DNA of 64,000 nucleotides from positions 124,001-188,000 of the forward strand of contig JACPFT010000016.1 in assembly GCA_016182845.1 (NCBI GenBank), in the 5' to 3' direction. The DNA comes from Gammaproteobacteria bacterium. Lineage in GTDB: Bacteria > Pseudomonadota > Gammaproteobacteria > Enterobacterales > Permianibacteraceae. Positions 1 through 64,000 of this stretch are shown piece by piece (within the stretch, counting starts at the first letter, position 1; every line of letters starts with the position of its first letter). The position numbers and the translations under genes were made by a program. The notes beneath the pieces are model-generated. The model was not told the DNA's origin and ran no database searches. It saw nothing but the letters and a program-made list of their open reading frames with translations.

Positions 1-38
1 ATGTCTTCGATGATTTCGGCGGTGGTATTGAGCGGCAT
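1..38 (-). CDS. ribBA: RibBA N-terminus (partial, runs off left edge)
   Basis: Only the first 12 codons are in the window, reading MPLNTTAEIIED on the minus strand. This matches the usual start of the 3,4-dihydroxy-2-butanone-4-phosphate synthase / GTP cyclohydrolase II family, which typically opens with a short NxxEEIIEDI stretch. The position directly downstream of ribE on the same strand is where ribBA normally sits in proteobacteria. The 116-bp gap to ribE holds a palindromic repeat. The fragment is very short, so the call rests on the N-terminal motif plus synteny. A stand-alone RibB without the GTP cyclohydrolase domain cannot be excluded. Confidence 0.72.
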   Translation of the reverse strand, partial: MPLNTTAEIIED

Positions 39-55
39 GGCAAACTCTGAAAACC

Positions 56-138
56 CGTTCGTCCTGAGCCTGTCGAAGGATGAACGGGTTTTTCCTTCGG
101 TGAAGACATTCGCCCTTCGACAGGCTCAGGGCGAACGG
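56..138. repeat. REP-like inverted repeat, family A copy 1
   Basis: Two arms of the family that reads TTCGCCCTGAGCCTGTCGAA face each other between ribE and ribBA, separated by about 35 bp. The left arm carries a substitution (TTCGTCC). The same arms recur at 35117-35194 and 51875-51963, always between genes. No coding content. Confidence 0.8.
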
Positions 139-154
139 AAATCGTGAGCGGGAA

Positions 155-808
155 TTATCGCATAAACCCGTGCTCGGCCAGGAAGGCCTCGCTGATGCCT
201 CCCGCCGTCGCGGCCCTGTCGCCCAGTAGCAGGCGCTCCAGGTAGCGGGCGATAAGGTCCACTTCCAGGTTGACCCGGCTGCCGGCCTGGTAGCTTCCCA
301 TGACGGTATGGGACAGGGTATGGGGCACGATGTTGAGCTCGAAGCGGGCGCCGTCCACCTTGTTCACCGTCAGGCTGACGCCGTCCACGGTGATCGAGCC
401 CTTGTGGGCGATGTAGCGGGCCAGCTCCGCCGGGGCCTCGATGACGAAGCGCGTGGAGCGGGCGTCGTCCCAGCGCTCGCGCACGGTGCCGCGCCCGTCC
501 ACATGGCCGCTGACCAGATGCCCGCCCAGGCGCGTCGTGGGCGTCAGGGCCTTTTCCAGGTTGACCTTCTGGCCGGGCTTGTACTCGGCGAAGCCGGTCA
601 GGGCGAGGGTCTCGCCGGAGACATCGGCACTGAAACTGGTCTTGTCGAAGGCGGTGGCGGTCAGGCAGACGCCGTTGACGGCGATGGAGTCCCCCAGTTG
701 CACATCGGTCATGTCGAGGTCCCCGACGGCGATGCTCACGCGCAGATCGCCCTGCTGGGGGCTCAGGCTGCGGATCTCGCCGACGGCGGTGATGATGCCG
801 GTAAACAT
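155..808 (-). CDS. ribE: Riboflavin synthase, alpha subunit
   Basis: 217 residues, the normal length. It catalyses dismutation of two 6,7-dimethyl-8-ribityllumazine molecules to riboflavin in the cytoplasm. The N-terminus MFTGIITAVGEI is the family hallmark. The protein is two similar lumazine-binding barrels, the first with GDSIAVNGVCLT near residue 39 and the second with GSITVDGVSLTVN near residue 135. The start codon overlaps the ribD stop by one base (TAATG), so the pair is translationally coupled. Also called ribC in E. coli nomenclature. Confidence 0.96.
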   Translation of the reverse strand: MFTGIITAVGEIRSLSPQQGDLRVSIAVGDLDMTDVQLGDSIAVNGVCLTATAFDKTSFSADVSGETLALTGFAEYKPGQKVNLEKALTPTTRLGGHLVSGHVDGRGTVRERWDDARSTRFVIEAPAELARYIAHKGSITVDGVSLTVNKVDGARFELNIVPHTLSHTVMGSYQAGSRVNLEVDLIARYLERLLLGDRAATAGGISEAFLAEHGFMR

Positions 809-1926
809 TAGCGTGGCTCCGGTTTATAGCAGAGGCGTATATCGGTGCCGACCTGGCGGATATCAAGGAGGTCGAGCGCGATGGCATCGGCCATGCGCGC
901 GAGACCGGGCAGCTGCATTAACCCCCGCGCCCCGTCGCCCATCAGCTTGGGCGCCAGGTAGACGACCAGCTCGTCCACCAGGCCGGCCTGCAAGAAGGCC
1001 CCGGCCAGGCCCGCGCCGGCTTCCACCAGGACCTCGTTGGCGCCGCGCCGGGCCAGTTCGGCCAGCAGGGCCGCCAGATCGACGCGCCCGGCATTGCCCG
1101 GCAGGCTCAGGACCTCCGTACCGTCGCGGGACAGGGCATCGATGTGCCGCGCCTCGTGGCCGGCGACCGTCGCGATGAGGCTGAGACCCGGTTCGGCCAG
1201 CAGCTTCGCCGTGAGCGGCGTCTTCAGGCCGGAGTCCACCACCACGCGCAGGGGCTGGCGGCCGATGGCGCAACCCAGCTCCTCGGCCCGTACGGTCAAG
1301 GCCGGATCGTCGGCCAGCACCGTGCCCGAGCCCGTGACGATGGCCGAGGAACGGGCGCGCAGGCGCTGCACGTCGCGGCGCGCCGCCGGACCGGTGATCC
1401 ATTTCGATTCGCCCGAGGCCATGGCCGTGCGCCCGTCCAGGCTCATGGCGAGCTTGATGCGCAGGAAGGGCAGGCCGCTGCGCATGCGCTTGAGGAAACC
1501 GGGATTGAGCGCCTCGGCCTGGGCCTGCATCAGGCCGGCCTCGGCCTCGAGCCCGGCGCTCCTGAGGATGTCCAGTCCCTTGCCGGAAACCTGCGGATTG
1601 GGATCGACCAGGGCGCAGACCACGCGAGCCACGCCCGCCGCCACCAGGGCCTCGGCGCAGGGGCCGGTGCGCCCGTGATGGGCGCAGGGTTCCAGGGTCA
1701 CATAGGCGGTCGCGCTCCGGGCGGCCTCGCCGGCGGCGCGCAGGGCATGGACCTCGGCATGGGGCTCGCCGGCACGCTCATGCCAACCCTCGCCCACGAC
1801 GGCCCCGTCCTTGACCAGGACGCAGCCGACGCGGGGATTGGGGTCGGTGGTGTACAGGCCGCGTTCGGCCAGGCGCAGTGCCCGTGCCATGTGGCGGTGA
1901 TCGTCGGCGGTGAAGGATACGCTCAT
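808..1926 (-). CDS. ribD: Bifunctional riboflavin deaminase/reductase RibD
   Basis: 372 residues. The N-terminal deaminase domain (about 1-145) has the zinc-site motifs PHAEVHAL and EPCAHHGRTGPC, and the C-terminal reductase domain begins near residue 150 (LAMSLDGRTAMASGESKWITG). It converts the diaminohydroxy-phosphoribosylamino-pyrimidine from GTP cyclohydrolase II to the ribityl-amino-uracil phosphate. It is followed by ribE with a one-base overlap and preceded by nrdR across a 134-bp gap that holds a REP-like repeat, a typical gammaproteobacterial rib arrangement. Confidence 0.96.
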   Translation of the reverse strand: MSVSFTADDHRHMARALRLAERGLYTTDPNPRVGCVLVKDGAVVGEGWHERAGEPHAEVHALRAAGEAARSATAYVTLEPCAHHGRTGPCAEALVAAGVARVVCALVDPNPQVSGKGLDILRSAGLEAEAGLMQAQAEALNPGFLKRMRSGLPFLRIKLAMSLDGRTAMASGESKWITGPAARRDVQRLRARSSAIVTGSGTVLADDPALTVRAEELGCAIGRQPLRVVVDSGLKTPLTAKLLAEPGLSLIATVAGHEARHIDALSRDGTEVLSLPGNAGRVDLAALLAELARRGANEVLVEAGAGLAGAFLQAGLVDELVVYLAPKLMGDGARGLMQLPGLARMADAIALDLLDIRQVGTDIRLCYKPEPR

Positions 1927-1942
1927 GGAGTGACCTAAGAAT

Positions 1943-2049
1943 CCTTCGATACGCGCCTTCGGCGCTACTCAGGACGAACGGAACGATAAACATTCATCCC
2001 AGCAACACCGTTCGCCCTGAGTAGGACGCGCAGCGTCCGTATCGAAGGG
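1943..2049. repeat. REP-like inverted repeat, family B copy 1
   Basis: Outer arms CCTTCGATAC...TACTCAGG and their inverse ...CCCTGAGTA...TATCGAAGGG enclose small variable stem-loops (GCGCCTTCGGCGC and GACGCGCAGCGTC). It lies between nrdR and ribD. The same architecture recurs at 53932-54063 and 56829-56940. Family B shares the CCCTGAG / CTCAGG core with family A but ends in TATCGAAGG instead of TGTCGAAGG. Confidence 0.8.
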
Positions 2050-2060
2050 CCATGGGAAAA

Positions 2061-2519
2061 TCAGGCCGTCTCGCCCTGCAGCTTGGCGATTTCCTTCTGG
2101 AATTCGGCGATGTCCTCGAAGCGGCGATAGACCGAGGCGAAGCGCACATAGGCCACGTGATCCAGGCCGCGCAGGGCGTCCATGACCAGCTCGCCGACCT
2201 TGTCGGAGGGCACTTCCCGCTCGCCGGTGGCGCGCAAGCGCGCCAGGATGCGCTGCACGGCCTCGTCGATGGCGTCCACCGACACCGGCCGTTTCTGCAG
2301 GGCGCGAGTCAGGCCGCGGCGCAGCTTCTCCTCGTCGAAGGGCTGACGCGTGCCGTCGCGCTTGATGAGCCGGGGCATGACCAGTTCCGCCACCTCGAAG
2401 GTGGTGAAACGCTCGTTGCAGACCTGGCACTCGCGGCGCCGGCGGACCTGTCCGCCGTCGGCGACGAGGCGCGAGTCGATGACCTTGGTGTCTTCGGCAT
2501 TGCAGAACGGACAGTGCAT
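2061..2519 (-). CDS. nrdR: Transcriptional repressor NrdR
   Basis: 152 residues when started at the ATG at 2519 ([13 protein letters not shown]). An upstream extension would add 25 unrelated residues and is rejected because the zinc ribbon always starts at the true N-terminus. The zinc ribbon uses CPFC and CQVC (residues 3-6 and about 31-34), followed by RFTTFE and an ATP-cone domain (about 49-139). It senses dATP/ATP and represses ribonucleotide reductase operons. It sits between glyA and ribD, the conserved order. Confidence 0.95.
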
Positions 2520-2545
2520 GGCTGGTCCTTTGTTGTTATTCGATT

Positions 2546-2633
2546 CGTAGGGCGGGTTAGCGAAGCGTAACCCGCCGTCGTCGTCTATGCCCAAGCTCGG
2601 CGGGTTACGGCCTTCGGCCTAACCCGCCCTACG
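2546..2633. repeat. REP/BIME-like double hairpin, family C copy 1
   Basis: Two hairpins share the arm GGCGGGTTA / TAACCCGCC. The first has a short GCGAAGCG loop; the second has an extended CGGCC-TTCG-GGCC-type centre. The outermost bases (CGTAGGGCGGG and CCCGCCCTACG) also pair, giving a BIME-like composite between nrdR and glyA. A single related hairpin is at 50238-50273. Confidence 0.8.
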
Positions 2634-2658
2634 CCTTATTTACCGTAAACCGGTGGGC

Positions 2659-3912
2659 TTATTTACCGTACACGGGAAACTTCGCACACAGCGCCTTCAC
2701 TTCGCCGCGCACGCGCTCGATGACGGCGTTATCGCCCTTGGCGTCCAGGACCTCGGCGATCCAGTTGGCGACCTGAACGGCCTCGGCGTCCTTGAAGCCC
2801 CGGCGGGTGATGGCCGGGGAGCCGATGCGGATGCCCGAGGTCACGAAGGGGCTGCGCGGGTCGTTGGGCACGGAGTTCTTGTTGACCGTGATATAGGCCT
2901 GACCCAGCCAGGCGTCCGCGTCCTTGCCGGTGATGTCCTGGGCCACCAGATCCACCAGCATGAGGTGGTTGTCGGTGCCGCCGGAGACGATCTTGTAGCC
3001 GCGCGCCATCAGGGTCTCGGCCATGAGCTTGGCATTGGTAACGACCTGCTTCTGGTAGTCCTTGAACTCCGGCGCCAGGGCCTCCTTGAAGGCCACGGCC
3101 TTGCCGGCGATGACATGCATCAGCGGGCCGCCCTGGATGCCCGGGAACACCAGGGAGTTGAGTTTCTTGGTGATCTCCTCGTTGGCGCGGGCGACGATGA
3201 TGCCGCCGCGCGGGCCGGCCAGGGTCTTGTGGGTGGTGGAGGTCACCACGTCGGCGAAGGGCACCGGGTTCGGGTAGAGGCCGGCGGCCACCAGGCCGGC
3301 GACATGGGCCATGTCCACGAACAGATAGGCGCCGACCTTGTCGGCGATCTCGCGGAAGCGCGGGAAATCCAGGGTGCGGGAATAGGCGGAGAAGCCGGCG
3401 ATGATCATCTTCGGCTTGTGCTCGAGGGCCAGGCGCTCGACCTCGGCATAGTCGATCATGCCGTTGTCGTCGATGCCGTACTGCACGGCGTTGTAGATCT
3501 TGCCGGAGAAATTGACCTTGGCGCCGTGGGTCAGGTGGCCGCCATGGGCCAGGCTCATGCCCAGCACGGTGTCGCCCGGATTGAGCAGGGCCATGTACAC
3601 GGCGGCATTGGCCTGGGAGCCGGAATGGGGCTGGACATTGGCCCAGTCGGCGCCGAAGAGTTCCTTGACGCGCTCGATGGCCAGCTTCTCGGCGATGTCG
3701 ACGAACTCGCAGCCGCCGTAGTAGCGCTTGTCCGGATAGCCCTCGGCATATTTGTTGGTCAGTACCGAACCCTGTGCCTCCATGACTGCCGGCGAGGTGT
3801 AGTTCTCCGAGGCGATGAGCTCGATGTGCTCTTCCTGGCGCACGCGCTCCGCTTCCATGGCGGCAAACAACTCGGGATCGAAATCGGCAATCTTCAGGGC
3901 TTTGGTGAGCAT
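2659..3912 (-). CDS. glyA: Serine hydroxymethyltransferase
   Basis: 417 residues, full length. It interconverts serine and glycine with tetrahydrofolate, supplying one-carbon units. The PLP lysine lies in [13 protein letters not shown], and the N-terminal substrate segment LIASENYTS and the GGHLTHG loop are intact. The start ATG has GGAG seven bases upstream. The last codons and stop (tail VYGK) are partly duplicated just downstream at 2636-2648, next to the REP-like element. Confidence 0.98.
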
Positions 3913-4083
3913 CGGCGGACTCCGCAGACCGTAGAGGGTCGGTTGGTGAAAAACTGGCCGTTATTCTACCGCAGTGCGGCAAATATCACAGAGCGAAATT
4001 CCCCGGCCACCCCGCAGCCCGTGACAAATTCGGCGCACTGCGGGCGCTTTCCGGGCCAGGGCGAAGCATGTTTGCCGGCCGAG

Positions 4084-5727
4084 TCAGGGCCTGATGGGCT
4101 TCAGCTCCCCGTCGGCCATGCCCACCAGGAGCGCCCTGCCCTCGGCCGTGACCCGGAACTCGCCGTAGCGGGCCTTTTCCCAGCGCTCGCCCTCGCCTTC
4201 CTTGAAGAACCACCCGTCGGTAACCAGGGTCCAGCCGCCGTCCTTCGGGCTCAGTTCGACACGCAGTTCACCCGCTTGCAAGGGCGTGTTAGCCAGACCG
4301 ATGCGCTCCAGGGCGAGAATGCCCCGCTCGTCGCGCCGGCCGATGGCGTAGGGTCGCTCGAGCCCGGCCAGCGCGGGCCAGCGCTCGCCGGACGGCCGGG
4401 GCAGGCGGAAACGCAGGCGCATGTAATCACCCTGCATCAGCGAGCGCGGGTCCACGGGCATCAGCTCCACGAACACCGGCTGGCCGCCGGCGATGATCGC
4501 CTCCTTCTGCCAGATGGCGCCGTTGGCCACCGCCAGGGTCAGGCCCAGGGCGAGCACGACGCCCGCCAGGGGCAGGGGCGCGGGCAGGCTCAGGCGCGCC
4601 CAGGCTTCCGCCCCGCCCCGGCGCGGCCAGCCCCAGACCGCCAGAAGGCCGAGCAGGGCGCCGCAGGCCATGAGCAGAAAGGCCTTGTCGCGCAGAGACA
4701 GGCCGAGCTGGTAATAGAAACTGCCCAGGATCCAGACCGCCGCGAGGCCGGCGGCGCCGGCCAGAATCCAGCGCCTGGCGCCGACACAGAGCGCCAGGGC
4801 CAGCAGGACCGCTCCCAGGGTGGGCATGAGCGCTGCCAGCACCACCGCAATCCCCGCCACGCCCAGGCACCAGGGCCGGCGCAGCCCCGGCCAGCACCAG
4901 GCCAGCCAGGCGGCGGCCAGGGCCGCCAGCAGGCCCGACACCGCCTGCAGCCCATGGCGCGCCTCGCCCAGCAGGGCGAAGGACGGGCTCCATTCCCCGG
5001 CCAGGCGCCCGGCCTCCGGTCCCAGGCTGGCAGCGGCCAGGAAGCTGATGCCCGACCACCAGGCCAGGCCCGCCAGCACGCAGCTCAGCCAGCCGTCGGC
5101 GAAGGCGGCGAGCGCCGCCGCCCCACCGTAACGCGCCCGGCTGGCCAGCGCCGGCTCCAGGGCCAGCTTCGCCGCCAGCCACAGGGCGAACAGGCCATGC
5201 CAGAGCAGCCAGAACTGCGGCAGGGATTCGTCGGCCCGCTCGAAGATGCCCGCCGGCGCCACGCTCACCAGCACGGCCAACGCCGCGCTGGCGCCGAACA
5301 GGGCGCGCAGCCAGGCGCGGTCCACGGCCAGGGTCAGGCCGGCGGCCAGCAGGGCCAGCACCGCCGCTCCGCCTTCCATCGGCAGATCCTGGAACAGGCC
5401 GATGCCGAACACCACCACCCCGGCGATGAGGCCCGGCAAAGCCAGTTGCTCGACGAAGAGTGGTAGGCCCGGCGCGCGAAACACGGCCACGGCGCCGGCG
5501 ATGACCAGGGCGCCCAGCACATAGCAGCCCGCCGGTTCGCGCAAGACATCGCCGAGCATCATGCCCATCAGGCCGAGCAGCGGCAAGGCGGCCAGCCAGG
5601 CGCCGAAGGCGGTGAGCAGGAGCACCGGCCAGGGGCGATGCTCTTCCGTTTGCGCCAGGCTACCGGCCGGCAACAGGCCGGCGGCGATGGCGGCGGCCAG
5701 GACGGCTTGCATCGGATCGCGGCTCAC
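4084..5727 (-). CDS. DUF4401 / GDYXXLXY-domain membrane protein
   Basis: 547 residues from the GTG at 5727, which overlaps the upstream stop as GTGA; a longer upstream reading only shadows the neighbouring gene. About a dozen hydrophobic segments span residues 5-375 (DUF4401-like). The C-terminal domain (about 385-547) carries the signature LMQGDYMRLRF and is predicted to lie outside the membrane. The family is found beside DUF2157 proteins, as here, and its biochemical role is unknown. The four-base overlap argues for a two-subunit membrane complex. Confidence 0.85.
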   Translation of the reverse strand: MSRDPMQAVLAAAIAAGLLPAGSLAQTEEHRPWPVLLLTAFGAWLAALPLLGLMGMMLGDVLREPAGCYVLGALVIAGAVAVFRAPGLPLFVEQLALPGLIAGVVVFGIGLFQDLPMEGGAAVLALLAAGLTLAVDRAWLRALFGASAALAVLVSVAPAGIFERADESLPQFWLLWHGLFALWLAAKLALEPALASRARYGGAAALAAFADGWLSCVLAGLAWWSGISFLAAASLGPEAGRLAGEWSPSFALLGEARHGLQAVSGLLAALAAAWLAWCWPGLRRPWCLGVAGIAVVLAALMPTLGAVLLALALCVGARRWILAGAAGLAAVWILGSFYYQLGLSLRDKAFLLMACGALLGLLAVWGWPRRGGAEAWARLSLPAPLPLAGVVLALGLTLAVANGAIWQKEAIIAGGQPVFVELMPVDPRSLMQGDYMRLRFRLPRPSGERWPALAGLERPYAIGRRDERGILALERIGLANTPLQAGELRVELSPKDGGWTLVTDGWFFKEGEGERWEKARYGEFRVTAEGRALLVGMADGELKPIRP

Positions 5728-6701
5728 GGGGCCACCTCGGCGTCCAGCTGCCGGCGGCTCAGCTTCAGGATCAGGCTCACGCTGGCGGCCAGGAGGCCGG
5801 CGGCGACCATGCCGATCACCAACAGGCCGGGCACGACGATGTCGGAATGGCGGTCCAGCATGAAGCGCGCTAGGCCGGCCACCACCAGGGTATCGACCCC
5901 CAGGGCGGCGAGGCTCAGGCCGTAGACATCGAAGCCCTGGGGCGTGGCCAGGAGGCCGGCCAGGGCCAGGAGGGCGGCGAGGCCCAGGCCGTAGTGCAAC
6001 AGGCCCTCGTCGTGGAATAGGCCGCAGAGCGCCAGGAGCCCGAAACAGCTCACCCCTAGGGTCAGAACGGTGCGCAGGGACCAGGGCCCCGCACCGGTCC
6101 AGCGCCGCGGGAGCGGCCCCAGGCCCAGGCCCAGCAGGAGCACCGCCAGCCAGCCGGCGGCATGCACCGGTAGATCGTCCGGCTCGAAGCGCCATTGGTG
6201 GCTCATGTGGGCATGAGCCCAGAGCGACAGGCCGGTGGCGACCACCAGGGCCCAGGGCGCCCACAGCACATCGCTGCGCAAGGCCAGGCAGAGCGGCAGG
6301 CCCAAGGCCGCCCAGATCGCGAAGAGCTGCCAGGGGTCGGCGCCGGTCTGGTAGGTCTGACCGAAATAGGCGAACAGCCCGCCGATGGCCAGGAAGGCCA
6401 GCAGGCCCGCGGGCAGGCGCAGGGAGGGCTTGAGCAGGACGCCGAAACCGGCGGCGAACACCAGGGCCTCGAGCAGCGCGAAACGGCCGAAGCGGCCCAG
6501 TTCCCCCCAGTTGGCCGCCAGCCAGAGGATGAGGCCGAAGCCGGCCAGGGCGGAAGCGAGCAGGGCCGTGCCGCGTGGCGCCTGCTCCGGCAGGGCGCTG
6601 GGCTCCGCCCCCTCGCCGGCCAGGATCTGGAGGCGGTGGAAATCGCCGGCACCGAGGCGATGCTCGGCGGCCATGCGGTACAGCGATAGTCGCAAGGACA
6701 T
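5724..6701 (-). CDS. DUF2157 membrane protein
   Basis: 325 residues. A soluble N-terminal part (1-45, including a conserved-looking RLGAGDFHRLQILAGE stretch) is followed by about ten predicted transmembrane helices. The segment IGGLFAYFGQTYQTGADPWQ, with its YQTGADPW core, is characteristic of DUF2157. It is the first gene of a two-gene operon with the GDYXXLXY protein and is divergent from ettA across about 137 bp. Function unknown. Confidence 0.82.
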   Translation of the reverse strand: MSLRLSLYRMAAEHRLGAGDFHRLQILAGEGAEPSALPEQAPRGTALLASALAGFGLILWLAANWGELGRFGRFALLEALVFAAGFGVLLKPSLRLPAGLLAFLAIGGLFAYFGQTYQTGADPWQLFAIWAALGLPLCLALRSDVLWAPWALVVATGLSLWAHAHMSHQWRFEPDDLPVHAAGWLAVLLLGLGLGPLPRRWTGAGPWSLRTVLTLGVSCFGLLALCGLFHDEGLLHYGLGLAALLALAGLLATPQGFDVYGLSLAALGVDTLVVAGLARFMLDRHSDIVVPGLLVIGMVAAGLLAASVSLILKLSRRQLDAEVAP

Positions 6702-6838
6702 TCCTTGTCTCCGAAAACCGGTGGAACCCGCATACTAGCCGAAACCCGGCCCCGGCGGTGGCGAGCCGCAGGGCGCCAGCGCGCCCCGGCGCGGATCGGG
6801 TACAATGCCCGCCATTTTTCCCCTCTTGAGGCAGCGCC

Positions 6839-8506
<1,668 letters not shown>

Positions 8507-8525
8507 TACCGGCCGATGAAAACAT

Positions 8526-8550
8526 ACCCGCCTCGAGCGGGTTTGTTTTT
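8526..8550 (+). terminator. Rho-independent terminator after ettA
   Basis: Six-base stem ACCCGC / GCGGGT with a CTCGA loop (8526-8542), followed by TTGTTTTT. It separates ettA from the PilZ gene. Confidence 0.85.
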
Positions 8551-8591
8551 GCTGACATCCGCGCTCGCGACGCAAGGACGACTTCAGCATC

Positions 8592-8597
8592 TATAAT
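8592..8597 (+). promoter_or_regulatory. Possible -10 element upstream of PilZ-receptor operon
   Basis: A perfect TATAAT lies 30 bp upstream of the PilZ start codon, downstream of the ettA terminator. I see no good -35 at 17 bp, so the promoter assignment is tentative. Confidence 0.35.
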
Positions 8598-8626
8598 CTA
8601 AAAATCACTCCGCACGACCTAGCAGC

Positions 8627-8995
8627 ATGAACACCGACGACCGCCGCCACCACTCCCGTATCGACTTCGCCGCCACGGCCCGCATCGTCGGCCCGGACGG
8701 CCTTCAAGCCGGACGCCTCAAGGACATCTCCTTCAAGGGCGCCCTGTTGCTGCTGGATTCTCCCTGGCAGGGCGAAGCAGGCAAGAAATACATCCTGGAA
8801 TTCGTCTTGAGCGGGTCCTACGAGGTGATTCGCATGGCGGTCACCGCCGCCTGGGCTCAAGACAGGGAAGTCGGCCTGCGCTGCGTCGGCCTTGATCTGG
8901 AAAGCGCCTCCCATCTGCGCCGCCTGGTGGAGCTCAATCTGGGCTCGGCCGAACTCCTGGAACGGGAGCTGGAAAGCCTGAGCCGGGGACAATGA
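8627..8995 (+). CDS. PilZ-domain protein
   Basis: 122 residues, essentially a lone PilZ domain. It has the two cyclic-di-GMP binding signatures in order: an arginine-rich start DDRRHHSRIDF (RxxxR type) and DISFKGALL (D/NxSxxG type) near residue 39. A cyclic-di-GMP receptor role is inferred from these motifs. Its stop overlaps the start of the TonB-dependent receptor by four bases (ATGA), so the two are co-translated. Confidence 0.85.
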   Translation: MNTDDRRHHSRIDFAATARIVGPDGLQAGRLKDISFKGALLLLDSPWQGEAGKKYILEFVLSGSYEVIRMAVTAAWAQDREVGLRCVGLDLESASHLRRLVELNLGSAELLERELESLSRGQ

Positions 8996-11226
8996 GAGGC
9001 CTGGGCCTAGGTAGGACCCCGTTATCGCTCTCCCTCGTCGCCCTCGCGGCGTGCGCCCTGCCGCTCACCGCGCAAGCCGCCGAGGACACTCCGGACTTGT
9101 TCGAGCTCTCGCTGGAAGAGCTAGTCCAATTCTCCATCAGCACCGCCTCGCGCCAAACCGAACGCCTGCAAGACGCCCCCGCCACCGCCATCGTGCTCAC
9201 CGGCGACGAACTCCGCCAGCGCGGCTACCGGGAATTGTCCGAGATCTACAATGATCTGCCGGGCATGGATCTGTCCCGCCCCTACGGCGACACCTATTTC
9301 CGCAACCAATGGCGCGGCCTGCGCAAGACCATAGGCACGCCCTACTTGCTGATGCTGGACGGCACGATCCTCAATCACTTGTATTTCAATCAGGACGAGG
9401 TGATCAGCACCCTGCCCCTGAGCCATATCGAGCGCGTCGAGATCGTCTACGGACCGGCCTCGGCCGTGTATGGCCCCAATGCCTTCGTGGGTGTGATCAA
9501 TGTGATTACCCGCCAGGACCGGTTGGTTGACGGCTATAGCCTAACCGGTCAGCTCACCGGCGGCTCCTTCGACGGGCGCATCGCCGATTTCCACTACCTG
9601 TACAAGGAGGGCGATTGGCGCTTCAGCCTGGCGGGCCGCCTGGACGACGGCGAGTTGGACACGAGCCAAGCCGGCAATTACGAGTGGACCAAGGAACATT
9701 ACCAGCAGGATCGCAGCCTCTGGGGCGCATTCGCCGATGATCACAGCCGGGGAGGCAAGTATTCCTCGCCCCATGCCAACCGGGCCCTGGATATGCGCGT
9801 CTTTCACAAGGACACCGAGTTCGCGCTGCAATACTTCAGTCTCAACACCCATTTCGGGACGGTCTATCCCTCGGACCGCGTGGCGATGCTGTCCTATTGG
9901 GCCGAACCGGATTTATCCGTATACCTGCGCCAACCCTGGCATTTTGGCGAGAGACTCTCGGCCACGCTGCTGCTGCGCTACCGCCAAAGCGGGCTGGATA
10001 ATTATTCCGACACGTTGGAAGCCTACAACGTCACCGACCCGGTGACCGGCGAACCCGTTCGCGTCGCCAATTACTCCTATTGGGCTGCGGAAAACCAAAG
10101 CTGGGCACTCAATCTGGACGGCGAATACCGGCTCGGCGAGAACTGGAATCTGCTCGGCGGGCTGAAATACGAAAGCAAGGACTTGCAAAAAGCCTATCGC
10201 ATCAATTTCGGCCCGGATATGCCGGTTAGCGAAATCCTCGAGATCGACGACTACCCGAATCCGAGCCGCCCGAACGGCGACAGCATCCCGCGCAACCGCA
10301 TAGACACCCGCGATGCCGCGCTCTACGCCATGCTCCGTTATACCCACGGCGAATTGTTCGGCTGGAATGAAAGCCACCGGCTGCTGGCTGGCGTGCGCTT
10401 CGACCACAATTCGGAATACGGCACCGCGCGCACGCTGCGCGGCGGCTATGTGCTCTCCCTGAAACCCTGGACCGCGAAGCTGCTCTACGGCGAAGCCTTC
10501 AACGAGCCGGCGCCCCGCGAGCTCTACGGCGGCTGGCGCGGCTCCGGCAGCGATCCCAGCCTGGATCCGGAAACCTCGCGCACCCTGGAAACCAGTCTGG
10601 GCTATCAGGCGGGCGATTACAGCCTCCTGCTCAGCGCTTACCGCCTGCGCAGCCAGGGCGATATCATCACCTACTCGGGCGGCGCCAGGAACCTGGGAGG
10701 GCGGCAAATCCAGGGCCTGGACCTACACCTCAACGCGCGCCTGCCCTGGGGCGAGCGGCCCTGGAATCTCTGGGCTTATTATTCCCACATCCGCGCCCGG
10801 GAATCCCGGCCCCAGGCCGACGGCCGGCTCGTCGAGGGCCCGGTGGGCGACACTGCGCCCAACAGCCTGCACCTGGGGCTGACCTGGCCCATGAGCGCGA
10901 GCTTCAGCAGCACGCTGCGCGCCCGCTACGTGGCGGCGCGGCGCACCGTGCCCACCAATCCGGTCAAGGAAGTGCCCGCCTACACGGTCTTCGATCTGAA
11001 CCTGCTGCACCGGGATTGGCCCATCAGGGGCCTGGGCTGGTCCTTGAGCGTCTTGAATCTCACCGATAAGGACTATTTCCATCCGGGCCTGCGCGAGGCC
11101 AATGCCGGCACGGCGCCCGGCTTCCGCGACGAAGACGGCCAGTGGCAGGGCAGCGCCGGCTATTACAACTCCCTGCTGCCCCAGGAGGGGCGAGGGCTCT
11201 ACCTGTCCTTGCGCGTGGATTTTTGA
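8992..11226 (+). CDS. TonB-dependent outer-membrane receptor
   Basis: 744 residues. Signal peptide about 1-29 (ending LTAQAA-ED). Next comes an ELSLEELVQFSISTASR segment typical of one receptor subgroup before the plug, the plug domain (about 60-170, with PSAVYGP-like GPASAVYGPNAFVGVINVIT), and a beta barrel ending in an aromatic residue (LRVDF). The ligand is not evident; this N-terminal style occurs in cobalamin and siderophore receptor relatives. No Fur box is visible upstream. The four-base overlap with a PilZ gene is unusual for a receptor. Confidence 0.88.
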   Translation: MRGLGLGRTPLSLSLVALAACALPLTAQAAEDTPDLFELSLEELVQFSISTASRQTERLQDAPATAIVLTGDELRQRGYRELSEIYNDLPGMDLSRPYGDTYFRNQWRGLRKTIGTPYLLMLDGTILNHLYFNQDEVISTLPLSHIERVEIVYGPASAVYGPNAFVGVINVITRQDRLVDGYSLTGQLTGGSFDGRIADFHYLYKEGDWRFSLAGRLDDGELDTSQAGNYEWTKEHYQQDRSLWGAFADDHSRGGKYSSPHANRALDMRVFHKDTEFALQYFSLNTHFGTVYPSDRVAMLSYWAEPDLSVYLRQPWHFGERLSATLLLRYRQSGLDNYSDTLEAYNVTDPVTGEPVRVANYSYWAAENQSWALNLDGEYRLGENWNLLGGLKYESKDLQKAYRINFGPDMPVSEILEIDDYPNPSRPNGDSIPRNRIDTRDAALYAMLRYTHGELFGWNESHRLLAGVRFDHNSEYGTARTLRGGYVLSLKPWTAKLLYGEAFNEPAPRELYGGWRGSGSDPSLDPETSRTLETSLGYQAGDYSLLLSAYRLRSQGDIITYSGGARNLGGRQIQGLDLHLNARLPWGERPWNLWAYYSHIRARESRPQADGRLVEGPVGDTAPNSLHLGLTWPMSASFSSTLRARYVAARRTVPTNPVKEVPAYTVFDLNLLHRDWPIRGLGWSLSVLNLTDKDYFHPGLREANAGTAPGFRDEDGQWQGSAGYYNSLLPQEGRGLYLSLRVDF

Positions 11227-11234
11227 CGGCCCCC

Positions 11235-11317
11235 AGAGCCTGTTCACGAGCTCGATCAATGGATGGAGCGCTTCCAACGCCGCGATCCGCCATTCAGCGA
11301 GGTCGTGGACAGGCTCT
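11235..11317. repeat. 83-bp palindromic element abutting radA stop
   Basis: The left arm AGAGCCTGTTCACGAGCTC is the near-perfect inverse complement of the right arm ending GACAGGCTCT (17 of 19 positions pair). No coding content. It fills the gap between the receptor and radA stop codons, which converge, and the right end touches the radA TAA. It resembles a small non-autonomous inverted-repeat element; it could also act as a bidirectional transcription barrier. Confidence 0.65.
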
Positions 11318-12684
11318 TAGAACACGGCGTCCAGGGCCTCTTTCAGATGCTGCACCGGCACGATCTCCATGCCCTCCACACCCTGCTTAGGCGCATTGCC
11401 CTTGGCCACCACGGCGCGCTTGAAGCCGTGCTTGGCCGCCTCGCGCAGGCGCTCCTGGCCATTGGGCACCGGCCTGATCTCGCCGGCCAGGCCGATCTCG
11501 CCGAACACCAATAACTCTTGTTCCAGGGAGCGGTTCTTGAGCGAGGACAGCACGGCCATGACCAGGGCGAGATCCGCCGAGGTCTCCAGGACGCGCACCC
11601 CGCCCACCACGTTGACGAAGACGTCCTGATCGTAGGTGGGGATGCCGCCGTGCCGGTGCAGGACGGCGAGCAGCATGGCCAGGCGGTTCTGATCCAGGCC
11701 TAAGGTCACGCGCCGGGGATTGCCGATGTGAGAGCTGTCCACCAGGGCCTGGACCTCCACCAGGATGGGCCGGCTGCCCTCCCAGGTGGCCATGACCACC
11801 GAGCCGGGCACGCTCTCGCCGTAGCGGGACAGGAAGATGGCCGAGGGGTTCTTCACCTCCTTGAGGCCGGTCTCGGTCATGGCGAACACGCCCAACTCGT
11901 TAACCGCGCCGAAACGGTTCTTCACGGCGCGGATCACCCGGTAGCGGGAATCGCCCTCGCCCTCGAAATAAAGCACGGCGTCGACCATGTGCTCGAGTAC
12001 CCGCGGCCCGGCCAGGGCGCCCTCCTTGGTGACATGACCCACCAGGAACATGGCCGTGCCGGTCTGCTTGGCGAAGCGCACCAGCTGGGCGGCCGACTCG
12101 CGCACCTGGGCCACGCCCCCCGGCGCAGATTGCAGCATGTCGGTGTGGATGGTCTGGATGGAGTCCACCACCATGATCTTGGGCTTCTCCTCGCCGGCCA
12201 GGCGGGTGATGCGCTCCACGTTGGTCTCGGTGAGCAGGCGCAGGCTGCCGCCGTCCAGCCCCAGGCGCTGGGCGCGCATGGACACCTGCTCCAGGGATTC
12301 CTCGCCGGTGATGTACAAGGCCTTCTCGTGCTTGGCGAGATGGCAGAGGGTCTGCAGCAGGATCGTCGACTTGCCGATCCCGGGATCGCCGCCGATCAGG
12401 ACGATGGAGCCGGGCACCATGCCGCCCCCTAAGACCCGGTCCAGTTCGGACAGGCCCGTCGCGATGCGCGGCGTATCGGCGATGCGCACCGCCGACAGGT
12501 TCTGGATCTGGGACTGGGCCCCCGCATAGCCGGCGAAGCGCGCGCTCTTCTCGCTCGCGGTCTCCGCGACGGTTTCCACCAGGGTGTTCCAGGCCCCGCA
12601 GTCGCCGCATTGCCCGCCCCATTTGCTGGCCACGGCGCCGCATTCGGTACAGGTGTAGGTGATTTTCGCCTTGGCCATGCTCAT
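11317..12684 (-). CDS. radA: DNA repair protein RadA
   Basis: 455 residues. N-terminal C4 zinc finger (CTECGAVASKWGGQCGDCG), RecA-like ATPase with Walker A GGDPGIGKST near residue 97, the RadA-specific KNRFG motif, and a C-terminal Lon-protease-like domain. It promotes branch migration during recombination. A second ATG two codons in (12678) is an equally plausible start. A terminator for the preceding operon lies immediately upstream. Confidence 0.97.
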   Translation of the reverse strand: MSMAKAKITYTCTECGAVASKWGGQCGDCGAWNTLVETVAETASEKSARFAGYAGAQSQIQNLSAVRIADTPRIATGLSELDRVLGGGMVPGSIVLIGGDPGIGKSTILLQTLCHLAKHEKALYITGEESLEQVSMRAQRLGLDGGSLRLLTETNVERITRLAGEEKPKIMVVDSIQTIHTDMLQSAPGGVAQVRESAAQLVRFAKQTGTAMFLVGHVTKEGALAGPRVLEHMVDAVLYFEGEGDSRYRVIRAVKNRFGAVNELGVFAMTETGLKEVKNPSAIFLSRYGESVPGSVVMATWEGSRPILVEVQALVDSSHIGNPRRVTLGLDQNRLAMLLAVLHRHGGIPTYDQDVFVNVVGGVRVLETSADLALVMAVLSSLKNRSLEQELLVFGEIGLAGEIRPVPNGQERLREAAKHGFKRAVVAKGNAPKQGVEGMEIVPVQHLKEALDAVF

Positions 12685-12692
12685 CGCTCGAA

Positions 12693-12722
12693 TAAAAAAG
12701 CCCCGCCATGATAGGCGAGGCT
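12693..12722 (-). terminator. Terminator of the Gld-like ABC operon
   Basis: On the minus strand a nine-position stem with one mismatch (AGCCTCGCC / GGCGGGGCT, loop TATCAT) is followed by TTTTTT. It sits between the end of the DUF4340 gene and radA. Confidence 0.8.
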
Positions 12723-12748
12723 AGCGGGAGCACAAAGTCCCGTGCGCT

Positions 12749-12804
12749 GTCCGGCTGAAGCCGGACCTACAACGATGGCCCCGTAGGTCCGACTTCAGTC
12801 GGAC
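12749..12804. repeat. REP-like paired hairpins, family D
   Basis: GTCCGGCTGAAGCCGGAC is followed 16 bp later by GTAGGTCCGACTTCAGTCGG-type sequence. Each forms a hairpin and the two are in inverted orientation (CCTACAACG / CGTAGG between them). It resembles widespread gammaproteobacterial REP sequences. It lies between the DUF4340 gene and its terminator. Confidence 0.7.
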
Positions 12805-12812
12805 GGCAAGGC

Positions 12813-13868
12813 TCAGGGCTTCTTCGCCGGCGGCGGAATATCCTGCACCAGCTCGCTCAGCGGCCGCGCCAGGCTCTCGCCGCGCGTGGCGTAGAGCGTG
12901 AAAATCCAGCCCTCGGTCCGCTTCGCCCATTCCTCGACCTGAGCCTTGGCGGCCTTGGCCGCCGCCTCGTCCAGCTTGCCGCCCGGCGCATGGGTCTTGG
13001 CCTGGGCTTCGTCGAAGCGCGCGCTCAGGCGCAGCAGGGCATGCTCGCCGCGCTTGGCCAGCTCCAGCTCGACGACCCGGCCGTCGTAGGCGTAAAAGCG
13101 GACGGAGCGCTTATCGGCCTGGTCGAACTCGGCGCTGGGGGCGCGCTGCACATCGACCAGCTCCAGGCCGGCCAGGGCGCCGGCCGTTCCCGCCAGCAGA
13201 TAGCTGTCGCCGAGCTGCTTGCCGGCCGGCAGGGGCGACAGCTGCCAGGCCGAGGCGCCCCGCTCCCGCGTGAGCACATAGCTCCCGCCCTGCTCGACCC
13301 TTTGTACCTCCGCCTCCGGCAGATCGAGCAGGGCCGTGTCCAGCCAGCTGGCCGGATCGGCGCCCAGCTCCAGTTCCTTGTCCAGCAGGTAGGACGGCGC
13401 CTCGTCGGGGAGGCGGGCGAACTGCCCGCGCGTGGCCGAGGCCTGGCGGCCGACGACCAGGCGCCCCAGGGTCTTGTCGCCGGCCAGGGCCGTGACCAGG
13501 GTGCCAGACCCGCCCTCGGCGGGCGCGGCCACGCCCAGCTTTTCATAGTTTTCCCGCAGGGCCGTTTTTTCCTCGACGATCTTCGCCGTGGCGAGAAAAT
13601 CCACCAGGGTTCTGAGCTTGGACAGGCTGGCCGGATAGCCGCGCTCGGCCACCAGCCAGCGGCCCTGCTCCTGCTTGAGGGTGGTGGACTTGTCCTCCTT
13701 ACCGGCGACGCGCAGCTCGCTGAGCCGGTCTTGCGCCGCCGCGAAGCCGGGCAGGATGGCGGCGGATTCGGTCGCAGGGCCCATTTCGGACTTATTGAGG
13801 CTGAAGCTGGCGGCCAGGGACAGGACCAGGACGCCAACCGCCAGGTAGGCGAGGTGCTTATGCTGCAT
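12813..13868 (-). CDS. DUF4340 protein of ABC operon
   Basis: 351 residues from the ATG at 13868, chosen because AAGGAG lies six bases upstream; a GTG at 13883 would put that site inside the gene. One N-terminal membrane anchor (about 5-25), then a large extracytoplasmic DUF4340 region with two related halves. It overlaps the upstream GldG-like gene by 11 bases. Members of this family typically close operons of a Gld-type ABC transporter; the substrate is unknown. Confidence 0.82.
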   Translation of the reverse strand: MQHKHLAYLAVGVLVLSLAASFSLNKSEMGPATESAAILPGFAAAQDRLSELRVAGKEDKSTTLKQEQGRWLVAERGYPASLSKLRTLVDFLATAKIVEEKTALRENYEKLGVAAPAEGGSGTLVTALAGDKTLGRLVVGRQASATRGQFARLPDEAPSYLLDKELELGADPASWLDTALLDLPEAEVQRVEQGGSYVLTRERGASAWQLSPLPAGKQLGDSYLLAGTAGALAGLELVDVQRAPSAEFDQADKRSVRFYAYDGRVVELELAKRGEHALLRLSARFDEAQAKTHAPGGKLDEAAAKAAKAQVEEWAKRTEGWIFTLYATRGESLARPLSELVQDIPPPAKKP

Positions 13869-15822
13869 GACCAACTCCTTCACGGCGCTGGCGGCGGCCG
13901 CGCCGTGCCGCCGCGACGCCCATGGCGATGAGGATCAGGATGGACGGGACTAGGACGATATTGATGAGCTTGAGGCGGTTGCCCAGGGCGTCGATGTCCT
14001 TGTCCAGCTGGTGGCGCACCTCGCGCAGCTCCTTGCGGATGCGCGCCTTCTGTTCGGCGAACTCCTGGACGGCGCGCTGCTGCTCGGCGTTTAGGCTGAC
14101 GGCGCCGCCCTTGAGGCCGCCCTGCTGCAGCTCGTTGAGCTTCTTCTCGGTGTCGTCCAGCTGCTTCTGCAGGTTCTCCGCATGGGCCAGGAGCTGGCCC
14201 TCGGCCTGGGCCTTCAGGGCCTGGACGCGCTCGAAGGGCCTGCTGTAGCGGCCCCGGCCGCGCAGGGAGACCAGGGCCTCGCTGCCGGAGAACTGCTCGG
14301 CGGCATTGGCCAGGAAGTCGCCATTGTCGGCGAAGGGATTGGCCAGGGTCTGGCCGAAGAACTGCTGCTTCTCCACCCACAGGCGATCCGACAAGACATC
14401 GGTGTCGGCGACGACGAGCAGGTTCACTCCGATAGTCGCCTCCGCCAGATGGGGGCCGGCGGCCGGCGCCGGCTTGGCCTTCAGGCTGGCGTCCAGCGCG
14501 TTCGCCGCCGGGGCCTGCGGCTTGCCCTCGGGGAAGGCGGTCTTGGCCTTGCCGCCGATCCGCGCCGCCAGGACATAGGCGGTAGTGCCGGGCACGAAGC
14601 CCTGCTGCAAGGCGGAAGGATCCGGCAGGAAGTCGAAGCGGCCGCGGTCCAGCAAGGCGCTGCTCGGGCTGCTGGTCACCAGGGGCTCGATGACGGTGCT
14701 CTTGCCGTCCAAGGGCAGAATGGCGCCGGTGGAGGCGAAATTCAGGGACTCCAGGTTGGCGGTGATCAGATCCTCGCGGGCAATGGCCTGGGGACCCAGG
14801 CCCAGCAGGGCCAGGTGGGTGATGGGTCCCTGGCCCGGACCGGCGACGATCTGCAGGGCATGGCCCGGATCGGCCACGACCTTGTCCATGGCGATGGAGA
14901 AGCCCCAGGCCTTGAACAAGGTATTCAGGTCTTGGCCGGCGATGGTCTTGGGAAAGGGCATCTGCGGGCTCTGGGGCAGCCTGTCCTGCTCGGCCACCGG
15001 ATCGACAAAGACCAGGGTCTTGCCGCCGCCGAGCACGTACTGATCCAGGGCATAGAGCATGGCCGGTGCCAGGCCCTTGGGCTGGACCACCAAGAGGGCA
15101 TCCAGATCCGCGGGGATCTGCCCGTCTTCCGCCTTCAGCTCGCGCAGGTTGGCGAACTGGCGCAACTGCTCCGTCACCACCCAGGGCTCGCTGCGCTGCC
15201 GGGTCATCATGTCCCAGCCGCCCAGAATCGGCAGGCCGGACAGCACCCCGATGGTGGGCTTGCGCGCCGTGCCCAGGCGATGGATCAGCTTGCTGATCTC
15301 GTATTCCAGGCTGGCTTCCTTGTCGGGCTGGAAGAAGCCGATGATGTCGCGGGCATCGGTGCTGCTCGTGCCCACCAGGCCGAAATACAGCTCGGTGCCG
15401 CCCACGGGCACGGCCTGCAAGCCGGCCTGGGCCGCCCGGTCCTCTTCCTCGGAGAAGGCTTGAGGGTCCACCACGGACAGGCGCAGCTTCCCGCCGCTCT
15501 CCTCGGCATATTGCTGCAGAAGCTCGCGCACGCGCTGGGCATAGCCGCGCAGCTCCGGAATGTCCTTGGAGGCGCTGTCGGAGAAGTACAGATAGAGATT
15601 GAGGGGCTCCTTGAGCTCGCGCACCAGGCGCTTGCTGCCCTCGGACAGGGTGTAGAGCCGGCTTTCGCTCAAGTCCAGGCGCGCGCCGCGCAGGACCAGG
15701 TTATTGAGCACGGCGAAGGCGATGAAGCCCACCGCCAGGATCGCGAGGCCCGTGGCGCTGAACCACTGGCGGGTCGCACGAGCTTGGTGCTGTGTTTTCG
15801 GCGTCATGGGAGCTTTCCTCAT
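13858..15822 (-). CDS. GldG-like ABC transporter auxiliary protein
   Basis: 654 residues. A transmembrane helix near 22-44 is followed by a large extracytoplasmic domain of the gliding-motility/ABC auxiliary family (DUF7088 / ABC_transp_aux style; LDLSESRLYTLSEGSKRLV near residue 52). A coiled coil of alternating charged residues (about 545-620) precedes a C-terminal transmembrane helix (about 625-645) and a basic tail. The ATG at 15822 overlaps the upstream stop as ATGA. An ATG five codons later (15807) has the better ribosome site GAGGAAAG, so the start is uncertain by five residues. Confidence 0.85.
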   Translation of the reverse strand: MRKAPMTPKTQHQARATRQWFSATGLAILAVGFIAFAVLNNLVLRGARLDLSESRLYTLSEGSKRLVRELKEPLNLYLYFSDSASKDIPELRGYAQRVRELLQQYAEESGGKLRLSVVDPQAFSEEEDRAAQAGLQAVPVGGTELYFGLVGTSSTDARDIIGFFQPDKEASLEYEISKLIHRLGTARKPTIGVLSGLPILGGWDMMTRQRSEPWVVTEQLRQFANLRELKAEDGQIPADLDALLVVQPKGLAPAMLYALDQYVLGGGKTLVFVDPVAEQDRLPQSPQMPFPKTIAGQDLNTLFKAWGFSIAMDKVVADPGHALQIVAGPGQGPITHLALLGLGPQAIAREDLITANLESLNFASTGAILPLDGKSTVIEPLVTSSPSSALLDRGRFDFLPDPSALQQGFVPGTTAYVLAARIGGKAKTAFPEGKPQAPAANALDASLKAKPAPAAGPHLAEATIGVNLLVVADTDVLSDRLWVEKQQFFGQTLANPFADNGDFLANAAEQFSGSEALVSLRGRGRYSRPFERVQALKAQAEGQLLAHAENLQKQLDDTEKKLNELQQGGLKGGAVSLNAEQQRAVQEFAEQKARIRKELREVRHQLDKDIDALGNRLKLINIVLVPSILILIAMGVAAARRGRRQRREGVGHAA

Positions 15823-16553
15823 TGCGCTTTTTTCATGTCGATGACGATGGCGGTCGCCACCAGCCAGACCGCGATCACGGTGACGAAATACAGGACATCG
15901 CGCAGGGCGATGACGCCCTTGCTGATGGCATCGAAATGGCTCAGGAAACTCAAGGAGGCGATGCCATCCACCAGGGCCTGGGGCGCCCAGGACTGGAAGG
16001 CGTCGAGCACCAGGGGGAAGCCGCTGACGATGAACAGGAAACAGACCGCCACGCTCAGGATGAAGGCGATGACCTGGTTCTTGGTACAGGCCGACAAGCA
16101 GGAGCCTATGGCCAGGAAGCCGCCCGCCATCAGGAAGGAGCCCAGGTAGGCGGTGAGAATCACGCCGTTATCGGGCGAGCCCAGGTAATTCACCGTCAGC
16201 CACAGGGGGAAGGTCAGCGCGAGGGCCAGGCCGCAAAATGCCCAGGCGGCGAGGAATTTTCCGAGCACGGCCTGGGCGATGGTCACCGGCAAGGTCATCA
16301 GCAATTCCAGGGTGCCGCTCTTGCGCTCCTCGGCCCAGAGGCGCATGGAAATGGCCGGCACCAGGAATAAATACAGCCAGGGATGGAAATAGAAGAAGGG
16401 TTGTAAATCCGCCTGGCCGCGTTCGAAAAATCCACCGATATAGAAGGTGAAGGCGCCGCAGACGGCGAGGAAGATCACGATAAAGACCAGGGCCAGGGGC
16501 GTGGCGAAATAGCTGGCGAATTCCCGGCGGAATATCTGTTTTACGGCATCCAT
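15819..16553 (-). CDS. ABC transporter permease (ABC-2 type)
   Basis: 244 residues from the ATG at 16553 (MDAVKQIFRREF), preceded by GGAGG at the right distance; an 11-residue upstream extension is rejected. Six hydrophobic segments. The motif AEERKSGTLELLMTLPV near residue 75 is the hallmark of ABC-2/GldF-type permeases. It starts one base after the ATPase stop. Confidence 0.9.
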   Translation of the reverse strand: MDAVKQIFRREFASYFATPLALVFIVIFLAVCGAFTFYIGGFFERGQADLQPFFYFHPWLYLFLVPAISMRLWAEERKSGTLELLMTLPVTIAQAVLGKFLAAWAFCGLALALTFPLWLTVNYLGSPDNGVILTAYLGSFLMAGGFLAIGSCLSACTKNQVIAFILSVAVCFLFIVSGFPLVLDAFQSWAPQALVDGIASLSFLSHFDAISKGVIALRDVLYFVTVIAVWLVATAIVIDMKKAQ

Positions 16554-16554
16554 C

Positions 16555-17469
16555 TCAAGCCTCCGCGGTGAGGGTGCGGAACACATCGTCGAGGCGGCCG
16601 CGCTCGACGCTCATGCCCAGGAGGGGCCAGCCTTCCTTCAAGGCCAGGGCGCTGACCGCGTCGAAGAGCGCATGCCCCGGACGGGCCAGGATCAGGCGCT
16701 GCAGGCCCTGCCCTTCCAGGCCGGCGACGCCGGGCAGGGCGCGCAAGCGGGCATCCACATCCACCTCCCGGGCGAGCTGCAGGAACACGGCATTGTGGTA
16801 GCGCGAGCGAGCCTCCAGCTGTTCCGGTCCGCCGTCGGCCACCAAACGGCCCCGGGCGATGATCAGGGCGCGGCTACAGACCGCGCTGACTTCCTCGAGG
16901 ATGTGGGTGGAGACGATGACCAGCTTGTCGGCGGCCAGGCCCTTGATCAGCTGGCGGACCTGGTGCTTCTGGTTGGGATCCAGGCCGTCGGTGGGCTCAT
17001 CGAGGATGAGGACGTCCGGGTCGTGCAGGATGGCCTGGGCCAGGCCGACGCGGCGCTTGAAGCCCTTGGACAGGGTGTCGATGCTCTGGTGCAGGACTTC
17101 CTGCAGCTCCAGGCGTGCGATGGCCATGGCCAGGGCCTTGAGCTTGGCCTCGCCCTTCAGGCCGCGCAGCTCGGCGGCGAAGGAGAGGAACTGCCAGGGG
17201 CTCATCTCGCCATAGGCGGGCGCGCCCTCCGGCAGATAGCCGATACGCCGCTTGGCCGCCAGGGGCTCCCGCTCCACGTCATGGCCGCAGACGCGCACCG
17301 TTCCACTGCTTGGCGACAAAAAGCCGCAGATCATCTTCATGGTGGTGGATTTCCCGGCCCCGTTCGGGCCGAGGAAGCCCAGGACTTCGCCGGGCTGGAC
17401 GCGGAAGGACAGGTCGTCCACCGCGCAGAAATCCCCGAAATACCGGGTCAAATGGTCGATTTCGATCAT
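16555..17469 (-). CDS. ABC transporter ATP-binding protein (GldA-like)
   Basis: 304 residues from the ATG at 17469 (MIEIDHLTRYFG), with AGGA upstream; further upstream sequence is a repeat, not coding. Walker A GPNGAGKST (34-42), signature TLSKGFKRR, Walker B LILDEPTDGLDP. It is the first gene of a four-gene operon (ATPase, permease, GldG-like, DUF4340) with overlaps throughout. Such operons are exporter-like; in Bacteroidetes the relatives serve gliding, but in proteobacteria the role is open. Confidence 0.9.
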   Translation of the reverse strand: MIEIDHLTRYFGDFCAVDDLSFRVQPGEVLGFLGPNGAGKSTTMKMICGFLSPSSGTVRVCGHDVEREPLAAKRRIGYLPEGAPAYGEMSPWQFLSFAAELRGLKGEAKLKALAMAIARLELQEVLHQSIDTLSKGFKRRVGLAQAILHDPDVLILDEPTDGLDPNQKHQVRQLIKGLAADKLVIVSTHILEEVSAVCSRALIIARGRLVADGGPEQLEARSRYHNAVFLQLAREVDVDARLRALPGVAGLEGQGLQRLILARPGHALFDAVSALALKEGWPLLGMSVERGRLDDVFRTLTAEA

Positions 17470-17580
17470 GAGTGCATCCTGATCCATGGGGAAACACAGC
17501 AATGGGGTTGCACGTCGCCGCAAGCATCCGCAGCAGAAGAGTGCCGGGCGGCGCAAGGTAATGCCGATCGACGAACAGAC

Positions 17581-17656
17581 CGTCATCCCCCCGAAGGCGG
17601 ATATCCAGTCAGTAGCAATAGCCACCGGCTGGGTCCCCGCCTGCGCGGGGACGACG
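17581..17656. repeat. Interspersed inverted repeat, family E
   Basis: An arm beginning CGTCATCCCC and a complementary arm with CCCCGCCTGCGCGGGGACGA flank a short spacer upstream of the ABC operon. This type, GTC(A/G)TCCCCGC...GGCGG, is a common dispersed bacterial repeat. Only one copy is in this window. Confidence 0.6.
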
Positions 17657-17757
17657 AAAAGTCGCGCCGCTGACAGACATTGGCGGTGCAAGGTGCTTTA
17701 ACGTAAGGTTTTCTCAGGATTTTTCAAGCCCGTTCGTCGCCGATGGGCTGCGGGAAC

Positions 17758-18687
17758 TTATTTGGCGGGTTGTTTAAAACCGCGTAGACCTTGCAGCCCC
17801 CCGGTATGGACTAGGACCAGGCGGGTGCCGGTTGCGATCTGGCCCTGCTCCAGCATCCGGCCTATGCCCTGAAACAGCTTGCCGGTATAGACCGGTTCCA
17901 GCACCAGCCTCGTGCTGGCCTCCACCTCGGCGCAGAAGCTCAGGAGCTCCGGGCCGACCCGGGCATAGCCGCCGCCGTGATGGCCATGCTCCATGCTCCA
18001 GGGGCCGGCGGCCAGGCCGGCGCCGGCCAACAGCCCCCGCACTTCTGCCTCCAGGTACTCGGCGCCCTTGAGCACGGCCAGCCCCAGGGCCTGGGCCCCG
18101 GGCGGCAGGGCGGAGGCGATGCCCGCCAGGGTCGCGCCGCTGCCCACGGCGCAGGCGATGAGGTCGAAGGGCCGGTCGATCTCGGCCACCAGTTCGGCGA
18201 CGCCTCGCAGGGCCAGGGCATTGCTGCCGCCCTCGGGCAATACCAGGCAGGGCCCGAAACGCCGGGCCAGCTCAGCCTGGAAGTCCGGGTCCTGGCGGCG
18301 CCGGTACTCGGCGCGGGGCAGGCGCTCCAGGCGCATGCCCCAGTCCCGGCAATCGCGCAAACAAGGCGTCAGGGCCTCGTGGGCCTCGCCGCGCACCAGG
18401 CCTAGGGTTTCAAAGCCGAAGCGCCTCCCGGCATAGGCCAGGGCATGCAGATGATTGGACCAGGGGCCGCCGAAGCTCGCCAGGCGCGAGATGCCCTGCT
18501 CCCTGGCGGCCAACAAGTTGTATTTCAGCTTGCGCCATTTGTTGCCGGACAGGGTCGGATGGATGCTATCGTCGCGCTTGACCCAGATCGGTACGCCATG
18601 GCGACGCCAGGGCGGGAAATCGAAGTCTTCCAGGGGAGAAGGGAGGTTGAGCGCGGGGAAGCACAGGGCCGGGTTCGGTCCGGTCAT
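17758..18687 (-). CDS. PLP-dependent D-cysteine desulfhydrase / ACC deaminase family enzyme
   Basis: 309 residues. The PLP lysine lies in LSGNKWRKLKYN near residue 50, followed by SFGGPWSNHLHA (cofactor phosphate and substrate loop) and a glycine-rich VGSGATLAGIAS. The family (tryptophan synthase beta superfamily) cleaves D-cysteine to pyruvate, sulfide and ammonia or deaminates ACC; residues seen here do not decide between them. It lies downstream of the sigma operon on the same strand, 37 bp after a small ORF. Confidence 0.85.
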   Translation of the reverse strand: MTGPNPALCFPALNLPSPLEDFDFPPWRRHGVPIWVKRDDSIHPTLSGNKWRKLKYNLLAAREQGISRLASFGGPWSNHLHALAYAGRRFGFETLGLVRGEAHEALTPCLRDCRDWGMRLERLPRAEYRRRQDPDFQAELARRFGPCLVLPEGGSNALALRGVAELVAEIDRPFDLIACAVGSGATLAGIASALPPGAQALGLAVLKGAEYLEAEVRGLLAGAGLAAGPWSMEHGHHGGGYARVGPELLSFCAEVEASTRLVLEPVYTGKLFQGIGRMLEQGQIATGTRLVLVHTGGLQGLRGFKQPAK

Positions 18688-18724
18688 GGCGCAGACCGCC
18701 GGCCCAAGTTTGGCGGACTGCGGC

Positions 18725-18940
18725 TCAGGCGGCCTGGTCGGACAACAGCAGCCAGGACGTATTGGCCTGGCGGCGATCCGAGAGATAGCGGCGATCCAGG
18801 CCGAAGTCGCGCAAGAGCTTTTCGAAATGGCTCAGCTTGCCGGCTCGGCGGGGAGTTCCACGGCGATCGGCGCCGATGTAGGCACGTGTTCCATTCTGTA
18901 CGATGAAATCCGTTTCCGGAAGACTTATCGGGGTCATCAT
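18725..18940 (-). CDS. Small arginine-rich protein, unknown function
   Basis: 71 residues from the ATG at 18940, chosen because GAGGAG sits four bases upstream. A longer reading to 19111 lacks such a site. No recognised domain. Two DRR-type motifs (IGADRRGTPRR and RRYLSDRR) and a predicted amphipathic helix between them. Neither signal peptide nor membrane segment. It lies between the sigma-factor operon and the PLP enzyme gene. Codon use looks like its neighbours. Confidence 0.55.
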   Translation of the reverse strand: MMTPISLPETDFIVQNGTRAYIGADRRGTPRRAGKLSHFEKLLRDFGLDRRYLSDRRQANTSWLLLSDQAA

Positions 18941-19072
18941 AACGCTCCTCAAGGGCGTGGTGGCTCCTGCTACCGGAGAATCGGCGCTGATTCTGGGCGC
19001 CGATTTGTGACACTCGTCACAATGACATTTTAGTTCAGTCAAAACCTGTAGGGCAATACCGCTTGTCCGTGT

Positions 19073-19105
19073 AGGAAAACCGCCCGGCGGTCTGTCGGGC
19101 GGTTT
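19073..19105 (-). terminator. Hairpin terminator of the sigma/lipoprotein operon
   Basis: Perfect ten-base stem AAACCGCCCG / CGGGCGGTTT with a nine-base loop, 34 bp downstream of the lipoprotein stop on the minus strand. Four T residues follow on that strand. The symmetry means it could also work in the other direction. Confidence 0.65.
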
Positions 19106-19138
19106 GGCCAAATAGTAGGCAAATCTGAAGCTTGATTC

Positions 19139-20107
19139 TCAGTAGGCGTAGCGCAAGCCCTTGTCCTTGAGCTGGGCGGCGCTCAGGCGCTCGGCCTGGC
19201 AATCGCTCAAGTCCTTGCGGGAGAACACATAGTACAAGTCCTGGCGGCCCTCCTCGCCGCGGACGGCATCGTCCAGGATCAGGGTGACATGCTCCTCCTT
19301 GGGCACCGACTTGAGCGAGCCGCCGTAGTTGCACAGGGTCGTCACCAGCTTGCTCTCCAGCTCGGCGAGGGCCTTGGTCCAGGCGGCTTCCGCCTTGGAC
19401 TTCTGCTCGGCCATCAGGGCCCGTTGCTTCTCCCGCTCGGCCTTGAGCTCGGCCTTGAGCGCCTTGATTTCCTGCTCGGTGCGGGCGCGGGCCGCGGCAT
19501 CCTTACTATCGCGCAGCTGGCGCAGCGCCTTGGCCTTGTCGCGCAGGGCGCGGGACTTGGCGCGCACCGCCTCGGTCAGGGAGCGCAGGGCCTGGCGGTC
19601 GGCGTCGTTGCTGGCGGCCCCGGCCCCGTCGTGGGTGCGGAAACTATAGGCATGGGCGGGTTCCGCCGGTTCGGCCGGCTCGGCCGGCTCCGGTGGCTCG
19701 GGCAGGTCCGGCAGCTCGACCTGCATGCCGCTCTGCTCCAGGGATTCCATGGCGCTTTCCATGGCCTCGTTGGCGGCCTCCCAGTTGGCTTCCCAGAAAT
19801 CCTGGTTGACCTCGATATGGCGCATGAAACCGCCCTGCTGCCGGAAGGGATCGGTGTCGATGCGGAACACCACGCCCTGGCGCGCCAGATACCAGCTGCG
19901 GATCTGATCGCGATCCAGCCAGTCATTGCGGCGCTTGCCCTCGCTCAGGGCCGAGGCCAGGATGCCGCGCAGGATGTCCACGTCGCCGGCGATGGGCTGG
20001 GTGTCGAGCGCCTTGGCATAGGCCGGCCAGGAGGCCAGGCAGCCGGCCAGGAGGCCGCCGCTCACCAGGGTGCTCAAGGTTTTCAGGATGAACTTCCGGG
20101 TATTCAT
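19139..20107 (-). CDS. Lipoprotein with coiled coil, third gene of sigma operon
   Basis: 322 residues. N-terminal signal with lipobox LLAGC (Cys at about 23), a globular part, a proline-glutamate run (about 132-150, PEPAEPAEPAEP), and a long charged coiled coil (about 165-250). Four-base ATGA overlap with the anti-sigma gene. No family recognised. It is probably an envelope protein produced together with, and possibly sensed by, the ECF system. Confidence 0.72.
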   Translation of the reverse strand: MNTRKFILKTLSTLVSGGLLAGCLASWPAYAKALDTQPIAGDVDILRGILASALSEGKRRNDWLDRDQIRSWYLARQGVVFRIDTDPFRQQGGFMRHIEVNQDFWEANWEAANEAMESAMESLEQSGMQVELPDLPEPPEPAEPAEPAEPAHAYSFRTHDGAGAASNDADRQALRSLTEAVRAKSRALRDKAKALRQLRDSKDAAARARTEQEIKALKAELKAEREKQRALMAEQKSKAEAAWTKALAELESKLVTTLCNYGGSLKSVPKEEHVTLILDDAVRGEEGRQDLYYVFSRKDLSDCQAERLSAAQLKDKGLRYAY

Positions 20108-20829
20108 AAGGACTCCGTGGTGCTGGCCGGACTCAGGTCCGGGTTATCGGTGGATTCTTTGGCATTGAGTTCTTTGAGCAGGCCGCTCAGGACCCGCGTG
20201 CTACGCAGCTGTTGGCTGCTGACCGTGTTGAGCTTGGTCTCCAGGCGCACGGACTCGCTCTCCTGCTGCTCCCGCCAGTAGGCCAGCAGGGTGTCGATAT
20301 CCGTGCGCCGCTCGCGCTGGTTCTGGGTCGCCACGGCCTTGAGCAGCTCGCGGGTGAGGCCGGCTTGCGCCTCGTCGCGCCGGGCCAGCTCGCCCTCCAG
20401 GTAGGCGGCTTGGCTCAGCTCGAAAGTCTTGAGGCGGCGCTCCAGGCCGCCGGCATCGGCCACGGCGGCGGCCGGCGCCTCGCCCAGGCTCAGGCTCCAG
20501 CCCTGGACATCGTGCCGGACATCGACTCGGCTCAGGGCCAGGACCAGGGCGGCGAAGGAGGCGCCCAGGCTCAGCCATTGGGGCCAGGCCAGGCGGGGGC
20601 GCTCGGCACGCGGCAGTGCCCCGGCCCGGTTCCAGTCGGGAACCGGCGCGTCCTGCCACTGGGCGGCGGCCTGGTGCAGGAAGCGCATCTGCTCGAGATC
20701 GGCGGCACAGGCCGGACAGGCTCGGCACTGGGCCTCGACCGCCGCCAGCTCCCCGGCGGACAGCCGCCCTTCCGCGGCGGCCAGGAGCAAGTCCTTGTCG
20801 TGGACACAGCTTGAGGGTTCAAAGGGCAT
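20104..20829 (-). CDS. Anti-sigma factor, zinc-finger type
   Basis: 241 residues. The N-terminal domain has HxnCxxC-like spacing (CVHD ... AQCRACPAC near residue 38), typical of zf-HC2 anti-sigma domains. A single transmembrane helix lies near 83-100, and the C-terminal part is a periplasmic coiled-coil-rich region. It starts 11 bases inside the sigma gene with GGAG seven bases upstream of its ATG. It is expected to hold the ECF sigma factor at the inner membrane until a signal releases it. Confidence 0.82.
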   Translation of the reverse strand: MPFEPSSCVHDKDLLLAAAEGRLSAGELAAVEAQCRACPACAADLEQMRFLHQAAAQWQDAPVPDWNRAGALPRAERPRLAWPQWLSLGASFAALVLALSRVDVRHDVQGWSLSLGEAPAAAVADAGGLERRLKTFELSQAAYLEGELARRDEAQAGLTRELLKAVATQNQRERRTDIDTLLAYWREQQESESVRLETKLNTVSSQQLRSTRVLSGLLKELNAKESTDNPDLSPASTTESL

Positions 20830-21385
20830 GGCTCATCTCCACATGACCGCGCAGGCGCGACAGGCCGGCATACATCCGGGTCTTGGCGGTGTTGACCGGT
20901 ATGCGCATCTGCGCGGCGATTTCCTCGAAAGTCAGGTCCTGGAAGAACTTCAGCTCCAGGACCAGGCGCTGCTCGGCGGGCAGGCGCTGCAAGAGTTCCA
21001 ATACATGGCCGCGCTTCTGAGCATCGGCCAGCTGCTCGAAGGGCGTGGTCCCGCCCGCCACCTGCTCCATGGCCTCCTCGGCATCCTCGGCGAAGTGCTG
21101 GCGGGTCAGCTGGCGGCGGCGCAGGAAATCCAGGGCGCGGTTGCCGGCGATGCGCATCAGCCAGGCCGGGAAGGCGCCCTCGCCCCGGAAATTGGGCAGG
21201 TTGCGGTAGGCCGCCAGGAAGGCGTCCTGCATCAGATCCAGGGCATCCTCCGGGTTGCCGGCGAGGCGCAGGGCATGGTTGTAGACCTTGCGCTCGTAAC
21301 GCTGGACCAGCTTGGTCCAGGCGCGAGCCGAGCCCTCCAGGGCACGGCGTATCAGGTGTTCATCGCTGTCCAGCAGGCCCAGCAT
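20819..21385 (-). CDS. ECF-type RNA polymerase sigma factor
   Basis: 188 residues from the ATG at 21385, which has AAGGA nine bases upstream; the ATG at 21394 would leave no spacer to that site. Region 2 (DALDLMQDAFLAAYRNL and the -10 binding helix, about 40-75) and region 4 (LPAEQRLVLELKFFQDLTFEEIAAQM, about 125-170) are clear. RpoE-like group. First gene of sigma / anti-sigma / lipoprotein. It may activate its own promoter; none is obvious by eye. Confidence 0.92.
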   Translation of the reverse strand: MLGLLDSDEHLIRRALEGSARAWTKLVQRYERKVYNHALRLAGNPEDALDLMQDAFLAAYRNLPNFRGEGAFPAWLMRIAGNRALDFLRRRQLTRQHFAEDAEEAMEQVAGGTTPFEQLADAQKRGHVLELLQRLPAEQRLVLELKFFQDLTFEEIAAQMRIPVNTAKTRMYAGLSRLRGHVEMSHAL

Positions 21386-21512
21386 GGCGGCCATTCCTTC
21401 TTAATGCGGTGTTTGTTTTCCCAGGCGCGGGCGCCCGGCAAGCCGCTGTTTTACTCGGTCTTGAGCTTAATGGCGGATAAACCGGGGAAAAAGTTTGCGG
21501 GAAGAGAAAAAT

Positions 21513-22289
21513 TTACGCGGTGGCCACATACACCGGCGAGCCCTCGCCGAGGCCCAAGGCCGCCTGGGCCGAGCCGCAGTAGACCGCCAGCTCCAGTAGG
21601 CCGTCGCTGTTGATGAGGGCCATGCCCGGCTGGCCCTCGCCTTCCGCGTAATGGCGCACCAGGGGCAGCCAGGCCTCGCCGACATAGATCAGGGGCTTGC
21701 CGGCCAGGCCTTCCAGGTGGCGGGCGCGGATATTGGTGAGGGCATTGCCGAAGCGGTCGAAGGTCAGGACTTCGCCATTGAGCCGCCCCTCGGTCCAGGC
21801 CGGCGTGGGATCGGGTAGGTGGTGAAAGGCCTTGACCGGCTTGCCCAGGGTATCCGGTGCGTCGCCCAGGGCCAGACGCGCCGCCGCTGGCACGAAGACA
21901 TGCAGGCCGTCGAAGCTCTGGTGCGCCTGCCAGTGGGGGTGTTCGCGGTGCAGATGCCAGAGGCCTACGGGCGGCTCCTGCTCCAGGAGGCGCCCGAACA
22001 GGCCGTTGTCGGGGCCTAGCAGCCAGTGCCGCGCGGTGCGCGCCAAGAGGGCGGAGCGCATCGAGCCCACGCCCGGATCGACGACGGCGAGGTGGATCGT
22101 GCCTTGCGGAAACTCCGGCGCCGCCCGCGCCAGACACCAGGCCGCCTGGCGTATGGCCTGCGCCGGGATGTCGTGGGAGAGATCGACGAGCTGGGCGCCG
22201 GGGCACAGGCTCAGGAGGCGGCCCTTCATGGCGCCGACATAGCCGTCCTGGGAGCCGAAATCCGTGGTGAGAGTGATAAGCGGGGTCAT
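21513..22289 (-). CDS. SAM hydrolase / hydroxide adenosyltransferase (DUF62)
   Basis: 258 residues from the ATG at 22289, with GAGG six bases upstream. Family motifs: TDFGSQDGYVGAMKG at the start, VDPGVGS.R near residue 75 and GPDNGLF near 100, then the C-terminal beta domain (FDRFGNALTN). The family hydrolyses S-adenosylmethionine to adenosine and methionine using an activated water; related enzymes are halogenases, but the loop that marks those is not apparent here. Divergent from the MBOAT gene. Confidence 0.9.
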   Translation of the reverse strand: MTPLITLTTDFGSQDGYVGAMKGRLLSLCPGAQLVDLSHDIPAQAIRQAAWCLARAAPEFPQGTIHLAVVDPGVGSMRSALLARTARHWLLGPDNGLFGRLLEQEPPVGLWHLHREHPHWQAHQSFDGLHVFVPAAARLALGDAPDTLGKPVKAFHHLPDPTPAWTEGRLNGEVLTFDRFGNALTNIRARHLEGLAGKPLIYVGEAWLPLVRHYAEGEGQPGMALINSDGLLELAVYCGSAQAALGLGEGSPVYVATA

Positions 22290-22367
22290 ACACGCCTCGT
22301 TTTGCGCCGGCCTTTCGCTACAATAGCCCATTTTGCGCGCCGCGCCCGGCGCAGCCCGAGTGCGGCC

Positions 22368-23789
22368 ATGCTGTTCAGCTCCTTCATCTTTATCTTCGCC
22401 TTCCTGCCGCTGACGGTGGGGGCCTATTGGTTCCTGCGCCCGCGCTTCGGCCAGGAGCCGGCCATCGCCTTCCTGGTGACCGCCTCCCTGGTCTTCTACG
22501 GCTGGTGGAACCCGCTGTACGTGCCCCTGCTTATGGCCTCTCTAGGCGTTAATTACTTCCTGGGCCGCCAACTGGCGCGCCGGCCCAACAAGGCCCTGCT
22601 GGCCCTGGGGCTGGCCGGCAATCTCGCCCTCCTGGCCTGGTTCAAGTACGCGGACTTCCTGATCGGCAACCTGAACCTGCTGGGCGCGGAGCTGCCGCTC
22701 CTGCATCTGGTCCTGCCCCTGGGCATCAGCTTCTTCACCTTCCAGAAGCTCGCCTACCTGGTGGACTCCTACCGGCGCCAGGTCCATGACCATGGCTTCA
22801 ATCACTACGCCCTGTTCGTGACCTTCTTCCCCCAGCTCATCGCCGGGCCCATCGTCCACCACGGCGAGGTCCTGCCCCAGTTCACCCTGAGCGGTGAGAA
22901 GCCGAAATGGGAGCTCATGGCGCGGGGCCTGTTCCTGTTCCTCATTGGTCTTTCCAAGAAGCTCATTATCGCCGACGAGTTCGCGGCCCTGGCCAACCAG
23001 GGCTGGGCCAGCCCCGAGCGCCTGAGCCTGCTGGAGGCCTGGGCCACGACCGGCGCCTACAGCCTGCAGCTGTATTTCGATTTCTCCGCCTATAGCGATA
23101 TGGCCATGGGTGCGGCCCTGATGTTCAACATCCACCTACCGGCCAATTTCCTGGCGCCCTACCGGGCCCTGGACATCGCCGATTTCTGGCGGCGCTGGCA
23201 TATCACCCTGGGCCGCTTCCTGCGCGACTACCTGTACATCCCCCTGGGCGGCAGCCGCCACGGCCGCGCGCGCACTAGCCTGAATCTCTTCATCACCTTT
23301 TTTCTGAGCGGCCTCTGGCATGGCGCCGGCTGGACCTTCGTGCTCTGGGGCGCGGCCCACGGCTTGGCGGTGGCCGCCCATGGCCTGTGGCGCGGCGCGG
23401 GCTTTCGCCTGCCCAAGGCCCTGGCTTGGTTCTGCACCCTGCTGTTCGTGCACCTGGCCTGGGTCCTGTTCCGCGCCCCGGATCTGGCGGCGGCCCGCGC
23501 CATGTATGGCGCCCTGCTCGGCGCCCAGGGCCTGGAGCTGCCGGGCCGGTTGGCTCGGCTTGGCGACGGCCCGGTCCTGTCCAGCTTCCACGCCATGCCC
23601 AACCTGGGCCAGAGCGAGGCCATCTGGCTGTTGGCTGCTCTGGGTCTCGCCACCCTGGGCAAGAACAGCATCGACCTGCACACCGCCGAGCGCCTGGGCC
23701 GCCGCCAGGCCTTGGCCGCCATCGCGCTGGGCGTCTGGGCGGTGATGCTGCTCAACCGGGTCGGCGATTTCCTCTACTTCAATTTTTGA
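22368..23789 (+). CDS. MBOAT-family O-acyltransferase (AlgI-like)
   Basis: 473 residues from the ATG at 22368; upstream in-frame sequence is antisense to the neighbouring gene. About a dozen membrane segments. Family hallmarks: PLGISFFTFQKLAYLVD, FFPQLIAGPI, the DFWRRWHITLGRFLRDYLYIP block (about 265-290) and the invariant histidine in LSGLWHGAGWTF. It moves acetyl groups across the membrane onto a polysaccharide or similar acceptor. Paired five bases upstream of an SGNH-like gene, as in alginate or cellulose acetylation systems. Confidence 0.92.
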   Translation: MLFSSFIFIFAFLPLTVGAYWFLRPRFGQEPAIAFLVTASLVFYGWWNPLYVPLLMASLGVNYFLGRQLARRPNKALLALGLAGNLALLAWFKYADFLIGNLNLLGAELPLLHLVLPLGISFFTFQKLAYLVDSYRRQVHDHGFNHYALFVTFFPQLIAGPIVHHGEVLPQFTLSGEKPKWELMARGLFLFLIGLSKKLIIADEFAALANQGWASPERLSLLEAWATTGAYSLQLYFDFSAYSDMAMGAALMFNIHLPANFLAPYRALDIADFWRRWHITLGRFLRDYLYIPLGGSRHGRARTSLNLFITFFLSGLWHGAGWTFVLWGAAHGLAVAAHGLWRGAGFRLPKALAWFCTLLFVHLAWVLFRAPDLAAARAMYGALLGAQGLELPGRLARLGDGPVLSSFHAMPNLGQSEAIWLLAALGLATLGKNSIDLHTAERLGRRQALAAIALGVWAVMLLNRVGDFLYFNF

Positions 23790-23794
23790 GAGGC

Positions 23795-24865
23795 ATGATG
23801 AACCCACGCCGCTGGTTTATCGCCGTGGCCGGCAGCCTGGCCGGGTTGTTCGCTCTCGTCGCGGGCCTGAATGCCTGGATCGATCCCCTGTTGCAATACC
23901 GCTACCGGCCCGAGTTCTCGCCCTATCTGGACGCCAGCCAGCGGCTGCTCAACCCCGGCGCCCTGCGCCGCCTGGACTACGACGTCCTGGCTCTGGGCAC
24001 GTCCATGGTGCAGAACCTGCGCCCGTCGATGATCCGCGCGAACCTGGGTGGCCAGCCCTTCAACGCCGCCCTGGCCGGGGCCAGCGCCCACGAGCAGGCC
24101 AGGACCTTCCAGCTGGCCGTGGCCACCGGTAAACCCAAGCGCGTGCTCTGGGGCATAGACCTATTCGCCTATTCGGGGCCCGTGGCACGCGGCGCGGAAA
24201 ACCTGCCCGATTACCTCTACGACCAGGCCCATGGCGACGACATCCGCTACCTGCTCAACCCGGACACGACGCGGCGCAGCCTGCGCACGCTCAAGGGCCA
24301 TGCCCGGGGCAAGCTGGATAAAGACTTCGATTGGGACTGGCTGTCCGGCAAGGAACGGGACTATGGCCTAGCCCTGGTGCGGGCGGCGGTCGCGGAGGGC
24401 CGCTTCCTGGACAGCTACCGCCCGGCGGCCTATGCGCCGGAGGTCTTGCGCGCCAGCGCCCGCGCCAATCTCTTGGAGCCCCTGCACCAGCATCCCGAGC
24501 TGCAGGTGGATCTGTTCTTCCCGCCCTATTCGCTGCTGGCCTGGGAGCACTTGGGCCGAATCGGCGCCCTGGACGGCCTACTGACCTTCAAGCGCGAGCT
24601 GGTGGCCGAGCTGGTGAAGTTGCCCAATGTGCGCGTGCACGATTTCCAGGCCTGGGAGGAAGTGACCGGACAGTTGGGGAACTACCGGGACGAGAGCCAT
24701 TACTCGCCAGTCGTCGGCCAGCGCCTCCTAGAGCGCCTGGCCCGTGGCGAAGCGCGCATCACCGATGCGGCGGCCACGGAAGCGACCCTGCGCGCCCAGC
24801 TGGCGGGCCTGGATCAGGAGACGCTGCTGCGCGGGGATGGCAGGCGAGACGGTCGGACGGACTAA
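23795..24865 (+). CDS. SGNH-like acetyltransferase partner of the MBOAT protein
   Basis: 356 residues. One N-terminal membrane anchor (about 8-28), then an extracytoplasmic domain with a GTSM block (LALGTSMVQNL, candidate nucleophile Ser near residue 70) and a late DESHYSPVVGQRLL that fits the Asp-x-x-His pair of SGNH hydrolases and AlgX/AlgJ proteins. Probably completes O-acetyl transfer in the periplasm. Two adjacent ATG codons (23795 and 23798) follow GAGAGG. The polymer is not identifiable from the window. Confidence 0.72.
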   Translation: MMNPRRWFIAVAGSLAGLFALVAGLNAWIDPLLQYRYRPEFSPYLDASQRLLNPGALRRLDYDVLALGTSMVQNLRPSMIRANLGGQPFNAALAGASAHEQARTFQLAVATGKPKRVLWGIDLFAYSGPVARGAENLPDYLYDQAHGDDIRYLLNPDTTRRSLRTLKGHARGKLDKDFDWDWLSGKERDYGLALVRAAVAEGRFLDSYRPAAYAPEVLRASARANLLEPLHQHPELQVDLFFPPYSLLAWEHLGRIGALDGLLTFKRELVAELVKLPNVRVHDFQAWEEVTGQLGNYRDESHYSPVVGQRLLERLARGEARITDAAATEATLRAQLAGLDQETLLRGDGRRDGRTD

Positions 24866-24877
24866 GTCGCCGCCGGT

Positions 24878-25660
24878 CTAGGGCTTGGGGCCGGGCTCCG
24901 GAAGCTCACCGCTATAGTGCGCCAGGATGGCCTGCCATTCCGGGTCCTGGCGGGAAGCCGCCACGACCCTCTCCAATTCCGGCAGGAAGTCGGTGTTGAC
25001 CGGCGAGAGCAAGATGCGCCGCTCGAACTCGTCATGGGCCTTGGGCGAAATGTAGAGCCGGGTCTCCATGGGCCGGCGGCCCAGGAGGTAATTGAGCGTG
25101 GAACGGCTGATCACCGCAAAGTCGATGCGCCCCAATAACAAGCGGTTCAGGCTCTGGGGTTCGCCGATGGAGTCCTCGCGGATGAGGCCGCCCTTCTGCG
25201 CCAGCTCGTCCAGGCCGTAGTAGTAATAGCCCAGAGAGGCGGCGAAACGCTTGCCGCGCACCGACTCCGGCCCGTCGTAGTTCACCGGGTTGCTGCGCAG
25301 GGACACCACCTCGTCCCGGTCGTGCATCCAGGTGGAGGTCCATAGGAAGCGGGTCTGCCTTTTGTCCTTGAACCAGATCGGGCTGACGCCGATCACCGCG
25401 TCGTGAAACACAGGACTGTCCACCCGCGCCTCCAGGCGCTTGCGCGGCTCGTACTCGGTGCGCACCGCCTGGCGGCCCAGCTTGCGGTTCACGTACTCGC
25501 CGAAGTCGAAATACAGGCCCTCGCGGCGCTCGACGTCGACGATGAAGGGCGGTTTGTAATGGTAGGCATAGAGGATCAGCGGCTCGGCCAATACCCGAGT
25601 CCCGGAAACCAGGCTTAGAAACAGGTAGCCAACGATGGCCAGGGCGATGCGTAGCGACAT
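24878..25660 (-). CDS. Periplasmic substrate-binding protein (SBP_bac_3-like)
   Basis: 260 residues from the ATG at 25660 with GAGG upstream. Signal peptide about 1-25 (ending RVLA-EP). Two-lobed periplasmic binding fold of the amino-acid-binding type: YHYKPPFIVD near the N-terminus and the typical DFAVISRSTLNYLL near residue 185. No transporter genes adjoin it, so it may be a sensor or orphan protein. Ligand unknown. Confidence 0.72.
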   Translation of the reverse strand: MSLRIALAIVGYLFLSLVSGTRVLAEPLILYAYHYKPPFIVDVERREGLYFDFGEYVNRKLGRQAVRTEYEPRKRLEARVDSPVFHDAVIGVSPIWFKDKRQTRFLWTSTWMHDRDEVVSLRSNPVNYDGPESVRGKRFAASLGYYYYGLDELAQKGGLIREDSIGEPQSLNRLLLGRIDFAVISRSTLNYLLGRRPMETRLYISPKAHDEFERRILLSPVNTDFLPELERVVAASRQDPEWQAILAHYSGELPEPGPKP

Positions 25661-25679
25661 ATCCACCTCGCTGCGGCGG

Positions 25680-26195
25680 TCAGGCGACGCTCCCCAGACA
25701 TCGGTGGTAGGCGTCCAGAACCCGCTTGTCGAAGGCGACCAGGTAAACGACCTCCATCTCCGGCCAGAGCGGCAGTTCCTCGGCCAGGGTCGTCACGGCC
25801 ACGCGACAAGCTTCCTCTACAGGATAGCCGTATACGCCGCAAGAGATGGCCGGAAAGGCCAGGGATTTTGCCCCCGCCTGGGCCGCAAGCGCCAGGCTGT
25901 TGCGGTAGCAGCTGGCCAGCAGCTCGGCCTCGCCGCGACCGCCGCCATGCCAGACCGGCCCCACCGTGTGCACGACGAAGCGCGCCGGCAGGCGATAGCC
26001 CTGGGTAAGCCGGGCCTGGCCGGTGGGACAGCCGCCCAGGCGGCAGCACTCCACCAGGAGTTCCGGCCCGGCGGCGCGGTGGATGGCGCCGTCGACACCG
26101 CCGCCGCCCAGGAGGCTTTCATTGGCGGCATTGACGATGGCGTCCACGGCGAGCCGGGTGATGTCGCCTTGCATGAGCCGAATGCGCGGATCCAT
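25680..26195 (-). CDS. Macrodomain protein, O-acetyl-ADP-ribose deacetylase type
   Basis: 171 residues starting at the ATG at 26195 ([13 protein letters not shown]), matching the family start; ATGs at 26213 and further upstream are possible. Macrodomain signatures: [31 protein letters not shown] split over two strands, and the phosphate loop [12 protein letters not shown]. It removes ADP-ribose or O-acetyl-ADP-ribose modifications in related proteins such as YmdB. Confidence 0.9.
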
Positions 26196-26264
26196 GATGG
26201 GCCCTGCCCCCATAACAAGTTCCCGGATTCCGGTCCCCTGGACCTTCATCCGGGCTAGCGGTCC

Positions 26265-26918
26265 TCAGTCCAGGTTCTCCAGCCTGAAGTCCAGGCGCAC
26301 CCGGTTGCCGCGCCGGATCCCGCCGCCGATCTCGGCCTGGTATTTCCAGCCCGCCAAGGCCCGCTGGGCGGCCTTCTCGAAGACCAGGCGGGGCTTGGCG
26401 GCCAGGACCCGGATCTCGCCGACGCTGCCGTCGGGCAAGACGCTGAATTCCAGCTCCACCCAGCCCTGGACCCCGGCCCGCGCCGCTTCCGGCGGGTAGA
26501 CCGGCTCGCGGCGCAGCAGGGGCATCAGGTTGTCGCCGCCAGCCATCAGCTCCTTCGGCGCCACCGGTGCATCCGGGCCGCCCCAGCGCCGAGTCATCTC
26601 GTTGCCGCTGCCCTTAATGTCCACCCGCCCCGGCGGAACCTCGATCTGGACGCCGGTCTTTTCCGGCGGCAGGTCGATATTGGCTATGGGCGAAGGCCGT
26701 GCGCTGAGCTGGGGCGCCGCCTCCGGCTCGGTCTTCGGCGACTTGACGTCGGTGGGTGCCAAGCGCGGCGACACGAAATCCAGGGGCGTCGCCGGCTTGA
26801 CGACCGGAACCGGTCCCTCCGGCATCCGGATCAAGCTGGCCATGAACAGGAACAGGCCCGTGGTCACGCCGGCGGCCAGGACGGGGGCGGCGAGGGTCGA
26901 AGCTTGGGGTAGGCGCAT
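26265..26918 (-). CDS. TonB-like energy transducer
   Basis: 217 residues from the ATG at 26918, which has AAGGAGA six bases upstream; further upstream reading is spurious. One N-terminal membrane helix (about 10-30), a proline-rich spacer, and a TonB C-terminal domain (about 125-217; YPPEAARAGVQGWVELEFSV). No ExbB/ExbD adjoins it, unlike the second tonB at 41541. It probably serves a specialised receptor or another envelope role. Confidence 0.8.
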   Translation of the reverse strand: MRLPQASTLAAPVLAAGVTTGLFLFMASLIRMPEGPVPVVKPATPLDFVSPRLAPTDVKSPKTEPEAAPQLSARPSPIANIDLPPEKTGVQIEVPPGRVDIKGSGNEMTRRWGGPDAPVAPKELMAGGDNLMPLLRREPVYPPEAARAGVQGWVELEFSVLPDGSVGEIRVLAAKPRLVFEKAAQRALAGWKYQAEIGGGIRRGNRVRLDFRLENLD

Positions 26919-27131
26919 GGCGGCTCTCCTTGTTGTTGTCGTCAGCAGCTTCAGACTGGCCCAGGAAGCGCCGCGTGCCGAGTGCACTACGCCACAGATC
27001 CGATGAGCACTATCACGCCTCGCCGCGCCGACCGGGTGCCTAGAATGAATGGCGCTCAAACCCTGTGTCTTGCGCCTAGTAGCGACTCCCGGTAAGGTGC
27101 CGCGCACCTCCCTGCCGAGCGAGTAGCTCCC

Positions 27132-28647
27132 ATGCCGACCTCCACCGCCCTGATCACCAACGACGCCGTCGTGCTCGGTCTCCTGGCCAGCGTGCTGGGC
27201 CTGGTGTTCTACACCAACAGCCATAAGAACCCGCGCCTGCGCAAGTTCTACACCTATGTGCCGGCCCTCTTGCTCTGCTATTTCATTCCCTCCTTGTTCA
27301 ACACCTTCGGCATCATCGACGGCGAGCACTCGGCCCTCTATCCCATCGCCAGCCGCTACCTGCTGCCCATGTCCCTAGGGTCTGTTTACCTTTGCCGCAC
27401 CGCTGCGACGGCGCCTCCTGTCGCGCAGTGCAAGGAATGAGGAGCGTGATGTACTTGCCGTACATGAGCGACGAATGACGCCGCAATGCGCGACAGGAGG
27501 CCCGTCCCTTCGGGTTGCGCCCAGAAAAGCGCCATGCCGCGTTGCTCGTCGTTCATTTGGAATGACCAAACTTCTCTCCTTGCGCCTTGCCTGGCGCTTT
27601 TCTGGGCGGCAACGCAGCGGTGCGGCAAAGGTAAACAGACCCTAGCTGTTCACCCTGTCCATCGACTACAAGGCCATCGCCAGCCTGGGTCCCAAGGCCA
27701 TCACCCTGTTCCTGACCGGGACGGCGGGCGTCATGGTCGGCGGCCCCCTATCCCTATTTCTCGTCGGCCAGTTCGCGCCCGAGACCCTGGGCGGCGATCA
27801 TGCCAATGCCGCCTGGCGCGGCCTGGCCTCCCTGGCCGGCTCCTGGATCGGCGGCGGCGCCAACCAGACCGCCCTCAAGGAAGTCTTCGGCACCGGCGGC
27901 GACATCTTCTCGGTGGTGGTCACTGTCGACGTGATCGTGGCCAATCTGTGGATGGCCTTTTTGCTGTGGATGGCCAGCCGCGCCCAGGAACGCGATGCCA
28001 AGATCGGGGCCGATACTCGCGCCATCGAGGCCCTGAAGGAGAAGATGGCCCGTTACGAAGCGGAAAACGCCCGCATCCCGACCCTGTCCGACCTGGTGCT
28101 GATCGTCGCCATCGGCCTGGGGGTCACCGGCCTCGCCCATTTCGCCGCCGACCTCATCGCGCCCTGGCTGGAAGCCAACTACCCGGCGCTGGCCCGCTAC
28201 AGCCTGACCAGCAAGTTCTTCTGGCTGGTGGCCATCGCCACGGCGGCGGGCATGCTCCTGTCCCTGACCCGCCTCCGCCACCTGGAGGCCGCCGGCGCCT
28301 CCAAGCTCGGCTCCCTGGCCCTTTACCTGCTTATCGCCACCATAGGCATGCAGATGAACATCACCGCCATCGCCCAATACCCGGTGATGTTCCTGGTGGG
28401 CGCCCTGTGGATCTCCATCCACGGCCTGCTGATCTTGGGCGTGGCCCGCCTCATCAAGGCGCCAACCTTCTTCATCGGCGTGGGCAGCATGGCCAATATC
28501 GGCGCCGCCGCCTCGGCACCCGTGGTCGCCGCCGCCTTCCACCCGGCGCTGGCGCCGGTGGGTGTCTTGCTGGCGGTCCTGGGCTATGCCCTGGGCACTT
28601 ACGCCGGCTATTTGACCGGCTTAGGGTTGCGGTTCGCGGCGCCCTGA
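27132..28647 (+). pseudogene. DUF819 membrane protein gene split by a 271-bp palindromic element
   Basis: The first 81 codons (27132-27374) encode the start of a DUF819 family membrane protein (helices at about 10-27 and 45-60). The coding frame resumes at 27646 and continues to the stop at 28647, with seven or more membrane helices and the family block GSWIGGGANQTALKEVFG. The two parts are separated by an inverted-repeat element that brings stop codons. Removing positions 27375-27645 joins them in frame (ATG TCC / CTG TTC). An ATG at 27733 could let the C-terminal 304 residues be made alone. DUF819 proteins are putative transporters; the gene is most likely inactive here. Confidence 0.85.
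27375..27645. mobile_element. 271-bp MITE-like element inside the DUF819 gene
   Basis: Perfect 33-bp terminal inverted repeats (27375-27407 and 27613-27645), beginning CTAGGGTCTGTTTACC. Inside are two further inverted pairs: 27413-27427 with 27488-27502, and 27518-27534 with 27592-27608 (CGCCCAGAAAAGCGCCA type). There is no transposase ORF. The ends could be read as a CTAG target duplication around a 263-bp element, but only removal of all 271 bp restores the host frame. Confidence 0.85.
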
Positions 28648-28993
28648 GCCGCGTTGCGCGAGTATCCCAACTCACAGCCCCTGCCACGAAGCTGCCGGGC
28701 CGCTTGAGTCACGCTCTAGCGCCCGGCGCAGTCCTCCGCTTTCTTGGCCTGGCACCTTGTGCTATGGTCCGGGCCTTGCCAAGGGAACCTCTAAAAATAG
28801 CCTGAAGCCGCGCTGGCTGCGTTGGAGCGCGAAAAAGTGTCCTCATTTACTTCAGTAAACTCCGGTACTTTTTCGCGCCCCGCCTTGCCATCATCGACTT
28901 AAGCCCATTTTTAGAGGCTCCCTAATGAGAGCGTCCATGGTCTAGCGGCCACGGGCGGCCCCCGTTGAAACACCAAACGAGAAGAAGGACCCC
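28648..28993. other. 346-bp gap before the permease gene
   Basis: The first 135 bp show nothing recognisable. A 140-bp palindromic element fills 28783-28922. The last 70 bp include the ribosome site GAAGAAGGA of the permease gene. No ORF here looks coding. Confidence 0.6.
28783..28922. mobile_element. 140-bp MITE-like hairpin element
   Basis: Imperfect terminal inverted repeats GGGAACCTCTAAAAAT / ATTTTTAGAGGCTCCC bound the element. Within it, GCGCGAAAAAGT pairs with ACTTTTTCGCGC and CATTTACT with AGTAAAC, so nearly the whole unit folds into one long hairpin. No coding content. The type resembles short transposase-less elements in beta- and gammaproteobacteria. It sits upstream of the amino acid permease and may influence its transcription. 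Confidence 0.75.
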
Positions 28994-30439
28994 ATGAACC
29001 AACTCTGGCGCACCAAGCCGCTGTCCGAGCTGACCGGCGACGCACACGACAAGGACGGCCTCAAGCGCGTCTTGACCGGCTGGATGCTCATCGCCCTCGG
29101 CATCGGCGCCATCATCGGCACCGGCATCTTCGTCCTGACCGGTACCGCCGCCGCCAACCACGCCGGGCCGGCCCTGGTCCTGTCCTTCGTCCTGGCCGGT
29201 ATCGGCTGCGCCTTCGCCGGCCTGTGCTATGCCGAATTCGCTGCCATGATCCCGGTATCCGGCTCGGCCTATTCCTATTCCTACGCGACCCTGGGCGAAG
29301 GCGTGGCCTGGTTTATCGGCTGGAACCTCATCCTCGAATACCTGTTCGCCGCCTCGACGGTGGCCGTTGGCTGGTCCGGCTACCTGGTCAGCTTCCTGCA
29401 CCAGGTCGGCATCGACCTGCCGGCACAGCTGGTCAATGCCCCCTTCGGCAAGCTCGCCGACGGCCATATCGGCGCCACCGGCGCCCTGCTCAACTTCCCG
29501 GCCGTGGCCATCGTCCTGCTGATCGGCTCGCTCTGCTATGTGGGCATCCAACAGTCCGCCTGGGTCAATAACCTGGTCGTGGCCATCAAGGTCACCGTGA
29601 TCCTGCTGTTCATCGCCTTCGGCATCAACTATGTCAGCGCCGACAACTGGACCCCCTTCATCCCGGAAAACACCGGCACCTTCGGCCACTACGGCTGGTC
29701 GGGCGTCGCCACCGGCGCCGCGGTGATCTTCTTCGCCTATATCGGCTTCGACGCCGTATCCACCTGCGCCCAGGAAGCCAAGAATCCGCAGAAGGACATG
29801 CCCATCGGCATCCTCGGCTCACTCCTGGTCTGCACCGTGCTCTATATCATCGTCGCCGCCATCATGACCGGCATGGTCAACTACACCGAACTGAATGTCG
29901 CCGCCCCGGTGGCCAAGGCCCTGGACACCCACCCGGCCCTGGCTTGGCTGGCCATCCCGGTCAAGATCGGCGCCATCGCCGGCATGACCTCGGTGATGCT
30001 GGTCATGATGTTGGGTCAGCCGCGCATCTTCTTCGCCATGAGCCGCGACGGCCTGCTGCCACAGTTCATGGGCAAGGTCCATCCCAAGCACGGCACGCCC
30101 CATGTGGCCACCATCATCACCACCGTGCTCGCCGCCATCATCGGCGGCCTGTTCCCGGTGGACGTGCTGGGCGAACTGGTGTCCATCGGCACCCTCCTGG
30201 CCTTCGTCACCGTGTGCATCGGCGTCCTGGTCCTACGCGTGACCAAGCCAGAGCTGGAACGTCCCTTCAAGACCCCCCTGCCCTGGTTCACCTGCACGGC
30301 CGGCGCCTTGGTCTGCGGCTATTTGATGTACGCCCTGCCCAACGACACCTGGGTCCGTCTGGCGGTCTGGACCGCCATCGGCGTCGTCATTTACCTGGGC
30401 TACGGCCGTAAGCACAGCAAGCTGCGCAACGCCGCCTAG
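28994..30439 (+). CDS. APC-family amino acid permease
   Basis: 481 residues with about twelve to fourteen membrane helices. The first helix carries GIGAIIGTGIFVLTG (residues about 36-50), the diagnostic APC unwound substrate site; FFAYIGFDAVSTCAQEAKNPQKDMP near residue 255 is the conserved helix 6-loop region of the cationic amino acid transporter subgroup. Substrate cannot be fixed from sequence. Ribosome site GAAGAAGGA. A strong terminator follows. Confidence 0.92.
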   Translation: MNQLWRTKPLSELTGDAHDKDGLKRVLTGWMLIALGIGAIIGTGIFVLTGTAAANHAGPALVLSFVLAGIGCAFAGLCYAEFAAMIPVSGSAYSYSYATLGEGVAWFIGWNLILEYLFAASTVAVGWSGYLVSFLHQVGIDLPAQLVNAPFGKLADGHIGATGALLNFPAVAIVLLIGSLCYVGIQQSAWVNNLVVAIKVTVILLFIAFGINYVSADNWTPFIPENTGTFGHYGWSGVATGAAVIFFAYIGFDAVSTCAQEAKNPQKDMPIGILGSLLVCTVLYIIVAAIMTGMVNYTELNVAAPVAKALDTHPALAWLAIPVKIGAIAGMTSVMLVMMLGQPRIFFAMSRDGLLPQFMGKVHPKHGTPHVATIITTVLAAIIGGLFPVDVLGELVSIGTLLAFVTVCIGVLVLRVTKPELERPFKTPLPWFTCTAGALVCGYLMYALPNDTWVRLAVWTAIGVVIYLGYGRKHSKLRNAA

Positions 30440-30455
30440 GCTCCGCTCCAAGAAC

Positions 30456-30483
30456 AAACGGCGCCCTAGGGCGCCGTTTTACT
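30456..30483. terminator. Bidirectional terminator between permease and GGDEF gene
   Basis: Perfect ten-base stem AAACGGCGCC / GGCGCCGTTT with a CTAG loop, followed by TTTTACTTT. It lies between two convergent genes, and the flanking A and T runs let it serve both. Confidence 0.85.
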
Positions 30484-30501
30484 TTCCTCGGGCAACCGGA
30501 C

Positions 30502-32967
30502 TCAGCAGGACGGGACCATCCCGGCCAACCACTGCGCCTGGGGTCGCCCCAGGGCATAGCCCTGAACCCAGTCCACGCCGGCGGCGCGCAGGGGCGCCAG
30601 CAAGACCTCGTCCTCCACCAGGGGCGCCAGGACCGGCCGGCCCAGGGCATGGGCCACCTCGGTCATGGCGCGCAGGAGGATGTCCGCCACCGGATCCTGG
30701 CCCAGGTTCTGGACCAGGGCGCCGTCCAGCTTGACCGCCTTGAAGGGCAGGAGCTTCAGGCTCGCCGCCTGGGCGCCGCTGCGCCCGAACTCGTCGAGCA
30801 CGAAGCTCAAGCCCGCCTCGGCCAGCTCCTGCAGGGCCCCCAGCTGAGCGGTGAGCGGCGCCACCAGCTCGCTATCGCGCAGCTCCAGACAGAGCTGGCC
30901 GGGGGCGAAGACTCCCTGATCCAGATAGCGGCGCAGCTTGACCCGGTAGGCCGGATCGGCGAGCGAGGCCGACGCCACGTTAACGTGGAATCTCAGGCCC
31001 GCGGCAGCCGCCTCGCGCAACTGCCCTGCCAGACAATCCAGGACCCAGGCGTCCAGGGCCGGCAGGAGCTCGAAGCGCTCGGCCTGGGACAGGAAGGCGC
31101 GCGGCGTCACCGGCTCGGCCATGTCGTCCAGGCGCAGGAAGACCTCGTAGCCGTACAGCGCCGCGCCGCCCTCCAGGCGACGTATGGGCTGGAACTGCAG
31201 GGCGAAGGCGTCGCTGGCCAGGGCGCCTCCCAGGCGCGCCGACCAGGATTGCTCCAGCATGGCCAGGTGTTCGGCGTCGTCGTGGGCGTTGAACAAATGC
31301 ACCTGGTTGCGGCCCTTGCGCTTGGCGATCTGGCAGGCGGCGTCGGCATAGTCCATGGCCAGGGCCGTGGAGCGCGTGTAGCGATCCAGACGGGTGACGC
31401 CCACGCTGCCGGAGACGTCGAACTCCCGCCCGGCGAAGGCGAAGCGGGTCTCGTCCAGGATGGCGCGGAACTGCTCGGCGAGCCCCGCCACCTGGCCGCT
31501 GTCCACATGGCGCAGGAGCACGGCGAACTCGTCGCCCCCCAGGCGCGCCAGGACGTCGGAGCGGCGCTGGCGGGACATGAGCTTCTGGGCGATGGCCACC
31601 AGGAGCGCATCGCCGGCGGCATGCCCGGCGCTGTCGTTGATCTGCTTGAAACGGTCCAGATCGATGAACAGCAGGGCCGAGGCCTCCTCGCTGCGCTTCA
31701 AGCGCATCACTTCCTGGCTCAGTGCCTCGTCGAAGGCCCCGCGGTTGAGCAGCTGGGTCAGGTGGTCGTGGCGCACTTGCCATTCCCGCTCCCGCTCGAT
31801 GAGCTTGCGCTCGGAGATGTCGCGGAAAGCCACCACGGCACCCACCGGCTCGCCGTCCTGGCGCAGCGGCTCCAGGGTGCATTCCACGCTCAAGGCGGTC
31901 CCGTCGGCGCGCCAGAACTGGGTCTCCCAGTCGCGCAGGGAGTCGCCCAGCTCGTAGGCCTGGTGCAGGAAGCAAGTGTCCAGGGGCACGGGCCGGCCGC
32001 GCTCGTCGGCGGGATGGAAACACTCGTGGGCTAACCGCCCCACCAGCTCGCTCTCGTGGCTCCAGGCCAAGAGACGCAGCGCCGCCGGATTGACGAAGCG
32101 GATGCGTCCCTCGCCGTCCACGCCGTAAACACCGTCGCCCACCGAGGCGAGGATGCGGTTCAGGCGCGTCCGCTCCGCCTCCAGGCGCCGCTCGCGCAGC
32201 CGCCCGCGCGCCAGGCCATGGACCCGGGCCAGGAACAGCTCCCGGGATTCGGTCTTGAACATGCACTCGGCCGCGCCGGCCGCCAGGCAGTCGTTGATGA
32301 CCCGCTCCTGGTAGGAACCGGTGAGGATGGCCAGGGTCAGCTCGCGGGTTTCGGCCCGCTCGCGCAGGGCGCGGCAGAGCATGGCGCCGTTCATGCCCGG
32401 CATGAAGTAATCGATGATGGCCAGGTCGAAGCTGTCGCCGGCCACGGCCGCCAGGGCGGCCTCGGCATCCTCGACGGCCACCACGGCATAGCCGTGGGCT
32501 TCCAGAAGCTTCTGGTAATTGAGGCGTATGGTCCGCGAATCGTCCACCAGGAGCACGCGCAGCCCGGTCTCGGCAGATTCCCGGGAACGGGTCTCGCGGC
32601 GGATATAGGCCAGGAGGCCGCGCATCAAGCGCGGCACGTCACGGTAGCGTTCCCAGCGTTCGATCAGGGTGAAGGGCCGCTCATTGAGCAGGCGCTCGTC
32701 GACCCGCTCGGTTTCCTGGGCCAGGATCAGGAGCCCCAGGGTCTCGCAGTCCCGGGCCGCGAGACGAAGCAGCAAGGCATCCAGGGCCGGCGTGCGCGCC
32801 GGCGACCAGCCCAGGATCGCCCCGGCCCAGTCCTGGGGCGGGTTCAAGAGCGCCGTGGCCGCCGCACCATCGGCGGCGCTCACCACCTCGAAGCCCTGGC
32901 GGCACAGCAGTTTTTCCAGGCCGCGACGCAGGGTCGGGGAGGGTTCGAGAAGCAGGATTCTAGGCAT
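30502..32967 (-). CDS. REC-REC-PAS-GGDEF-EAL signalling protein
   Basis: 821 residues. The first receiver (about 1-115) is degenerate: where the phospho-aspartate is expected it reads AILGWSP. The second (about 135-250) is complete, with VDDS, IIDYFMPGMNG, LTGS and FKTES. A PAS domain (about 265-385) is followed by GGDEF (about 395-560) with an intact LARLGGDEFAVLL, then an EAL domain (about 580-815) in which EAL reads EVF, DDFG reads DEFG, and the late AEGVE region is lost (LVEDEV). Expected output is diguanylate cyclase activity with a non-catalytic EAL. Convergent with the permease, next to kdp. Confidence 0.9.
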   Translation of the reverse strand: MPRILLLEPSPTLRRGLEKLLCRQGFEVVSAADGAAATALLNPPQDWAGAILGWSPARTPALDALLLRLAARDCETLGLLILAQETERVDERLLNERPFTLIERWERYRDVPRLMRGLLAYIRRETRSRESAETGLRVLLVDDSRTIRLNYQKLLEAHGYAVVAVEDAEAALAAVAGDSFDLAIIDYFMPGMNGAMLCRALRERAETRELTLAILTGSYQERVINDCLAAGAAECMFKTESRELFLARVHGLARGRLRERRLEAERTRLNRILASVGDGVYGVDGEGRIRFVNPAALRLLAWSHESELVGRLAHECFHPADERGRPVPLDTCFLHQAYELGDSLRDWETQFWRADGTALSVECTLEPLRQDGEPVGAVVAFRDISERKLIEREREWQVRHDHLTQLLNRGAFDEALSQEVMRLKRSEEASALLFIDLDRFKQINDSAGHAAGDALLVAIAQKLMSRQRRSDVLARLGGDEFAVLLRHVDSGQVAGLAEQFRAILDETRFAFAGREFDVSGSVGVTRLDRYTRSTALAMDYADAACQIAKRKGRNQVHLFNAHDDAEHLAMLEQSWSARLGGALASDAFALQFQPIRRLEGGAALYGYEVFLRLDDMAEPVTPRAFLSQAERFELLPALDAWVLDCLAGQLREAAAAGLRFHVNVASASLADPAYRVKLRRYLDQGVFAPGQLCLELRDSELVAPLTAQLGALQELAEAGLSFVLDEFGRSGAQAASLKLLPFKAVKLDGALVQNLGQDPVADILLRAMTEVAHALGRPVLAPLVEDEVLLAPLRAAGVDWVQGYALGRPQAQWLAGMVPSC

Positions 32968-33080
32968 GGCACGGCCCTGTGCGGCGACAACAACCGACCT
33001 ACGTTAGCACAAAATTTCGCCAATCCGGCATCGGGAATGGCAAAGCGTGAGCCATGGCAGTCCGAATGGCGGCAAAGGGG

Positions 33081-33116
33081 TCTTTACACCGTCTTTACGC
33101 CCCAGCCGCCTATCCT
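33081..33116 (+). promoter_or_regulatory. Probable KdpE site and -10 of kdp operon
   Basis: A tandem repeat TCTTTACACCG / TCTTTACGCCC places two TTTACR hexamers 11 bp apart (33083 and 33094), the spacing used by OmpR/PhoB-type regulators such as KdpE. TATCCT at 33111-33116 would be the -10, with the repeat over the -35 region, as at an activated promoter. The first kdp ORF begins at 33178. Confidence 0.55.
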
Positions 33117-33177
33117 TACCCCGATTTCACGCTCCGTTTCCTAGGATCTCCGTCATCCAAATCACCAAGGAGTCGTC

Positions 33178-33285
33178 ATGGAATTTGTCTACCAAGATGC
33201 CGCCTATCTGGGGCTTGCGGCCCTGCTCTTCCTGATGACGGTCGGCTTCCTGAAAGCCTGCGTAGCCCTGCGAGGCCGGACATGA
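33178..33285 (+). CDS. Small membrane peptide at head of kdp operon
   Basis: 35 residues, with AAGGAG five bases upstream of its ATG. One hydrophobic helix (about 10-27, LGLAALLFLMTVGFLKACVA) and a basic end. Its stop overlaps the kdpF start (ATGA), which supports real translation. It is not KdpF, which follows. Unknown function; perhaps an extra regulatory or assembly peptide of the Kdp ATPase. Confidence 0.7.
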   Translation: MEFVYQDAAYLGLAALLFLMTVGFLKACVALRGRT

Positions 33286-33374
33286 GCGCCCTGTACCTTG
33301 TTGGCGGACTGCTGGCCCTGGGCCTGTTCGTCTACCTGCTCATCGCCCTGTTCTTCCCGGAACGCTTTTCCTAA
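33282..33374 (+). CDS. kdpF: K+-transporting ATPase subunit KdpF
   Basis: 30 residues, a single membrane helix ending FFPERFS, the usual KdpF shape and length. It stabilises the KdpABC complex. Four-base overlap with the preceding peptide; kdpA follows after 13 bases. Confidence 0.88.
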
Positions 33375-33387
33375 GGAGGGAGTCCCC

Positions 33388-35094
33388 GTGACCGCCCAAG
33401 GCATCCTGCAAATCGCCCTGTTCCTCATCGCCGTGGTCCTCGTGACCAAGCCCCTGGGCCAGTACATGACCGCCGTTTTCGATGGCCGTGCGAACTTCCT
33501 GCGCCTGCTCGAAGCCCCGCTCTACCGCTTGGCCGGGGTCAAGAGCGGCGAGGAGCAGGACTGGAAGCACTATGCCGGCGCCATCCTGTTCTTCAACCTG
33601 CTGGGCGTGGCCGCCGTGTACGCCCTGCAACGCCTGCAGGCGGAACTGCCCCTGAACCCGCAGGGCATGGGCGCCGTGACACCCGATTCGGCCTTCAACA
33701 CCGCCATCAGCTTCGCGACCAACACCAACTGGCAGGGCTACGGCGGCGAGACCACGATGAGTTACCTGAGCCAGATGCTGGGCCTCAGCGTGCAGAACTT
33801 CCTGTCGGCGGCAACGGGCATCGTGGTCGCCATCGCCCTGGTCCGCGGCTTCGCCCGCAAGGGCAGCGACACCCTGGGCAATGCCTGGGTGGACCTGACC
33901 CGCTGCACGCTCTACGTCCTGCTGCCGATCGGCTTCGTCTATGCGCTGTTCCTGGTCAGCCAGGGCGTCATCCAGAACCTCTCGGCCTATGCGAACCTGG
34001 ACACCCTGGAAGGCGGGCGGCAGACCCTGGCCATGGGCCCCGTGGCCTCCCAGGAAGCCATCAAGATGCTGGGCACCAACGGCGGCGGCTTCTTCAACGC
34101 CAACTCGGCCCATCCCTTCGAGAACCCCAATGCCCTGACGAACTTCGTCGAGATGCTGTCGATCTTCGCCATCCCCGCCGGCTTGTGCTGGGTCTTCGGC
34201 GAGATGGTCGGCGATCGCCGCCAGGGCTGGGCGCTACTCTCCGCCATGGCCGTGATCTTCGCGGGTTTCGTGCTCCTGGCCTTCGCGTCGGAGCAGGCCG
34301 GCAACCCGGTCTTGAGCCGGCTCGGCGCCGACCAGGCGGTCAGCGCGTGGCAGTCCGGCGGCAACATGGAAGGCAAGGAAGTCCGCTTCGGCATCGCCAA
34401 CTCCGCCCTGTTTGCCACCATCACCACGGCGGCGTCCTGCGGCGCGGTCAACGCCATGCACGACAGCTTCACGCCCCTGGGCGGCCTGGCGCCGCTGCTC
34501 TTGATCCAGCTCGGCGAGGTGGTATTCGGCGGCGTCGGCTCGGGGCTCTACGGCATGCTGGTCTTCGCCATCCTGGCGGTGTTCATCGCCGGCCTGATGA
34601 TCGGCCGTACCCCGGAATACCTGGGCAAGAAGATCGAGGTCTACGAGATGAAGATGGTGTCGATCGCCATCCTGACCACGCCCTTCCTGGTCCTCGCGGG
34701 CACGGCCATCGCGGTCGTCCTGGAGCCGGGCCTGGCCGGCCGCGCCAACCCGGGCGCCCACGGCTACTCGGAGATCCTCTATGCCTTCTCCTCGGCGGCC
34801 AACAACAACGGCTCGGCCTTCGCCGGCCTGTCCGCCAACACGCCGTACTACAACAGCCTGCTCGGTATCGCCATGTGGCTGGGCCGCTTCCTGCCCATGC
34901 TCGCCGTACTGGCCATCGCCGGCAGCCTGGCGGCCAAGAAACGCGTGCCGGCCGGCGTCGGCACCCTGACGACCCACGGCCCGCTGTTCGTCGGCCTGCT
35001 GGTGGGCACCGTGCTCTTGCTCGGCGCGCTGACCTTCATCCCGGCGCTAGCCCTGGGGCCGGTGGTCGAGCAGTTGATGCTGTTTGCACAGTGA
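33388..35094 (+). CDS. kdpA: K+-transporting ATPase channel subunit KdpA
   Basis: 568 residues from the GTG at 33388, preceded by AAGGAGGG; an upstream ATG reading would run through kdpF in another frame. About ten helices. Selectivity-filter segments are visible: [35 protein letters not shown], and AAASCGAVN-type repeats. It forms the potassium pathway of the high-affinity Kdp pump. Confidence 0.97.
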
Positions 35095-35116
35095 AGCCGA
35101 AACCCAAGCTGTCAGC

Positions 35117-35194
35117 CGTTCGCCCTGAGCCTGTCGAAGGGCGGGCGGCTGACACGCGCCCCCGTTCATCCTTCGACAAGCTCAGGACGAACGG
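35117..35194. repeat. REP-like inverted repeat inside the kdp operon, family A copy 2
   Basis: Facing arms TTCGCCCTGAGCCTGTCGAA and its inverse (one arm with AAGCTCAGGACGA) occupy most of the 160-bp kdpA-kdpB gap. This gap is normally a few bases in kdp operons. Confidence 0.8.
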
Positions 35195-35254
35195 GGGAAG
35201 TGCCACCTTGTATCGGAACCTAACGCTCATCCCCCATTTCAGCCCGAGATTGCC

Positions 35255-37327
<2,073 letters not shown>

Positions 37328-37339
37328 GGAGTGAATACC

Positions 37340-37912
37340 ATGCGTCTTATCCGCCCCGCCCTGGTCCTGTTCACCGGCCTGTCGGTCGTCACCGGCATCG
37401 CCTACCCCCTGGCCACGACCGGCCTGGCCCAGCTCCTGTTTCCCCACCAGGCGAACGGCAGCCTGGTCGAGCGGGACGGCAAGCCCATCGGCTCCGCGCT
37501 GATCGGCCAGGCCTTCACCAGCGAGCGCTATTTCTGGAGCCGACCGTCCGCGACTGGCCCGGAGCCTTACAATGCCGGCGCCTCCGGCGGCTCCAACCTG
37601 GGCCCCCTGAACCCGGCCCTGGCCGAAGCCGTGCAGGGCCGCATCGCGACCCTGCATAAGGCCCATCCCGACCAGGACGGCCCGGTGCCCGTGGATCTCG
37701 TAACGACTTCGGCCTCGGGCCTGGACCCCCATATCAGCCCGGCCGCCGCCAACTACCAGGCCTCGCGCATCGCCAAGGCACGCGGCCTTAGCGCCGCCCA
37801 GGTCCAGGCCCTGATCGCCGAGCACACGCAAGGCCGCTTCCTCGGCCTGCTGGGCGAACCGGTGGTCAATGTCCTGGCCCTGAACCTAGCGCTGGATAAA
37901 CTCAAACCCTGA
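37340..37912 (+). CDS. kdpC: K+-transporting ATPase subunit KdpC
   Basis: 190 residues from the ATG at 37340, eight bases after AAGGAG; a GTG at 37331 would directly touch that site. One N-terminal helix, then the KdpC domain with [21 protein letters not shown] near residue 47, NLGPLNPAL and [19 protein letters not shown]. It cooperates in ATP binding by KdpB. Confidence 0.96.
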
Positions 37913-37973
37913 ATCCCTGGGGCAAAGTCGATGCATTCACTACAATAACAATCACTTAGACCGCGAGTCCGCC

Positions 37974-40757
37974 ATGCCCGAGCAACGTCCCGATCCCGAT
38001 GCCCTGCTGGCCCGTGTGCAGGCCGACGAGGCCAAGGCCAGGCGCGGCAGCCTGAAGATCTTCTTCGGCATGTGCCCGGGCGTCGGCAAGACCTACACCA
38101 TGCTGCAGGCGGGCCAAGCGCGCCGCGCCGAGGGCGTGGACCTGGTCATAGGCATCGTCGAGACCCATAAACGCTCGGAGACGGCGGCTTTGACCGAGGG
38201 GCTTGAGCAGCTGCATCGGCGCTCGGAGCGCTACCGGGGCCACACGCTCTACGAGTTCGATCTGGACGCGGCACTCGCGCGCCGGCCTGCCCTGATCCTC
38301 GTCGACGAGCTGGCTCACACCAATCTGAGCAGCTGCCGCCATGCCAAGCGCTGGCAGGACGTGGAGGAGCTGCTAGCCGCCGGCATCGACGTCTACACCA
38401 CGGTCAACGTGCAACACCTGGAGAGCGTCAACGATCAGGTGGGCCGCATCACCGGCGTGCGCGTGCAGGAAACCTTCCCGGATCGGGTGTTCGAGGCCGC
38501 CGACGAGGTGGAGCTTGTCGATCTGCCGCCGGACGAGCTCTTGCAGCGGCTCGCGGAAGGCAAGGTCTATCTCGCCGAACAGGCCGAGCGCGCCGGCCAG
38601 CATTTCTTCCGCAAGGGCAATCTCATCGCCCTGCGCGAGCTGGCCCTGCGCCGCGTCGCCGAGCGGGTCGACGCCCAGATGCGCGACTACCGGGAGCGGC
38701 ACGGCATAGCCGAGGTCTGGGCCCTGTCCGATCAACTGCTGGTAGCCCTGGGACCGACCCCGGACGCGGAGAACCTGGTGCGCGCCGGCAAGCGCCTGGC
38801 ATCCGCCCTGAACGCGACTTGGACCGTGGCCTATGTGGAGACGCCCAAGCTCCAGGCCGCGCCCCGGGAACAGCGCGAATCCCTGCTCAAGGCACTGGCC
38901 CTGGCGGAGAGCCTGGGGGCGGAGACCGTGACCCTGGCCGGCCCTCTGGTCAGCGCCGAGATCCTGGGCTATGCCCAGGCACGCAATATCGGCAAGCTCC
39001 TGCTCGGCAAGCCCAGCACCCAGGGCTGGCGGCGTTGGCTGAGCGGCTCGGCCGTGGACGCCATCGTGCGCCAGGCGCGCAATATCGACGTCTACGTGGT
39101 CGGCAGCGAGGCCCAGGGCGAGGGCGCCCCGCGCGCCAGCCGGCGCTTCCTGGCGCGCAGCGAGACCTGGGCCAGCGTCGCCGGCATCGAGGAGAAGCAG
39201 CGCCGCCTGCGCCTGCGCGTCGCCAAGGGCGCGGCCCTGGTCGGCCTGGCCTCGGCCGTCGCCTGGCCTTTGCACGAGCGCCTGGACAACGCCGTGCTGA
39301 TCATGATCTACCTGATGAGCGTCGTGCTCGCCGCCGTGCGCTATGGCCGCGCGCCGGCGGTCATGGCCTCGATCCTGGCCGTGGCCGCTTTCGATTTCTT
39401 CTTCGTGCCGCCCTATCTAACCTTCGCCGTCGCCGACGGCCAGTACCTCATCACCTTCGCCATCATGCTGGTCGTCGCCCTGGTGATCTCGCGCCTGGCC
39501 TCGGGCCTGCGCCTACAAGCCCAGGTCGCCGGCTTCCGCGAGCGGCGCATGGGCGAGCTGTACGGCATGAGCCGGGAGTTGGCCGCCCTGCGCCATACCG
39601 ACGCCATCTGCACCGGCGCCATGCGCCACGTGAACGTCGTGTTCAATGCCTTGTCCCTGGTCCTGCTGCCCGGCGAGGACAAGCGCATCCGCTACCCGCA
39701 GCACCTGGAAGGCCCCAAGCTGCACGTGCCCCAGGCCGATCTGGCCGTGGCGCAATGGGTCTACGACCACGGCCAGGCCGCCGGCCACGGCACCGACACC
39801 CTGCCGGCCACCGAGGCCCTATTCCTGCCCCTGATCGGCACGGCCGGCACGCTCGGCGTCCTGGGCATACGGCCCCAGGACTGGGAGCGCCTGCGCAATC
39901 CCGAACAGCGCCGCCAGCTGGAGACCTTCGCCGGCCAGATCGCCCTGGCCCTGGAGCGCGTGCAGCTGGCGAGCCGCGCCGAGGCCGCGCGCCTGGCCGG
40001 CGAGTCCGAGCGCCTGCGCAACTCGCTGCTGGCCGGCATCTCCCACGATCTGCGCACACCGCTGGCCACGGTCCTGGGCGCCGCGACGACCCTGGCCCAG
40101 GATGCCGAACTGCCGGCGGAGACGCGCCGGGAGCTGGGCCGGCATATCGCCGAGGAGGCGGCGCGCATGAACGAGCTGATCGCCAAGGTCCTGGACATGG
40201 CGCGCCTGGAAACCGGCGACATGGCGGTCACGCCGGAATGGCTGAGCCTGGAGGAAGTGGTGGGCGTGGTGCTGCAAAGCCTGGGGCCGCGCCTGGCCCA
40301 GCATGCGCTGCGCCTTTTGCTGCCCGAGGACCTGGGGCTGATCCAGGCCGATCCGGTCCTGCTCGAACGGGTCTTGAGCAATCTGCTGGAGAATGCCGGA
40401 AAATACACGCCCGCCGGCAGCCAGATCAGCCTGGCCGCCCGGCGCCGGCCCGAGGACGTGCTGATCACGGTGTCCGACAACGGCCCTGGCCTGCCGGCCG
40501 GCACGGAGCAACAGGTCTTCCAGAAGTTCTACCGGATCCACCCGGAGAGCCCAAGCCCGGGCGTGGGCCTGGGGCTGACCATCTGCCGCGCCGTGGTGGA
40601 GGCCCATGGCGGAAGCATCTGGGCCGAGGCCAATCCGGGCGCGGGGGTCAGCTTCCACTTCACCCTGCCCCAAACCGGTCGCGCGCCGGCGCCCCTGCCG
40701 GAGAACGGCTGGGAACCCAGGCCGGCATCGACCGGGGATAGGAACGAACATGAATGA
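37974..40757 (+). CDS. kdpD: Sensor histidine kinase KdpD
   Basis: 927 residues. N-terminal KdpD domain with Walker A GMCPGVGKTYTM (near 35), a USP-like domain (about 250-370), four closely spaced membrane helices (about 420-520), a GAF-like region, HisKA with ISHDLRTPLATVLG (His near 686) and an HATPase domain (NLLENAGKYTPAG, DNGPGLP, GVGLGLTICR). It senses K+ limitation and phosphorylates KdpE. It overlaps kdpE by eight bases. Confidence 0.97.
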   Translation: MPEQRPDPDALLARVQADEAKARRGSLKIFFGMCPGVGKTYTMLQAGQARRAEGVDLVIGIVETHKRSETAALTEGLEQLHRRSERYRGHTLYEFDLDAALARRPALILVDELAHTNLSSCRHAKRWQDVEELLAAGIDVYTTVNVQHLESVNDQVGRITGVRVQETFPDRVFEAADEVELVDLPPDELLQRLAEGKVYLAEQAERAGQHFFRKGNLIALRELALRRVAERVDAQMRDYRERHGIAEVWALSDQLLVALGPTPDAENLVRAGKRLASALNATWTVAYVETPKLQAAPREQRESLLKALALAESLGAETVTLAGPLVSAEILGYAQARNIGKLLLGKPSTQGWRRWLSGSAVDAIVRQARNIDVYVVGSEAQGEGAPRASRRFLARSETWASVAGIEEKQRRLRLRVAKGAALVGLASAVAWPLHERLDNAVLIMIYLMSVVLAAVRYGRAPAVMASILAVAAFDFFFVPPYLTFAVADGQYLITFAIMLVVALVISRLASGLRLQAQVAGFRERRMGELYGMSRELAALRHTDAICTGAMRHVNVVFNALSLVLLPGEDKRIRYPQHLEGPKLHVPQADLAVAQWVYDHGQAAGHGTDTLPATEALFLPLIGTAGTLGVLGIRPQDWERLRNPEQRRQLETFAGQIALALERVQLASRAEAARLAGESERLRNSLLAGISHDLRTPLATVLGAATTLAQDAELPAETRRELGRHIAEEAARMNELIAKVLDMARLETGDMAVTPEWLSLEEVVGVVLQSLGPRLAQHALRLLLPEDLGLIQADPVLLERVLSNLLENAGKYTPAGSQISLAARRRPEDVLITVSDNGPGLPAGTEQQVFQKFYRIHPESPSPGVGLGLTICRAVVEAHGGSIWAEANPGAGVSFHFTLPQTGRAPAPLPENGWEPRPASTGDRNEHE

Positions 40758-41448
40758 GCAGCGCCCCCTGATCGTCCTCATCGAGGACGAACCGCCGATC
40801 CGGCGCTTCCTGCACACGGCCCTGGGAGACGCCTTCCGCCTGGCGGAGGCCGAGGCGGGACTGCCCGGCCTCAAGCTCATCGCCCGCGAGAAACCGGATC
40901 TGGTGATCCTGGATCTGGGCCTGCCGGACCTGGATGGCGTGAGCCTGATCCGCCAGCTGCGCGAATGGTCGTCGGTGCCGGTCATCGTCCTGTCCGCTCG
41001 CGATCAGGAAAGGGACAAGGTGGCGGCCCTGGACGCCGGCGCCGACGACTACCTGGTCAAACCCTTCGGCGTCGAGGAGCTGCTGGCGCGGTTGCGCGTC
41101 GCCCTGCGCCACGGCAGCCGCGTCGCCGATGCCCCCGCCGCCACCGAACTCAGCCTCGGCGAGCTGCACATCGACCTGTTCCGCCGCCAGGTGCGCAAGG
41201 CCGGCGAGCCGGTGCACCTCACGCCCATCGAATACAAGCTGCTCACCCAACTCGCCAAGCACGCCGGGCGCGTACTCACCCACCGTCAGCTGCTGAAGGA
41301 GGTCTGGGGGCCTAGCCACGTGGAGGATGCCCATTACCTGCGCATCTACATGGGCCAGCTGCGCCACAAGCTGGAGGACGACCCGGCACGGCCCCGCTAT
41401 CTGCTCACCGAGCTGGGCGTGGGCTACCGGCTGGCAGTGGAAAGCTAA
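40750..41448 (+). CDS. kdpE: Response regulator KdpE
   Basis: 232 residues from the ATG at 40750, which overlaps the end of kdpD. Receiver domain with acidic pair EDE, phospho-acceptor in VILDLGLPDLDG, and VKPF; C-terminal OmpR-type winged helix (LTPIEYKLLTQLAKHAGRVLT, GYRL). Expected to bind the tandem TTTACR repeat upstream of the operon. Confidence 0.96.
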   Translation: MNEQRPLIVLIEDEPPIRRFLHTALGDAFRLAEAEAGLPGLKLIAREKPDLVILDLGLPDLDGVSLIRQLREWSSVPVIVLSARDQERDKVAALDAGADDYLVKPFGVEELLARLRVALRHGSRVADAPAATELSLGELHIDLFRRQVRKAGEPVHLTPIEYKLLTQLAKHAGRVLTHRQLLKEVWGPSHVEDAHYLRIYMGQLRHKLEDDPARPRYLLTELGVGYRLAVES

Positions 41449-41495
41449 GGCAGCGGGCACCGGCGGGGCTTGCATCACGCCTTTCAATAGTAAAT

Positions 41496-41514
41496 GGGAA
41501 TTGTTATCATTAGC
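41496..41514 (+). promoter_or_regulatory. Fur box upstream of tonB operon
   Basis: Read on the minus strand, the 19-mer GCTAATGATAACAATTCCC matches 14 of 19 positions of the classical Fur consensus. It lies 27 bp before the tonB start, where it would cover the promoter. It fits an iron-repressed operon of tonB, exbB, exbD and a siderophore receptor. Confidence 0.75.
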
Positions 41515-41540
41515 ATATACAAGCAATCCCATGCGCGCTC

Positions 41541-42194
41541 ATGCCCATCCATATCCCCTCCCACCGCTGGCTGGCCGGGCTACTCGCCCTGGTCCTGCAC
41601 GCCGGCTTTGCCTACGGTCTGAGCCAGGCCCAGGGCACGGCCGCGCCGGCGGCGGAGGCTCGGCCCCTGCGCGTGCACTACCTGAGCCCGCCTAAGGTCA
41701 AGGCGGCCCCGCCCAAACCCGTCCCCCAGCCCAAGGCCGAGACTCCGCCGCCCAAGGCACCTCCGGTCAAGCGCAAGCCGCGCCCCAAGCCCTTGCTGGC
41801 CAGCAAGACCGCCAGCGCCGCCCCGGTGGCCGCGCCGCCCCAGGCCAAGCCCACGCCGCTTCCCAGCCGCCCGGCGGCCAAGCCTGCGCCGGCCCCCGTG
41901 CCGATCAGCGCCGCCCGCTCGGACCTGGACTACCTGGCCAACCCCGCGCCCAGCTACCCGGCCCTGTCCCGGCGCCTGGGCGAGGAAGGCACGGTCCTGC
42001 TGCGCGTTGCCGTCTCCGCCAGCGGCGAAGCCGGTGTCGTGGACCTGGAACGCAGCAGCGGCCATGAGCGCCTGGATCAGGCCGCCCTGCGCGCCGTGCG
42101 CCGCTGGCGTTTCGAACCGGCCCGCCAGGCCGGTGCCGCCGTGGCCTCCGTCGCCCTGGTCCCCGTCGAATTCGAACTGAAGAAGAAGTCCTGA
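41541..42194 (+). CDS. tonB: Energy transducer TonB
   Basis: 217 residues. N-terminal helix (about 10-28), a long Pro/Lys/Ala-rich periplasmic spacer (about 48-125) and a TonB C-terminal domain (about 130-217; PAPSYPALSRRLGEEGTVLLRV). It transmits proton-motive-force energy from ExbBD to outer-membrane receptors. exbB starts two bases after its stop. Confidence 0.92.
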   Translation: MPIHIPSHRWLAGLLALVLHAGFAYGLSQAQGTAAPAAEARPLRVHYLSPPKVKAAPPKPVPQPKAETPPPKAPPVKRKPRPKPLLASKTASAAPVAAPPQAKPTPLPSRPAAKPAPAPVPISAARSDLDYLANPAPSYPALSRRLGEEGTVLLRVAVSASGEAGVVDLERSSGHERLDQAALRAVRRWRFEPARQAGAAVASVALVPVEFELKKKS

Positions 42195-42196
42195 GC

Positions 42197-42955
42197 ATGA
42201 ACGAGAGCATCACCCCGATCGCCAGCCCCGCCGCCCCGATGGGCATCGCCGATGCACTAGCCCATGGCGACGCCGTGAGCATGAGCCTCCTGGGCCTCAT
42301 GGCCGCCATGTCCCTATTGTCCTGGTATTTCATCCTCACCAAGGCCTGGGGCTCCTGGGTATTGCGCCGCAAGAGCCAGCGCTTCGAGGCCCTGTTCTGG
42401 AATGCCACGGATCTGGCCGAGGTCAGCCACGAGATCCAGACCCATGGCGCCGAGGAGCCCTTCGCCCACCTGGCCAGCCACGCCATCTTCGCCCGCGAAC
42501 ACCATGCTCGCGCCGGTCATGCCAAGCTCAATGAATCCGGCAGCCTGGCCGATTTCCTGACCCGCACCATGCGCCGGGTCATCGACGAGGAGACCGCCCG
42601 CCTGGAATCCGGCCTGACCCTTCTGGCCTCGGTGGCCTCCACCGCCCCCTTCGTCGGCTTGTTCGGCACGGTCTGGGGCGTGTTCCATGCCTTGATGGGC
42701 ATCAGCACGGCCGGCGCCGCCACCCTGGACAAGGTGGCCGGCCCGGTGGGCGAGGCCCTGGTCATGACCGGGCTGGGCCTGGCCGTCGCGATCCCGGCGG
42801 TCCTGGCCTACAACAGCGTCACCCGCTTCAACCGCGTCTACCTGGCCCGTCTGGACACCTTCGCCCACGATTTGTTCGCCTTCCTGACCACGGGCCAGGC
42901 CCAGGCGCCGGGCGCCGTACTGCCGGGCAACGTGGCGCCCCTGAAAACCGCCTAG
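42197..42955 (+). CDS. exbB: Biopolymer transport protein ExbB (MotA/TolQ/ExbB channel)
   Basis: 252 residues with three membrane helices (about 33-52, 145-170, 190-212). The conserved FVGLFGTVWGVFHALMGI block and VGEALVMTGLGLAVAIPAVL are intact. It forms the proton channel with ExbD that powers TonB. Confidence 0.94.
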   Translation: MNESITPIASPAAPMGIADALAHGDAVSMSLLGLMAAMSLLSWYFILTKAWGSWVLRRKSQRFEALFWNATDLAEVSHEIQTHGAEEPFAHLASHAIFAREHHARAGHAKLNESGSLADFLTRTMRRVIDEETARLESGLTLLASVASTAPFVGLFGTVWGVFHALMGISTAGAATLDKVAGPVGEALVMTGLGLAVAIPAVLAYNSVTRFNRVYLARLDTFAHDLFAFLTTGQAQAPGAVLPGNVAPLKTA

Positions 42956-42965
42956 GAGAAGCCCC

Positions 42966-43391
42966 ATGGCCTTCGGTAATTCCGGTCAGCTGCGCAGCAA
43001 CGCCCCGGTGGGCGAGATCAACATGGTGCCGCTCATCGACGTGATGCTGGTCCTGGTGGTGATCTTCCTGGTCACCGCCCCCCTGCTCAGCCACGCGGTG
43101 AAGATCGAACTGCCCCAGGCGGCCTCGACGCCCGACACCCAGGCGCCCTCCGAAGCCGTGGACCTGGCCCTGGACGCCGGGGGCCAGGTGTTCTGGAACG
43201 ACAAGGCCGTGGACGACGGCGCCCTCAAGGCCCTAATGACCGAGGCGGCGGAGCGCCAGCCCCAGCCCGAGCTGCATATCCGCGCCGACAAGAACACCCG
43301 CTACGAGCGCATCGCCCAGCTCATGAGCCAGGCCAGTCTAGCGGGCTTGAACAAGCTGGGCTTCGTCTCCGACCCCGGGAACGCCCGATAA
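42966..43391 (+). CDS. exbD: Biopolymer transport protein ExbD
   Basis: 141 residues. A single helix near 20-40 contains the essential aspartate in NMVPLIDVMLVLVVIFLVTAP. The periplasmic domain contacts TonB. It follows exbB by ten bases with AGGAG before the ATG. Confidence 0.94.
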   Translation: MAFGNSGQLRSNAPVGEINMVPLIDVMLVLVVIFLVTAPLLSHAVKIELPQAASTPDTQAPSEAVDLALDAGGQVFWNDKAVDDGALKALMTEAAERQPQPELHIRADKNTRYERIAQLMSQASLAGLNKLGFVSDPGNAR

Positions 43392-43461
43392 CCCCGTTTT
43401 CCCAGCCAGGCCGGACAAGGAAGGCGGCCCAGCCAACAGCATGCAACCCCTGGAATCTGTC

Positions 43462-45612
43462 ATGAACCACCGTCAAACCCCGAAACCCGGTTTCGCACTC
43501 ACCCCGGTCGCCCAAACCCTCGCCGCAGCCCTGATGCTGGGCCTAGGCCTGCCCAGCTTGGCCCAGGCCCAGGACGCTGCCGCCGTGCAACGCCTGTCCA
43601 CGGTCAAGGTCAGCGCCGAGGCCGAACAGGCCAAGCGCTATGCCGCCAAGACCACGCGCACGGCCACCAAGACCGACACCCCCTTGCGCGACGTGCCTCA
43701 GGCCGTGACCGTGGTCACCCAGGCCCTCATCAAGGATCAGGCCATGCAGAGCATGGCCGACGTGGTGCGCTACGTGCCGGGCGTGGGCATGGCCTCCGGC
43801 GAGGGCAACCGCGACACCCCGATCTTCCGCGGCAACAGCACGACCGCCGACTTCTTCATCGACGGCCTGCGCGACGATGTGCAGTATCTGCGCGATCTCT
43901 ACAACATCGAGCGCGTCGAGGCCCTCAAGGGCTCCAACGCCATGATCTTCGGCCGCGGCGGCTCCGGCGGCGTCATCAACCGCGTCAGCAAACAGGCCAA
44001 TTGGCAGGACGGCAGCGAGCTAGGCCTCCAGCTCGGCTCCTGGAACAACCGCCGCGCCAGCCTGGACGTCAACCAGGCCCTGGACGAGACCGCCGCCCTG
44101 CGCGTCACCGGCGTCTACGAGAAATCCGACAGCTTCCGCGACGGCTTCGAACTCGAGCGGCAGGGCATCAACCCCACCGCCAGCTTCCGCCTCTCCGAGG
44201 CCACCCGCCTAGAACTGGGCTATGAGCATTTCGAGGACGAGCGCACGGCCGACCGCGGCATCCCCTCCTACCGGGGCAAGCCGCTCGCCGTCGGTCGCTC
44301 CACCTTCTTCGGCAGCCCGGACGTCAACCGCGTCGAGGCCGAGGTCGACGCCTTCAACGCCCTCGTCGAACACGACTTCGCCGGCGGCCTGAACCTGCGC
44401 AACCGCACGCGCTACGCCAGCTACGACAAGTTCTACCAGAACCTGACCCCCGGCGCGGTCAATGCCGCCGGCAGCCACGTCGCCTTCTCGGCCTACAACA
44501 ACGCCACCGAGCGCGACAACCTGTTCAACCAGACCGATCTGACCTACAGCCTGGAGGCCGGCAGCGTCGTGCACACCCTGCTGGCCGGCGCCGAGCTGGG
44601 CCGCCAGGTCACCGACAACTTCCGCCAGACCGGCTATTTCGACGGCCTGGGCAGCAATGTCAGCACCGCACAAGTGCCGCTCGCCAACCTGGCCTCCCTC
44701 CCGGCGGTCAGCTTCCGCCAGAAGGCCAGCGACGCCGACAACGAGGGCGTCGCCACCGTCGCCACCGCCTATGTGCAGGACCAGATCGCCTTCACGCCCG
44801 CGTGGCAGGCCGTACTGGGTCTGCGCTACGACCGCTTCAAGGTGGATCTGGACAACAAGCGCAACAACACCAGCCTGGACGCCACCGACCATCTGGTGTC
44901 GCCGCGCGCCGGCCTGATCTACAAGCCGGTGGAGGAGATGTCCTTGTACGGTAGCTATAGCGTGGCCTTCCTGCCCCGTTCCGGCGACCAACTGTCCTCC
45001 CTGACCGCCAGCAACCAGGCCCTGGACCCGGAAGAGTTCAAGAACCTGGAATTGGGCGCCAAATGGGACTTGAGCGACCAGCTCTCGGCCAGCCTGGCCG
45101 TCTACCGCCTGGAGCGCAGCAATGTCGTCGCGCCCGACCCCAGCGACGCCACCAAATCCATTCTGGTCGACGGCCAGCGCACCCGGGGCATGGAATTCGG
45201 CCTGGGTGGCCAGCTCACCGAGGCCTGGAGCGTCATGGGCGGCTATGCCTATCAGGACGGCGAGATCACCAAGAACCTGTCGGCGACGGCCAAGGCCGGC
45301 GCCAGCCTGGCGCAAGTGCCCAAGCATTCCGCCTCGCTGTGGAACCGCTACGACTTCAGCCCGGCCTGGGGCGCGGGTCTGGGCGTCATCTACCGCGATG
45401 AGATCTATGCGTCCACCGACAACACCGTGGCCCTGCCCAGCTTCACCCGTTACGACGCGGCCCTGTACTACACCGCCAGTAAGACCCTGAAGCTGCAGGC
45501 CAATGTGGAGAACCTGGGCGACAAGACCTACTACGCCTCGGCCAACGGCAATAACAACATCGCCCCCGGCTCGCCGCGCGCCCTGCGCGTCTCGGCGACG
45601 CTGCGCTTCTAA
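43462..45612 (+). CDS. TonB-dependent siderophore receptor (Fiu/FhuE-like)
   Basis: 716 residues from the ATG at 43462 (MNHRQTP), preceded by GGAA; an in-frame ATG at 43441 lacks a ribosome site. Signal peptide ends at ...PSLAQA. Siderophore-receptor features: a TPLRDVPQAVTVVTQ plug start, ADFFIDGLRDDVQYLRDLYNIERVE, GRGGSGGVINRVSK, and a barrel ending LRVSATLRF. Likely takes up catecholate or hydroxamate iron complexes. Last gene of the Fur-regulated tonB operon, probably Fiu-type. Confidence 0.9.
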   Translation: MNHRQTPKPGFALTPVAQTLAAALMLGLGLPSLAQAQDAAAVQRLSTVKVSAEAEQAKRYAAKTTRTATKTDTPLRDVPQAVTVVTQALIKDQAMQSMADVVRYVPGVGMASGEGNRDTPIFRGNSTTADFFIDGLRDDVQYLRDLYNIERVEALKGSNAMIFGRGGSGGVINRVSKQANWQDGSELGLQLGSWNNRRASLDVNQALDETAALRVTGVYEKSDSFRDGFELERQGINPTASFRLSEATRLELGYEHFEDERTADRGIPSYRGKPLAVGRSTFFGSPDVNRVEAEVDAFNALVEHDFAGGLNLRNRTRYASYDKFYQNLTPGAVNAAGSHVAFSAYNNATERDNLFNQTDLTYSLEAGSVVHTLLAGAELGRQVTDNFRQTGYFDGLGSNVSTAQVPLANLASLPAVSFRQKASDADNEGVATVATAYVQDQIAFTPAWQAVLGLRYDRFKVDLDNKRNNTSLDATDHLVSPRAGLIYKPVEEMSLYGSYSVAFLPRSGDQLSSLTASNQALDPEEFKNLELGAKWDLSDQLSASLAVYRLERSNVVAPDPSDATKSILVDGQRTRGMEFGLGGQLTEAWSVMGGYAYQDGEITKNLSATAKAGASLAQVPKHSASLWNRYDFSPAWGAGLGVIYRDEIYASTDNTVALPSFTRYDAALYYTASKTLKLQANVENLGDKTYYASANGNNNIAPGSPRALRVSATLRF

Positions 45613-45648
45613 ACCTGCCCGGCCGGGCATTTTCCGGCAAGCTGCGCT

Positions 45649-45680
45649 ACACCTGTCAGGAGTCCCCGCCTGACAGGTGT
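45649..45680 (+). promoter_or_regulatory. Hairpin over the ribosome site of the VOC gene
   Basis: Perfect 12-base inverted repeat ACACCTGTCAGG / CCTGACAGGTGT with an eight-base loop. The right arm contains AGGTG, the only ribosome-binding sequence at proper distance from the ATG at 45685. It could be a translation-blocking RNA structure, a dimeric repressor operator, or a terminator of the iron operon lacking a T-run. Confidence 0.55.
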
Positions 45681-45684
45681 CGCC

Positions 45685-46125
45685 ATGACCAAACCCATTC
45701 CCGACGGCTACCAACGCCTCATCAGCTATGTCGTGGTCGACGACGCCACGGGCCTTCGCCGCTTCCTGACCGAGGCCTTCGACGCCCGGCAGCTCGAGTG
45801 CATCACCGACGAAGTGGGCGGCATACGCCATATGGAACTGCGCATCGGCGGCTGCGTCCTGATGATCGCGGAGAGCATGCCCGACTGGCCGGCCCGGCCC
45901 ACCGCCTTTTACCTCTATAACGAGGACTGCGATGACCTGTACCGGCGCGCCCTGGCTGCAGGCGCCAGCAGCCTGATGGCGCCGGCCGATCAGTTCTACG
46001 GCGACCGCAATGCCGGAATCGTCGATCCGGCCGGCAACCAGTGGTTCATCGCCACGCGGGTCGAGGATTTGAGCAGCGAGGAAATCCAGCGCCGGGCCTT
46101 GCAACATCCCCGACCCGGTGCCTGA
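45685..46125 (+). CDS. VOC-family protein (PhnB / glyoxalase-like)
   Basis: 146 residues, two beta-alpha-beta repeats of the vicinal oxygen chelate fold: LISYVVVDDATGLRRFLTEAF at the start and VDPAGNQWFIATR near residue 112, typical of the PhnB/YdcJ-like subgroup. No enzyme activity can be inferred. Its ribosome site lies in a perfect hairpin. Confidence 0.82.
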   Translation: MTKPIPDGYQRLISYVVVDDATGLRRFLTEAFDARQLECITDEVGGIRHMELRIGGCVLMIAESMPDWPARPTAFYLYNEDCDDLYRRALAAGASSLMAPADQFYGDRNAGIVDPAGNQWFIATRVEDLSSEEIQRRALQHPRPGA

Positions 46126-46142
46126 ACGGCTGAAAAAAGACG

Positions 46143-46171
46143 AAAAAAAGGGGCCTAGAAACCTAGGCCCC
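46143..46171 (-). terminator. Terminator of the small exported protein gene
   Basis: On the minus strand, a nine-base stem GGGGCCTAG / CTAGGCCCC with a short loop is followed by seven T residues. The T-run lies on the side of the minus-strand gene (46307-46600), so it ends that transcript. It may also stall the VOC transcript coming the other way. Confidence 0.85.
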
Positions 46172-46306
46172 GATTAGCAAGCAGTTGTGGCGGGCTTGAA
46201 GAGAGGGGGGCCCACCACGACGCTAATCAAAAGACAGTCACAACACGCTGAAAACAAACCAACCTTTTCGGGACTCACGCCCCTCGGGACTCACACCCCT
46301 TGGAGC

Positions 46307-46600
46307 TCACCGCGCCAGTTGGGCGTAGTGCATTCCGCGCTCGACAGCGAACACCGGGGTGTTCGCCAGGTTGCGTCGAGCCAAGTCCATGACACTCTCG
46401 CTGATCCGGCTCAGCATCTCGCGGCCGATGGTGTCGGACGCCTGGATGGCCTGGGCCGTAATCTGACGGTCCGTGCTGCGGAGGAAACCATGCTCGCGGA
46501 CTTCGATGACTTCGATGGCGCTCGCCGATTGGGCGGCCACCAGAGCCAGAACGCCAGCCACACCTAAGACCATTTTCTGAAGCGAATGTTTCATCTTCAT
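46307..46600 (-). CDS. Small exported protein, unknown function
   Basis: 97 residues. Starts MKMKHSLQKM; the second ATG (46594) has better spacing to GGAG. Signal peptide about 1-30 (ending QSASA-IE). The mature part is mostly helical with no recognised motif and no cysteine. Alone on the minus strand, divergent from the GcvA-like gene, with its own strong terminator, which supports a real monocistronic gene. Confidence 0.65.
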   Translation of the reverse strand: MKMKHSLQKMVLGVAGVLALVAAQSASAIEVIEVREHGFLRSTDRQITAQAIQASDTIGREMLSRISESVMDLARRNLANTPVFAVERGMHYAQLAR

Positions 46601-46801
46601 GACTCCGTAACGCTTATCCATAAACCACGGGGATCCGGTCGCGTAAGACCCCGCCTGCCTTAGATAATCTAAGCCTCTGCATACTTATGCTAAAGCGTAA
46701 ATTTTTACACATTCGTAACAATACATCATTCATGTTACGTTAATGTTTCCAGCATTGGCGGGGCCTAGGCCTTACGCTGCGGTGCAAAATATAGTATTCG
46801 C

Positions 46802-46831
46802 TTCACCTCGAAGCAAACGATCATTTATAAT
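46802..46831 (+). promoter_or_regulatory. Promoter of the GcvA-like regulator
   Basis: TTCACC (46802-46807) and a perfect TATAAT (46826-46831) are separated by 18 bp, 54 bp before the start codon, in an AT-rich intergenic stretch (46640-46860). Confidence 0.5.
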
Positions 46832-46884
46832 GTTTCGCATTAGTTATTTTTGTGATTAATTTTTCGTTGTACGTAGGACGCACC

Positions 46885-47796
46885 ATGACGAGACGGATCC
46901 CCCCCCTGAATAGCCTGCGCGCCTTCGACGCCGCGGCCCGCCACCTGTCCTTCACCCGCGCCGCCGAGGAACTGCACGTCACCCAAGCCGCCATCAGCCA
47001 CCAGATCAAGGGCCTGGAGGAATTCCTGGGCACCCAGCTGTTCGTGCGCCGCAACCGCGCCCTCTTGCTCACCGAGGAAGGCCAGAATTACTGGCCGCAG
47101 ATCCGCGAGGTCTTCGAGATCATCGCCGACGCCACCGAGCGCCTCATGGCCCGTGGCGCCCAGGGCGCCCTGACCATCAGCGTGCTGCCCACCTTCGCCG
47201 TGCAATGGCTGGTGCCGCGCCTCGCGGACTTCTCGCGCATCTACCCCGAGATCGACGTGCGCATCAAAGCCTCGGACTCGGGCGTGGACTTCATGCGTTC
47301 CGACGTGGACGTGGCCATCTACTACGGCAAGGGCGACTACCCGGACCTGAGCTCGGCGCGCCTGTTCAACGAATACCTGACTCCGGTCTGCGCCCCGACC
47401 CTGTTGGCGGAGCTGAAAACCCCCGAGGACCTCAAGCACCAGACCCTGCTGCACGACGCCTCGACGGAAGAATGGCAGCGCTGGCTCAAGCTCGCCGGCG
47501 TGGACGGCATCAAGATGACCGGTCCCATCTTCAGCCACTCGGCCATGGTCCAGCAGGCCGCCATTCACGGCCAGGGCGTCGCCCTGGGCCATAACGTCCT
47601 GTCCCAGGCCGATATCCAGGCCGGCCGCCTGGTCCGCCCCTTCAACATCATCCTGCCCAGCGAATACGGCTACGACGTGGTCTGTCCCGATCCCTGGGGC
47701 GACCGGCCCAAGATCGTCGCCTTCCGCGACTGGCTCTTGTCCGTGGTCAAGAAGGAAAAGGACGCCGACGAGTTCGGCAAAGCCAGCCAGTTATAA
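46885..47796 (+). CDS. LysR-family regulator, GcvA-like
   Basis: 303 residues from the ATG at 46885 (MTRRIPPLNSLRAFDAAARHLSF), with AGGA six bases upstream. LysR helix-turn-helix (SFTRAAEELHVTQAAISHQIKGLEE split around residues 22-46) and a periplasmic-binding-like effector domain. The N-terminal PPLNSLRAFDAAARHLSFTRAA style is that of GcvA, the glycine cleavage regulator, though gcv genes are not in this window. Confidence 0.88.
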   Translation: MTRRIPPLNSLRAFDAAARHLSFTRAAEELHVTQAAISHQIKGLEEFLGTQLFVRRNRALLLTEEGQNYWPQIREVFEIIADATERLMARGAQGALTISVLPTFAVQWLVPRLADFSRIYPEIDVRIKASDSGVDFMRSDVDVAIYYGKGDYPDLSSARLFNEYLTPVCAPTLLAELKTPEDLKHQTLLHDASTEEWQRWLKLAGVDGIKMTGPIFSHSAMVQQAAIHGQGVALGHNVLSQADIQAGRLVRPFNIILPSEYGYDVVCPDPWGDRPKIVAFRDWLLSVVKKEKDADEFGKASQL

Positions 47797-48099
47797 GCAG
47801 CCCAAGTCACCAGGCCAAGCCGGTCTATGGCAAGCCTTGATCGCCACGGCGGGAGGGGGTAACCTCCTTCCCGCTGTCGGTATGAGACTCCGTTCTCCCT
47901 ATCGCCGACACCCTTCCCGCATTACCCGCCAGGGCCCGAGCCGGCGGTTCCCAATCCGAGTGGTTTTCATGGCGCATCTGCCCCGCGCCAGGCTTGCTTT
48001 TGTCCAGAAAATCGCCTTTACGCTCAAGTTGTGCACAGCGGATGTCGCTCCGGAACGCCGCCAGCAGCCCCTGTCAACCGCCCATGCGCCGATCCGGCG

Positions 48100-48140
48100 A
48101 AATATTTTATCTGTTTGATTTCATTGATATATTTTTGATT
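48100..48140. other. AT-rich tract (possible unwinding element)
   Basis: About 41 bp with very few G/C pairs (AATATTTTATC, TTGATATATTTTTGATT), in sharp contrast to the GC-rich surroundings. It lies 79 bp left of the first DnaA box. Confidence 0.5.
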
Positions 48141-48218
48141 GCGCAGTTTCTGCCCGATCCGAGGGCAAGCCAGTAATGACGCGGCCTGCAGCCATCTTCC
48201 CAAAAACAGATCACAGAG

Positions 48219-48249
48219 TTATGCACACAATCTGTGGGCATGTGGATAT
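48219..48249 (+). promoter_or_regulatory. DnaA-box module 1
   Basis: TTATGCACA (48219-48227) matches the DnaA consensus TTATNCACA exactly. Two bases later ATCTGTGGGCA follows, and then TGTGGATAT (48241-48249), an inverted box with one mismatch. The first 22 bp recur at 49273-49294. Confidence 0.6.
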
Positions 48250-48421
48250 CGTCGATGTCCTTGCCGCCGGCTTGTGCGGAAAGCATCCGATTCGCTCACG
48301 CCTTGACCGGTTCGCGAGGCCCCCGGAGCCCGCTGGCCGATAGGGGCGAAATTTCGACCAGCCGCCGCCAGGCCAGCGCCCACGCCGCTCCGCGCCGCCT
48401 ATGCCTAAGCTATCCCCGCGC

Positions 48422-48430
48422 TTATCCACA
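48422..48430 (+). promoter_or_regulatory. DnaA box
   Basis: Perfect TTATCCACA, followed nearby by TGTGGATTT, a weaker inverted copy. Confidence 0.55.
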
Positions 48431-48480
48431 TCGGCTGTGGATTTCCATAAAACCGTCCAGCGACTCGACGCGGTCCCTTA

Positions 48481-48659
48481 GGAGGCGGGCGGAAATAAGT
48501 TGGACAAGATGGCGCCCGGATTTGGGTCGAATTGGGTTGTGCCGATTGAGCAAAACCGCAGGCGTAGCTGGGCTACGTCGAGGATTTTGCGATTGAGGCG
48601 CGGCCCAAGGCGGCCTGAAGCCGGGATGCAAGATGGACAACTTATTTCCGCCCGCCTCC
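48481..48659. mobile_element. 179-bp MITE-like element with TTA duplication
   Basis: Perfect terminal inverted repeats of about 22 bp beginning GGAGGCGGGCGGAAATAAGT, flanked on both sides by TTA (48478-48480 and 48660-48662), which fits a 3-bp target duplication. The centre folds around GTAGCTGGGCTAC, with outer TTGAGCAAAA / TTTTGCGATT arms. No transposase ORF. It lies 50 bp from a DnaA box. Confidence 0.8.
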
Positions 48660-48942
48660 TTAGGCCTGCAATAACCGAACACAGGGCGAACCGGTCGCGC
48701 CAGCCCTCGATCAGAAACCGCAATTCAGGGTTTGGCAGAGTTCGAGCACGCCCGAAGCGCGCTTCAATCCGCCCGCAGGAGTTCAACGCTTCCGGTGGGT
48801 TGTAGCGCGTAGGTGAACTTGCGCGCTACATGCTTTAAGGCTGAAAAAATTTTCGCCGCCACGCACCTACCGAGTGCATCGGGAACGAAAATCCGCAACT
48901 CAACTTGCAAAAGTTGCCCGGCAAGGCCTTCTTATACGGAGG

Positions 48943-49021
48943 TGTTGCAAGTTCAGTTGCGGAAAGTTCGCCACTGATGCCGGCCGCTGTTGCAAGTTCG
49001 TCTTCGGACTGTTGCAAGTTC
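48943..49021 (+). repeat. Iteron-like direct repeats
   Basis: The 12-mer TGTTGCAAGTTC occurs exactly three times, starting at 48943, 48988 and 49010 (spacings 45 and 22 bp, about four and two helical turns). A degenerate version lies at about 48956-48969, and an inverted AACTTGCAA at 48902-48910. Same-phase short repeats like this usually bind a replication initiator or another oligomeric protein. Confidence 0.65.
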
Positions 49022-49160
49022 ATCTGCGCCGCAACAAATCGATGCCGCGGCGCGCAAAACTGTCGAGGAGTTTTACACATGGATCGCGAAAGCTTCACAG
49101 ATCCGGCCTGGAAGCCGCGAATTCCCTGAGCCGCGCCGCGAAAACCCTAAGGCTCAAACC

Positions 49161-49223
49161 GTATCTATTTGTTTTGTAACGATTATTTTATTTTGGTTAA
49201 ATTTTCACCAGCTTAAATCAAAA
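49161..49223. other. Second AT-rich tract
   Basis: About 63 bp dominated by A/T (GATTATTTTATTTTGG, TTAAATTTTC), 50 bp left of DnaA module 2. The order AT-rich tract then DnaA module mirrors 48100-48249. Confidence 0.5.
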
Positions 49224-49272
49224 GCCGGCACCACGGGGCTTGAGCAAGGTTCAATAAGCGAAACCCACAGGT

Positions 49273-49294
49273 TTATCCACAGGATCTGTGGGCA
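49273..49294 (+). promoter_or_regulatory. DnaA-box module 2
   Basis: TTATCCACA (49273-49281), two bases, then ATCTGTGGGCA. It agrees with module 1 at 19 of 22 positions with identical spacing, 1054 bp away. Confidence 0.6.
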
Positions 49295-49374
49295 AGCATT
49301 TAACCGAGGTTCAGCCTGCCCCTTGCCAGACCGCCCAGCCTTGTCTAGGCTGAGGTTTTACCCCCGCCCCGCCC

Positions 49375-50226
49375 ATGATCTGCCAAGAACTGCGCCTGCC
49401 GGCCCGCGATGGCTATGCCCTGGCGGCCAGCCTCTATCTCCCCGATACCGAAGCGCGCCAGGCCGTCCTGGTGAATTCCGCCATGGCCGTGCCGCGCCGC
49501 TATTACGCGGCCTTCGCCCGCCATCTCTGCGAGCGCGGCGCCGCCGTGCTGACTTATGACTACCGAGGCGTGGGCGACAGCCGGGATCGGCACTGGCGGC
49601 AGATCCGCGCCGATTACCGGGACTGGGGCGAGAAGGATCAGCCGGCCCTGCTGGACTGGCTGCACGGGCGTTTCCCGGCCGCCTCCCTGCGCGTCCTGGG
49701 GCATTCGGCGGGCGGGCAGATCTTCGGCCTGGCGGACAACAACGCGCTGGTGGCTCGCGTCCTGGCCGTGGCCTCGGGTTCCGGCTACCACGGTCATTGG
49801 CGCGGCAGGGAGAAGCTCAAGCTCCTGCCCTTCTGGTATCTGTTCCTGCCGGCCAGCACGGCCCTCATGGGTTATTTCCCGGGTCCCTGGTTCGGCATGC
49901 TGCCGCTGCCGGCGGGCGTGGCCCGGCAATGGGCGCGCTTCGCCCGGAACCGCCATTATGTGTCCGACGCCCAAGGCCAGGCCCTGCGCCAGCACTTTCA
50001 CGGTTATCGCGGCGCCATGCGCTTCCTGGCGATATCCGACGATCCCTTCTATGCGCCGGAGGGCGCCGTGCGCGCCCTGGCCGGCTATTACGCCAATGCC
50101 CGCACCGAGGTGGCCCTGCGCCATCCCTGCGACTACGGCATGGCGAAGCTCGGGCATTTCGGCTTCTTCCGCGACAGCACGCCCCGCGCCGCCTGGGACG
50201 AGGCGGCGGACTGGCTGCTGGGCTGA
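49375..50226 (+). CDS. Alpha/beta-fold hydrolase
   Basis: 283 residues. Nucleophile elbow GHSAGG near residue 119, preceded by the oxyanion strand LVNSAMAVPRRYY; candidate acid in FLAISDDPFYAPEGA and late histidine in MAKLGHFGFF. Related proteins are annotated as serine aminopeptidase-like or general esterases; the substrate is unknown. No ribosome site is obvious before the ATG. A family C REP-like hairpin follows the stop. Confidence 0.8.
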   Translation: MICQELRLPARDGYALAASLYLPDTEARQAVLVNSAMAVPRRYYAAFARHLCERGAAVLTYDYRGVGDSRDRHWRQIRADYRDWGEKDQPALLDWLHGRFPAASLRVLGHSAGGQIFGLADNNALVARVLAVASGSGYHGHWRGREKLKLLPFWYLFLPASTALMGYFPGPWFGMLPLPAGVARQWARFARNRHYVSDAQGQALRQHFHGYRGAMRFLAISDDPFYAPEGAVRALAGYYANARTEVALRHPCDYGMAKLGHFGFFRDSTPRAAWDEAADWLLG

Positions 50227-50237
50227 GGGCTTGCAAA

Positions 50238-50273
50238 CGGCGGGTTGCGGCCTTCGGCCTAACCCGCCCTCCG
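50238..50273. repeat. REP-like hairpin, family C copy 2
   Basis: A single hairpin with arms CGGCGGGTT / AACCCGCC and centre CGGCCTTCGGCC, between two convergent stop codons. Same type as 2546-2633. Confidence 0.75.
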
Positions 50274-50283
50274 CTCCAAGCGT

Positions 50284-51774
50284 TCACGGCCGCATGCCCG
50301 CCGCGTGCAGCATCAGATGGAATAGGACGTTCTGCTCCAGGGAGCCGGTGAACAGCTGGGCCCAGGGGCCGTCGGCATAGACCGGCACGTCCTCGGCGGA
50401 GTGGGTCTCGCTCTTGAGCGGGATCAGGGCCTCCTGACGGTGGTTCAGGGCGGCGGTGTCGCGCTTGCCCAGGTCCACCCGGCCACCGGTATGGGGCTCG
50501 CCGTCCAGCTCACCGACGCCGGGGCCGTTGGTGTAATTGAGCACGGCGATAGGCAGGCCGTTCAGGTCGGTCACCGGCTTGGCCTTGCCCCGCCCTTCCT
50601 CCACCAGGCCCAGGACCGGGTTGCCGCGCCGGGGATAGGCGCCGCCGAAGCCCAACGTATGACCGTGGTCGGCGGTGACCACGATCAAGGTGTCCTCGGC
50701 CGAGGTGGCGGCGCGGGCGGCCTGCACGGCCTTGGCGAATTCGATGGTCTCCTCCAGGGCACGGCGGGCATTGCCGGCATGATGGGCATGGTCGATGCGT
50801 CCGCCCTCCACCATCAGGAAAAAGCCGTCCTTGTCGCCCTGGAGCAGAGCTATGGCCTTGGCGGTCATCTCGGACAGGGAGGGTTCGCCGGCCTTGTCCT
50901 CGGCCCGATCCGCCTCGTAGTCCATGTGGGAGGGGTCGAACAGGCCCAGGACCGGCTTGTCGCCGGCCTTCAGCGCCGCGAAGCCCTTCGCGTCCATGAC
51001 ATAGCGGCCGGCCGGGTGTTTGGCCCGCCATTCGGCGATAAGGTTGCGGCCGTCCTTGCGCTCGCCGGATTTCTTGGGGTTTTCCGGGTCGTTCACGGCC
51101 TCGGGCAGGAACTTCCCGCGCCCGCCGCCAAACGCCAGCTCGATGCCGTCGCCGAGGGAAAACTCGACGAACTGGCGGGCGATGTCGGTACAACCCTTGG
51201 CCTTGGCGGCCTCGGGCAGTGTGTCGTCGGCCTCCCAATCGCGGTCGGCGCTATGGGCATAGGTGGCGCCGGGCGTGGCATGGGTCAGGCGCGCCGTACT
51301 GATGATGCCGGTGGCCTTGCCGGCTTGTTCGGCCCGTTCCAGGAAGGTCGCGACCTTGTGGGCCTCGGGACCGTCGCAATGGCCGATGCGCGCCCCGTCA
51401 TCCAGGGACAGGACGCCGGCCTTGGTCTTCACCCCGGTCATCAGGGCGCTCATGGTGCCGGCCGAGTCGGGCACCATGGCATCGGTGTTATAGGTCTTGA
51501 TCAGGCCGGTGTAGGGGAAGGTCTCGAAGAACAGCCGGTTCTCCTCGCCGGTGCCGCCGGCCCGCTGGCCCTCCAGAACGCGTGCGGCATTGACCGTCGC
51601 CAGGCTCATGCCGTCGCCCAGGAAGAAGATGATGTTCTTGGCTTTCTTGGTATTGGCCTGGCGCGCCAGGGCCGATTTCAGGCTGGCCTGGCCGGCGGCG
51701 AACCAGGGATCGGCGGCGGCGGTCGCGGACAACAGGGCGGCGCAGAGCAGGGTCAGGGCGGCGGCTGGACGCAT
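50284..51774 (-). CDS. Alkaline phosphatase (PhoA family)
   Basis: 496 residues from the ATG at 51774 (MRPAAALTL), which opens a clean signal peptide (cleavage near SATAAA-DP); a GTG three codons upstream is possible. Active-site serine in VPDSAGTMSALMTG (near 100), metal ligands in IIFFLGDGMS, EGGRIDHAHH and VVTADHGHTLGF. A periplasmic phosphomonoesterase releasing phosphate from organic esters, including those left by phytase. It follows the phytase gene on the same strand. Confidence 0.93.
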   Translation of the reverse strand: MRPAAALTLLCAALLSATAAADPWFAAGQASLKSALARQANTKKAKNIIFFLGDGMSLATVNAARVLEGQRAGGTGEENRLFFETFPYTGLIKTYNTDAMVPDSAGTMSALMTGVKTKAGVLSLDDGARIGHCDGPEAHKVATFLERAEQAGKATGIISTARLTHATPGATYAHSADRDWEADDTLPEAAKAKGCTDIARQFVEFSLGDGIELAFGGGRGKFLPEAVNDPENPKKSGERKDGRNLIAEWRAKHPAGRYVMDAKGFAALKAGDKPVLGLFDPSHMDYEADRAEDKAGEPSLSEMTAKAIALLQGDKDGFFLMVEGGRIDHAHHAGNARRALEETIEFAKAVQAARAATSAEDTLIVVTADHGHTLGFGGAYPRRGNPVLGLVEEGRGKAKPVTDLNGLPIAVLNYTNGPGVGELDGEPHTGGRVDLGKRDTAALNHRQEALIPLKSETHSAEDVPVYADGPWAQLFTGSLEQNVLFHLMLHAAGMRP

Positions 51775-51804
51775 CGTGGACACTCATTCGTAAAGGAGAA
51801 AATA

Positions 51805-51830
51805 GGGCCGCGCGATTATACGCGCGGCCC
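51805..51830. promoter_or_regulatory. Palindrome enclosing TATAAT in the phoA leader
   Basis: A perfect ten-base stem GGGCCGCGCG / CGCGCGGCCC whose six-base loop reads TATAAT on the minus (phoA) strand. It could be the phoA -10 (start would fall about 35 bp before the ATG), or a terminator of the phytase transcript followed by TATTTT, or both. No convincing -35 or complete PHO box accompanies it. Confidence 0.5.
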
Positions 51831-51874
51831 GGACTCGGGAAATGACGGCGTCGAGGCAGTGCCGAACCGATAGG

Positions 51875-51963
51875 CCGTTCGTGGTGAGCCTGTCGAACCA
51901 TGAATGGCATGGCAACCACGGAGAAAATGCCCATTCACCCTTCGACAGGCTCAGGGCGAACGG
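51875..51963. repeat. REP-like inverted repeat, family A copy 3
   Basis: Arms GAGCCTGTCGAA and TTCGACAGGCTCAGGGCGAA face each other between the phoA leader and the phytase stop. Confidence 0.8.
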
Positions 51964-51996
51964 ACATTTTCCCCTTAGCAGACTAGCCTCGCCGCC

Positions 51997-53883
51997 TCAA
52001 GGCAGGCGCAGCGCCTCGGCCACCGCCTGCCAGGGCAGCAGCTTGAAGTTCTGCCGGCCCGCCGGCAGGCGCTTGCGCCCGTCCTGAACCACCACCAGGC
52101 CCCGGCCATAGGCGCCGCCCAGGTTCGCCGAGCTGACCTCCAGGCCGTCGGTCTCGGAGGCGCCGTCGATGCCGGCGGCGGCATTCAGGCCGATGCGGAA
52201 GGCGCCGCGCGGGGCATGGGGCGGCGCCGCGTCCAGGACCACATAGCTGTCATTGCCCTGGCTGGACACCAGGAGATAGCTGGCATCCGCGCCGTGGTAC
52301 AGGCCCATGCCCTCGATATCCGGGTGCAGCCACCGACCCTTGCCCAGCACGCGCTCGAAGCGGCCCGGGGCCTTGGGCTCGGCGGACACGCTCCAGATCG
52401 CCTGGTCTTCCTCGCCGACGAAGAGGCGGTGGTTACGGTCGTCGGCCACGCAGCCCTCGGGCTGGCTGGGAAGCCGGAGCGTGCGCAGCAGCGTGGCGGA
52501 GAGCTTGCCGCCCTTGCCGCTCAGCCGGTACTGCAGGATGGTCCCGTCCTTGTCATTGGGCAGGGCATGGATCTCGCCGGGACGCGGCGAATACAGGCAG
52601 ATGCCGTAGATGTCCTTGAGCGGGGTGGCGAGCTTGCCCAGCTCGCGCACTTCCCCGCTCGTGCGGTCGATGCCGAAGACGTTCAAGCTGTTGTCCACCC
52701 GGTTGCCGGCCACGGCGATGTCCAGGATCTCGCCGCCGAAGCGGAAGCCGTAGCGCAGGTCGACGTTATTGATATCGCCGACCGGCAGGCTCTGCAGGCG
52801 CTGGCCCGCCAGATCGTAGACTTCCAGGCCGCGCTTCTTGTCGGTGGCGAGGATACGGCTCCTGGCCGGATCGTCCGCGTGCACCCAGATGGCCGGATCG
52901 TCGGCGGCATCGCCCTGGCTCCGCACCGGCTCGGTCTGGGCCTCGGGCAGAAGCACCGGCAGGGCCGCCGGCGCGGCGGCCTGGGGCGCGGCCCAGGCCA
53001 GGGTCGTTTCATGGAAGCGGCCGTCCTCGTCGTCGCGGGCCAGGATGCTTAAGTGACCGTCCCGCCACTGGGCCGCCAGCGCCTCGCCGGATTCGACCCC
53101 GGCCAGGCGCAGGCCGGGCGCCGCCGAGAAACCGTCCGTTCCGGCGCGGTAGGCGTGCACGACCCCGCCGTCCACGGCCAGGACCCCGCCCGGCACCACG
53201 GCCAGGGCGGCGGCGCCCTTGTCCAGGCCGCCGAAGGGCTGCACCAGGTCCACCGGGGCGCGCAGGCCGTCGCTCTCCGGATGGGCCTCATAGGCCCAGA
53301 GCCCGATGCCTTCCTCGTTGACATAGAGCCGGTCGCCGGCATCCTCGGCGCGGCAGCGGCTCGCCGCCGGCGGCAGGCTCAAGCTCCGCACCGCCTTGGC
53401 CTCGGCCAGCAGGGCCTCGCCCCGGCCCACCAGCCATTGCTCGCCCCGGCCTTCCTCGCCCACCACGAAGGCGTAGAGATTGCTCTGGGCATCGCGGTAC
53501 AGGCAGACGTCCTCGACGGCGTAGTCCGCCACCGGCAGGCGCAGGGCCGGCCCGAAGCCGGTCTCCGGCATCAGGGGTAGCACGCTGACCTGCTGACGCT
53601 CCCGGTCGTAGCTGGCCAGGGCCAGGCCTTGCCCCAGGGCCCGGCTGTCCAGGCCGGAGAAACGCCCGGCCTGGCGGCGGACTTCCTTACCCTTGCCGTC
53701 CACCAGGACCAGGCCCTGGCGGCGGCTGGCCACGACGCGCTCGGCACCCTGCCAGTCGCCGGCCGGCAGGAAGGCCACGGCCTCAGCCTCCAGGGCCGGG
53801 TCCACGGCCCAGACCTCGGCCTGAAGCGGCAGGGCTGCCAGCAGCAAAGCCAGTGCAGGCAGCATCTTCATCGACTTCATCAT
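51997..53883 (-). CDS. Beta-propeller phytase with two lobes
   Basis: 628 residues from the ATG at 53883 (MMKSMKMLP), with GAGG five bases upstream; longer readings run through a repeat. Signal peptide about 1-22. The C-terminal half (about 315-628) is a full beta-propeller phytase domain with the calcium and phosphate signature GDAADDPAIWVHADDP (324-339), KRGLEVYDL and FVGEEDQAIWSV. The N-terminal half (about 25-300) is a diverged propeller lobe retaining YVNEEGIGLWAYE. Dual-domain phytases of this build hydrolyse phytate more fully. Between a TonB receptor gene and phoA. Confidence 0.9.
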   Translation of the reverse strand: MMKSMKMLPALALLLAALPLQAEVWAVDPALEAEAVAFLPAGDWQGAERVVASRRQGLVLVDGKGKEVRRQAGRFSGLDSRALGQGLALASYDRERQQVSVLPLMPETGFGPALRLPVADYAVEDVCLYRDAQSNLYAFVVGEEGRGEQWLVGRGEALLAEAKAVRSLSLPPAASRCRAEDAGDRLYVNEEGIGLWAYEAHPESDGLRAPVDLVQPFGGLDKGAAALAVVPGGVLAVDGGVVHAYRAGTDGFSAAPGLRLAGVESGEALAAQWRDGHLSILARDDEDGRFHETTLAWAAPQAAAPAALPVLLPEAQTEPVRSQGDAADDPAIWVHADDPARSRILATDKKRGLEVYDLAGQRLQSLPVGDINNVDLRYGFRFGGEILDIAVAGNRVDNSLNVFGIDRTSGEVRELGKLATPLKDIYGICLYSPRPGEIHALPNDKDGTILQYRLSGKGGKLSATLLRTLRLPSQPEGCVADDRNHRLFVGEEDQAIWSVSAEPKAPGRFERVLGKGRWLHPDIEGMGLYHGADASYLLVSSQGNDSYVVLDAAPPHAPRGAFRIGLNAAAGIDGASETDGLEVSSANLGGAYGRGLVVVQDGRKRLPAGRQNFKLLPWQAVAEALRLP

Positions 53884-53931
53884 TCCATCCTCAAATAACT
53901 TCGCCAGACCCCGGGGCCTTTGGCGAAAACA

Positions 53932-54063
53932 CCGTTCGCCCTGAGTAAAGGCGCGAAGCGCCTTGTATCGAAGGGCATGGGGGCAACACGCGGCTTGGCC
54001 GACGGAGCGCTTCCGCTCATGGTTCGATACAAGCGGCCTTGCCGCTTTACTCACCACGAACGG
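53932..54063. repeat. REP-like inverted repeat, family B copy 2
   Basis: Arms CCGTTCGCCCTGAGTA...TATCGAAGGG and the inverse TTCGATAC...TTACTCACCACGAACGG, each with its own small stem (AAGGCGCGAAGCGCCTT and AAGCGGCCTTGCCGCTT). It lies between phytase and its receptor gene. Confidence 0.8.
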
Positions 54064-54086
54064 AAGCTTCGTGCCGTTGCGTCGTC

Positions 54087-56597
54087 TCAGAAATGCGTGT
54101 AGCTCAGGCCCAGGACATAGGTCGGGCCGTATTCCTCGTACTGGGCGTTATAGGCCCGGCGCCCGGTATAGGCGTAATAGGGCTCGTCGTTGAGGTTCTG
54201 TGCCTCGACATAGACCTGCAGGTTCTTGCTCAGGAAATAGTGAGCCGAGAAGTCCAGCTGGGTCTGGGCATCCACTTCCACGTCATGGGCCTTGTCGCCG
54301 ACGCCGGCCACTTCCAGCAGGTAGTCCGACTTGTAGTTGGCGGTCAGACGCAGGTTCCAGTGCTCGGTCTCATAGCCCAGGGTCAGGTTGCCCGTCAGCT
54401 CCGACTGGTTGGGCAGGCGAATCGTCCGGCGCAGGCCCTCGCCATTCTCGATCTCCGCCTCGGAATGGCTCCAGCTGGCATTGGCGCCGATCAGGAGGCC
54501 GTTCCAGGGCGCGGGCAGCATGGCCAGCTTATGGCTGTAGTTCAGCTCCAGGCCCAGCAGCTCGGCCTCCTCGCCATTGGCGAAGCTCAAGGCGCTGTCG
54601 AAATCCGCCCAGCGGCCGCTACCGGCCAGATCCGTGTTGTACACGAAGTGCTCGATGTCCTTGTAGAACAGGAAGGCCGAGAGCACGCTGGCCTCGCCCA
54701 GATAGTGCTCGATGCCCAGATCCAGGTTGGAGGCCTCCAGGGGCTTGAGCTCCGGGTTGCCGAATTCCGCTTCCGCGCCGTCGATGAGGAAGCCGGGGCG
54801 GGCCTGCTCGAAGGTCGGGCGCACCACGCTGTGGGTCCAGGCCATGCGCAGCTGGGTCGCCTCGCCGATCGGGTAGCGGGCATGCAGGCCCGGCAGCCAG
54901 TGGCCGTCCTCGCGCTCGGTGTCCACCGCGACGAATTCGCCGTCTTCGACGCCGGTGCCGACGGCGCGGAAGTCGGTGCCCTCGTAACGCAGGCCGGCGA
55001 TGAGCTGCCAGTCCTCCAGGTCCAGGCGCTGCATGACGTAAGCGGCGTCGATGTCCTCGTGGATCCGGTAGTCCTCGATGCGCGAGGCCTCCTCGTCGTA
55101 GAAGTCCTCGCGGTCCAGGCCGCTCAGCAGGCCGGCGATGGGGTCCAGGGCGATGCCCTGGCCGAAGGGCTGCAGGCTGTAGTCCACATCGCCGTCGAGA
55201 TAGGCGCTCATGCTCAGGGCGCTGGCCGGCACGCCGGCGTCCTTGAGCTTCTTGAAGGCCCAGAGTTCGCTGTCGCCGGTCTTCTCGCGGCGGCTGGCCT
55301 TGGCGCCGAACTTCAGCTCGGCCTCATGGCCGGCCCAGTCGAAGCTGCGCGCCAGATCCAGGCGGGCATTGCGCTCCCGGTCCTCGGTGTCCGAAGACTC
55401 CAGCTCGGCCTTGTCGAGGCTGAACCTGGTCGGGTCGAAGAACAGGCCGGGGGCGATGAGACGGGGCCGCTGGCCGCCCGTGTAACCGAAGCCGGACTGC
55501 TTGCCGGCGGTGAACACGATGGGATCGAAATGCTCCGGCGTGTCCTCGCCGGCCCGGCTGACACCGGCCTGGCCGCTCAGGGTCCAGTCGCCGAGGCCGC
55601 GCTTGCCGCCCAGGACGAGCGAGCGGATGGTCTGCTCCTCGTAGCGATCCTTCAGCCGGCGTTCGACCTTGGCCTTGCCGGTCTCGCCTTCGGCCATGGC
55701 CTTATCGAAGCTGAGCTTGGCCGACTGGCGGGTCTCTTGATCGGAGAAGCGGCTGGCCAGGGTGCGCAGGTAATAGCTGTCGCCCTCATCGCTCCGGTAG
55801 TCCAGGTTCAGGGCGCCGCCGCGGCGCTCGCGTCCGATGCGGTAATCGCGCAGCTCCACCGATTCCAGGCGGGCGCCGTCCTCGAAGTCCCAGGCGCCGC
55901 CCGTCTCGACATTCTCCGAGCCGAAGCGGTGCTGGTGCCCGTTCAGGGCGCCGGCCAGGGCCCATTCGCCGCCGGCGACCGGGAAGCGCTGGCTGTAGGC
56001 GCCGGAGTATTTCGGGCTGTACTGGCCGGTGTTCTCGTCATAGCCGCCCTGGGCGGTCAGGGCATAGAAGCGATCGCGATGGTCGAAACCGGACAGGCTC
56101 TCCACGTTGATCGTGCCGCCCAGGGAATTGGCGTCCATGTCCGGGGTCAGGCTCTTGACCACGGTCAGGGACTGGACCAGCTCGGCGGGCACCACGTCCA
56201 GGGCCACGGCGCGCCGGCCGCTCTCCGGGGCCGGCACCAGGGAGCCGTTGATGGTCACGGCATTCAGATCCGGCCCCAGGCCGCGCACGCGGATGAAGCG
56301 GCCCTCGCCCTGGTCGCGCTCGACGGACACGCCGGGCAGGCGCTGCAGGGCCTCGGCGGCATTGGCATCGGGCAGCTGGCCTATGCCATCGGCATGCACG
56401 ACGCTCTCGATACTGTCCGCATAGCGCTGCTTGCGCAGGGACTCGTCCAGGCTGGCGGCCTGGCCGATGACCACGATGCGCTCGGTGCCGGCGTCATCAT
56501 CAGGCGTTTCCGCCTGGGCGCTGCCGGCCAAGACGGCGAGACAGAGGGCGCTGTAACGAAAGGCCGCCGAGGCGGCGCGGGTATGGAATCTGGACAC
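54087..56597 (-). CDS. TonB-dependent receptor, probable phytate/phosphate-ester uptake
   Basis: 836 residues from the GTG at 56597, preceded by GGGGAGA; upstream in-frame sequence crosses repeats and the promoter. Signal peptide about 1-30 (SAQA-ET). A plug with the Xanthomonas/Caulobacter receptor subgroup style (ADSIESVVHADGIGQLPDAN, AEALQRLPGVSVERDQGEGRFIRVRGLGPDLNAVTINGS, split) and a barrel ending GLSYTHF. This subgroup is found next to beta-propeller phytases. The gene is preceded by a PHO-box-like site. Confidence 0.9.
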   Translation of the reverse strand: MSRFHTRAASAAFRYSALCLAVLAGSAQAETPDDDAGTERIVVIGQAASLDESLRKQRYADSIESVVHADGIGQLPDANAAEALQRLPGVSVERDQGEGRFIRVRGLGPDLNAVTINGSLVPAPESGRRAVALDVVPAELVQSLTVVKSLTPDMDANSLGGTINVESLSGFDHRDRFYALTAQGGYDENTGQYSPKYSGAYSQRFPVAGGEWALAGALNGHQHRFGSENVETGGAWDFEDGARLESVELRDYRIGRERRGGALNLDYRSDEGDSYYLRTLASRFSDQETRQSAKLSFDKAMAEGETGKAKVERRLKDRYEEQTIRSLVLGGKRGLGDWTLSGQAGVSRAGEDTPEHFDPIVFTAGKQSGFGYTGGQRPRLIAPGLFFDPTRFSLDKAELESSDTEDRERNARLDLARSFDWAGHEAELKFGAKASRREKTGDSELWAFKKLKDAGVPASALSMSAYLDGDVDYSLQPFGQGIALDPIAGLLSGLDREDFYDEEASRIEDYRIHEDIDAAYVMQRLDLEDWQLIAGLRYEGTDFRAVGTGVEDGEFVAVDTEREDGHWLPGLHARYPIGEATQLRMAWTHSVVRPTFEQARPGFLIDGAEAEFGNPELKPLEASNLDLGIEHYLGEASVLSAFLFYKDIEHFVYNTDLAGSGRWADFDSALSFANGEEAELLGLELNYSHKLAMLPAPWNGLLIGANASWSHSEAEIENGEGLRRTIRLPNQSELTGNLTLGYETEHWNLRLTANYKSDYLLEVAGVGDKAHDVEVDAQTQLDFSAHYFLSKNLQVYVEAQNLNDEPYYAYTGRRAYNAQYEEYGPTYVLGLSYTHF

Positions 56598-56650
56598 GGT
56601 GTCTCCCCAGGAACGGCTATGGGGCCTGCGAACCAGGCCGATGGCTGCGC

Positions 56651-56684
56651 ACCCTAGGGCGGGTCCGTGACGATTGCGTGACAG
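56651..56684 (-). promoter_or_regulatory. PHO-box-like site and -10 for the receptor gene
   Basis: On the minus strand CTGTCAC GCAA TCGTCAC: two 7-mers separated by four bases (11-bp period), compared with the PhoB consensus CTGTCAT NNNN CTGTCA(C/T). The first matches 7 of 7 to the relaxed form, the second 5 of 7. TAGGGT lies exactly 10 bp downstream as a -10, the usual PhoB geometry. It is 70 bp before the GTG start. Confidence 0.6.
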
Positions 56685-56828
56685 GGTTCCGCCCCAGCCC
56701 AGGGAAAACGGGGATTTTCGGATCATTGAACGGCGTTTTGAGCTTTTCGGACCTTGGGGAAGGCGAAACCCGAGTGCGCATGGCCTCGTAACCCCCGAGC
56801 GGAAGCTGCCAGATACCCGGGGCGACGG

Positions 56829-56940
56829 CCCTTCGATACGGCCGCTACGCGGCCTACTCAGGGCGAACGGGGTATCGATCGCGAAGGGATAAGTAAACCG
56901 TTCGCCCTGAGTAGCCGCCGTCAGGCGATGTATCGAAGGG
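56829..56940. repeat. REP-like inverted repeat, family B copy 3
   Basis: Arms CCTTCGATAC...TACTCAGGGCGAACGG and CCGTTCGCCCTGAGTA...TATCGAAGG with stem-loops GGCCGCTACGCGGCC and a less regular GCCGCCGTCAGGCG. It separates the two divergent promoters. Confidence 0.8.
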
Positions 56941-57005
56941 CCGCGTGCCGCCATGCGCCGCACCTATGCCCTGAGCCGTTCGGACCCGTTTCCCGGTTTT
57001 CCCCG

Positions 57006-57039
57006 CTGACACATCCTTGTCACACCACCGTGTTTAGCT
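57006..57039 (+). promoter_or_regulatory. PHO-box-like site and -10 for the GGDEF-AraC operon
   Basis: CTGACAC ATCC TTGTCAC: two 7-mers, each 6 of 7 to CTGTCAC, spaced by four bases. Ten bases later TTAGCT is a weak -10. The start codon is at 57072. Together with the site at 56667-56684 it suggests that PhoB controls both divergent units. Confidence 0.6.
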
Positions 57040-57071
57040 GCGCCCCATCCTGGATCACGACCGCCTCCGCC

Positions 57072-58010
57072 ATGCCTCATGCCCTCACCCGCCTCGCCCG
57101 CGAGCACGGCCAGAAACTCCTGGGCCTGTTCCTGCCCAGCCAGCTCGTGCTCCTGGCCTGTTTGGCCCAGGGCCAGCTCAAGCCCGCCGCGGAATGGGTG
57201 TGGATCGATATTCTCGGCGAGGGCGGCACGGCCCTGTTCATCCTGATCTGGCTGGGTTTCATCGTCATCAGCCGGCCGGCCGGACGCATCACCAATCTCC
57301 TGGTCCTGGGCCTGTCCGGAGTGTTCCTGTCCATGTGGGTGGATACCCTGGACGAGTTCATCCGCCTGCCGGCCACGGCCCGCTGGGACCAGTGGCTGGA
57401 ATCGGGGCTGATGCCCCTGGGTTTCGTGCTCCTGACCTGGGGCCTGCACGGCTGGCAGCAGGAACAGCGCAGCCTGATGCGCCAGCTCGCCAAGCGCGAG
57501 CGCCTGTTCCGCGACCATCGGCTCTACGACAAGCTGCTGCCCTTATGCGGCGCGGCGTACTTGCGCGAACAGCTGCGCCTGGAGCTAGGCACGCGCGACG
57601 AGCGTCAGCCGGTGTTCTCGGTCCTGATGCTGGATCTGGACGAGTTCGCCGACCTGAACCGCCGCCATGGCCGGGCCGAAGGCGATCGGGTCCTGGAGGC
57701 CGTGGCCCAGATCCTGGTGCTCAATCTGCGCCACGGCGACCTGCTCTGCCGCCTGGCCGGGGATCGCTTCGTCGCGCTCCTGCCCCGAACCGGCGAGACC
57801 CAGGCCCAGGGCCTGGCCCAGGAACTCTGCGCCGCCCTCGCCTGTTACGCCCACAAGACCGCACCGGCCGGGGAGCGCCTGCATCTGTCTTCCAGCGCCG
57901 CCGTCGTGATGTGCGAGGCCCAGGACACGCCCGAGGGCCTGCTGGACCGGCTGACCCGCCGCCTGCTGGCCGCCAAGGAGCGCAAGCCCCCGCTGCGGAG
58001 GGCCTCGTGA
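57072..58010 (+). CDS. Membrane protein with degenerate GGDEF domain
   Basis: 312 residues from the ATG at 57072. Three or four membrane helices in the first 125 residues, then a GGDEF domain (about 155-310). The opening VFSVLMLDLDEFADLNRRHGRAEGDRVL is intact, but the signature reads LAGDRFVALL, so GGDEF has become AGDRF; loss of the catalytic glutamate predicts no diguanylate cyclase activity. It may bind GTP or act as a sensor. GTGA overlap with the AraC-type gene. Confidence 0.85.
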   Translation: MPHALTRLAREHGQKLLGLFLPSQLVLLACLAQGQLKPAAEWVWIDILGEGGTALFILIWLGFIVISRPAGRITNLLVLGLSGVFLSMWVDTLDEFIRLPATARWDQWLESGLMPLGFVLLTWGLHGWQQEQRSLMRQLAKRERLFRDHRLYDKLLPLCGAAYLREQLRLELGTRDERQPVFSVLMLDLDEFADLNRRHGRAEGDRVLEAVAQILVLNLRHGDLLCRLAGDRFVALLPRTGETQAQGLAQELCAALACYAHKTAPAGERLHLSSSAAVVMCEAQDTPEGLLDRLTRRLLAAKERKPPLRRAS

Positions 58011-59035
58011 GTCCCGCCTGGTACGAACGCGACGAGCGCTTCATTCCGGCCCGCCACCAGCCGGCCCTGCTCATGGATCTGGCCCTGTCCCGCGAGGTGG
58101 ACAGCCATGCCCTGCTGCGCGGCACCCGGCTGTTTCTGGAGGATGTGCTCAAGGCCCCGCTGGACCTCAGCCCGGAGCAGTTCCTGCGCCTCATCGCCAA
58201 TGCCCAAGACTGCCTGGACGCACCGGACACGGCCTTCCTCCTGGGCCAGCAGCTGCTACCCGGCCATTACGGCCCGGCGAGCCAGGCCCTGGAGCATGCC
58301 GCCAACCTGGGCCAGGCCCTGGACATCCTGGTCGGCGAGCGCCAGGTGCTCAGCCCCCTGCTGGTGCCGCGTCTGAAGCTGGACGGCGAGCATGCCTATC
58401 TCTACTGGCTGGACCCTTGGGGCTCCGGCGAGGCGCGGCGCTTCCTGGTGGAGATGAGCCAATGCGCCGTCCAGTCCATGAGCCGCTGGCTGTCCGGCGA
58501 ACGCCTGCCCTGGCGTTTCCTGTTCAGCCACGAACGCCCGGAACACCTGGAGCAATACCAGGCCCATCTGGGCATGGCCCTGCATTTCGGCTGCCGCATC
58601 GACGTCATGGTCCTACCCCGCGAGCACCTGCTGCGGCCCTGGCCGCGCGCCTCGGCGACGGTCTGCCAGGCGGCACTGGCGGAAGGCCGGCGGGAGCGGA
58701 CCCTGGCCGGCCGCGAGCATGGCCTCCTGGATCGGGTGGAGGAGCTGTGCGCGGCGCGCCTGCGCGCCATGCCGGACCTGGACAGCCTGGCCGCCGAGCT
58801 GGCCTTAAGTCCGGCGACCCTGAAGCGCAAGCTGAAGAAGCATGGCAGCTCCTACCAGGCCCTGCAGGACGGCGCGCGCCTGCATGCCGCGCTCTACTTG
58901 GTTTGGGCGCGCGGCTATGACAACGAGGCGGTGGCCGAGCGCCTGGCCTTCCACGACGCGCCGAACTTCCGCCGCGCCTTCCGGCGTTGGACCGGTCTCG
59001 TGCCCAGCGTGCTGCGCGGCTGGCTGGAAGCCTGA
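58007..59035 (+). CDS. AraC-family transcriptional regulator
   Basis: 342 residues from the GTG at 58007, overlapping the GGDEF stop, with GGAGGG upstream. N-terminal effector domain of the Arabinose_bd type (about 15-200), C-terminal double helix-turn-helix (LDSLAAELALSPATLKRKLKKHGSSYQ and AVAERLAFHDAPNFRRAFRRWTG, split). Co-translated with the degenerate GGDEF membrane protein, suggesting the pair forms a sensor-regulator unit. Confidence 0.88.
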   Translation: MSPAWYERDERFIPARHQPALLMDLALSREVDSHALLRGTRLFLEDVLKAPLDLSPEQFLRLIANAQDCLDAPDTAFLLGQQLLPGHYGPASQALEHAANLGQALDILVGERQVLSPLLVPRLKLDGEHAYLYWLDPWGSGEARRFLVEMSQCAVQSMSRWLSGERLPWRFLFSHERPEHLEQYQAHLGMALHFGCRIDVMVLPREHLLRPWPRASATVCQAALAEGRRERTLAGREHGLLDRVEELCAARLRAMPDLDSLAAELALSPATLKRKLKKHGSSYQALQDGARLHAALYLVWARGYDNEAVAERLAFHDAPNFRRAFRRWTGLVPSVLRGWLEA

Positions 59036-59094
59036 ACCGGCTCTGGCCGCCAAAAAGCGGCTTATACTCAGGTAAAAGACCCGTGGAAGCCTGC

Positions 59095-60120
59095 ATGCGC
59101 CGCTTGTCCGCCCTACTCCTCGCCAGTTTCTGCCTTCCCGCCTACGGCCAATCCGGCCAGCTCATCAGCATGCCCCCGCCCGAGACCGCCCAGTTCGTGC
59201 AACTGGCCTGGTCCGGGACCGGCACGCCCATCCCGGTGCGCCTGGCGCCGCTCGTCAATCTGAGCGCCCGGGACACCGGCCAGCCGGAGAGCGCCCGGGA
59301 CGGCCTATCCCAAGCGGCCGAGCGCGGCGACGTGCCCCTGGCGGCTCTGGATGCCCTGTGGCGCCAGCAGGTGGCGGCCAGCGGCCTGCTGAAACCCGTG
59401 GAGGTACGCGACGGCATCGCCCCTCGCTACGACCTCCGCCTGGCCGTGGTCGATTACGCGCCCCAGTACGCCTCCGGTTTCGGCGGCTGGTTCGGCTCGG
59501 CCTGGGAGTGGAGCAAGTCCCAGCTGCACCTGGGCAGCGCGACGGCGCGCGCCGGCCTGCGCCTGCATCTGTACGAAGCGGGCCGTGAGGCGCCGATGCT
59601 GGCCCTGGAGCTGCGCGGGGGCTTGCGCGACTGCGACGTCCAGGACTTCGCGCCGCTCGCCCAGGCCGGCGGCGAAGCGGATGCCTTCCTCAATACCTGG
59701 GGGCGCACGACCATCGGCCAGACCCTGCATGCCCTGATGAACCGGGGCCTGGCGGAGCTGGCCCGGGCGCTCAAGCCGGCCCGGCCGGGCGGCACGGTCA
59801 TCGCCGTCGGGCGCGGCGAGGTCTGGGTGGATCTGCGCAGCGCCCTGCCGGGCGAGCGGCTTCAAGCCCGCCACCGCGACGATCAACGGCCCCTGGGCGA
59901 GCTGAGCATCGCCGACGGCGAGCCCGGCCGCTACCGGGCCCTGCCCCGGGATCTGCCGGCCTCGGCCCTGGTGCCCGGCGATGCCCTGGTGCAGCTGGAC
60001 GCGCCGGCACAGAACAGTTATCGGAGCCTGAGCAGGGAGGCCTCGCGCTGCGAGGCCGACGCTGGCCCAGAACACGCGGCCCAGGACGAGCCCAAGCACA
60101 GGAGAGCGCCTCATGGCTGA
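59095..60120 (+). CDS. Hypothetical exported protein
   Basis: 341 residues from the ATG at 59095 with GGAA upstream. Signal peptide about 1-19 (LPAYG-QS). No family recognised. Two parts: a first region with a YDLRLAVVDYAPQYASGFGGWFGSAWEW stretch (split) and a C-terminal region (about 240-320) resembling a small beta domain with GRGEVWVDLRSALPGERL. The end overlaps the LOG gene by eight bases, so it is transcribed with it. Confidence 0.6.
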   Translation: MRRLSALLLASFCLPAYGQSGQLISMPPPETAQFVQLAWSGTGTPIPVRLAPLVNLSARDTGQPESARDGLSQAAERGDVPLAALDALWRQQVAASGLLKPVEVRDGIAPRYDLRLAVVDYAPQYASGFGGWFGSAWEWSKSQLHLGSATARAGLRLHLYEAGREAPMLALELRGGLRDCDVQDFAPLAQAGGEADAFLNTWGRTTIGQTLHALMNRGLAELARALKPARPGGTVIAVGRGEVWVDLRSALPGERLQARHRDDQRPLGELSIADGEPGRYRALPRDLPASALVPGDALVQLDAPAQNSYRSLSREASRCEADAGPEHAAQDEPKHRRAPHG

Positions 60121-61051
60121 GAAGAAACACTACCCCACCGTGCGCCGCCACAAGCAGCGCATCCCTTCCGCCAGCGACAACCTGGCGCGGGCCGGCCGGG
60201 TCATGGACACGCCCCAGACCCGTGCGCCGTCCTTCGCCCTGGCCTTCGCCGACCAGGACTTCCTGGTGCGCGAGGAACTGCGCGCCGTGCGCCTGCAGCT
60301 GGAACTGCTCAAGCCGGAAATCCTGCTCCAGGAGCGCCACATCGAATCCACCGTGGTGATGTTCGGCAGCGCCCGCATCGCCTCGCCGGAGAAGGCGCAG
60401 ATGCTCATCGAGAAGGCCGAGCGCAAGCTGGCCAATTACCCGGAGGACCCGGAGCTGCAGCAGGAGCTGGCGCGGGCCCGCGCCAAGCTGAGCATGAGCC
60501 GCTACTACGCCGAGGCGCGCAAGCTGGGCCAGCTGGTCTCCGAGCACGGCACCCTGCCCGGTAATGGCCGCCTGGTGGTCATCACCGGCGGCGGCCCGGG
60601 CATCATGGAGGCCGCCAACCGGGGTGCCCACGACACGGGCGCGCCCTCCATCGGCCTCAATATCGTGCTGCCCGAGGAACAGGCGCCTAACCCCTATATC
60701 ACGCCTGCGCTATGCTTCCAGTTCCACTATTTCGCCGTGCGCAAGATGCACTTCATGCTGCGCGCCGCCGCCATGGTGGCCTTCCCGGGCGGTTTCGGCA
60801 CCCTGGACGAGCTGTTCGAGGCACTGACCCTCTTGCAGACCAATCGCATCACGCCCATGCCCATCATCCTCTTCGGCGAGAGCTTCTGGCAGCGGCTCAT
60901 CGATTTCGACTACCTGGTGGAAATGGGCATGATCGCCGCCGGGGACAAGGAATTGTTCCGCTTCGTGGAAACCGCCGAGGAAGCCTGGGGCTTGATCGCC
61001 GAGCAGTTGGGCTTGAGTACGCCCGAACCCCTGGCCACCGATCTCACCTGA
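60113..61051 (+). CDS. LOG-family / TIGR00730 Rossmann-fold protein
   Basis: 312 residues, longer than the 190-residue short form because of an N-terminal extension of about 90 residues. Family motifs ITGGGPGIMEAANRGA (near 160) and FPGGFGTLDELFE (near 223), the nucleotide 5-monophosphate phosphoribohydrolase signature. Related proteins cleave AMP or cytokinin nucleotides; the true bacterial substrate is uncertain. Confidence 0.9.
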   Translation: MAEKKHYPTVRRHKQRIPSASDNLARAGRVMDTPQTRAPSFALAFADQDFLVREELRAVRLQLELLKPEILLQERHIESTVVMFGSARIASPEKAQMLIEKAERKLANYPEDPELQQELARARAKLSMSRYYAEARKLGQLVSEHGTLPGNGRLVVITGGGPGIMEAANRGAHDTGAPSIGLNIVLPEEQAPNPYITPALCFQFHYFAVRKMHFMLRAAAMVAFPGGFGTLDELFEALTLLQTNRITPMPIILFGESFWQRLIDFDYLVEMGMIAAGDKELFRFVETAEEAWGLIAEQLGLSTPEPLATDLT

Positions 61052-61066
61052 GGAGCAGAGCACGCC

Positions 61067-61570
61067 ATGAGCAAACCCGATCGCCAAGCCCGAGGCTATG
61101 CCCAGATGCTGGAACGCCTGCGCGCCGGCAGCGCCGAGGGCCTGCACACGGCCCGCGCCATGGCCGTGCGCCTGGGCGAGCTGTCCCAGGAAGAGGCCGA
61201 GCTGGTGGGCAACTACCTGCGCCGGGACCTGACCGCACTGCGCCGCTGGCTGGATCGGAGCAGCCATGCCTTGAGTCAGTGGCTGGACTTCGACCTGGAC
61301 ATGCTGGAAGGCGAGCTCTGGGACTGGCTGAAACGCAGCGCCGATCCCACGGAACTGGCCTGGCTGGAGAACGCCCTGCAACAATCCGAGGCCGCCGAGG
61401 CGCCGGACAGCGTCCACACCGGCGAGGACTTTCACACCGGAGAGATCTGCGGCCTGGGCAGCCTGGAATGCCAAGCCTGCGGCCAGCGCGTGCGTTTCAC
61501 CAAGCCCGGCCCCATTCCGCCTTGCCCGCGCTGCCATAAGACGCTATTTTCGCGCCTGGCGGACAGTTAA
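61067..61570 (+). CDS. DUF1451 zinc-ribbon protein
   Basis: 167 residues. Helical N-terminal region, a conserved FHTGEICGLGSLEC segment and a C-terminal zinc ribbon CQACGQ...CPRCHK. A gammaproteobacterial family of unknown function. It follows the LOG gene by 15 bp on the same strand. The low-GC island begins right after its stop. Confidence 0.85.
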   Translation: MSKPDRQARGYAQMLERLRAGSAEGLHTARAMAVRLGELSQEEAELVGNYLRRDLTALRRWLDRSSHALSQWLDFDLDMLEGELWDWLKRSADPTELAWLENALQQSEAAEAPDSVHTGEDFHTGEICGLGSLECQACGQRVRFTKPGPIPPCPRCHKTLFSRLADS

Positions 61571-61617
61571 TATCTAATTTTGGCAAACTTGCACTCTGGC
61601 CCAAGGAGGGAGTTATA

Positions 61618-62496
61618 GTGATAGTCAATTGCAAACTGCGGTATTGCATGTTTCTTTCAATTTGCTGCGTTCTACTGAATGGGTGTGAAAAGAGACTTGA
61701 TGGTTCAAGTAAGGAGCGCTACGAACAGAGCGTCTTTGAACTAAAAGAAAGCATTAACAATACACATGAAGAATTGCGCACCGACTTTTACAATGGCTTA
61801 TCGGTAAAGAAAGAACACTGCCCACAACAAAAACCTTTCGACTATCACTGCTTCCACGATCTGAGCGCTACAGACTTGATTGTCATTGGCATGCAAGAAC
61901 GAATATCCAATCTCCAACATGAAATTTCACAAGCAAAAGTTGACAAGGAGGCAGTTGAGCGACTCATAGACACCGTTCAAAACTCATTGCAGAAAGGGAT
62001 GTCAAATGCGAAAGAAATGCTTAAAGGCGGAGAGGTCACACGTAAGGAGCTAACAACAAACGACGACAAAGAACAAGTAGTAAAAGTGACCTTTAGAAAC
62101 TGGAGACAAGGTCCCGATTCCATTATCGTCAAGATGCTTGACATGGAAACAGGCCACATCCTCTCCCAATGCGTAGTGAGCCCCTTCTACAGAGATGAAG
62201 TTAGTTGCGACTTTCAAATTGAACGCAACACTTTTGTGACGGAAAGACTAATAACCCAACAGACATCCTTCACATTTGAATTTGAAAACGGAGGTGCACA
62301 GTACAACTCTTGGGAGGAAAGCGTCTTGAAAGTTCGCGACGAACTACATAAAAAACAGCATTCGCTGTCAGAACGTATCAAGAGAGGGAATAAGTTGCAA
62401 AGCAAGTGCATGGCTTTTTTAGAAATGGTAACCAACAATAACGCCCGCGACATAGCAGTGTATGAATGCACAGAACACATAAACCAACCACTTTAA
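61618..62496 (+). CDS. Predicted lipoprotein of the AT-rich island
   Basis: 292 residues from the GTG at 61618, with a strong AAGGAGGG seven bases before. N-terminal signal with lipobox LLNGC (Cys near 23). The mature part has a predicted coiled coil (about 95-125) and several cysteines. No family recognised. Codon use is AT-rich and foreign to the neighbourhood. Confidence 0.7.
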   Translation: MIVNCKLRYCMFLSICCVLLNGCEKRLDGSSKERYEQSVFELKESINNTHEELRTDFYNGLSVKKEHCPQQKPFDYHCFHDLSATDLIVIGMQERISNLQHEISQAKVDKEAVERLIDTVQNSLQKGMSNAKEMLKGGEVTRKELTTNDDKEQVVKVTFRNWRQGPDSIIVKMLDMETGHILSQCVVSPFYRDEVSCDFQIERNTFVTERLITQQTSFTFEFENGGAQYNSWEESVLKVRDELHKKQHSLSERIKRGNKLQSKCMAFLEMVTNNNARDIAVYECTEHINQPL

Positions 62497-62540
62497 CCAA
62501 CCACGACTGACCGAAACCGAACCTAAATAGGGATTATTAA

Positions 62541-62894
62541 ATGCTCACTCTTTATGCTCCGGCAACATATCCAAGAGAAAAGTCAGCAATTCGGGCATAT
62601 ACGGTAGCAGCATTCCGCATAACACAGCAAAGCGTACAGCTATCGCTCATTCCAATGCAAGCTGACATTCTACACTTTCTTGTAAAACCACGTGCTTTAA
62701 GGTATTGGGTTAGCAATGGATGGCTTTTAAAATTTAACACTACGTACACCCTTACAAAAGAAGGACTTGCCACTTGCCAACAGTCACTCGCGGGGCAGTT
62801 AGACACCCACAATACAACTGCAACACTCGTTGAATACTGGCAGCATCAGTTTTTGGAGAACTCGGGACTTCCTAGAACTGCACAATTTGCCTGA
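62541..62894 (+). CDS. Unknown protein of the AT-rich island
   Basis: 117 residues, ATG preceded by AGGGA. No signal peptide. The middle (WVSNGWLLKFNTTYTLTKEG) has the strand-turn-helix look of a winged-helix tail, but I cannot assign a family. Same foreign composition and strand as the lipoprotein gene 44 bp upstream. Confidence 0.6.
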   Translation: MLTLYAPATYPREKSAIRAYTVAAFRITQQSVQLSLIPMQADILHFLVKPRALRYWVSNGWLLKFNTTYTLTKEGLATCQQSLAGQLDTHNTTATLVEYWQHQFLENSGLPRTAQFA

Positions 62895-62962
62895 ATCTAA
62901 CAGTTCATTTCACTCCCTCTGCCTTACATCAAATTATTTGCCCTCGGCACAGACTCACTACC

Positions 62963-63733
62963 TTGCAAACCGAATCCCTGATCAACTACAGCCTCCAGGC
63001 CCTGTTCTTCCCGCCCGGCGTCCAGATCCTGATCCTGCTCCTGGCCTGGCGGCTGGCGGCGCGGCGGCCGAAACTGGCCCGGGGCATCGCCGCCCTCGCC
63101 CTGGCCAGCCTCTACGCCCTGAGCATGCCCTGGCTCGCCAACCGGCTGATGGACGGCCTGCAGCCCTATGCCGCCCTGAGCGTGCACAAGCTGCAAGCCC
63201 CCGCCGACAGCGCCATCGTCATCCTGGCCGGCGGCCGGCGCGAGCGCGCCGTGGAATACGGCGGCGTCGACACGGTCAGTACCTACAGCCTGGAACGCCT
63301 GCGCTACGGCGCCTGGCTGGCGCGGCGCCTGAAGCTGCCCGTGCTCCTGTCCGGCGGCACGGTATTCGGCGAGGCCACGCCCGAAGCCGTGCTCATGAAC
63401 CAGACCCTGGCCGACGAATTCGGCATCGCGCCGCGCTGGCTGGAGACCGAGAGCCGCAACACCGCCGAGAATGCCCGGCTTTCCGCCCAGAAGCTCAAGG
63501 CGGAGCGCATCGGCCATGCCTACCTGGTCAGCCACGCCTGGCATCTGCCCCGCGCCGTGCCGGAATTCGAGAAGCAGGGCCTGGCCGTCACGCCCGCGCC
63601 GCTCGCCTTCGTCAGCGACTCCGAGCTGAACCACGGCCCCCTGCCCTACCTGCCCAGCGCCGCCGCCCTGCATGTCTCGCGCCTGGCCCTACACGAATGG
63701 GTAGGGCGCTTGTGGTACCGGCTGCGGTACTAG
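62963..63733 (+). CDS. YdcF-family (DUF218) membrane protein
   Basis: 256 residues from the TTG at 62963. Two N-terminal hydrophobic segments (about 10-27 and 37-60), then DUF218 with SAIVILAGGRRERAVEYGG near 76, the ESRNTAENARLSAQ block and YLVSHAWHLPRA. Family members such as ElyC/SanA act in envelope polysaccharide or peptidoglycan processes. The start codon is inferred from the frame; no ATG is available. Confidence 0.85.
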   Translation: MQTESLINYSLQALFFPPGVQILILLLAWRLAARRPKLARGIAALALASLYALSMPWLANRLMDGLQPYAALSVHKLQAPADSAIVILAGGRRERAVEYGGVDTVSTYSLERLRYGAWLARRLKLPVLLSGGTVFGEATPEAVLMNQTLADEFGIAPRWLETESRNTAENARLSAQKLKAERIGHAYLVSHAWHLPRAVPEFEKQGLAVTPAPLAFVSDSELNHGPLPYLPSAAALHVSRLALHEWVGRLWYRLRY

Positions 63734-63829
63734 CAGGAAACAAGTCCTTACCATTGTTCTTTTCCGCCGCCGGCCGGCGGCGGTTACAGTCGCGAATCCT
63801 GACGAACCGACCTCCCGCCGGAGCACATC

Positions 63830-64000
63830 ATGAAAACGCTTTTCTTCAATGCAGGCGGACACCTGCGCAACGGCTGGTGGGTCGCGGTGTTCCTCGCCTT
63901 ATTCGCCGCCTCGCGCCGGATCTATACCCCCCTCTCCCGCAGCCTGCAGGACGCCGGCATCCCCGAAGCCGCCCTGGACCCCCTGCCCGTGCTATTTGCC
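63830..64000 (+). CDS. Probable CPBP-family intramembrane protease (partial, runs off right edge)
   Basis: 57 codons in the window, start MKTLFFNAGGHLRNGWWVAV, with CGGAG six bases before the ATG. The LFFNxxGxLRxGWW style and the first hydrophobic helix match N-termini of CPBP (CaaX-protease-like) membrane proteins. The diagnostic EExxxR and HxxxN motifs lie outside the window, so the family is inferred. Confidence 0.6.
   Translation, partial: MKTLFFNAGGHLRNGWWVAVFLALFAASRRIYTPLSRSLQDAGIPEAALDPLPVLFA

Follow-up and report, generated by a model that had tools for sequence, protein, structure and literature searches.

Putative tandem DARS1-type elements and a bare DARS-like core in a gene-free gap of a gammaproteobacterial genome

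The DARS sites of E. coli are described, in the accessible part of PMC5742627, as three DnaA boxes separated by N5 and N3, with box I lying opposite to boxes II and III. Both E. coli sites, DARS1 and DARS2, have this order in their sequences: box III-N3-box II-N5-inverted box I. According to excerpts of PMC5742627 and PMC4245941, oligomers of ADP-DnaA on the DARS core of E. coli release ADP, and the apo-DnaA then takes up ATP. The same excerpts of these DARS mechanism papers state that DARS2 needs IHF and Fis and that DARS1 needed no extract in vitro; in them, IHF figures as a partner of DARS2 and not of DARS1. Another E. coli site, datA, has DnaA boxes with an IHF site between them (PMC5742627, in the part available). 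Its boxes 2, 3 and 7 surround one IHF site, and its activity is ATP hydrolysis. A portion of PMC10380432, citing another paper, states that many proteobacteria have conserved sequences resembling DARS1 and DARS2.

The gap considered here probably carries two diverged DARS1-type elements in tandem, A and B, and one bare DARS-like core at 48422. Most likely, it represents copies of a DnaA-recharging DNA switch rather than a replication start site. This reading is based on the geometry of the cores and on flanks that are homologous, in a register-specific manner, to those of E. coli DARS1 and of DARS loci in six families. An earlier note on this DNA had proposed a DnaA-binding locus linked to replication control, which was right, though the anatomy is of the DARS type and not that of an origin. 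DARS sites as such are known. The novelty lies in a tandem pair that is not next to uvrB and in the presence, across several families, of an IHF-like site at -110/-111. The titles and abstract beginnings returned by a partial literature search mention neither an IHF site in DARS1 nor a tandem DARS pair.

DnaA boxes and DARS-like cores

The genome has a size of 3.82 Mb in 26 contigs, and the window, i.e., the whole 64-kb stretch of DNA analysed, corresponds to C22:124001-188000. The gap, 1.6 kb long, separates the gene of a LysR-family regulator (46852-47796, + strand; Pfam HTH_1 and LysR_substrate) from that of an alpha/beta hydrolase (49375-50226, + strand; Pfam Hydrolase_4 / Abhydrolase_1). 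Its G+C content is 0.57, that of the window 0.67. None of the eight ORFs of at least 80 aa in the gap has a Pfam match at E 0.01, the gap has no Rfam match at gathering scores, and no tRNA was found in it. A DNA search with the whole gap in 59 genomes (58 relatives and its own) gave, outside its own genome, just two short matches (G053 and G016). To the right of the hydrolase gene, genes of an alkaline phosphatase, a phytase-domain protein and a TonB-dependent receptor lie on one strand (50284-56963), perhaps a set for phosphate or phytate uptake.

As the earlier note had stated, three perfect DnaA boxes, TTATNCACA, occur in the window, at 48219, 48422 and 49273, all on the + strand. The expectation for the window is 0.26, in agreement with the roughly 0.3 given earlier, and 0 of 100 shuffles reached three. 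The box density over the genome, proposed as a check, reveals no overall enrichment. The whole genome has 21 matches versus 20 for the reversed pattern, so the signal is one of clustering, with 3 of the 21 inside 1.06 kb of the gap. Boxes with up to one mismatch number 13 in the window, six of them in the gap.

Five bp behind each of the three gap boxes stands an inverted partner, which the earlier note did not mention. The genome contains the pattern TTATNCACA-N5-TGTGG three times, always in the gap, and its reversed control 0 times. Across the order, the pattern is present in 97 of 197 genomes versus 15 of 197 for the control (counted by hand from the table). At the relatives' pair sites, a third box with at most two mismatches is found at N3 in 31 of 51 cases, versus 0 to 2 of 51 at each of 15 other spacers; in the majority of these loci, the inverted pair therefore belongs to a DARS core.

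In the gap, three triplets have the exact DARS spacing, with a perfect box II and two to four mismatches in boxes I and III. The core of element A (48207-48241, + strand) comprises box III CAGATCACA (four mismatches), box II TTATGCACA (none) and inverted box I TGTGGGCAT (three). The bare core (48410-48444, + strand) is formed by CTATCCCCG (three mismatches), TTATCCACA (none) and TGTGGATTT (two), and the core of element B (49261-49295, + strand) by AAACCCACA (three), again TTATCCACA (none) and TGTGGGCAA (two). The weakness of boxes I and III counts against the DARS reading. In 0.89 Mb of the genome's own sequence, two triplets with up to five mismatches occur, both in the gap, versus 0 for the reversed sequence and 0 for each of ten other spacings. 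At up to seven mismatches there are four, all in the gap, versus 0 reversed and 0 to 3 for other spacings. At up to eight, the seven triplets overlap with the 1 to 11 of other spacings; beyond six mismatches, the number of triplets ceases to stand out.

Similar arrangements were noticed elsewhere. A further triplet with five mismatches, outside the 0.89-Mb scan, is found at C6:107866, adjoining what reads by eye as a phage portal-like frame. Directly upstream of mutS, at C19:223068 (L132 6057-6091), a double DnaA box is part of a DARS-like core with a mismatch sum of 6 that has no DARS1-type flank; mismatch repair may be under DnaA control here. In a group of relatives' loci (f7: L035, L039-L042), an inverted DnaA-box pair lies between a transglycosylase gene (SLT_4) and a CorC-like gene and has no third box at N3; it is apparently another kind of DnaA site.

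The earlier note had also described phased repeats or iterons between the boxes. The repeats exist, as three copies of TGTTGCAAGTTC at 48943, 48988 and 49010 with an inverted partner at 48892-48910 (together 48892-49035). For iterons, the copies are few and their spacing of 45 and 22 is uneven. In contigs C22 and C14, TTGCAAGTTC was found nowhere besides the gap.

Regulatory flanks of elements A and B

Element A as a whole extends from 48029 to 48241, with box II at 48219, and element B from 49071 to 49295, with box II at 49273. A distal DnaA box with one mismatch, TTGTGCACA, lies 190 bp upstream of box II in element A (48029-48037, + strand); its counterpart in element B, TTTTACACA, also with one mismatch, lies 202 bp upstream (49071-49079, + strand). 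Between distal box and core, element A has an IHF-like site at -111, TATCTGTTTGATT (48108-48120, + strand), with one mismatch to TAAnnnnTTGATW, and a second IHF-like site at 48128-48140. At the same distance of -111, element B has the IHF-like sequence TATCTATTTGTTT (49162-49174, + strand), with two mismatches to the IHF consensus. The site of element A is clear and that of element B degenerate. The two AT-rich tracts reported earlier to precede two of the boxes are real: they stand before the first and third boxes, with a G+C content of 0.19 at 48100-48142 and 0.27 at 49158-49212, and correspond in register to the flanks of DARS loci from six families of the order.

Many relatives share this layout: relative to box II, they have an IHF consensus at -110/-111 along with an extra DnaA box near -190 or -200. 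A profile of 43 modules, from which L034, L037, L045, L048, L055, L083, L092 and the own three sites were dropped, has its maxima for TTGAT-like words at -104 and -103 (7 each; mean 0.22) and for TnnTnCACA at -190 (9 of 43; mean over offsets 0.07). The corresponding 40-row listing of IHF sites and distal boxes includes the own sites and further omits L035, L036 and L039-L042. Fis sites number 3 in the gap versus 1.7 expected, with a consensus that is too loose; a Fis homologue of 64% identity is present in the genome. In most loci upstream of uvrB in one family (f25: L026-L031, L033), CCCAGTATTGGCGCGG resembles the stretch GCCAGTAATGACGCGG of element A, which belongs neither to the DnaA boxes nor to the IHF-like site.

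The flanks were compared by means of a matrix built from 16 modules of six families, one of which is the window's own family, represented by another genus; the own genome was excluded. These 16 training loci were picked for the shared site at -110/-111, after such a site had been seen in element A. A core-free version of the matrix covers positions -116 to -14 relative to box II. It was run over 1,832,854 positions, which make up about 24% of the own genome, plus short stretches around the own boxes, uvrB and rppH. The flank of element B (49157-49259, + strand) ranks first and that of element A (48103-48205, + strand), homologous to the DARS1-type flank, ranks second, with scores of 52.1 and 51.5. 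The next independent site, in the gap between dnaA and rpmH, scores 20.8, which is also the maximum for the stretches around the own boxes, uvrB and rppH. Of the 18 perfect boxes elsewhere in the genome, two belong to L132, one lies in contig C22, which was part of the scan, and 15 were examined together with their triplets. In the surroundings of these 15, the core-free score does not exceed the same 20.8 and the full matrix never gives a positive score. On a G+C-rich background, the full matrix assigns 95.4 and 76.4 to the two gap sites.

The match of both flanks depends on register. None of 5000 column shuffles reached the score of either flank. Shifting the register by one base reduces the better score to 15.1 for A and 35.9 for B, and shifting it by two bases brings all scores below zero. 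The bare core at 48422 has no DARS1-type flank: its upstream sequence ranks 165,205 of 782,712, yet 4978 of 5000 column shuffles score lower. Inspection by eye had suggested a conserved hairpin around -62 to -28, for which the z values give no support (mean z -0.64 and -0.24).

E. coli DARS1 was not used for training. With the core-free matrix, it comes first among the 9,726 positions of its locus, and DARS2 ranks 342 of 15,726. For A and B as for E. coli DARS1, one core-free matrix thus gives top ranks within the sequence scanned. The best full-matrix scores of the E. coli loci are 65.9 for DARS1, 3.8 for polA, -6.3 for DARS2, -19.5 for nrdA, -20.9 for datA, -28.9 for purH and -29.0 for oriC. 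In leave-one-out runs, the loci of f1 (2 of 2), f8 and f6 rank first; f9 gives ranks 1 and 2 (2 of 4 loci tested), f4 rank 7 of 19,726, and f25 ranks 27 and 18 of 5,762 (2 of 7 loci tested). Fifteen other scored DARS-like loci fall outside the flank class, with ranks from 67 to 12,652. By the leave-one-out ranks, the flank class is real but not tight.

These scores bear on the proposal, also made earlier, of a datA-like site, which would act as a sink for DnaA or promote the IHF-dependent hydrolysis of DnaA-bound ATP. Among the three readings then offered, it comes nearest to the anatomy of the gap, in which an IHF-like site lies between DnaA boxes as in E. coli datA, and any box cluster binds some DnaA. 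The gap sites, however, follow the DARS spacing. E. coli datA itself has no close match to the core (lowest sum 6, with box I about five off), and the matrix separates it widely from DARS1. A datA-like function of the gap is therefore improbable.

A and B agree at 45 of the 103 flank positions; E. coli DARS1 agrees with A at 48 and with B at 41. Since A is no closer to B than to E. coli DARS1, the pair is not a recent copy. A MITE-like element of 190 bp (48475-48664), absent from the earlier note, sits between the bare core and element B. As measured by script, it has perfect arms of 23 bp (48480-48502 and 48638-48660) within longer near-perfect ends. A second full copy is located at C22:96709 (183 of 189 positions identical), and single ends are found at C14:270581, C6:13365 and C19:250043.

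The low similarity of the two flanks, the degenerate boxes I and III and the presence of a MITE-like element could point to the decaying, inactive remains of a duplicated DARS1 locus. On the other side, box II is perfect in all three cores, the MITE-like element interrupts neither A nor B, and the flanks, at 52.1 and 51.5, score as high as or higher than the left-out loci of other families, which reach at most 42.1 (on different backgrounds). There is thus only a small chance that the elements are relics.

Genomic setting and the origin question

In the relatives read, the inverted pair lies away from dnaA: none of 30 loci contains a match to dnaA, dnaN or rpmH. Ten of the relatives' pair loci adjoin uvrB, as does E. 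coli DARS1, and one is located between rppH and mutH. Others lie at transglycosylase and CorC genes, a P-II-like gene, pta, nrdA or a nucleoside-recognition ('Gate') gene. The own uvrB is found at C10:13256, away from the gap, which counts against the DARS1-type reading; a location at uvrB is not needed for function. No box with up to one mismatch is present in the 10 kb surrounding the own uvrB and the own 'Gate' gene (C17), and no core with up to six mismatches adjoins the own rppH (C23). DARS2 is characterised by IHF and essential Fis sites at fixed distances and by a location between rppH and mutH; the gap does not fit this type, the DARS2 flank being unrecognised by the shared matrix. This genome is not the only one with tandem cores: a low-GC relative (G027:C22; L079 ~4990-5250) has two DARS-like cores 221 bp apart. 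The best core-free match near the own uvrB (14.1) is found about 1.25 kb upstream, at about 12.0 kb of C10 (L129 5006); it has no core and no DnaA boxes and is possibly a DARS1 remnant or a chance match.

Relatives of the lysR gene were found in Kangiella and another gammaproteobacterium (4 loci). Those in G001, a complete genome of the same family, and in G002 are 61% identical. Close to them lie relatives of the hydrolase gene (about 44% identical), at a distance of 2.5 kb in G001 and 4.5 kb in G002. In neither genome does this region have a perfect DnaA box. In G001, they are 25-29 kb away from the DARS site at 901 kb, which is positioned at 0.58 of the path from dnaA to its antipode; E. 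coli DARS1 is positioned at 0.66 of the path from oriC.

The start of the hydrolase gene lies 93 bp past the first base of box I of element B. With a DnaA site about 100 bp before its start, this gene, or another one, could have a DnaA-regulated promoter to which the DARS geometry is incidental; in E. coli, DnaA regulates nrdA, uvrB and others, as stated in the available part of PMC11317965. Such a promoter is very unlikely to explain the locus. Sigma-70-like promoter matches in the gap number 0 versus 0.6 expected, no perfect box precedes the hydrolase relatives of G001 and G002, element A would be left unexplained, and nrdA, purH and polA of E. coli do not have the flank.

The earlier note had first considered oriC or the origin of a second replicon fused to the chromosome, in which the AT-rich tracts would be unwinding elements and the boxes would load DnaA. 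A box cluster with AT-rich tracts in a gene-free gap would suit such a function. The dnaA-rpmH region, however, is located on another contig, C14, and has its own cluster of five boxes with up to one mismatch plus an AT-rich tract; there is no box cluster in the sequence before the own mnmG (C14:271727). In G001, the GC skew is negative in 11 of 11 samples before dnaA and positive in 9 of 9 from dnaA on. The counts of GGGNAGGG, which we take to be the FtsK-orienting motif of E. coli, change there from 1/12 before dnaA to 10/2 from dnaA on.

In the own genome, GGGNAGGG is strongly biased on other contigs (53/8 in ten samples of C24 and 41/17 in 200 kb of C10). On C22, the counts are 15/40 to the left and 4/12 to the right of the gap, so its polarity does not switch there. 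The cumulative GC skew, another proposed check, is weak on C22; it does have a low, near 190 kb, which is about 17 kb to the right of the gap and not in it. C14 shows no clean switch at dnaA in the draft, with GGGNAGGG counts of 54/30 to the left and 3/5 to the right of 248 kb. Unlike C10, C22 and C24, C14 (1-276828) thus has mixed polarity around dnaA, caused either by a rearrangement near the origin or by the assembly.

The draft assembly does not by itself place oriC, and the C22 low and the C14 counts are two contrary results. The gap was nevertheless rejected as an origin on the basis of GC skew, GGGNAGGG polarity, the complete relative G001 and the places of dnaA and mnmG. An origin is very unlikely here, also in view of the low matrix score of E. 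coli oriC, and the anatomy of the gap can be explained without a fused replicon.

Proposed function and comparison with known sites

If the DARS1-type reading is correct, nucleotide exchange would be expected at the gap by analogy with E. coli. ADP-DnaA would gather on boxes I-III, where its ADP would be released. The apo-DnaA would then leave, take up ATP and thereby restore the ATP-DnaA pool for initiation at oriC. IHF may bend the DNA at -111, in the stretch that separates the distal box from the core, and in this way gate or boost the exchange. Two adjacent copies would raise the recharging capacity, and the box cluster may additionally hold DnaA. The bare core at 48422 may serve titration, act as a spare core or be a relic.

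A possible, though somewhat doubtful, scenario is that the ancestral DARS1 of the order was IHF-gated and had a distal box, and that E. coli DARS1 is a simplified descendant. The lineage studied here would have amplified the element, at a new location, into a tandem pair plus a third core, and its ATP-DnaA supply would depend on a doubled, IHF-gated locus of the DARS1 type. With a tandem pair in a GC-rich relative and an IHF-like site at a constant distance in several families, it becomes possible to test whether IHF regulated DARS1 before its simplification in E. coli, and whether cells tune initiation via the number of recharging sites. In addition, the core-plus-flank matrix can find DARS1-type sites where uvrB is not a neighbour, and it prevents the misannotation of such box clusters as origins.

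Compared with described sites, the gap is closest to E. coli DARS1, which lies between bioD and uvrB (~813.1 kb of NC_000913.3). That site has the same core in the same orientation as A and B, and its flank from -116 to -14 is matched by the same matrix. Like A and B, it has, in our reading, a distal box at about -209 and a degenerate IHF-like word at -111. The gap differs in having two elements plus a third core where E. coli has a single one, in not being beside uvrB, in the clearer IHF-like site of A at -111 and in its weaker boxes I and III.

The DARS1-type loci of relatives are located by uvrB (f25, f9, f6) or by the nucleoside-recognition gene (f1, f8), with f4 as a further family. They share the core with the gap, as well as, in most cases, an IHF-like site at -110/-111 and a distal box near -190 to -202, but mostly form one inverted pair per genome; G027 has two cores. 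E. coli DARS2, in the rppH-mutH gap, resembles the locus in its core geometry, its IHF site (-99) and its distal box (-197, opposite strand), whereas its flank is unrecognised by the matrix and the IHF distance differs. E. coli datA shares non-coding DnaA boxes with an IHF site; its lowest core sum is 6 versus the 5-mismatch cores of the gap, and at -20.9 it has no flank homology.
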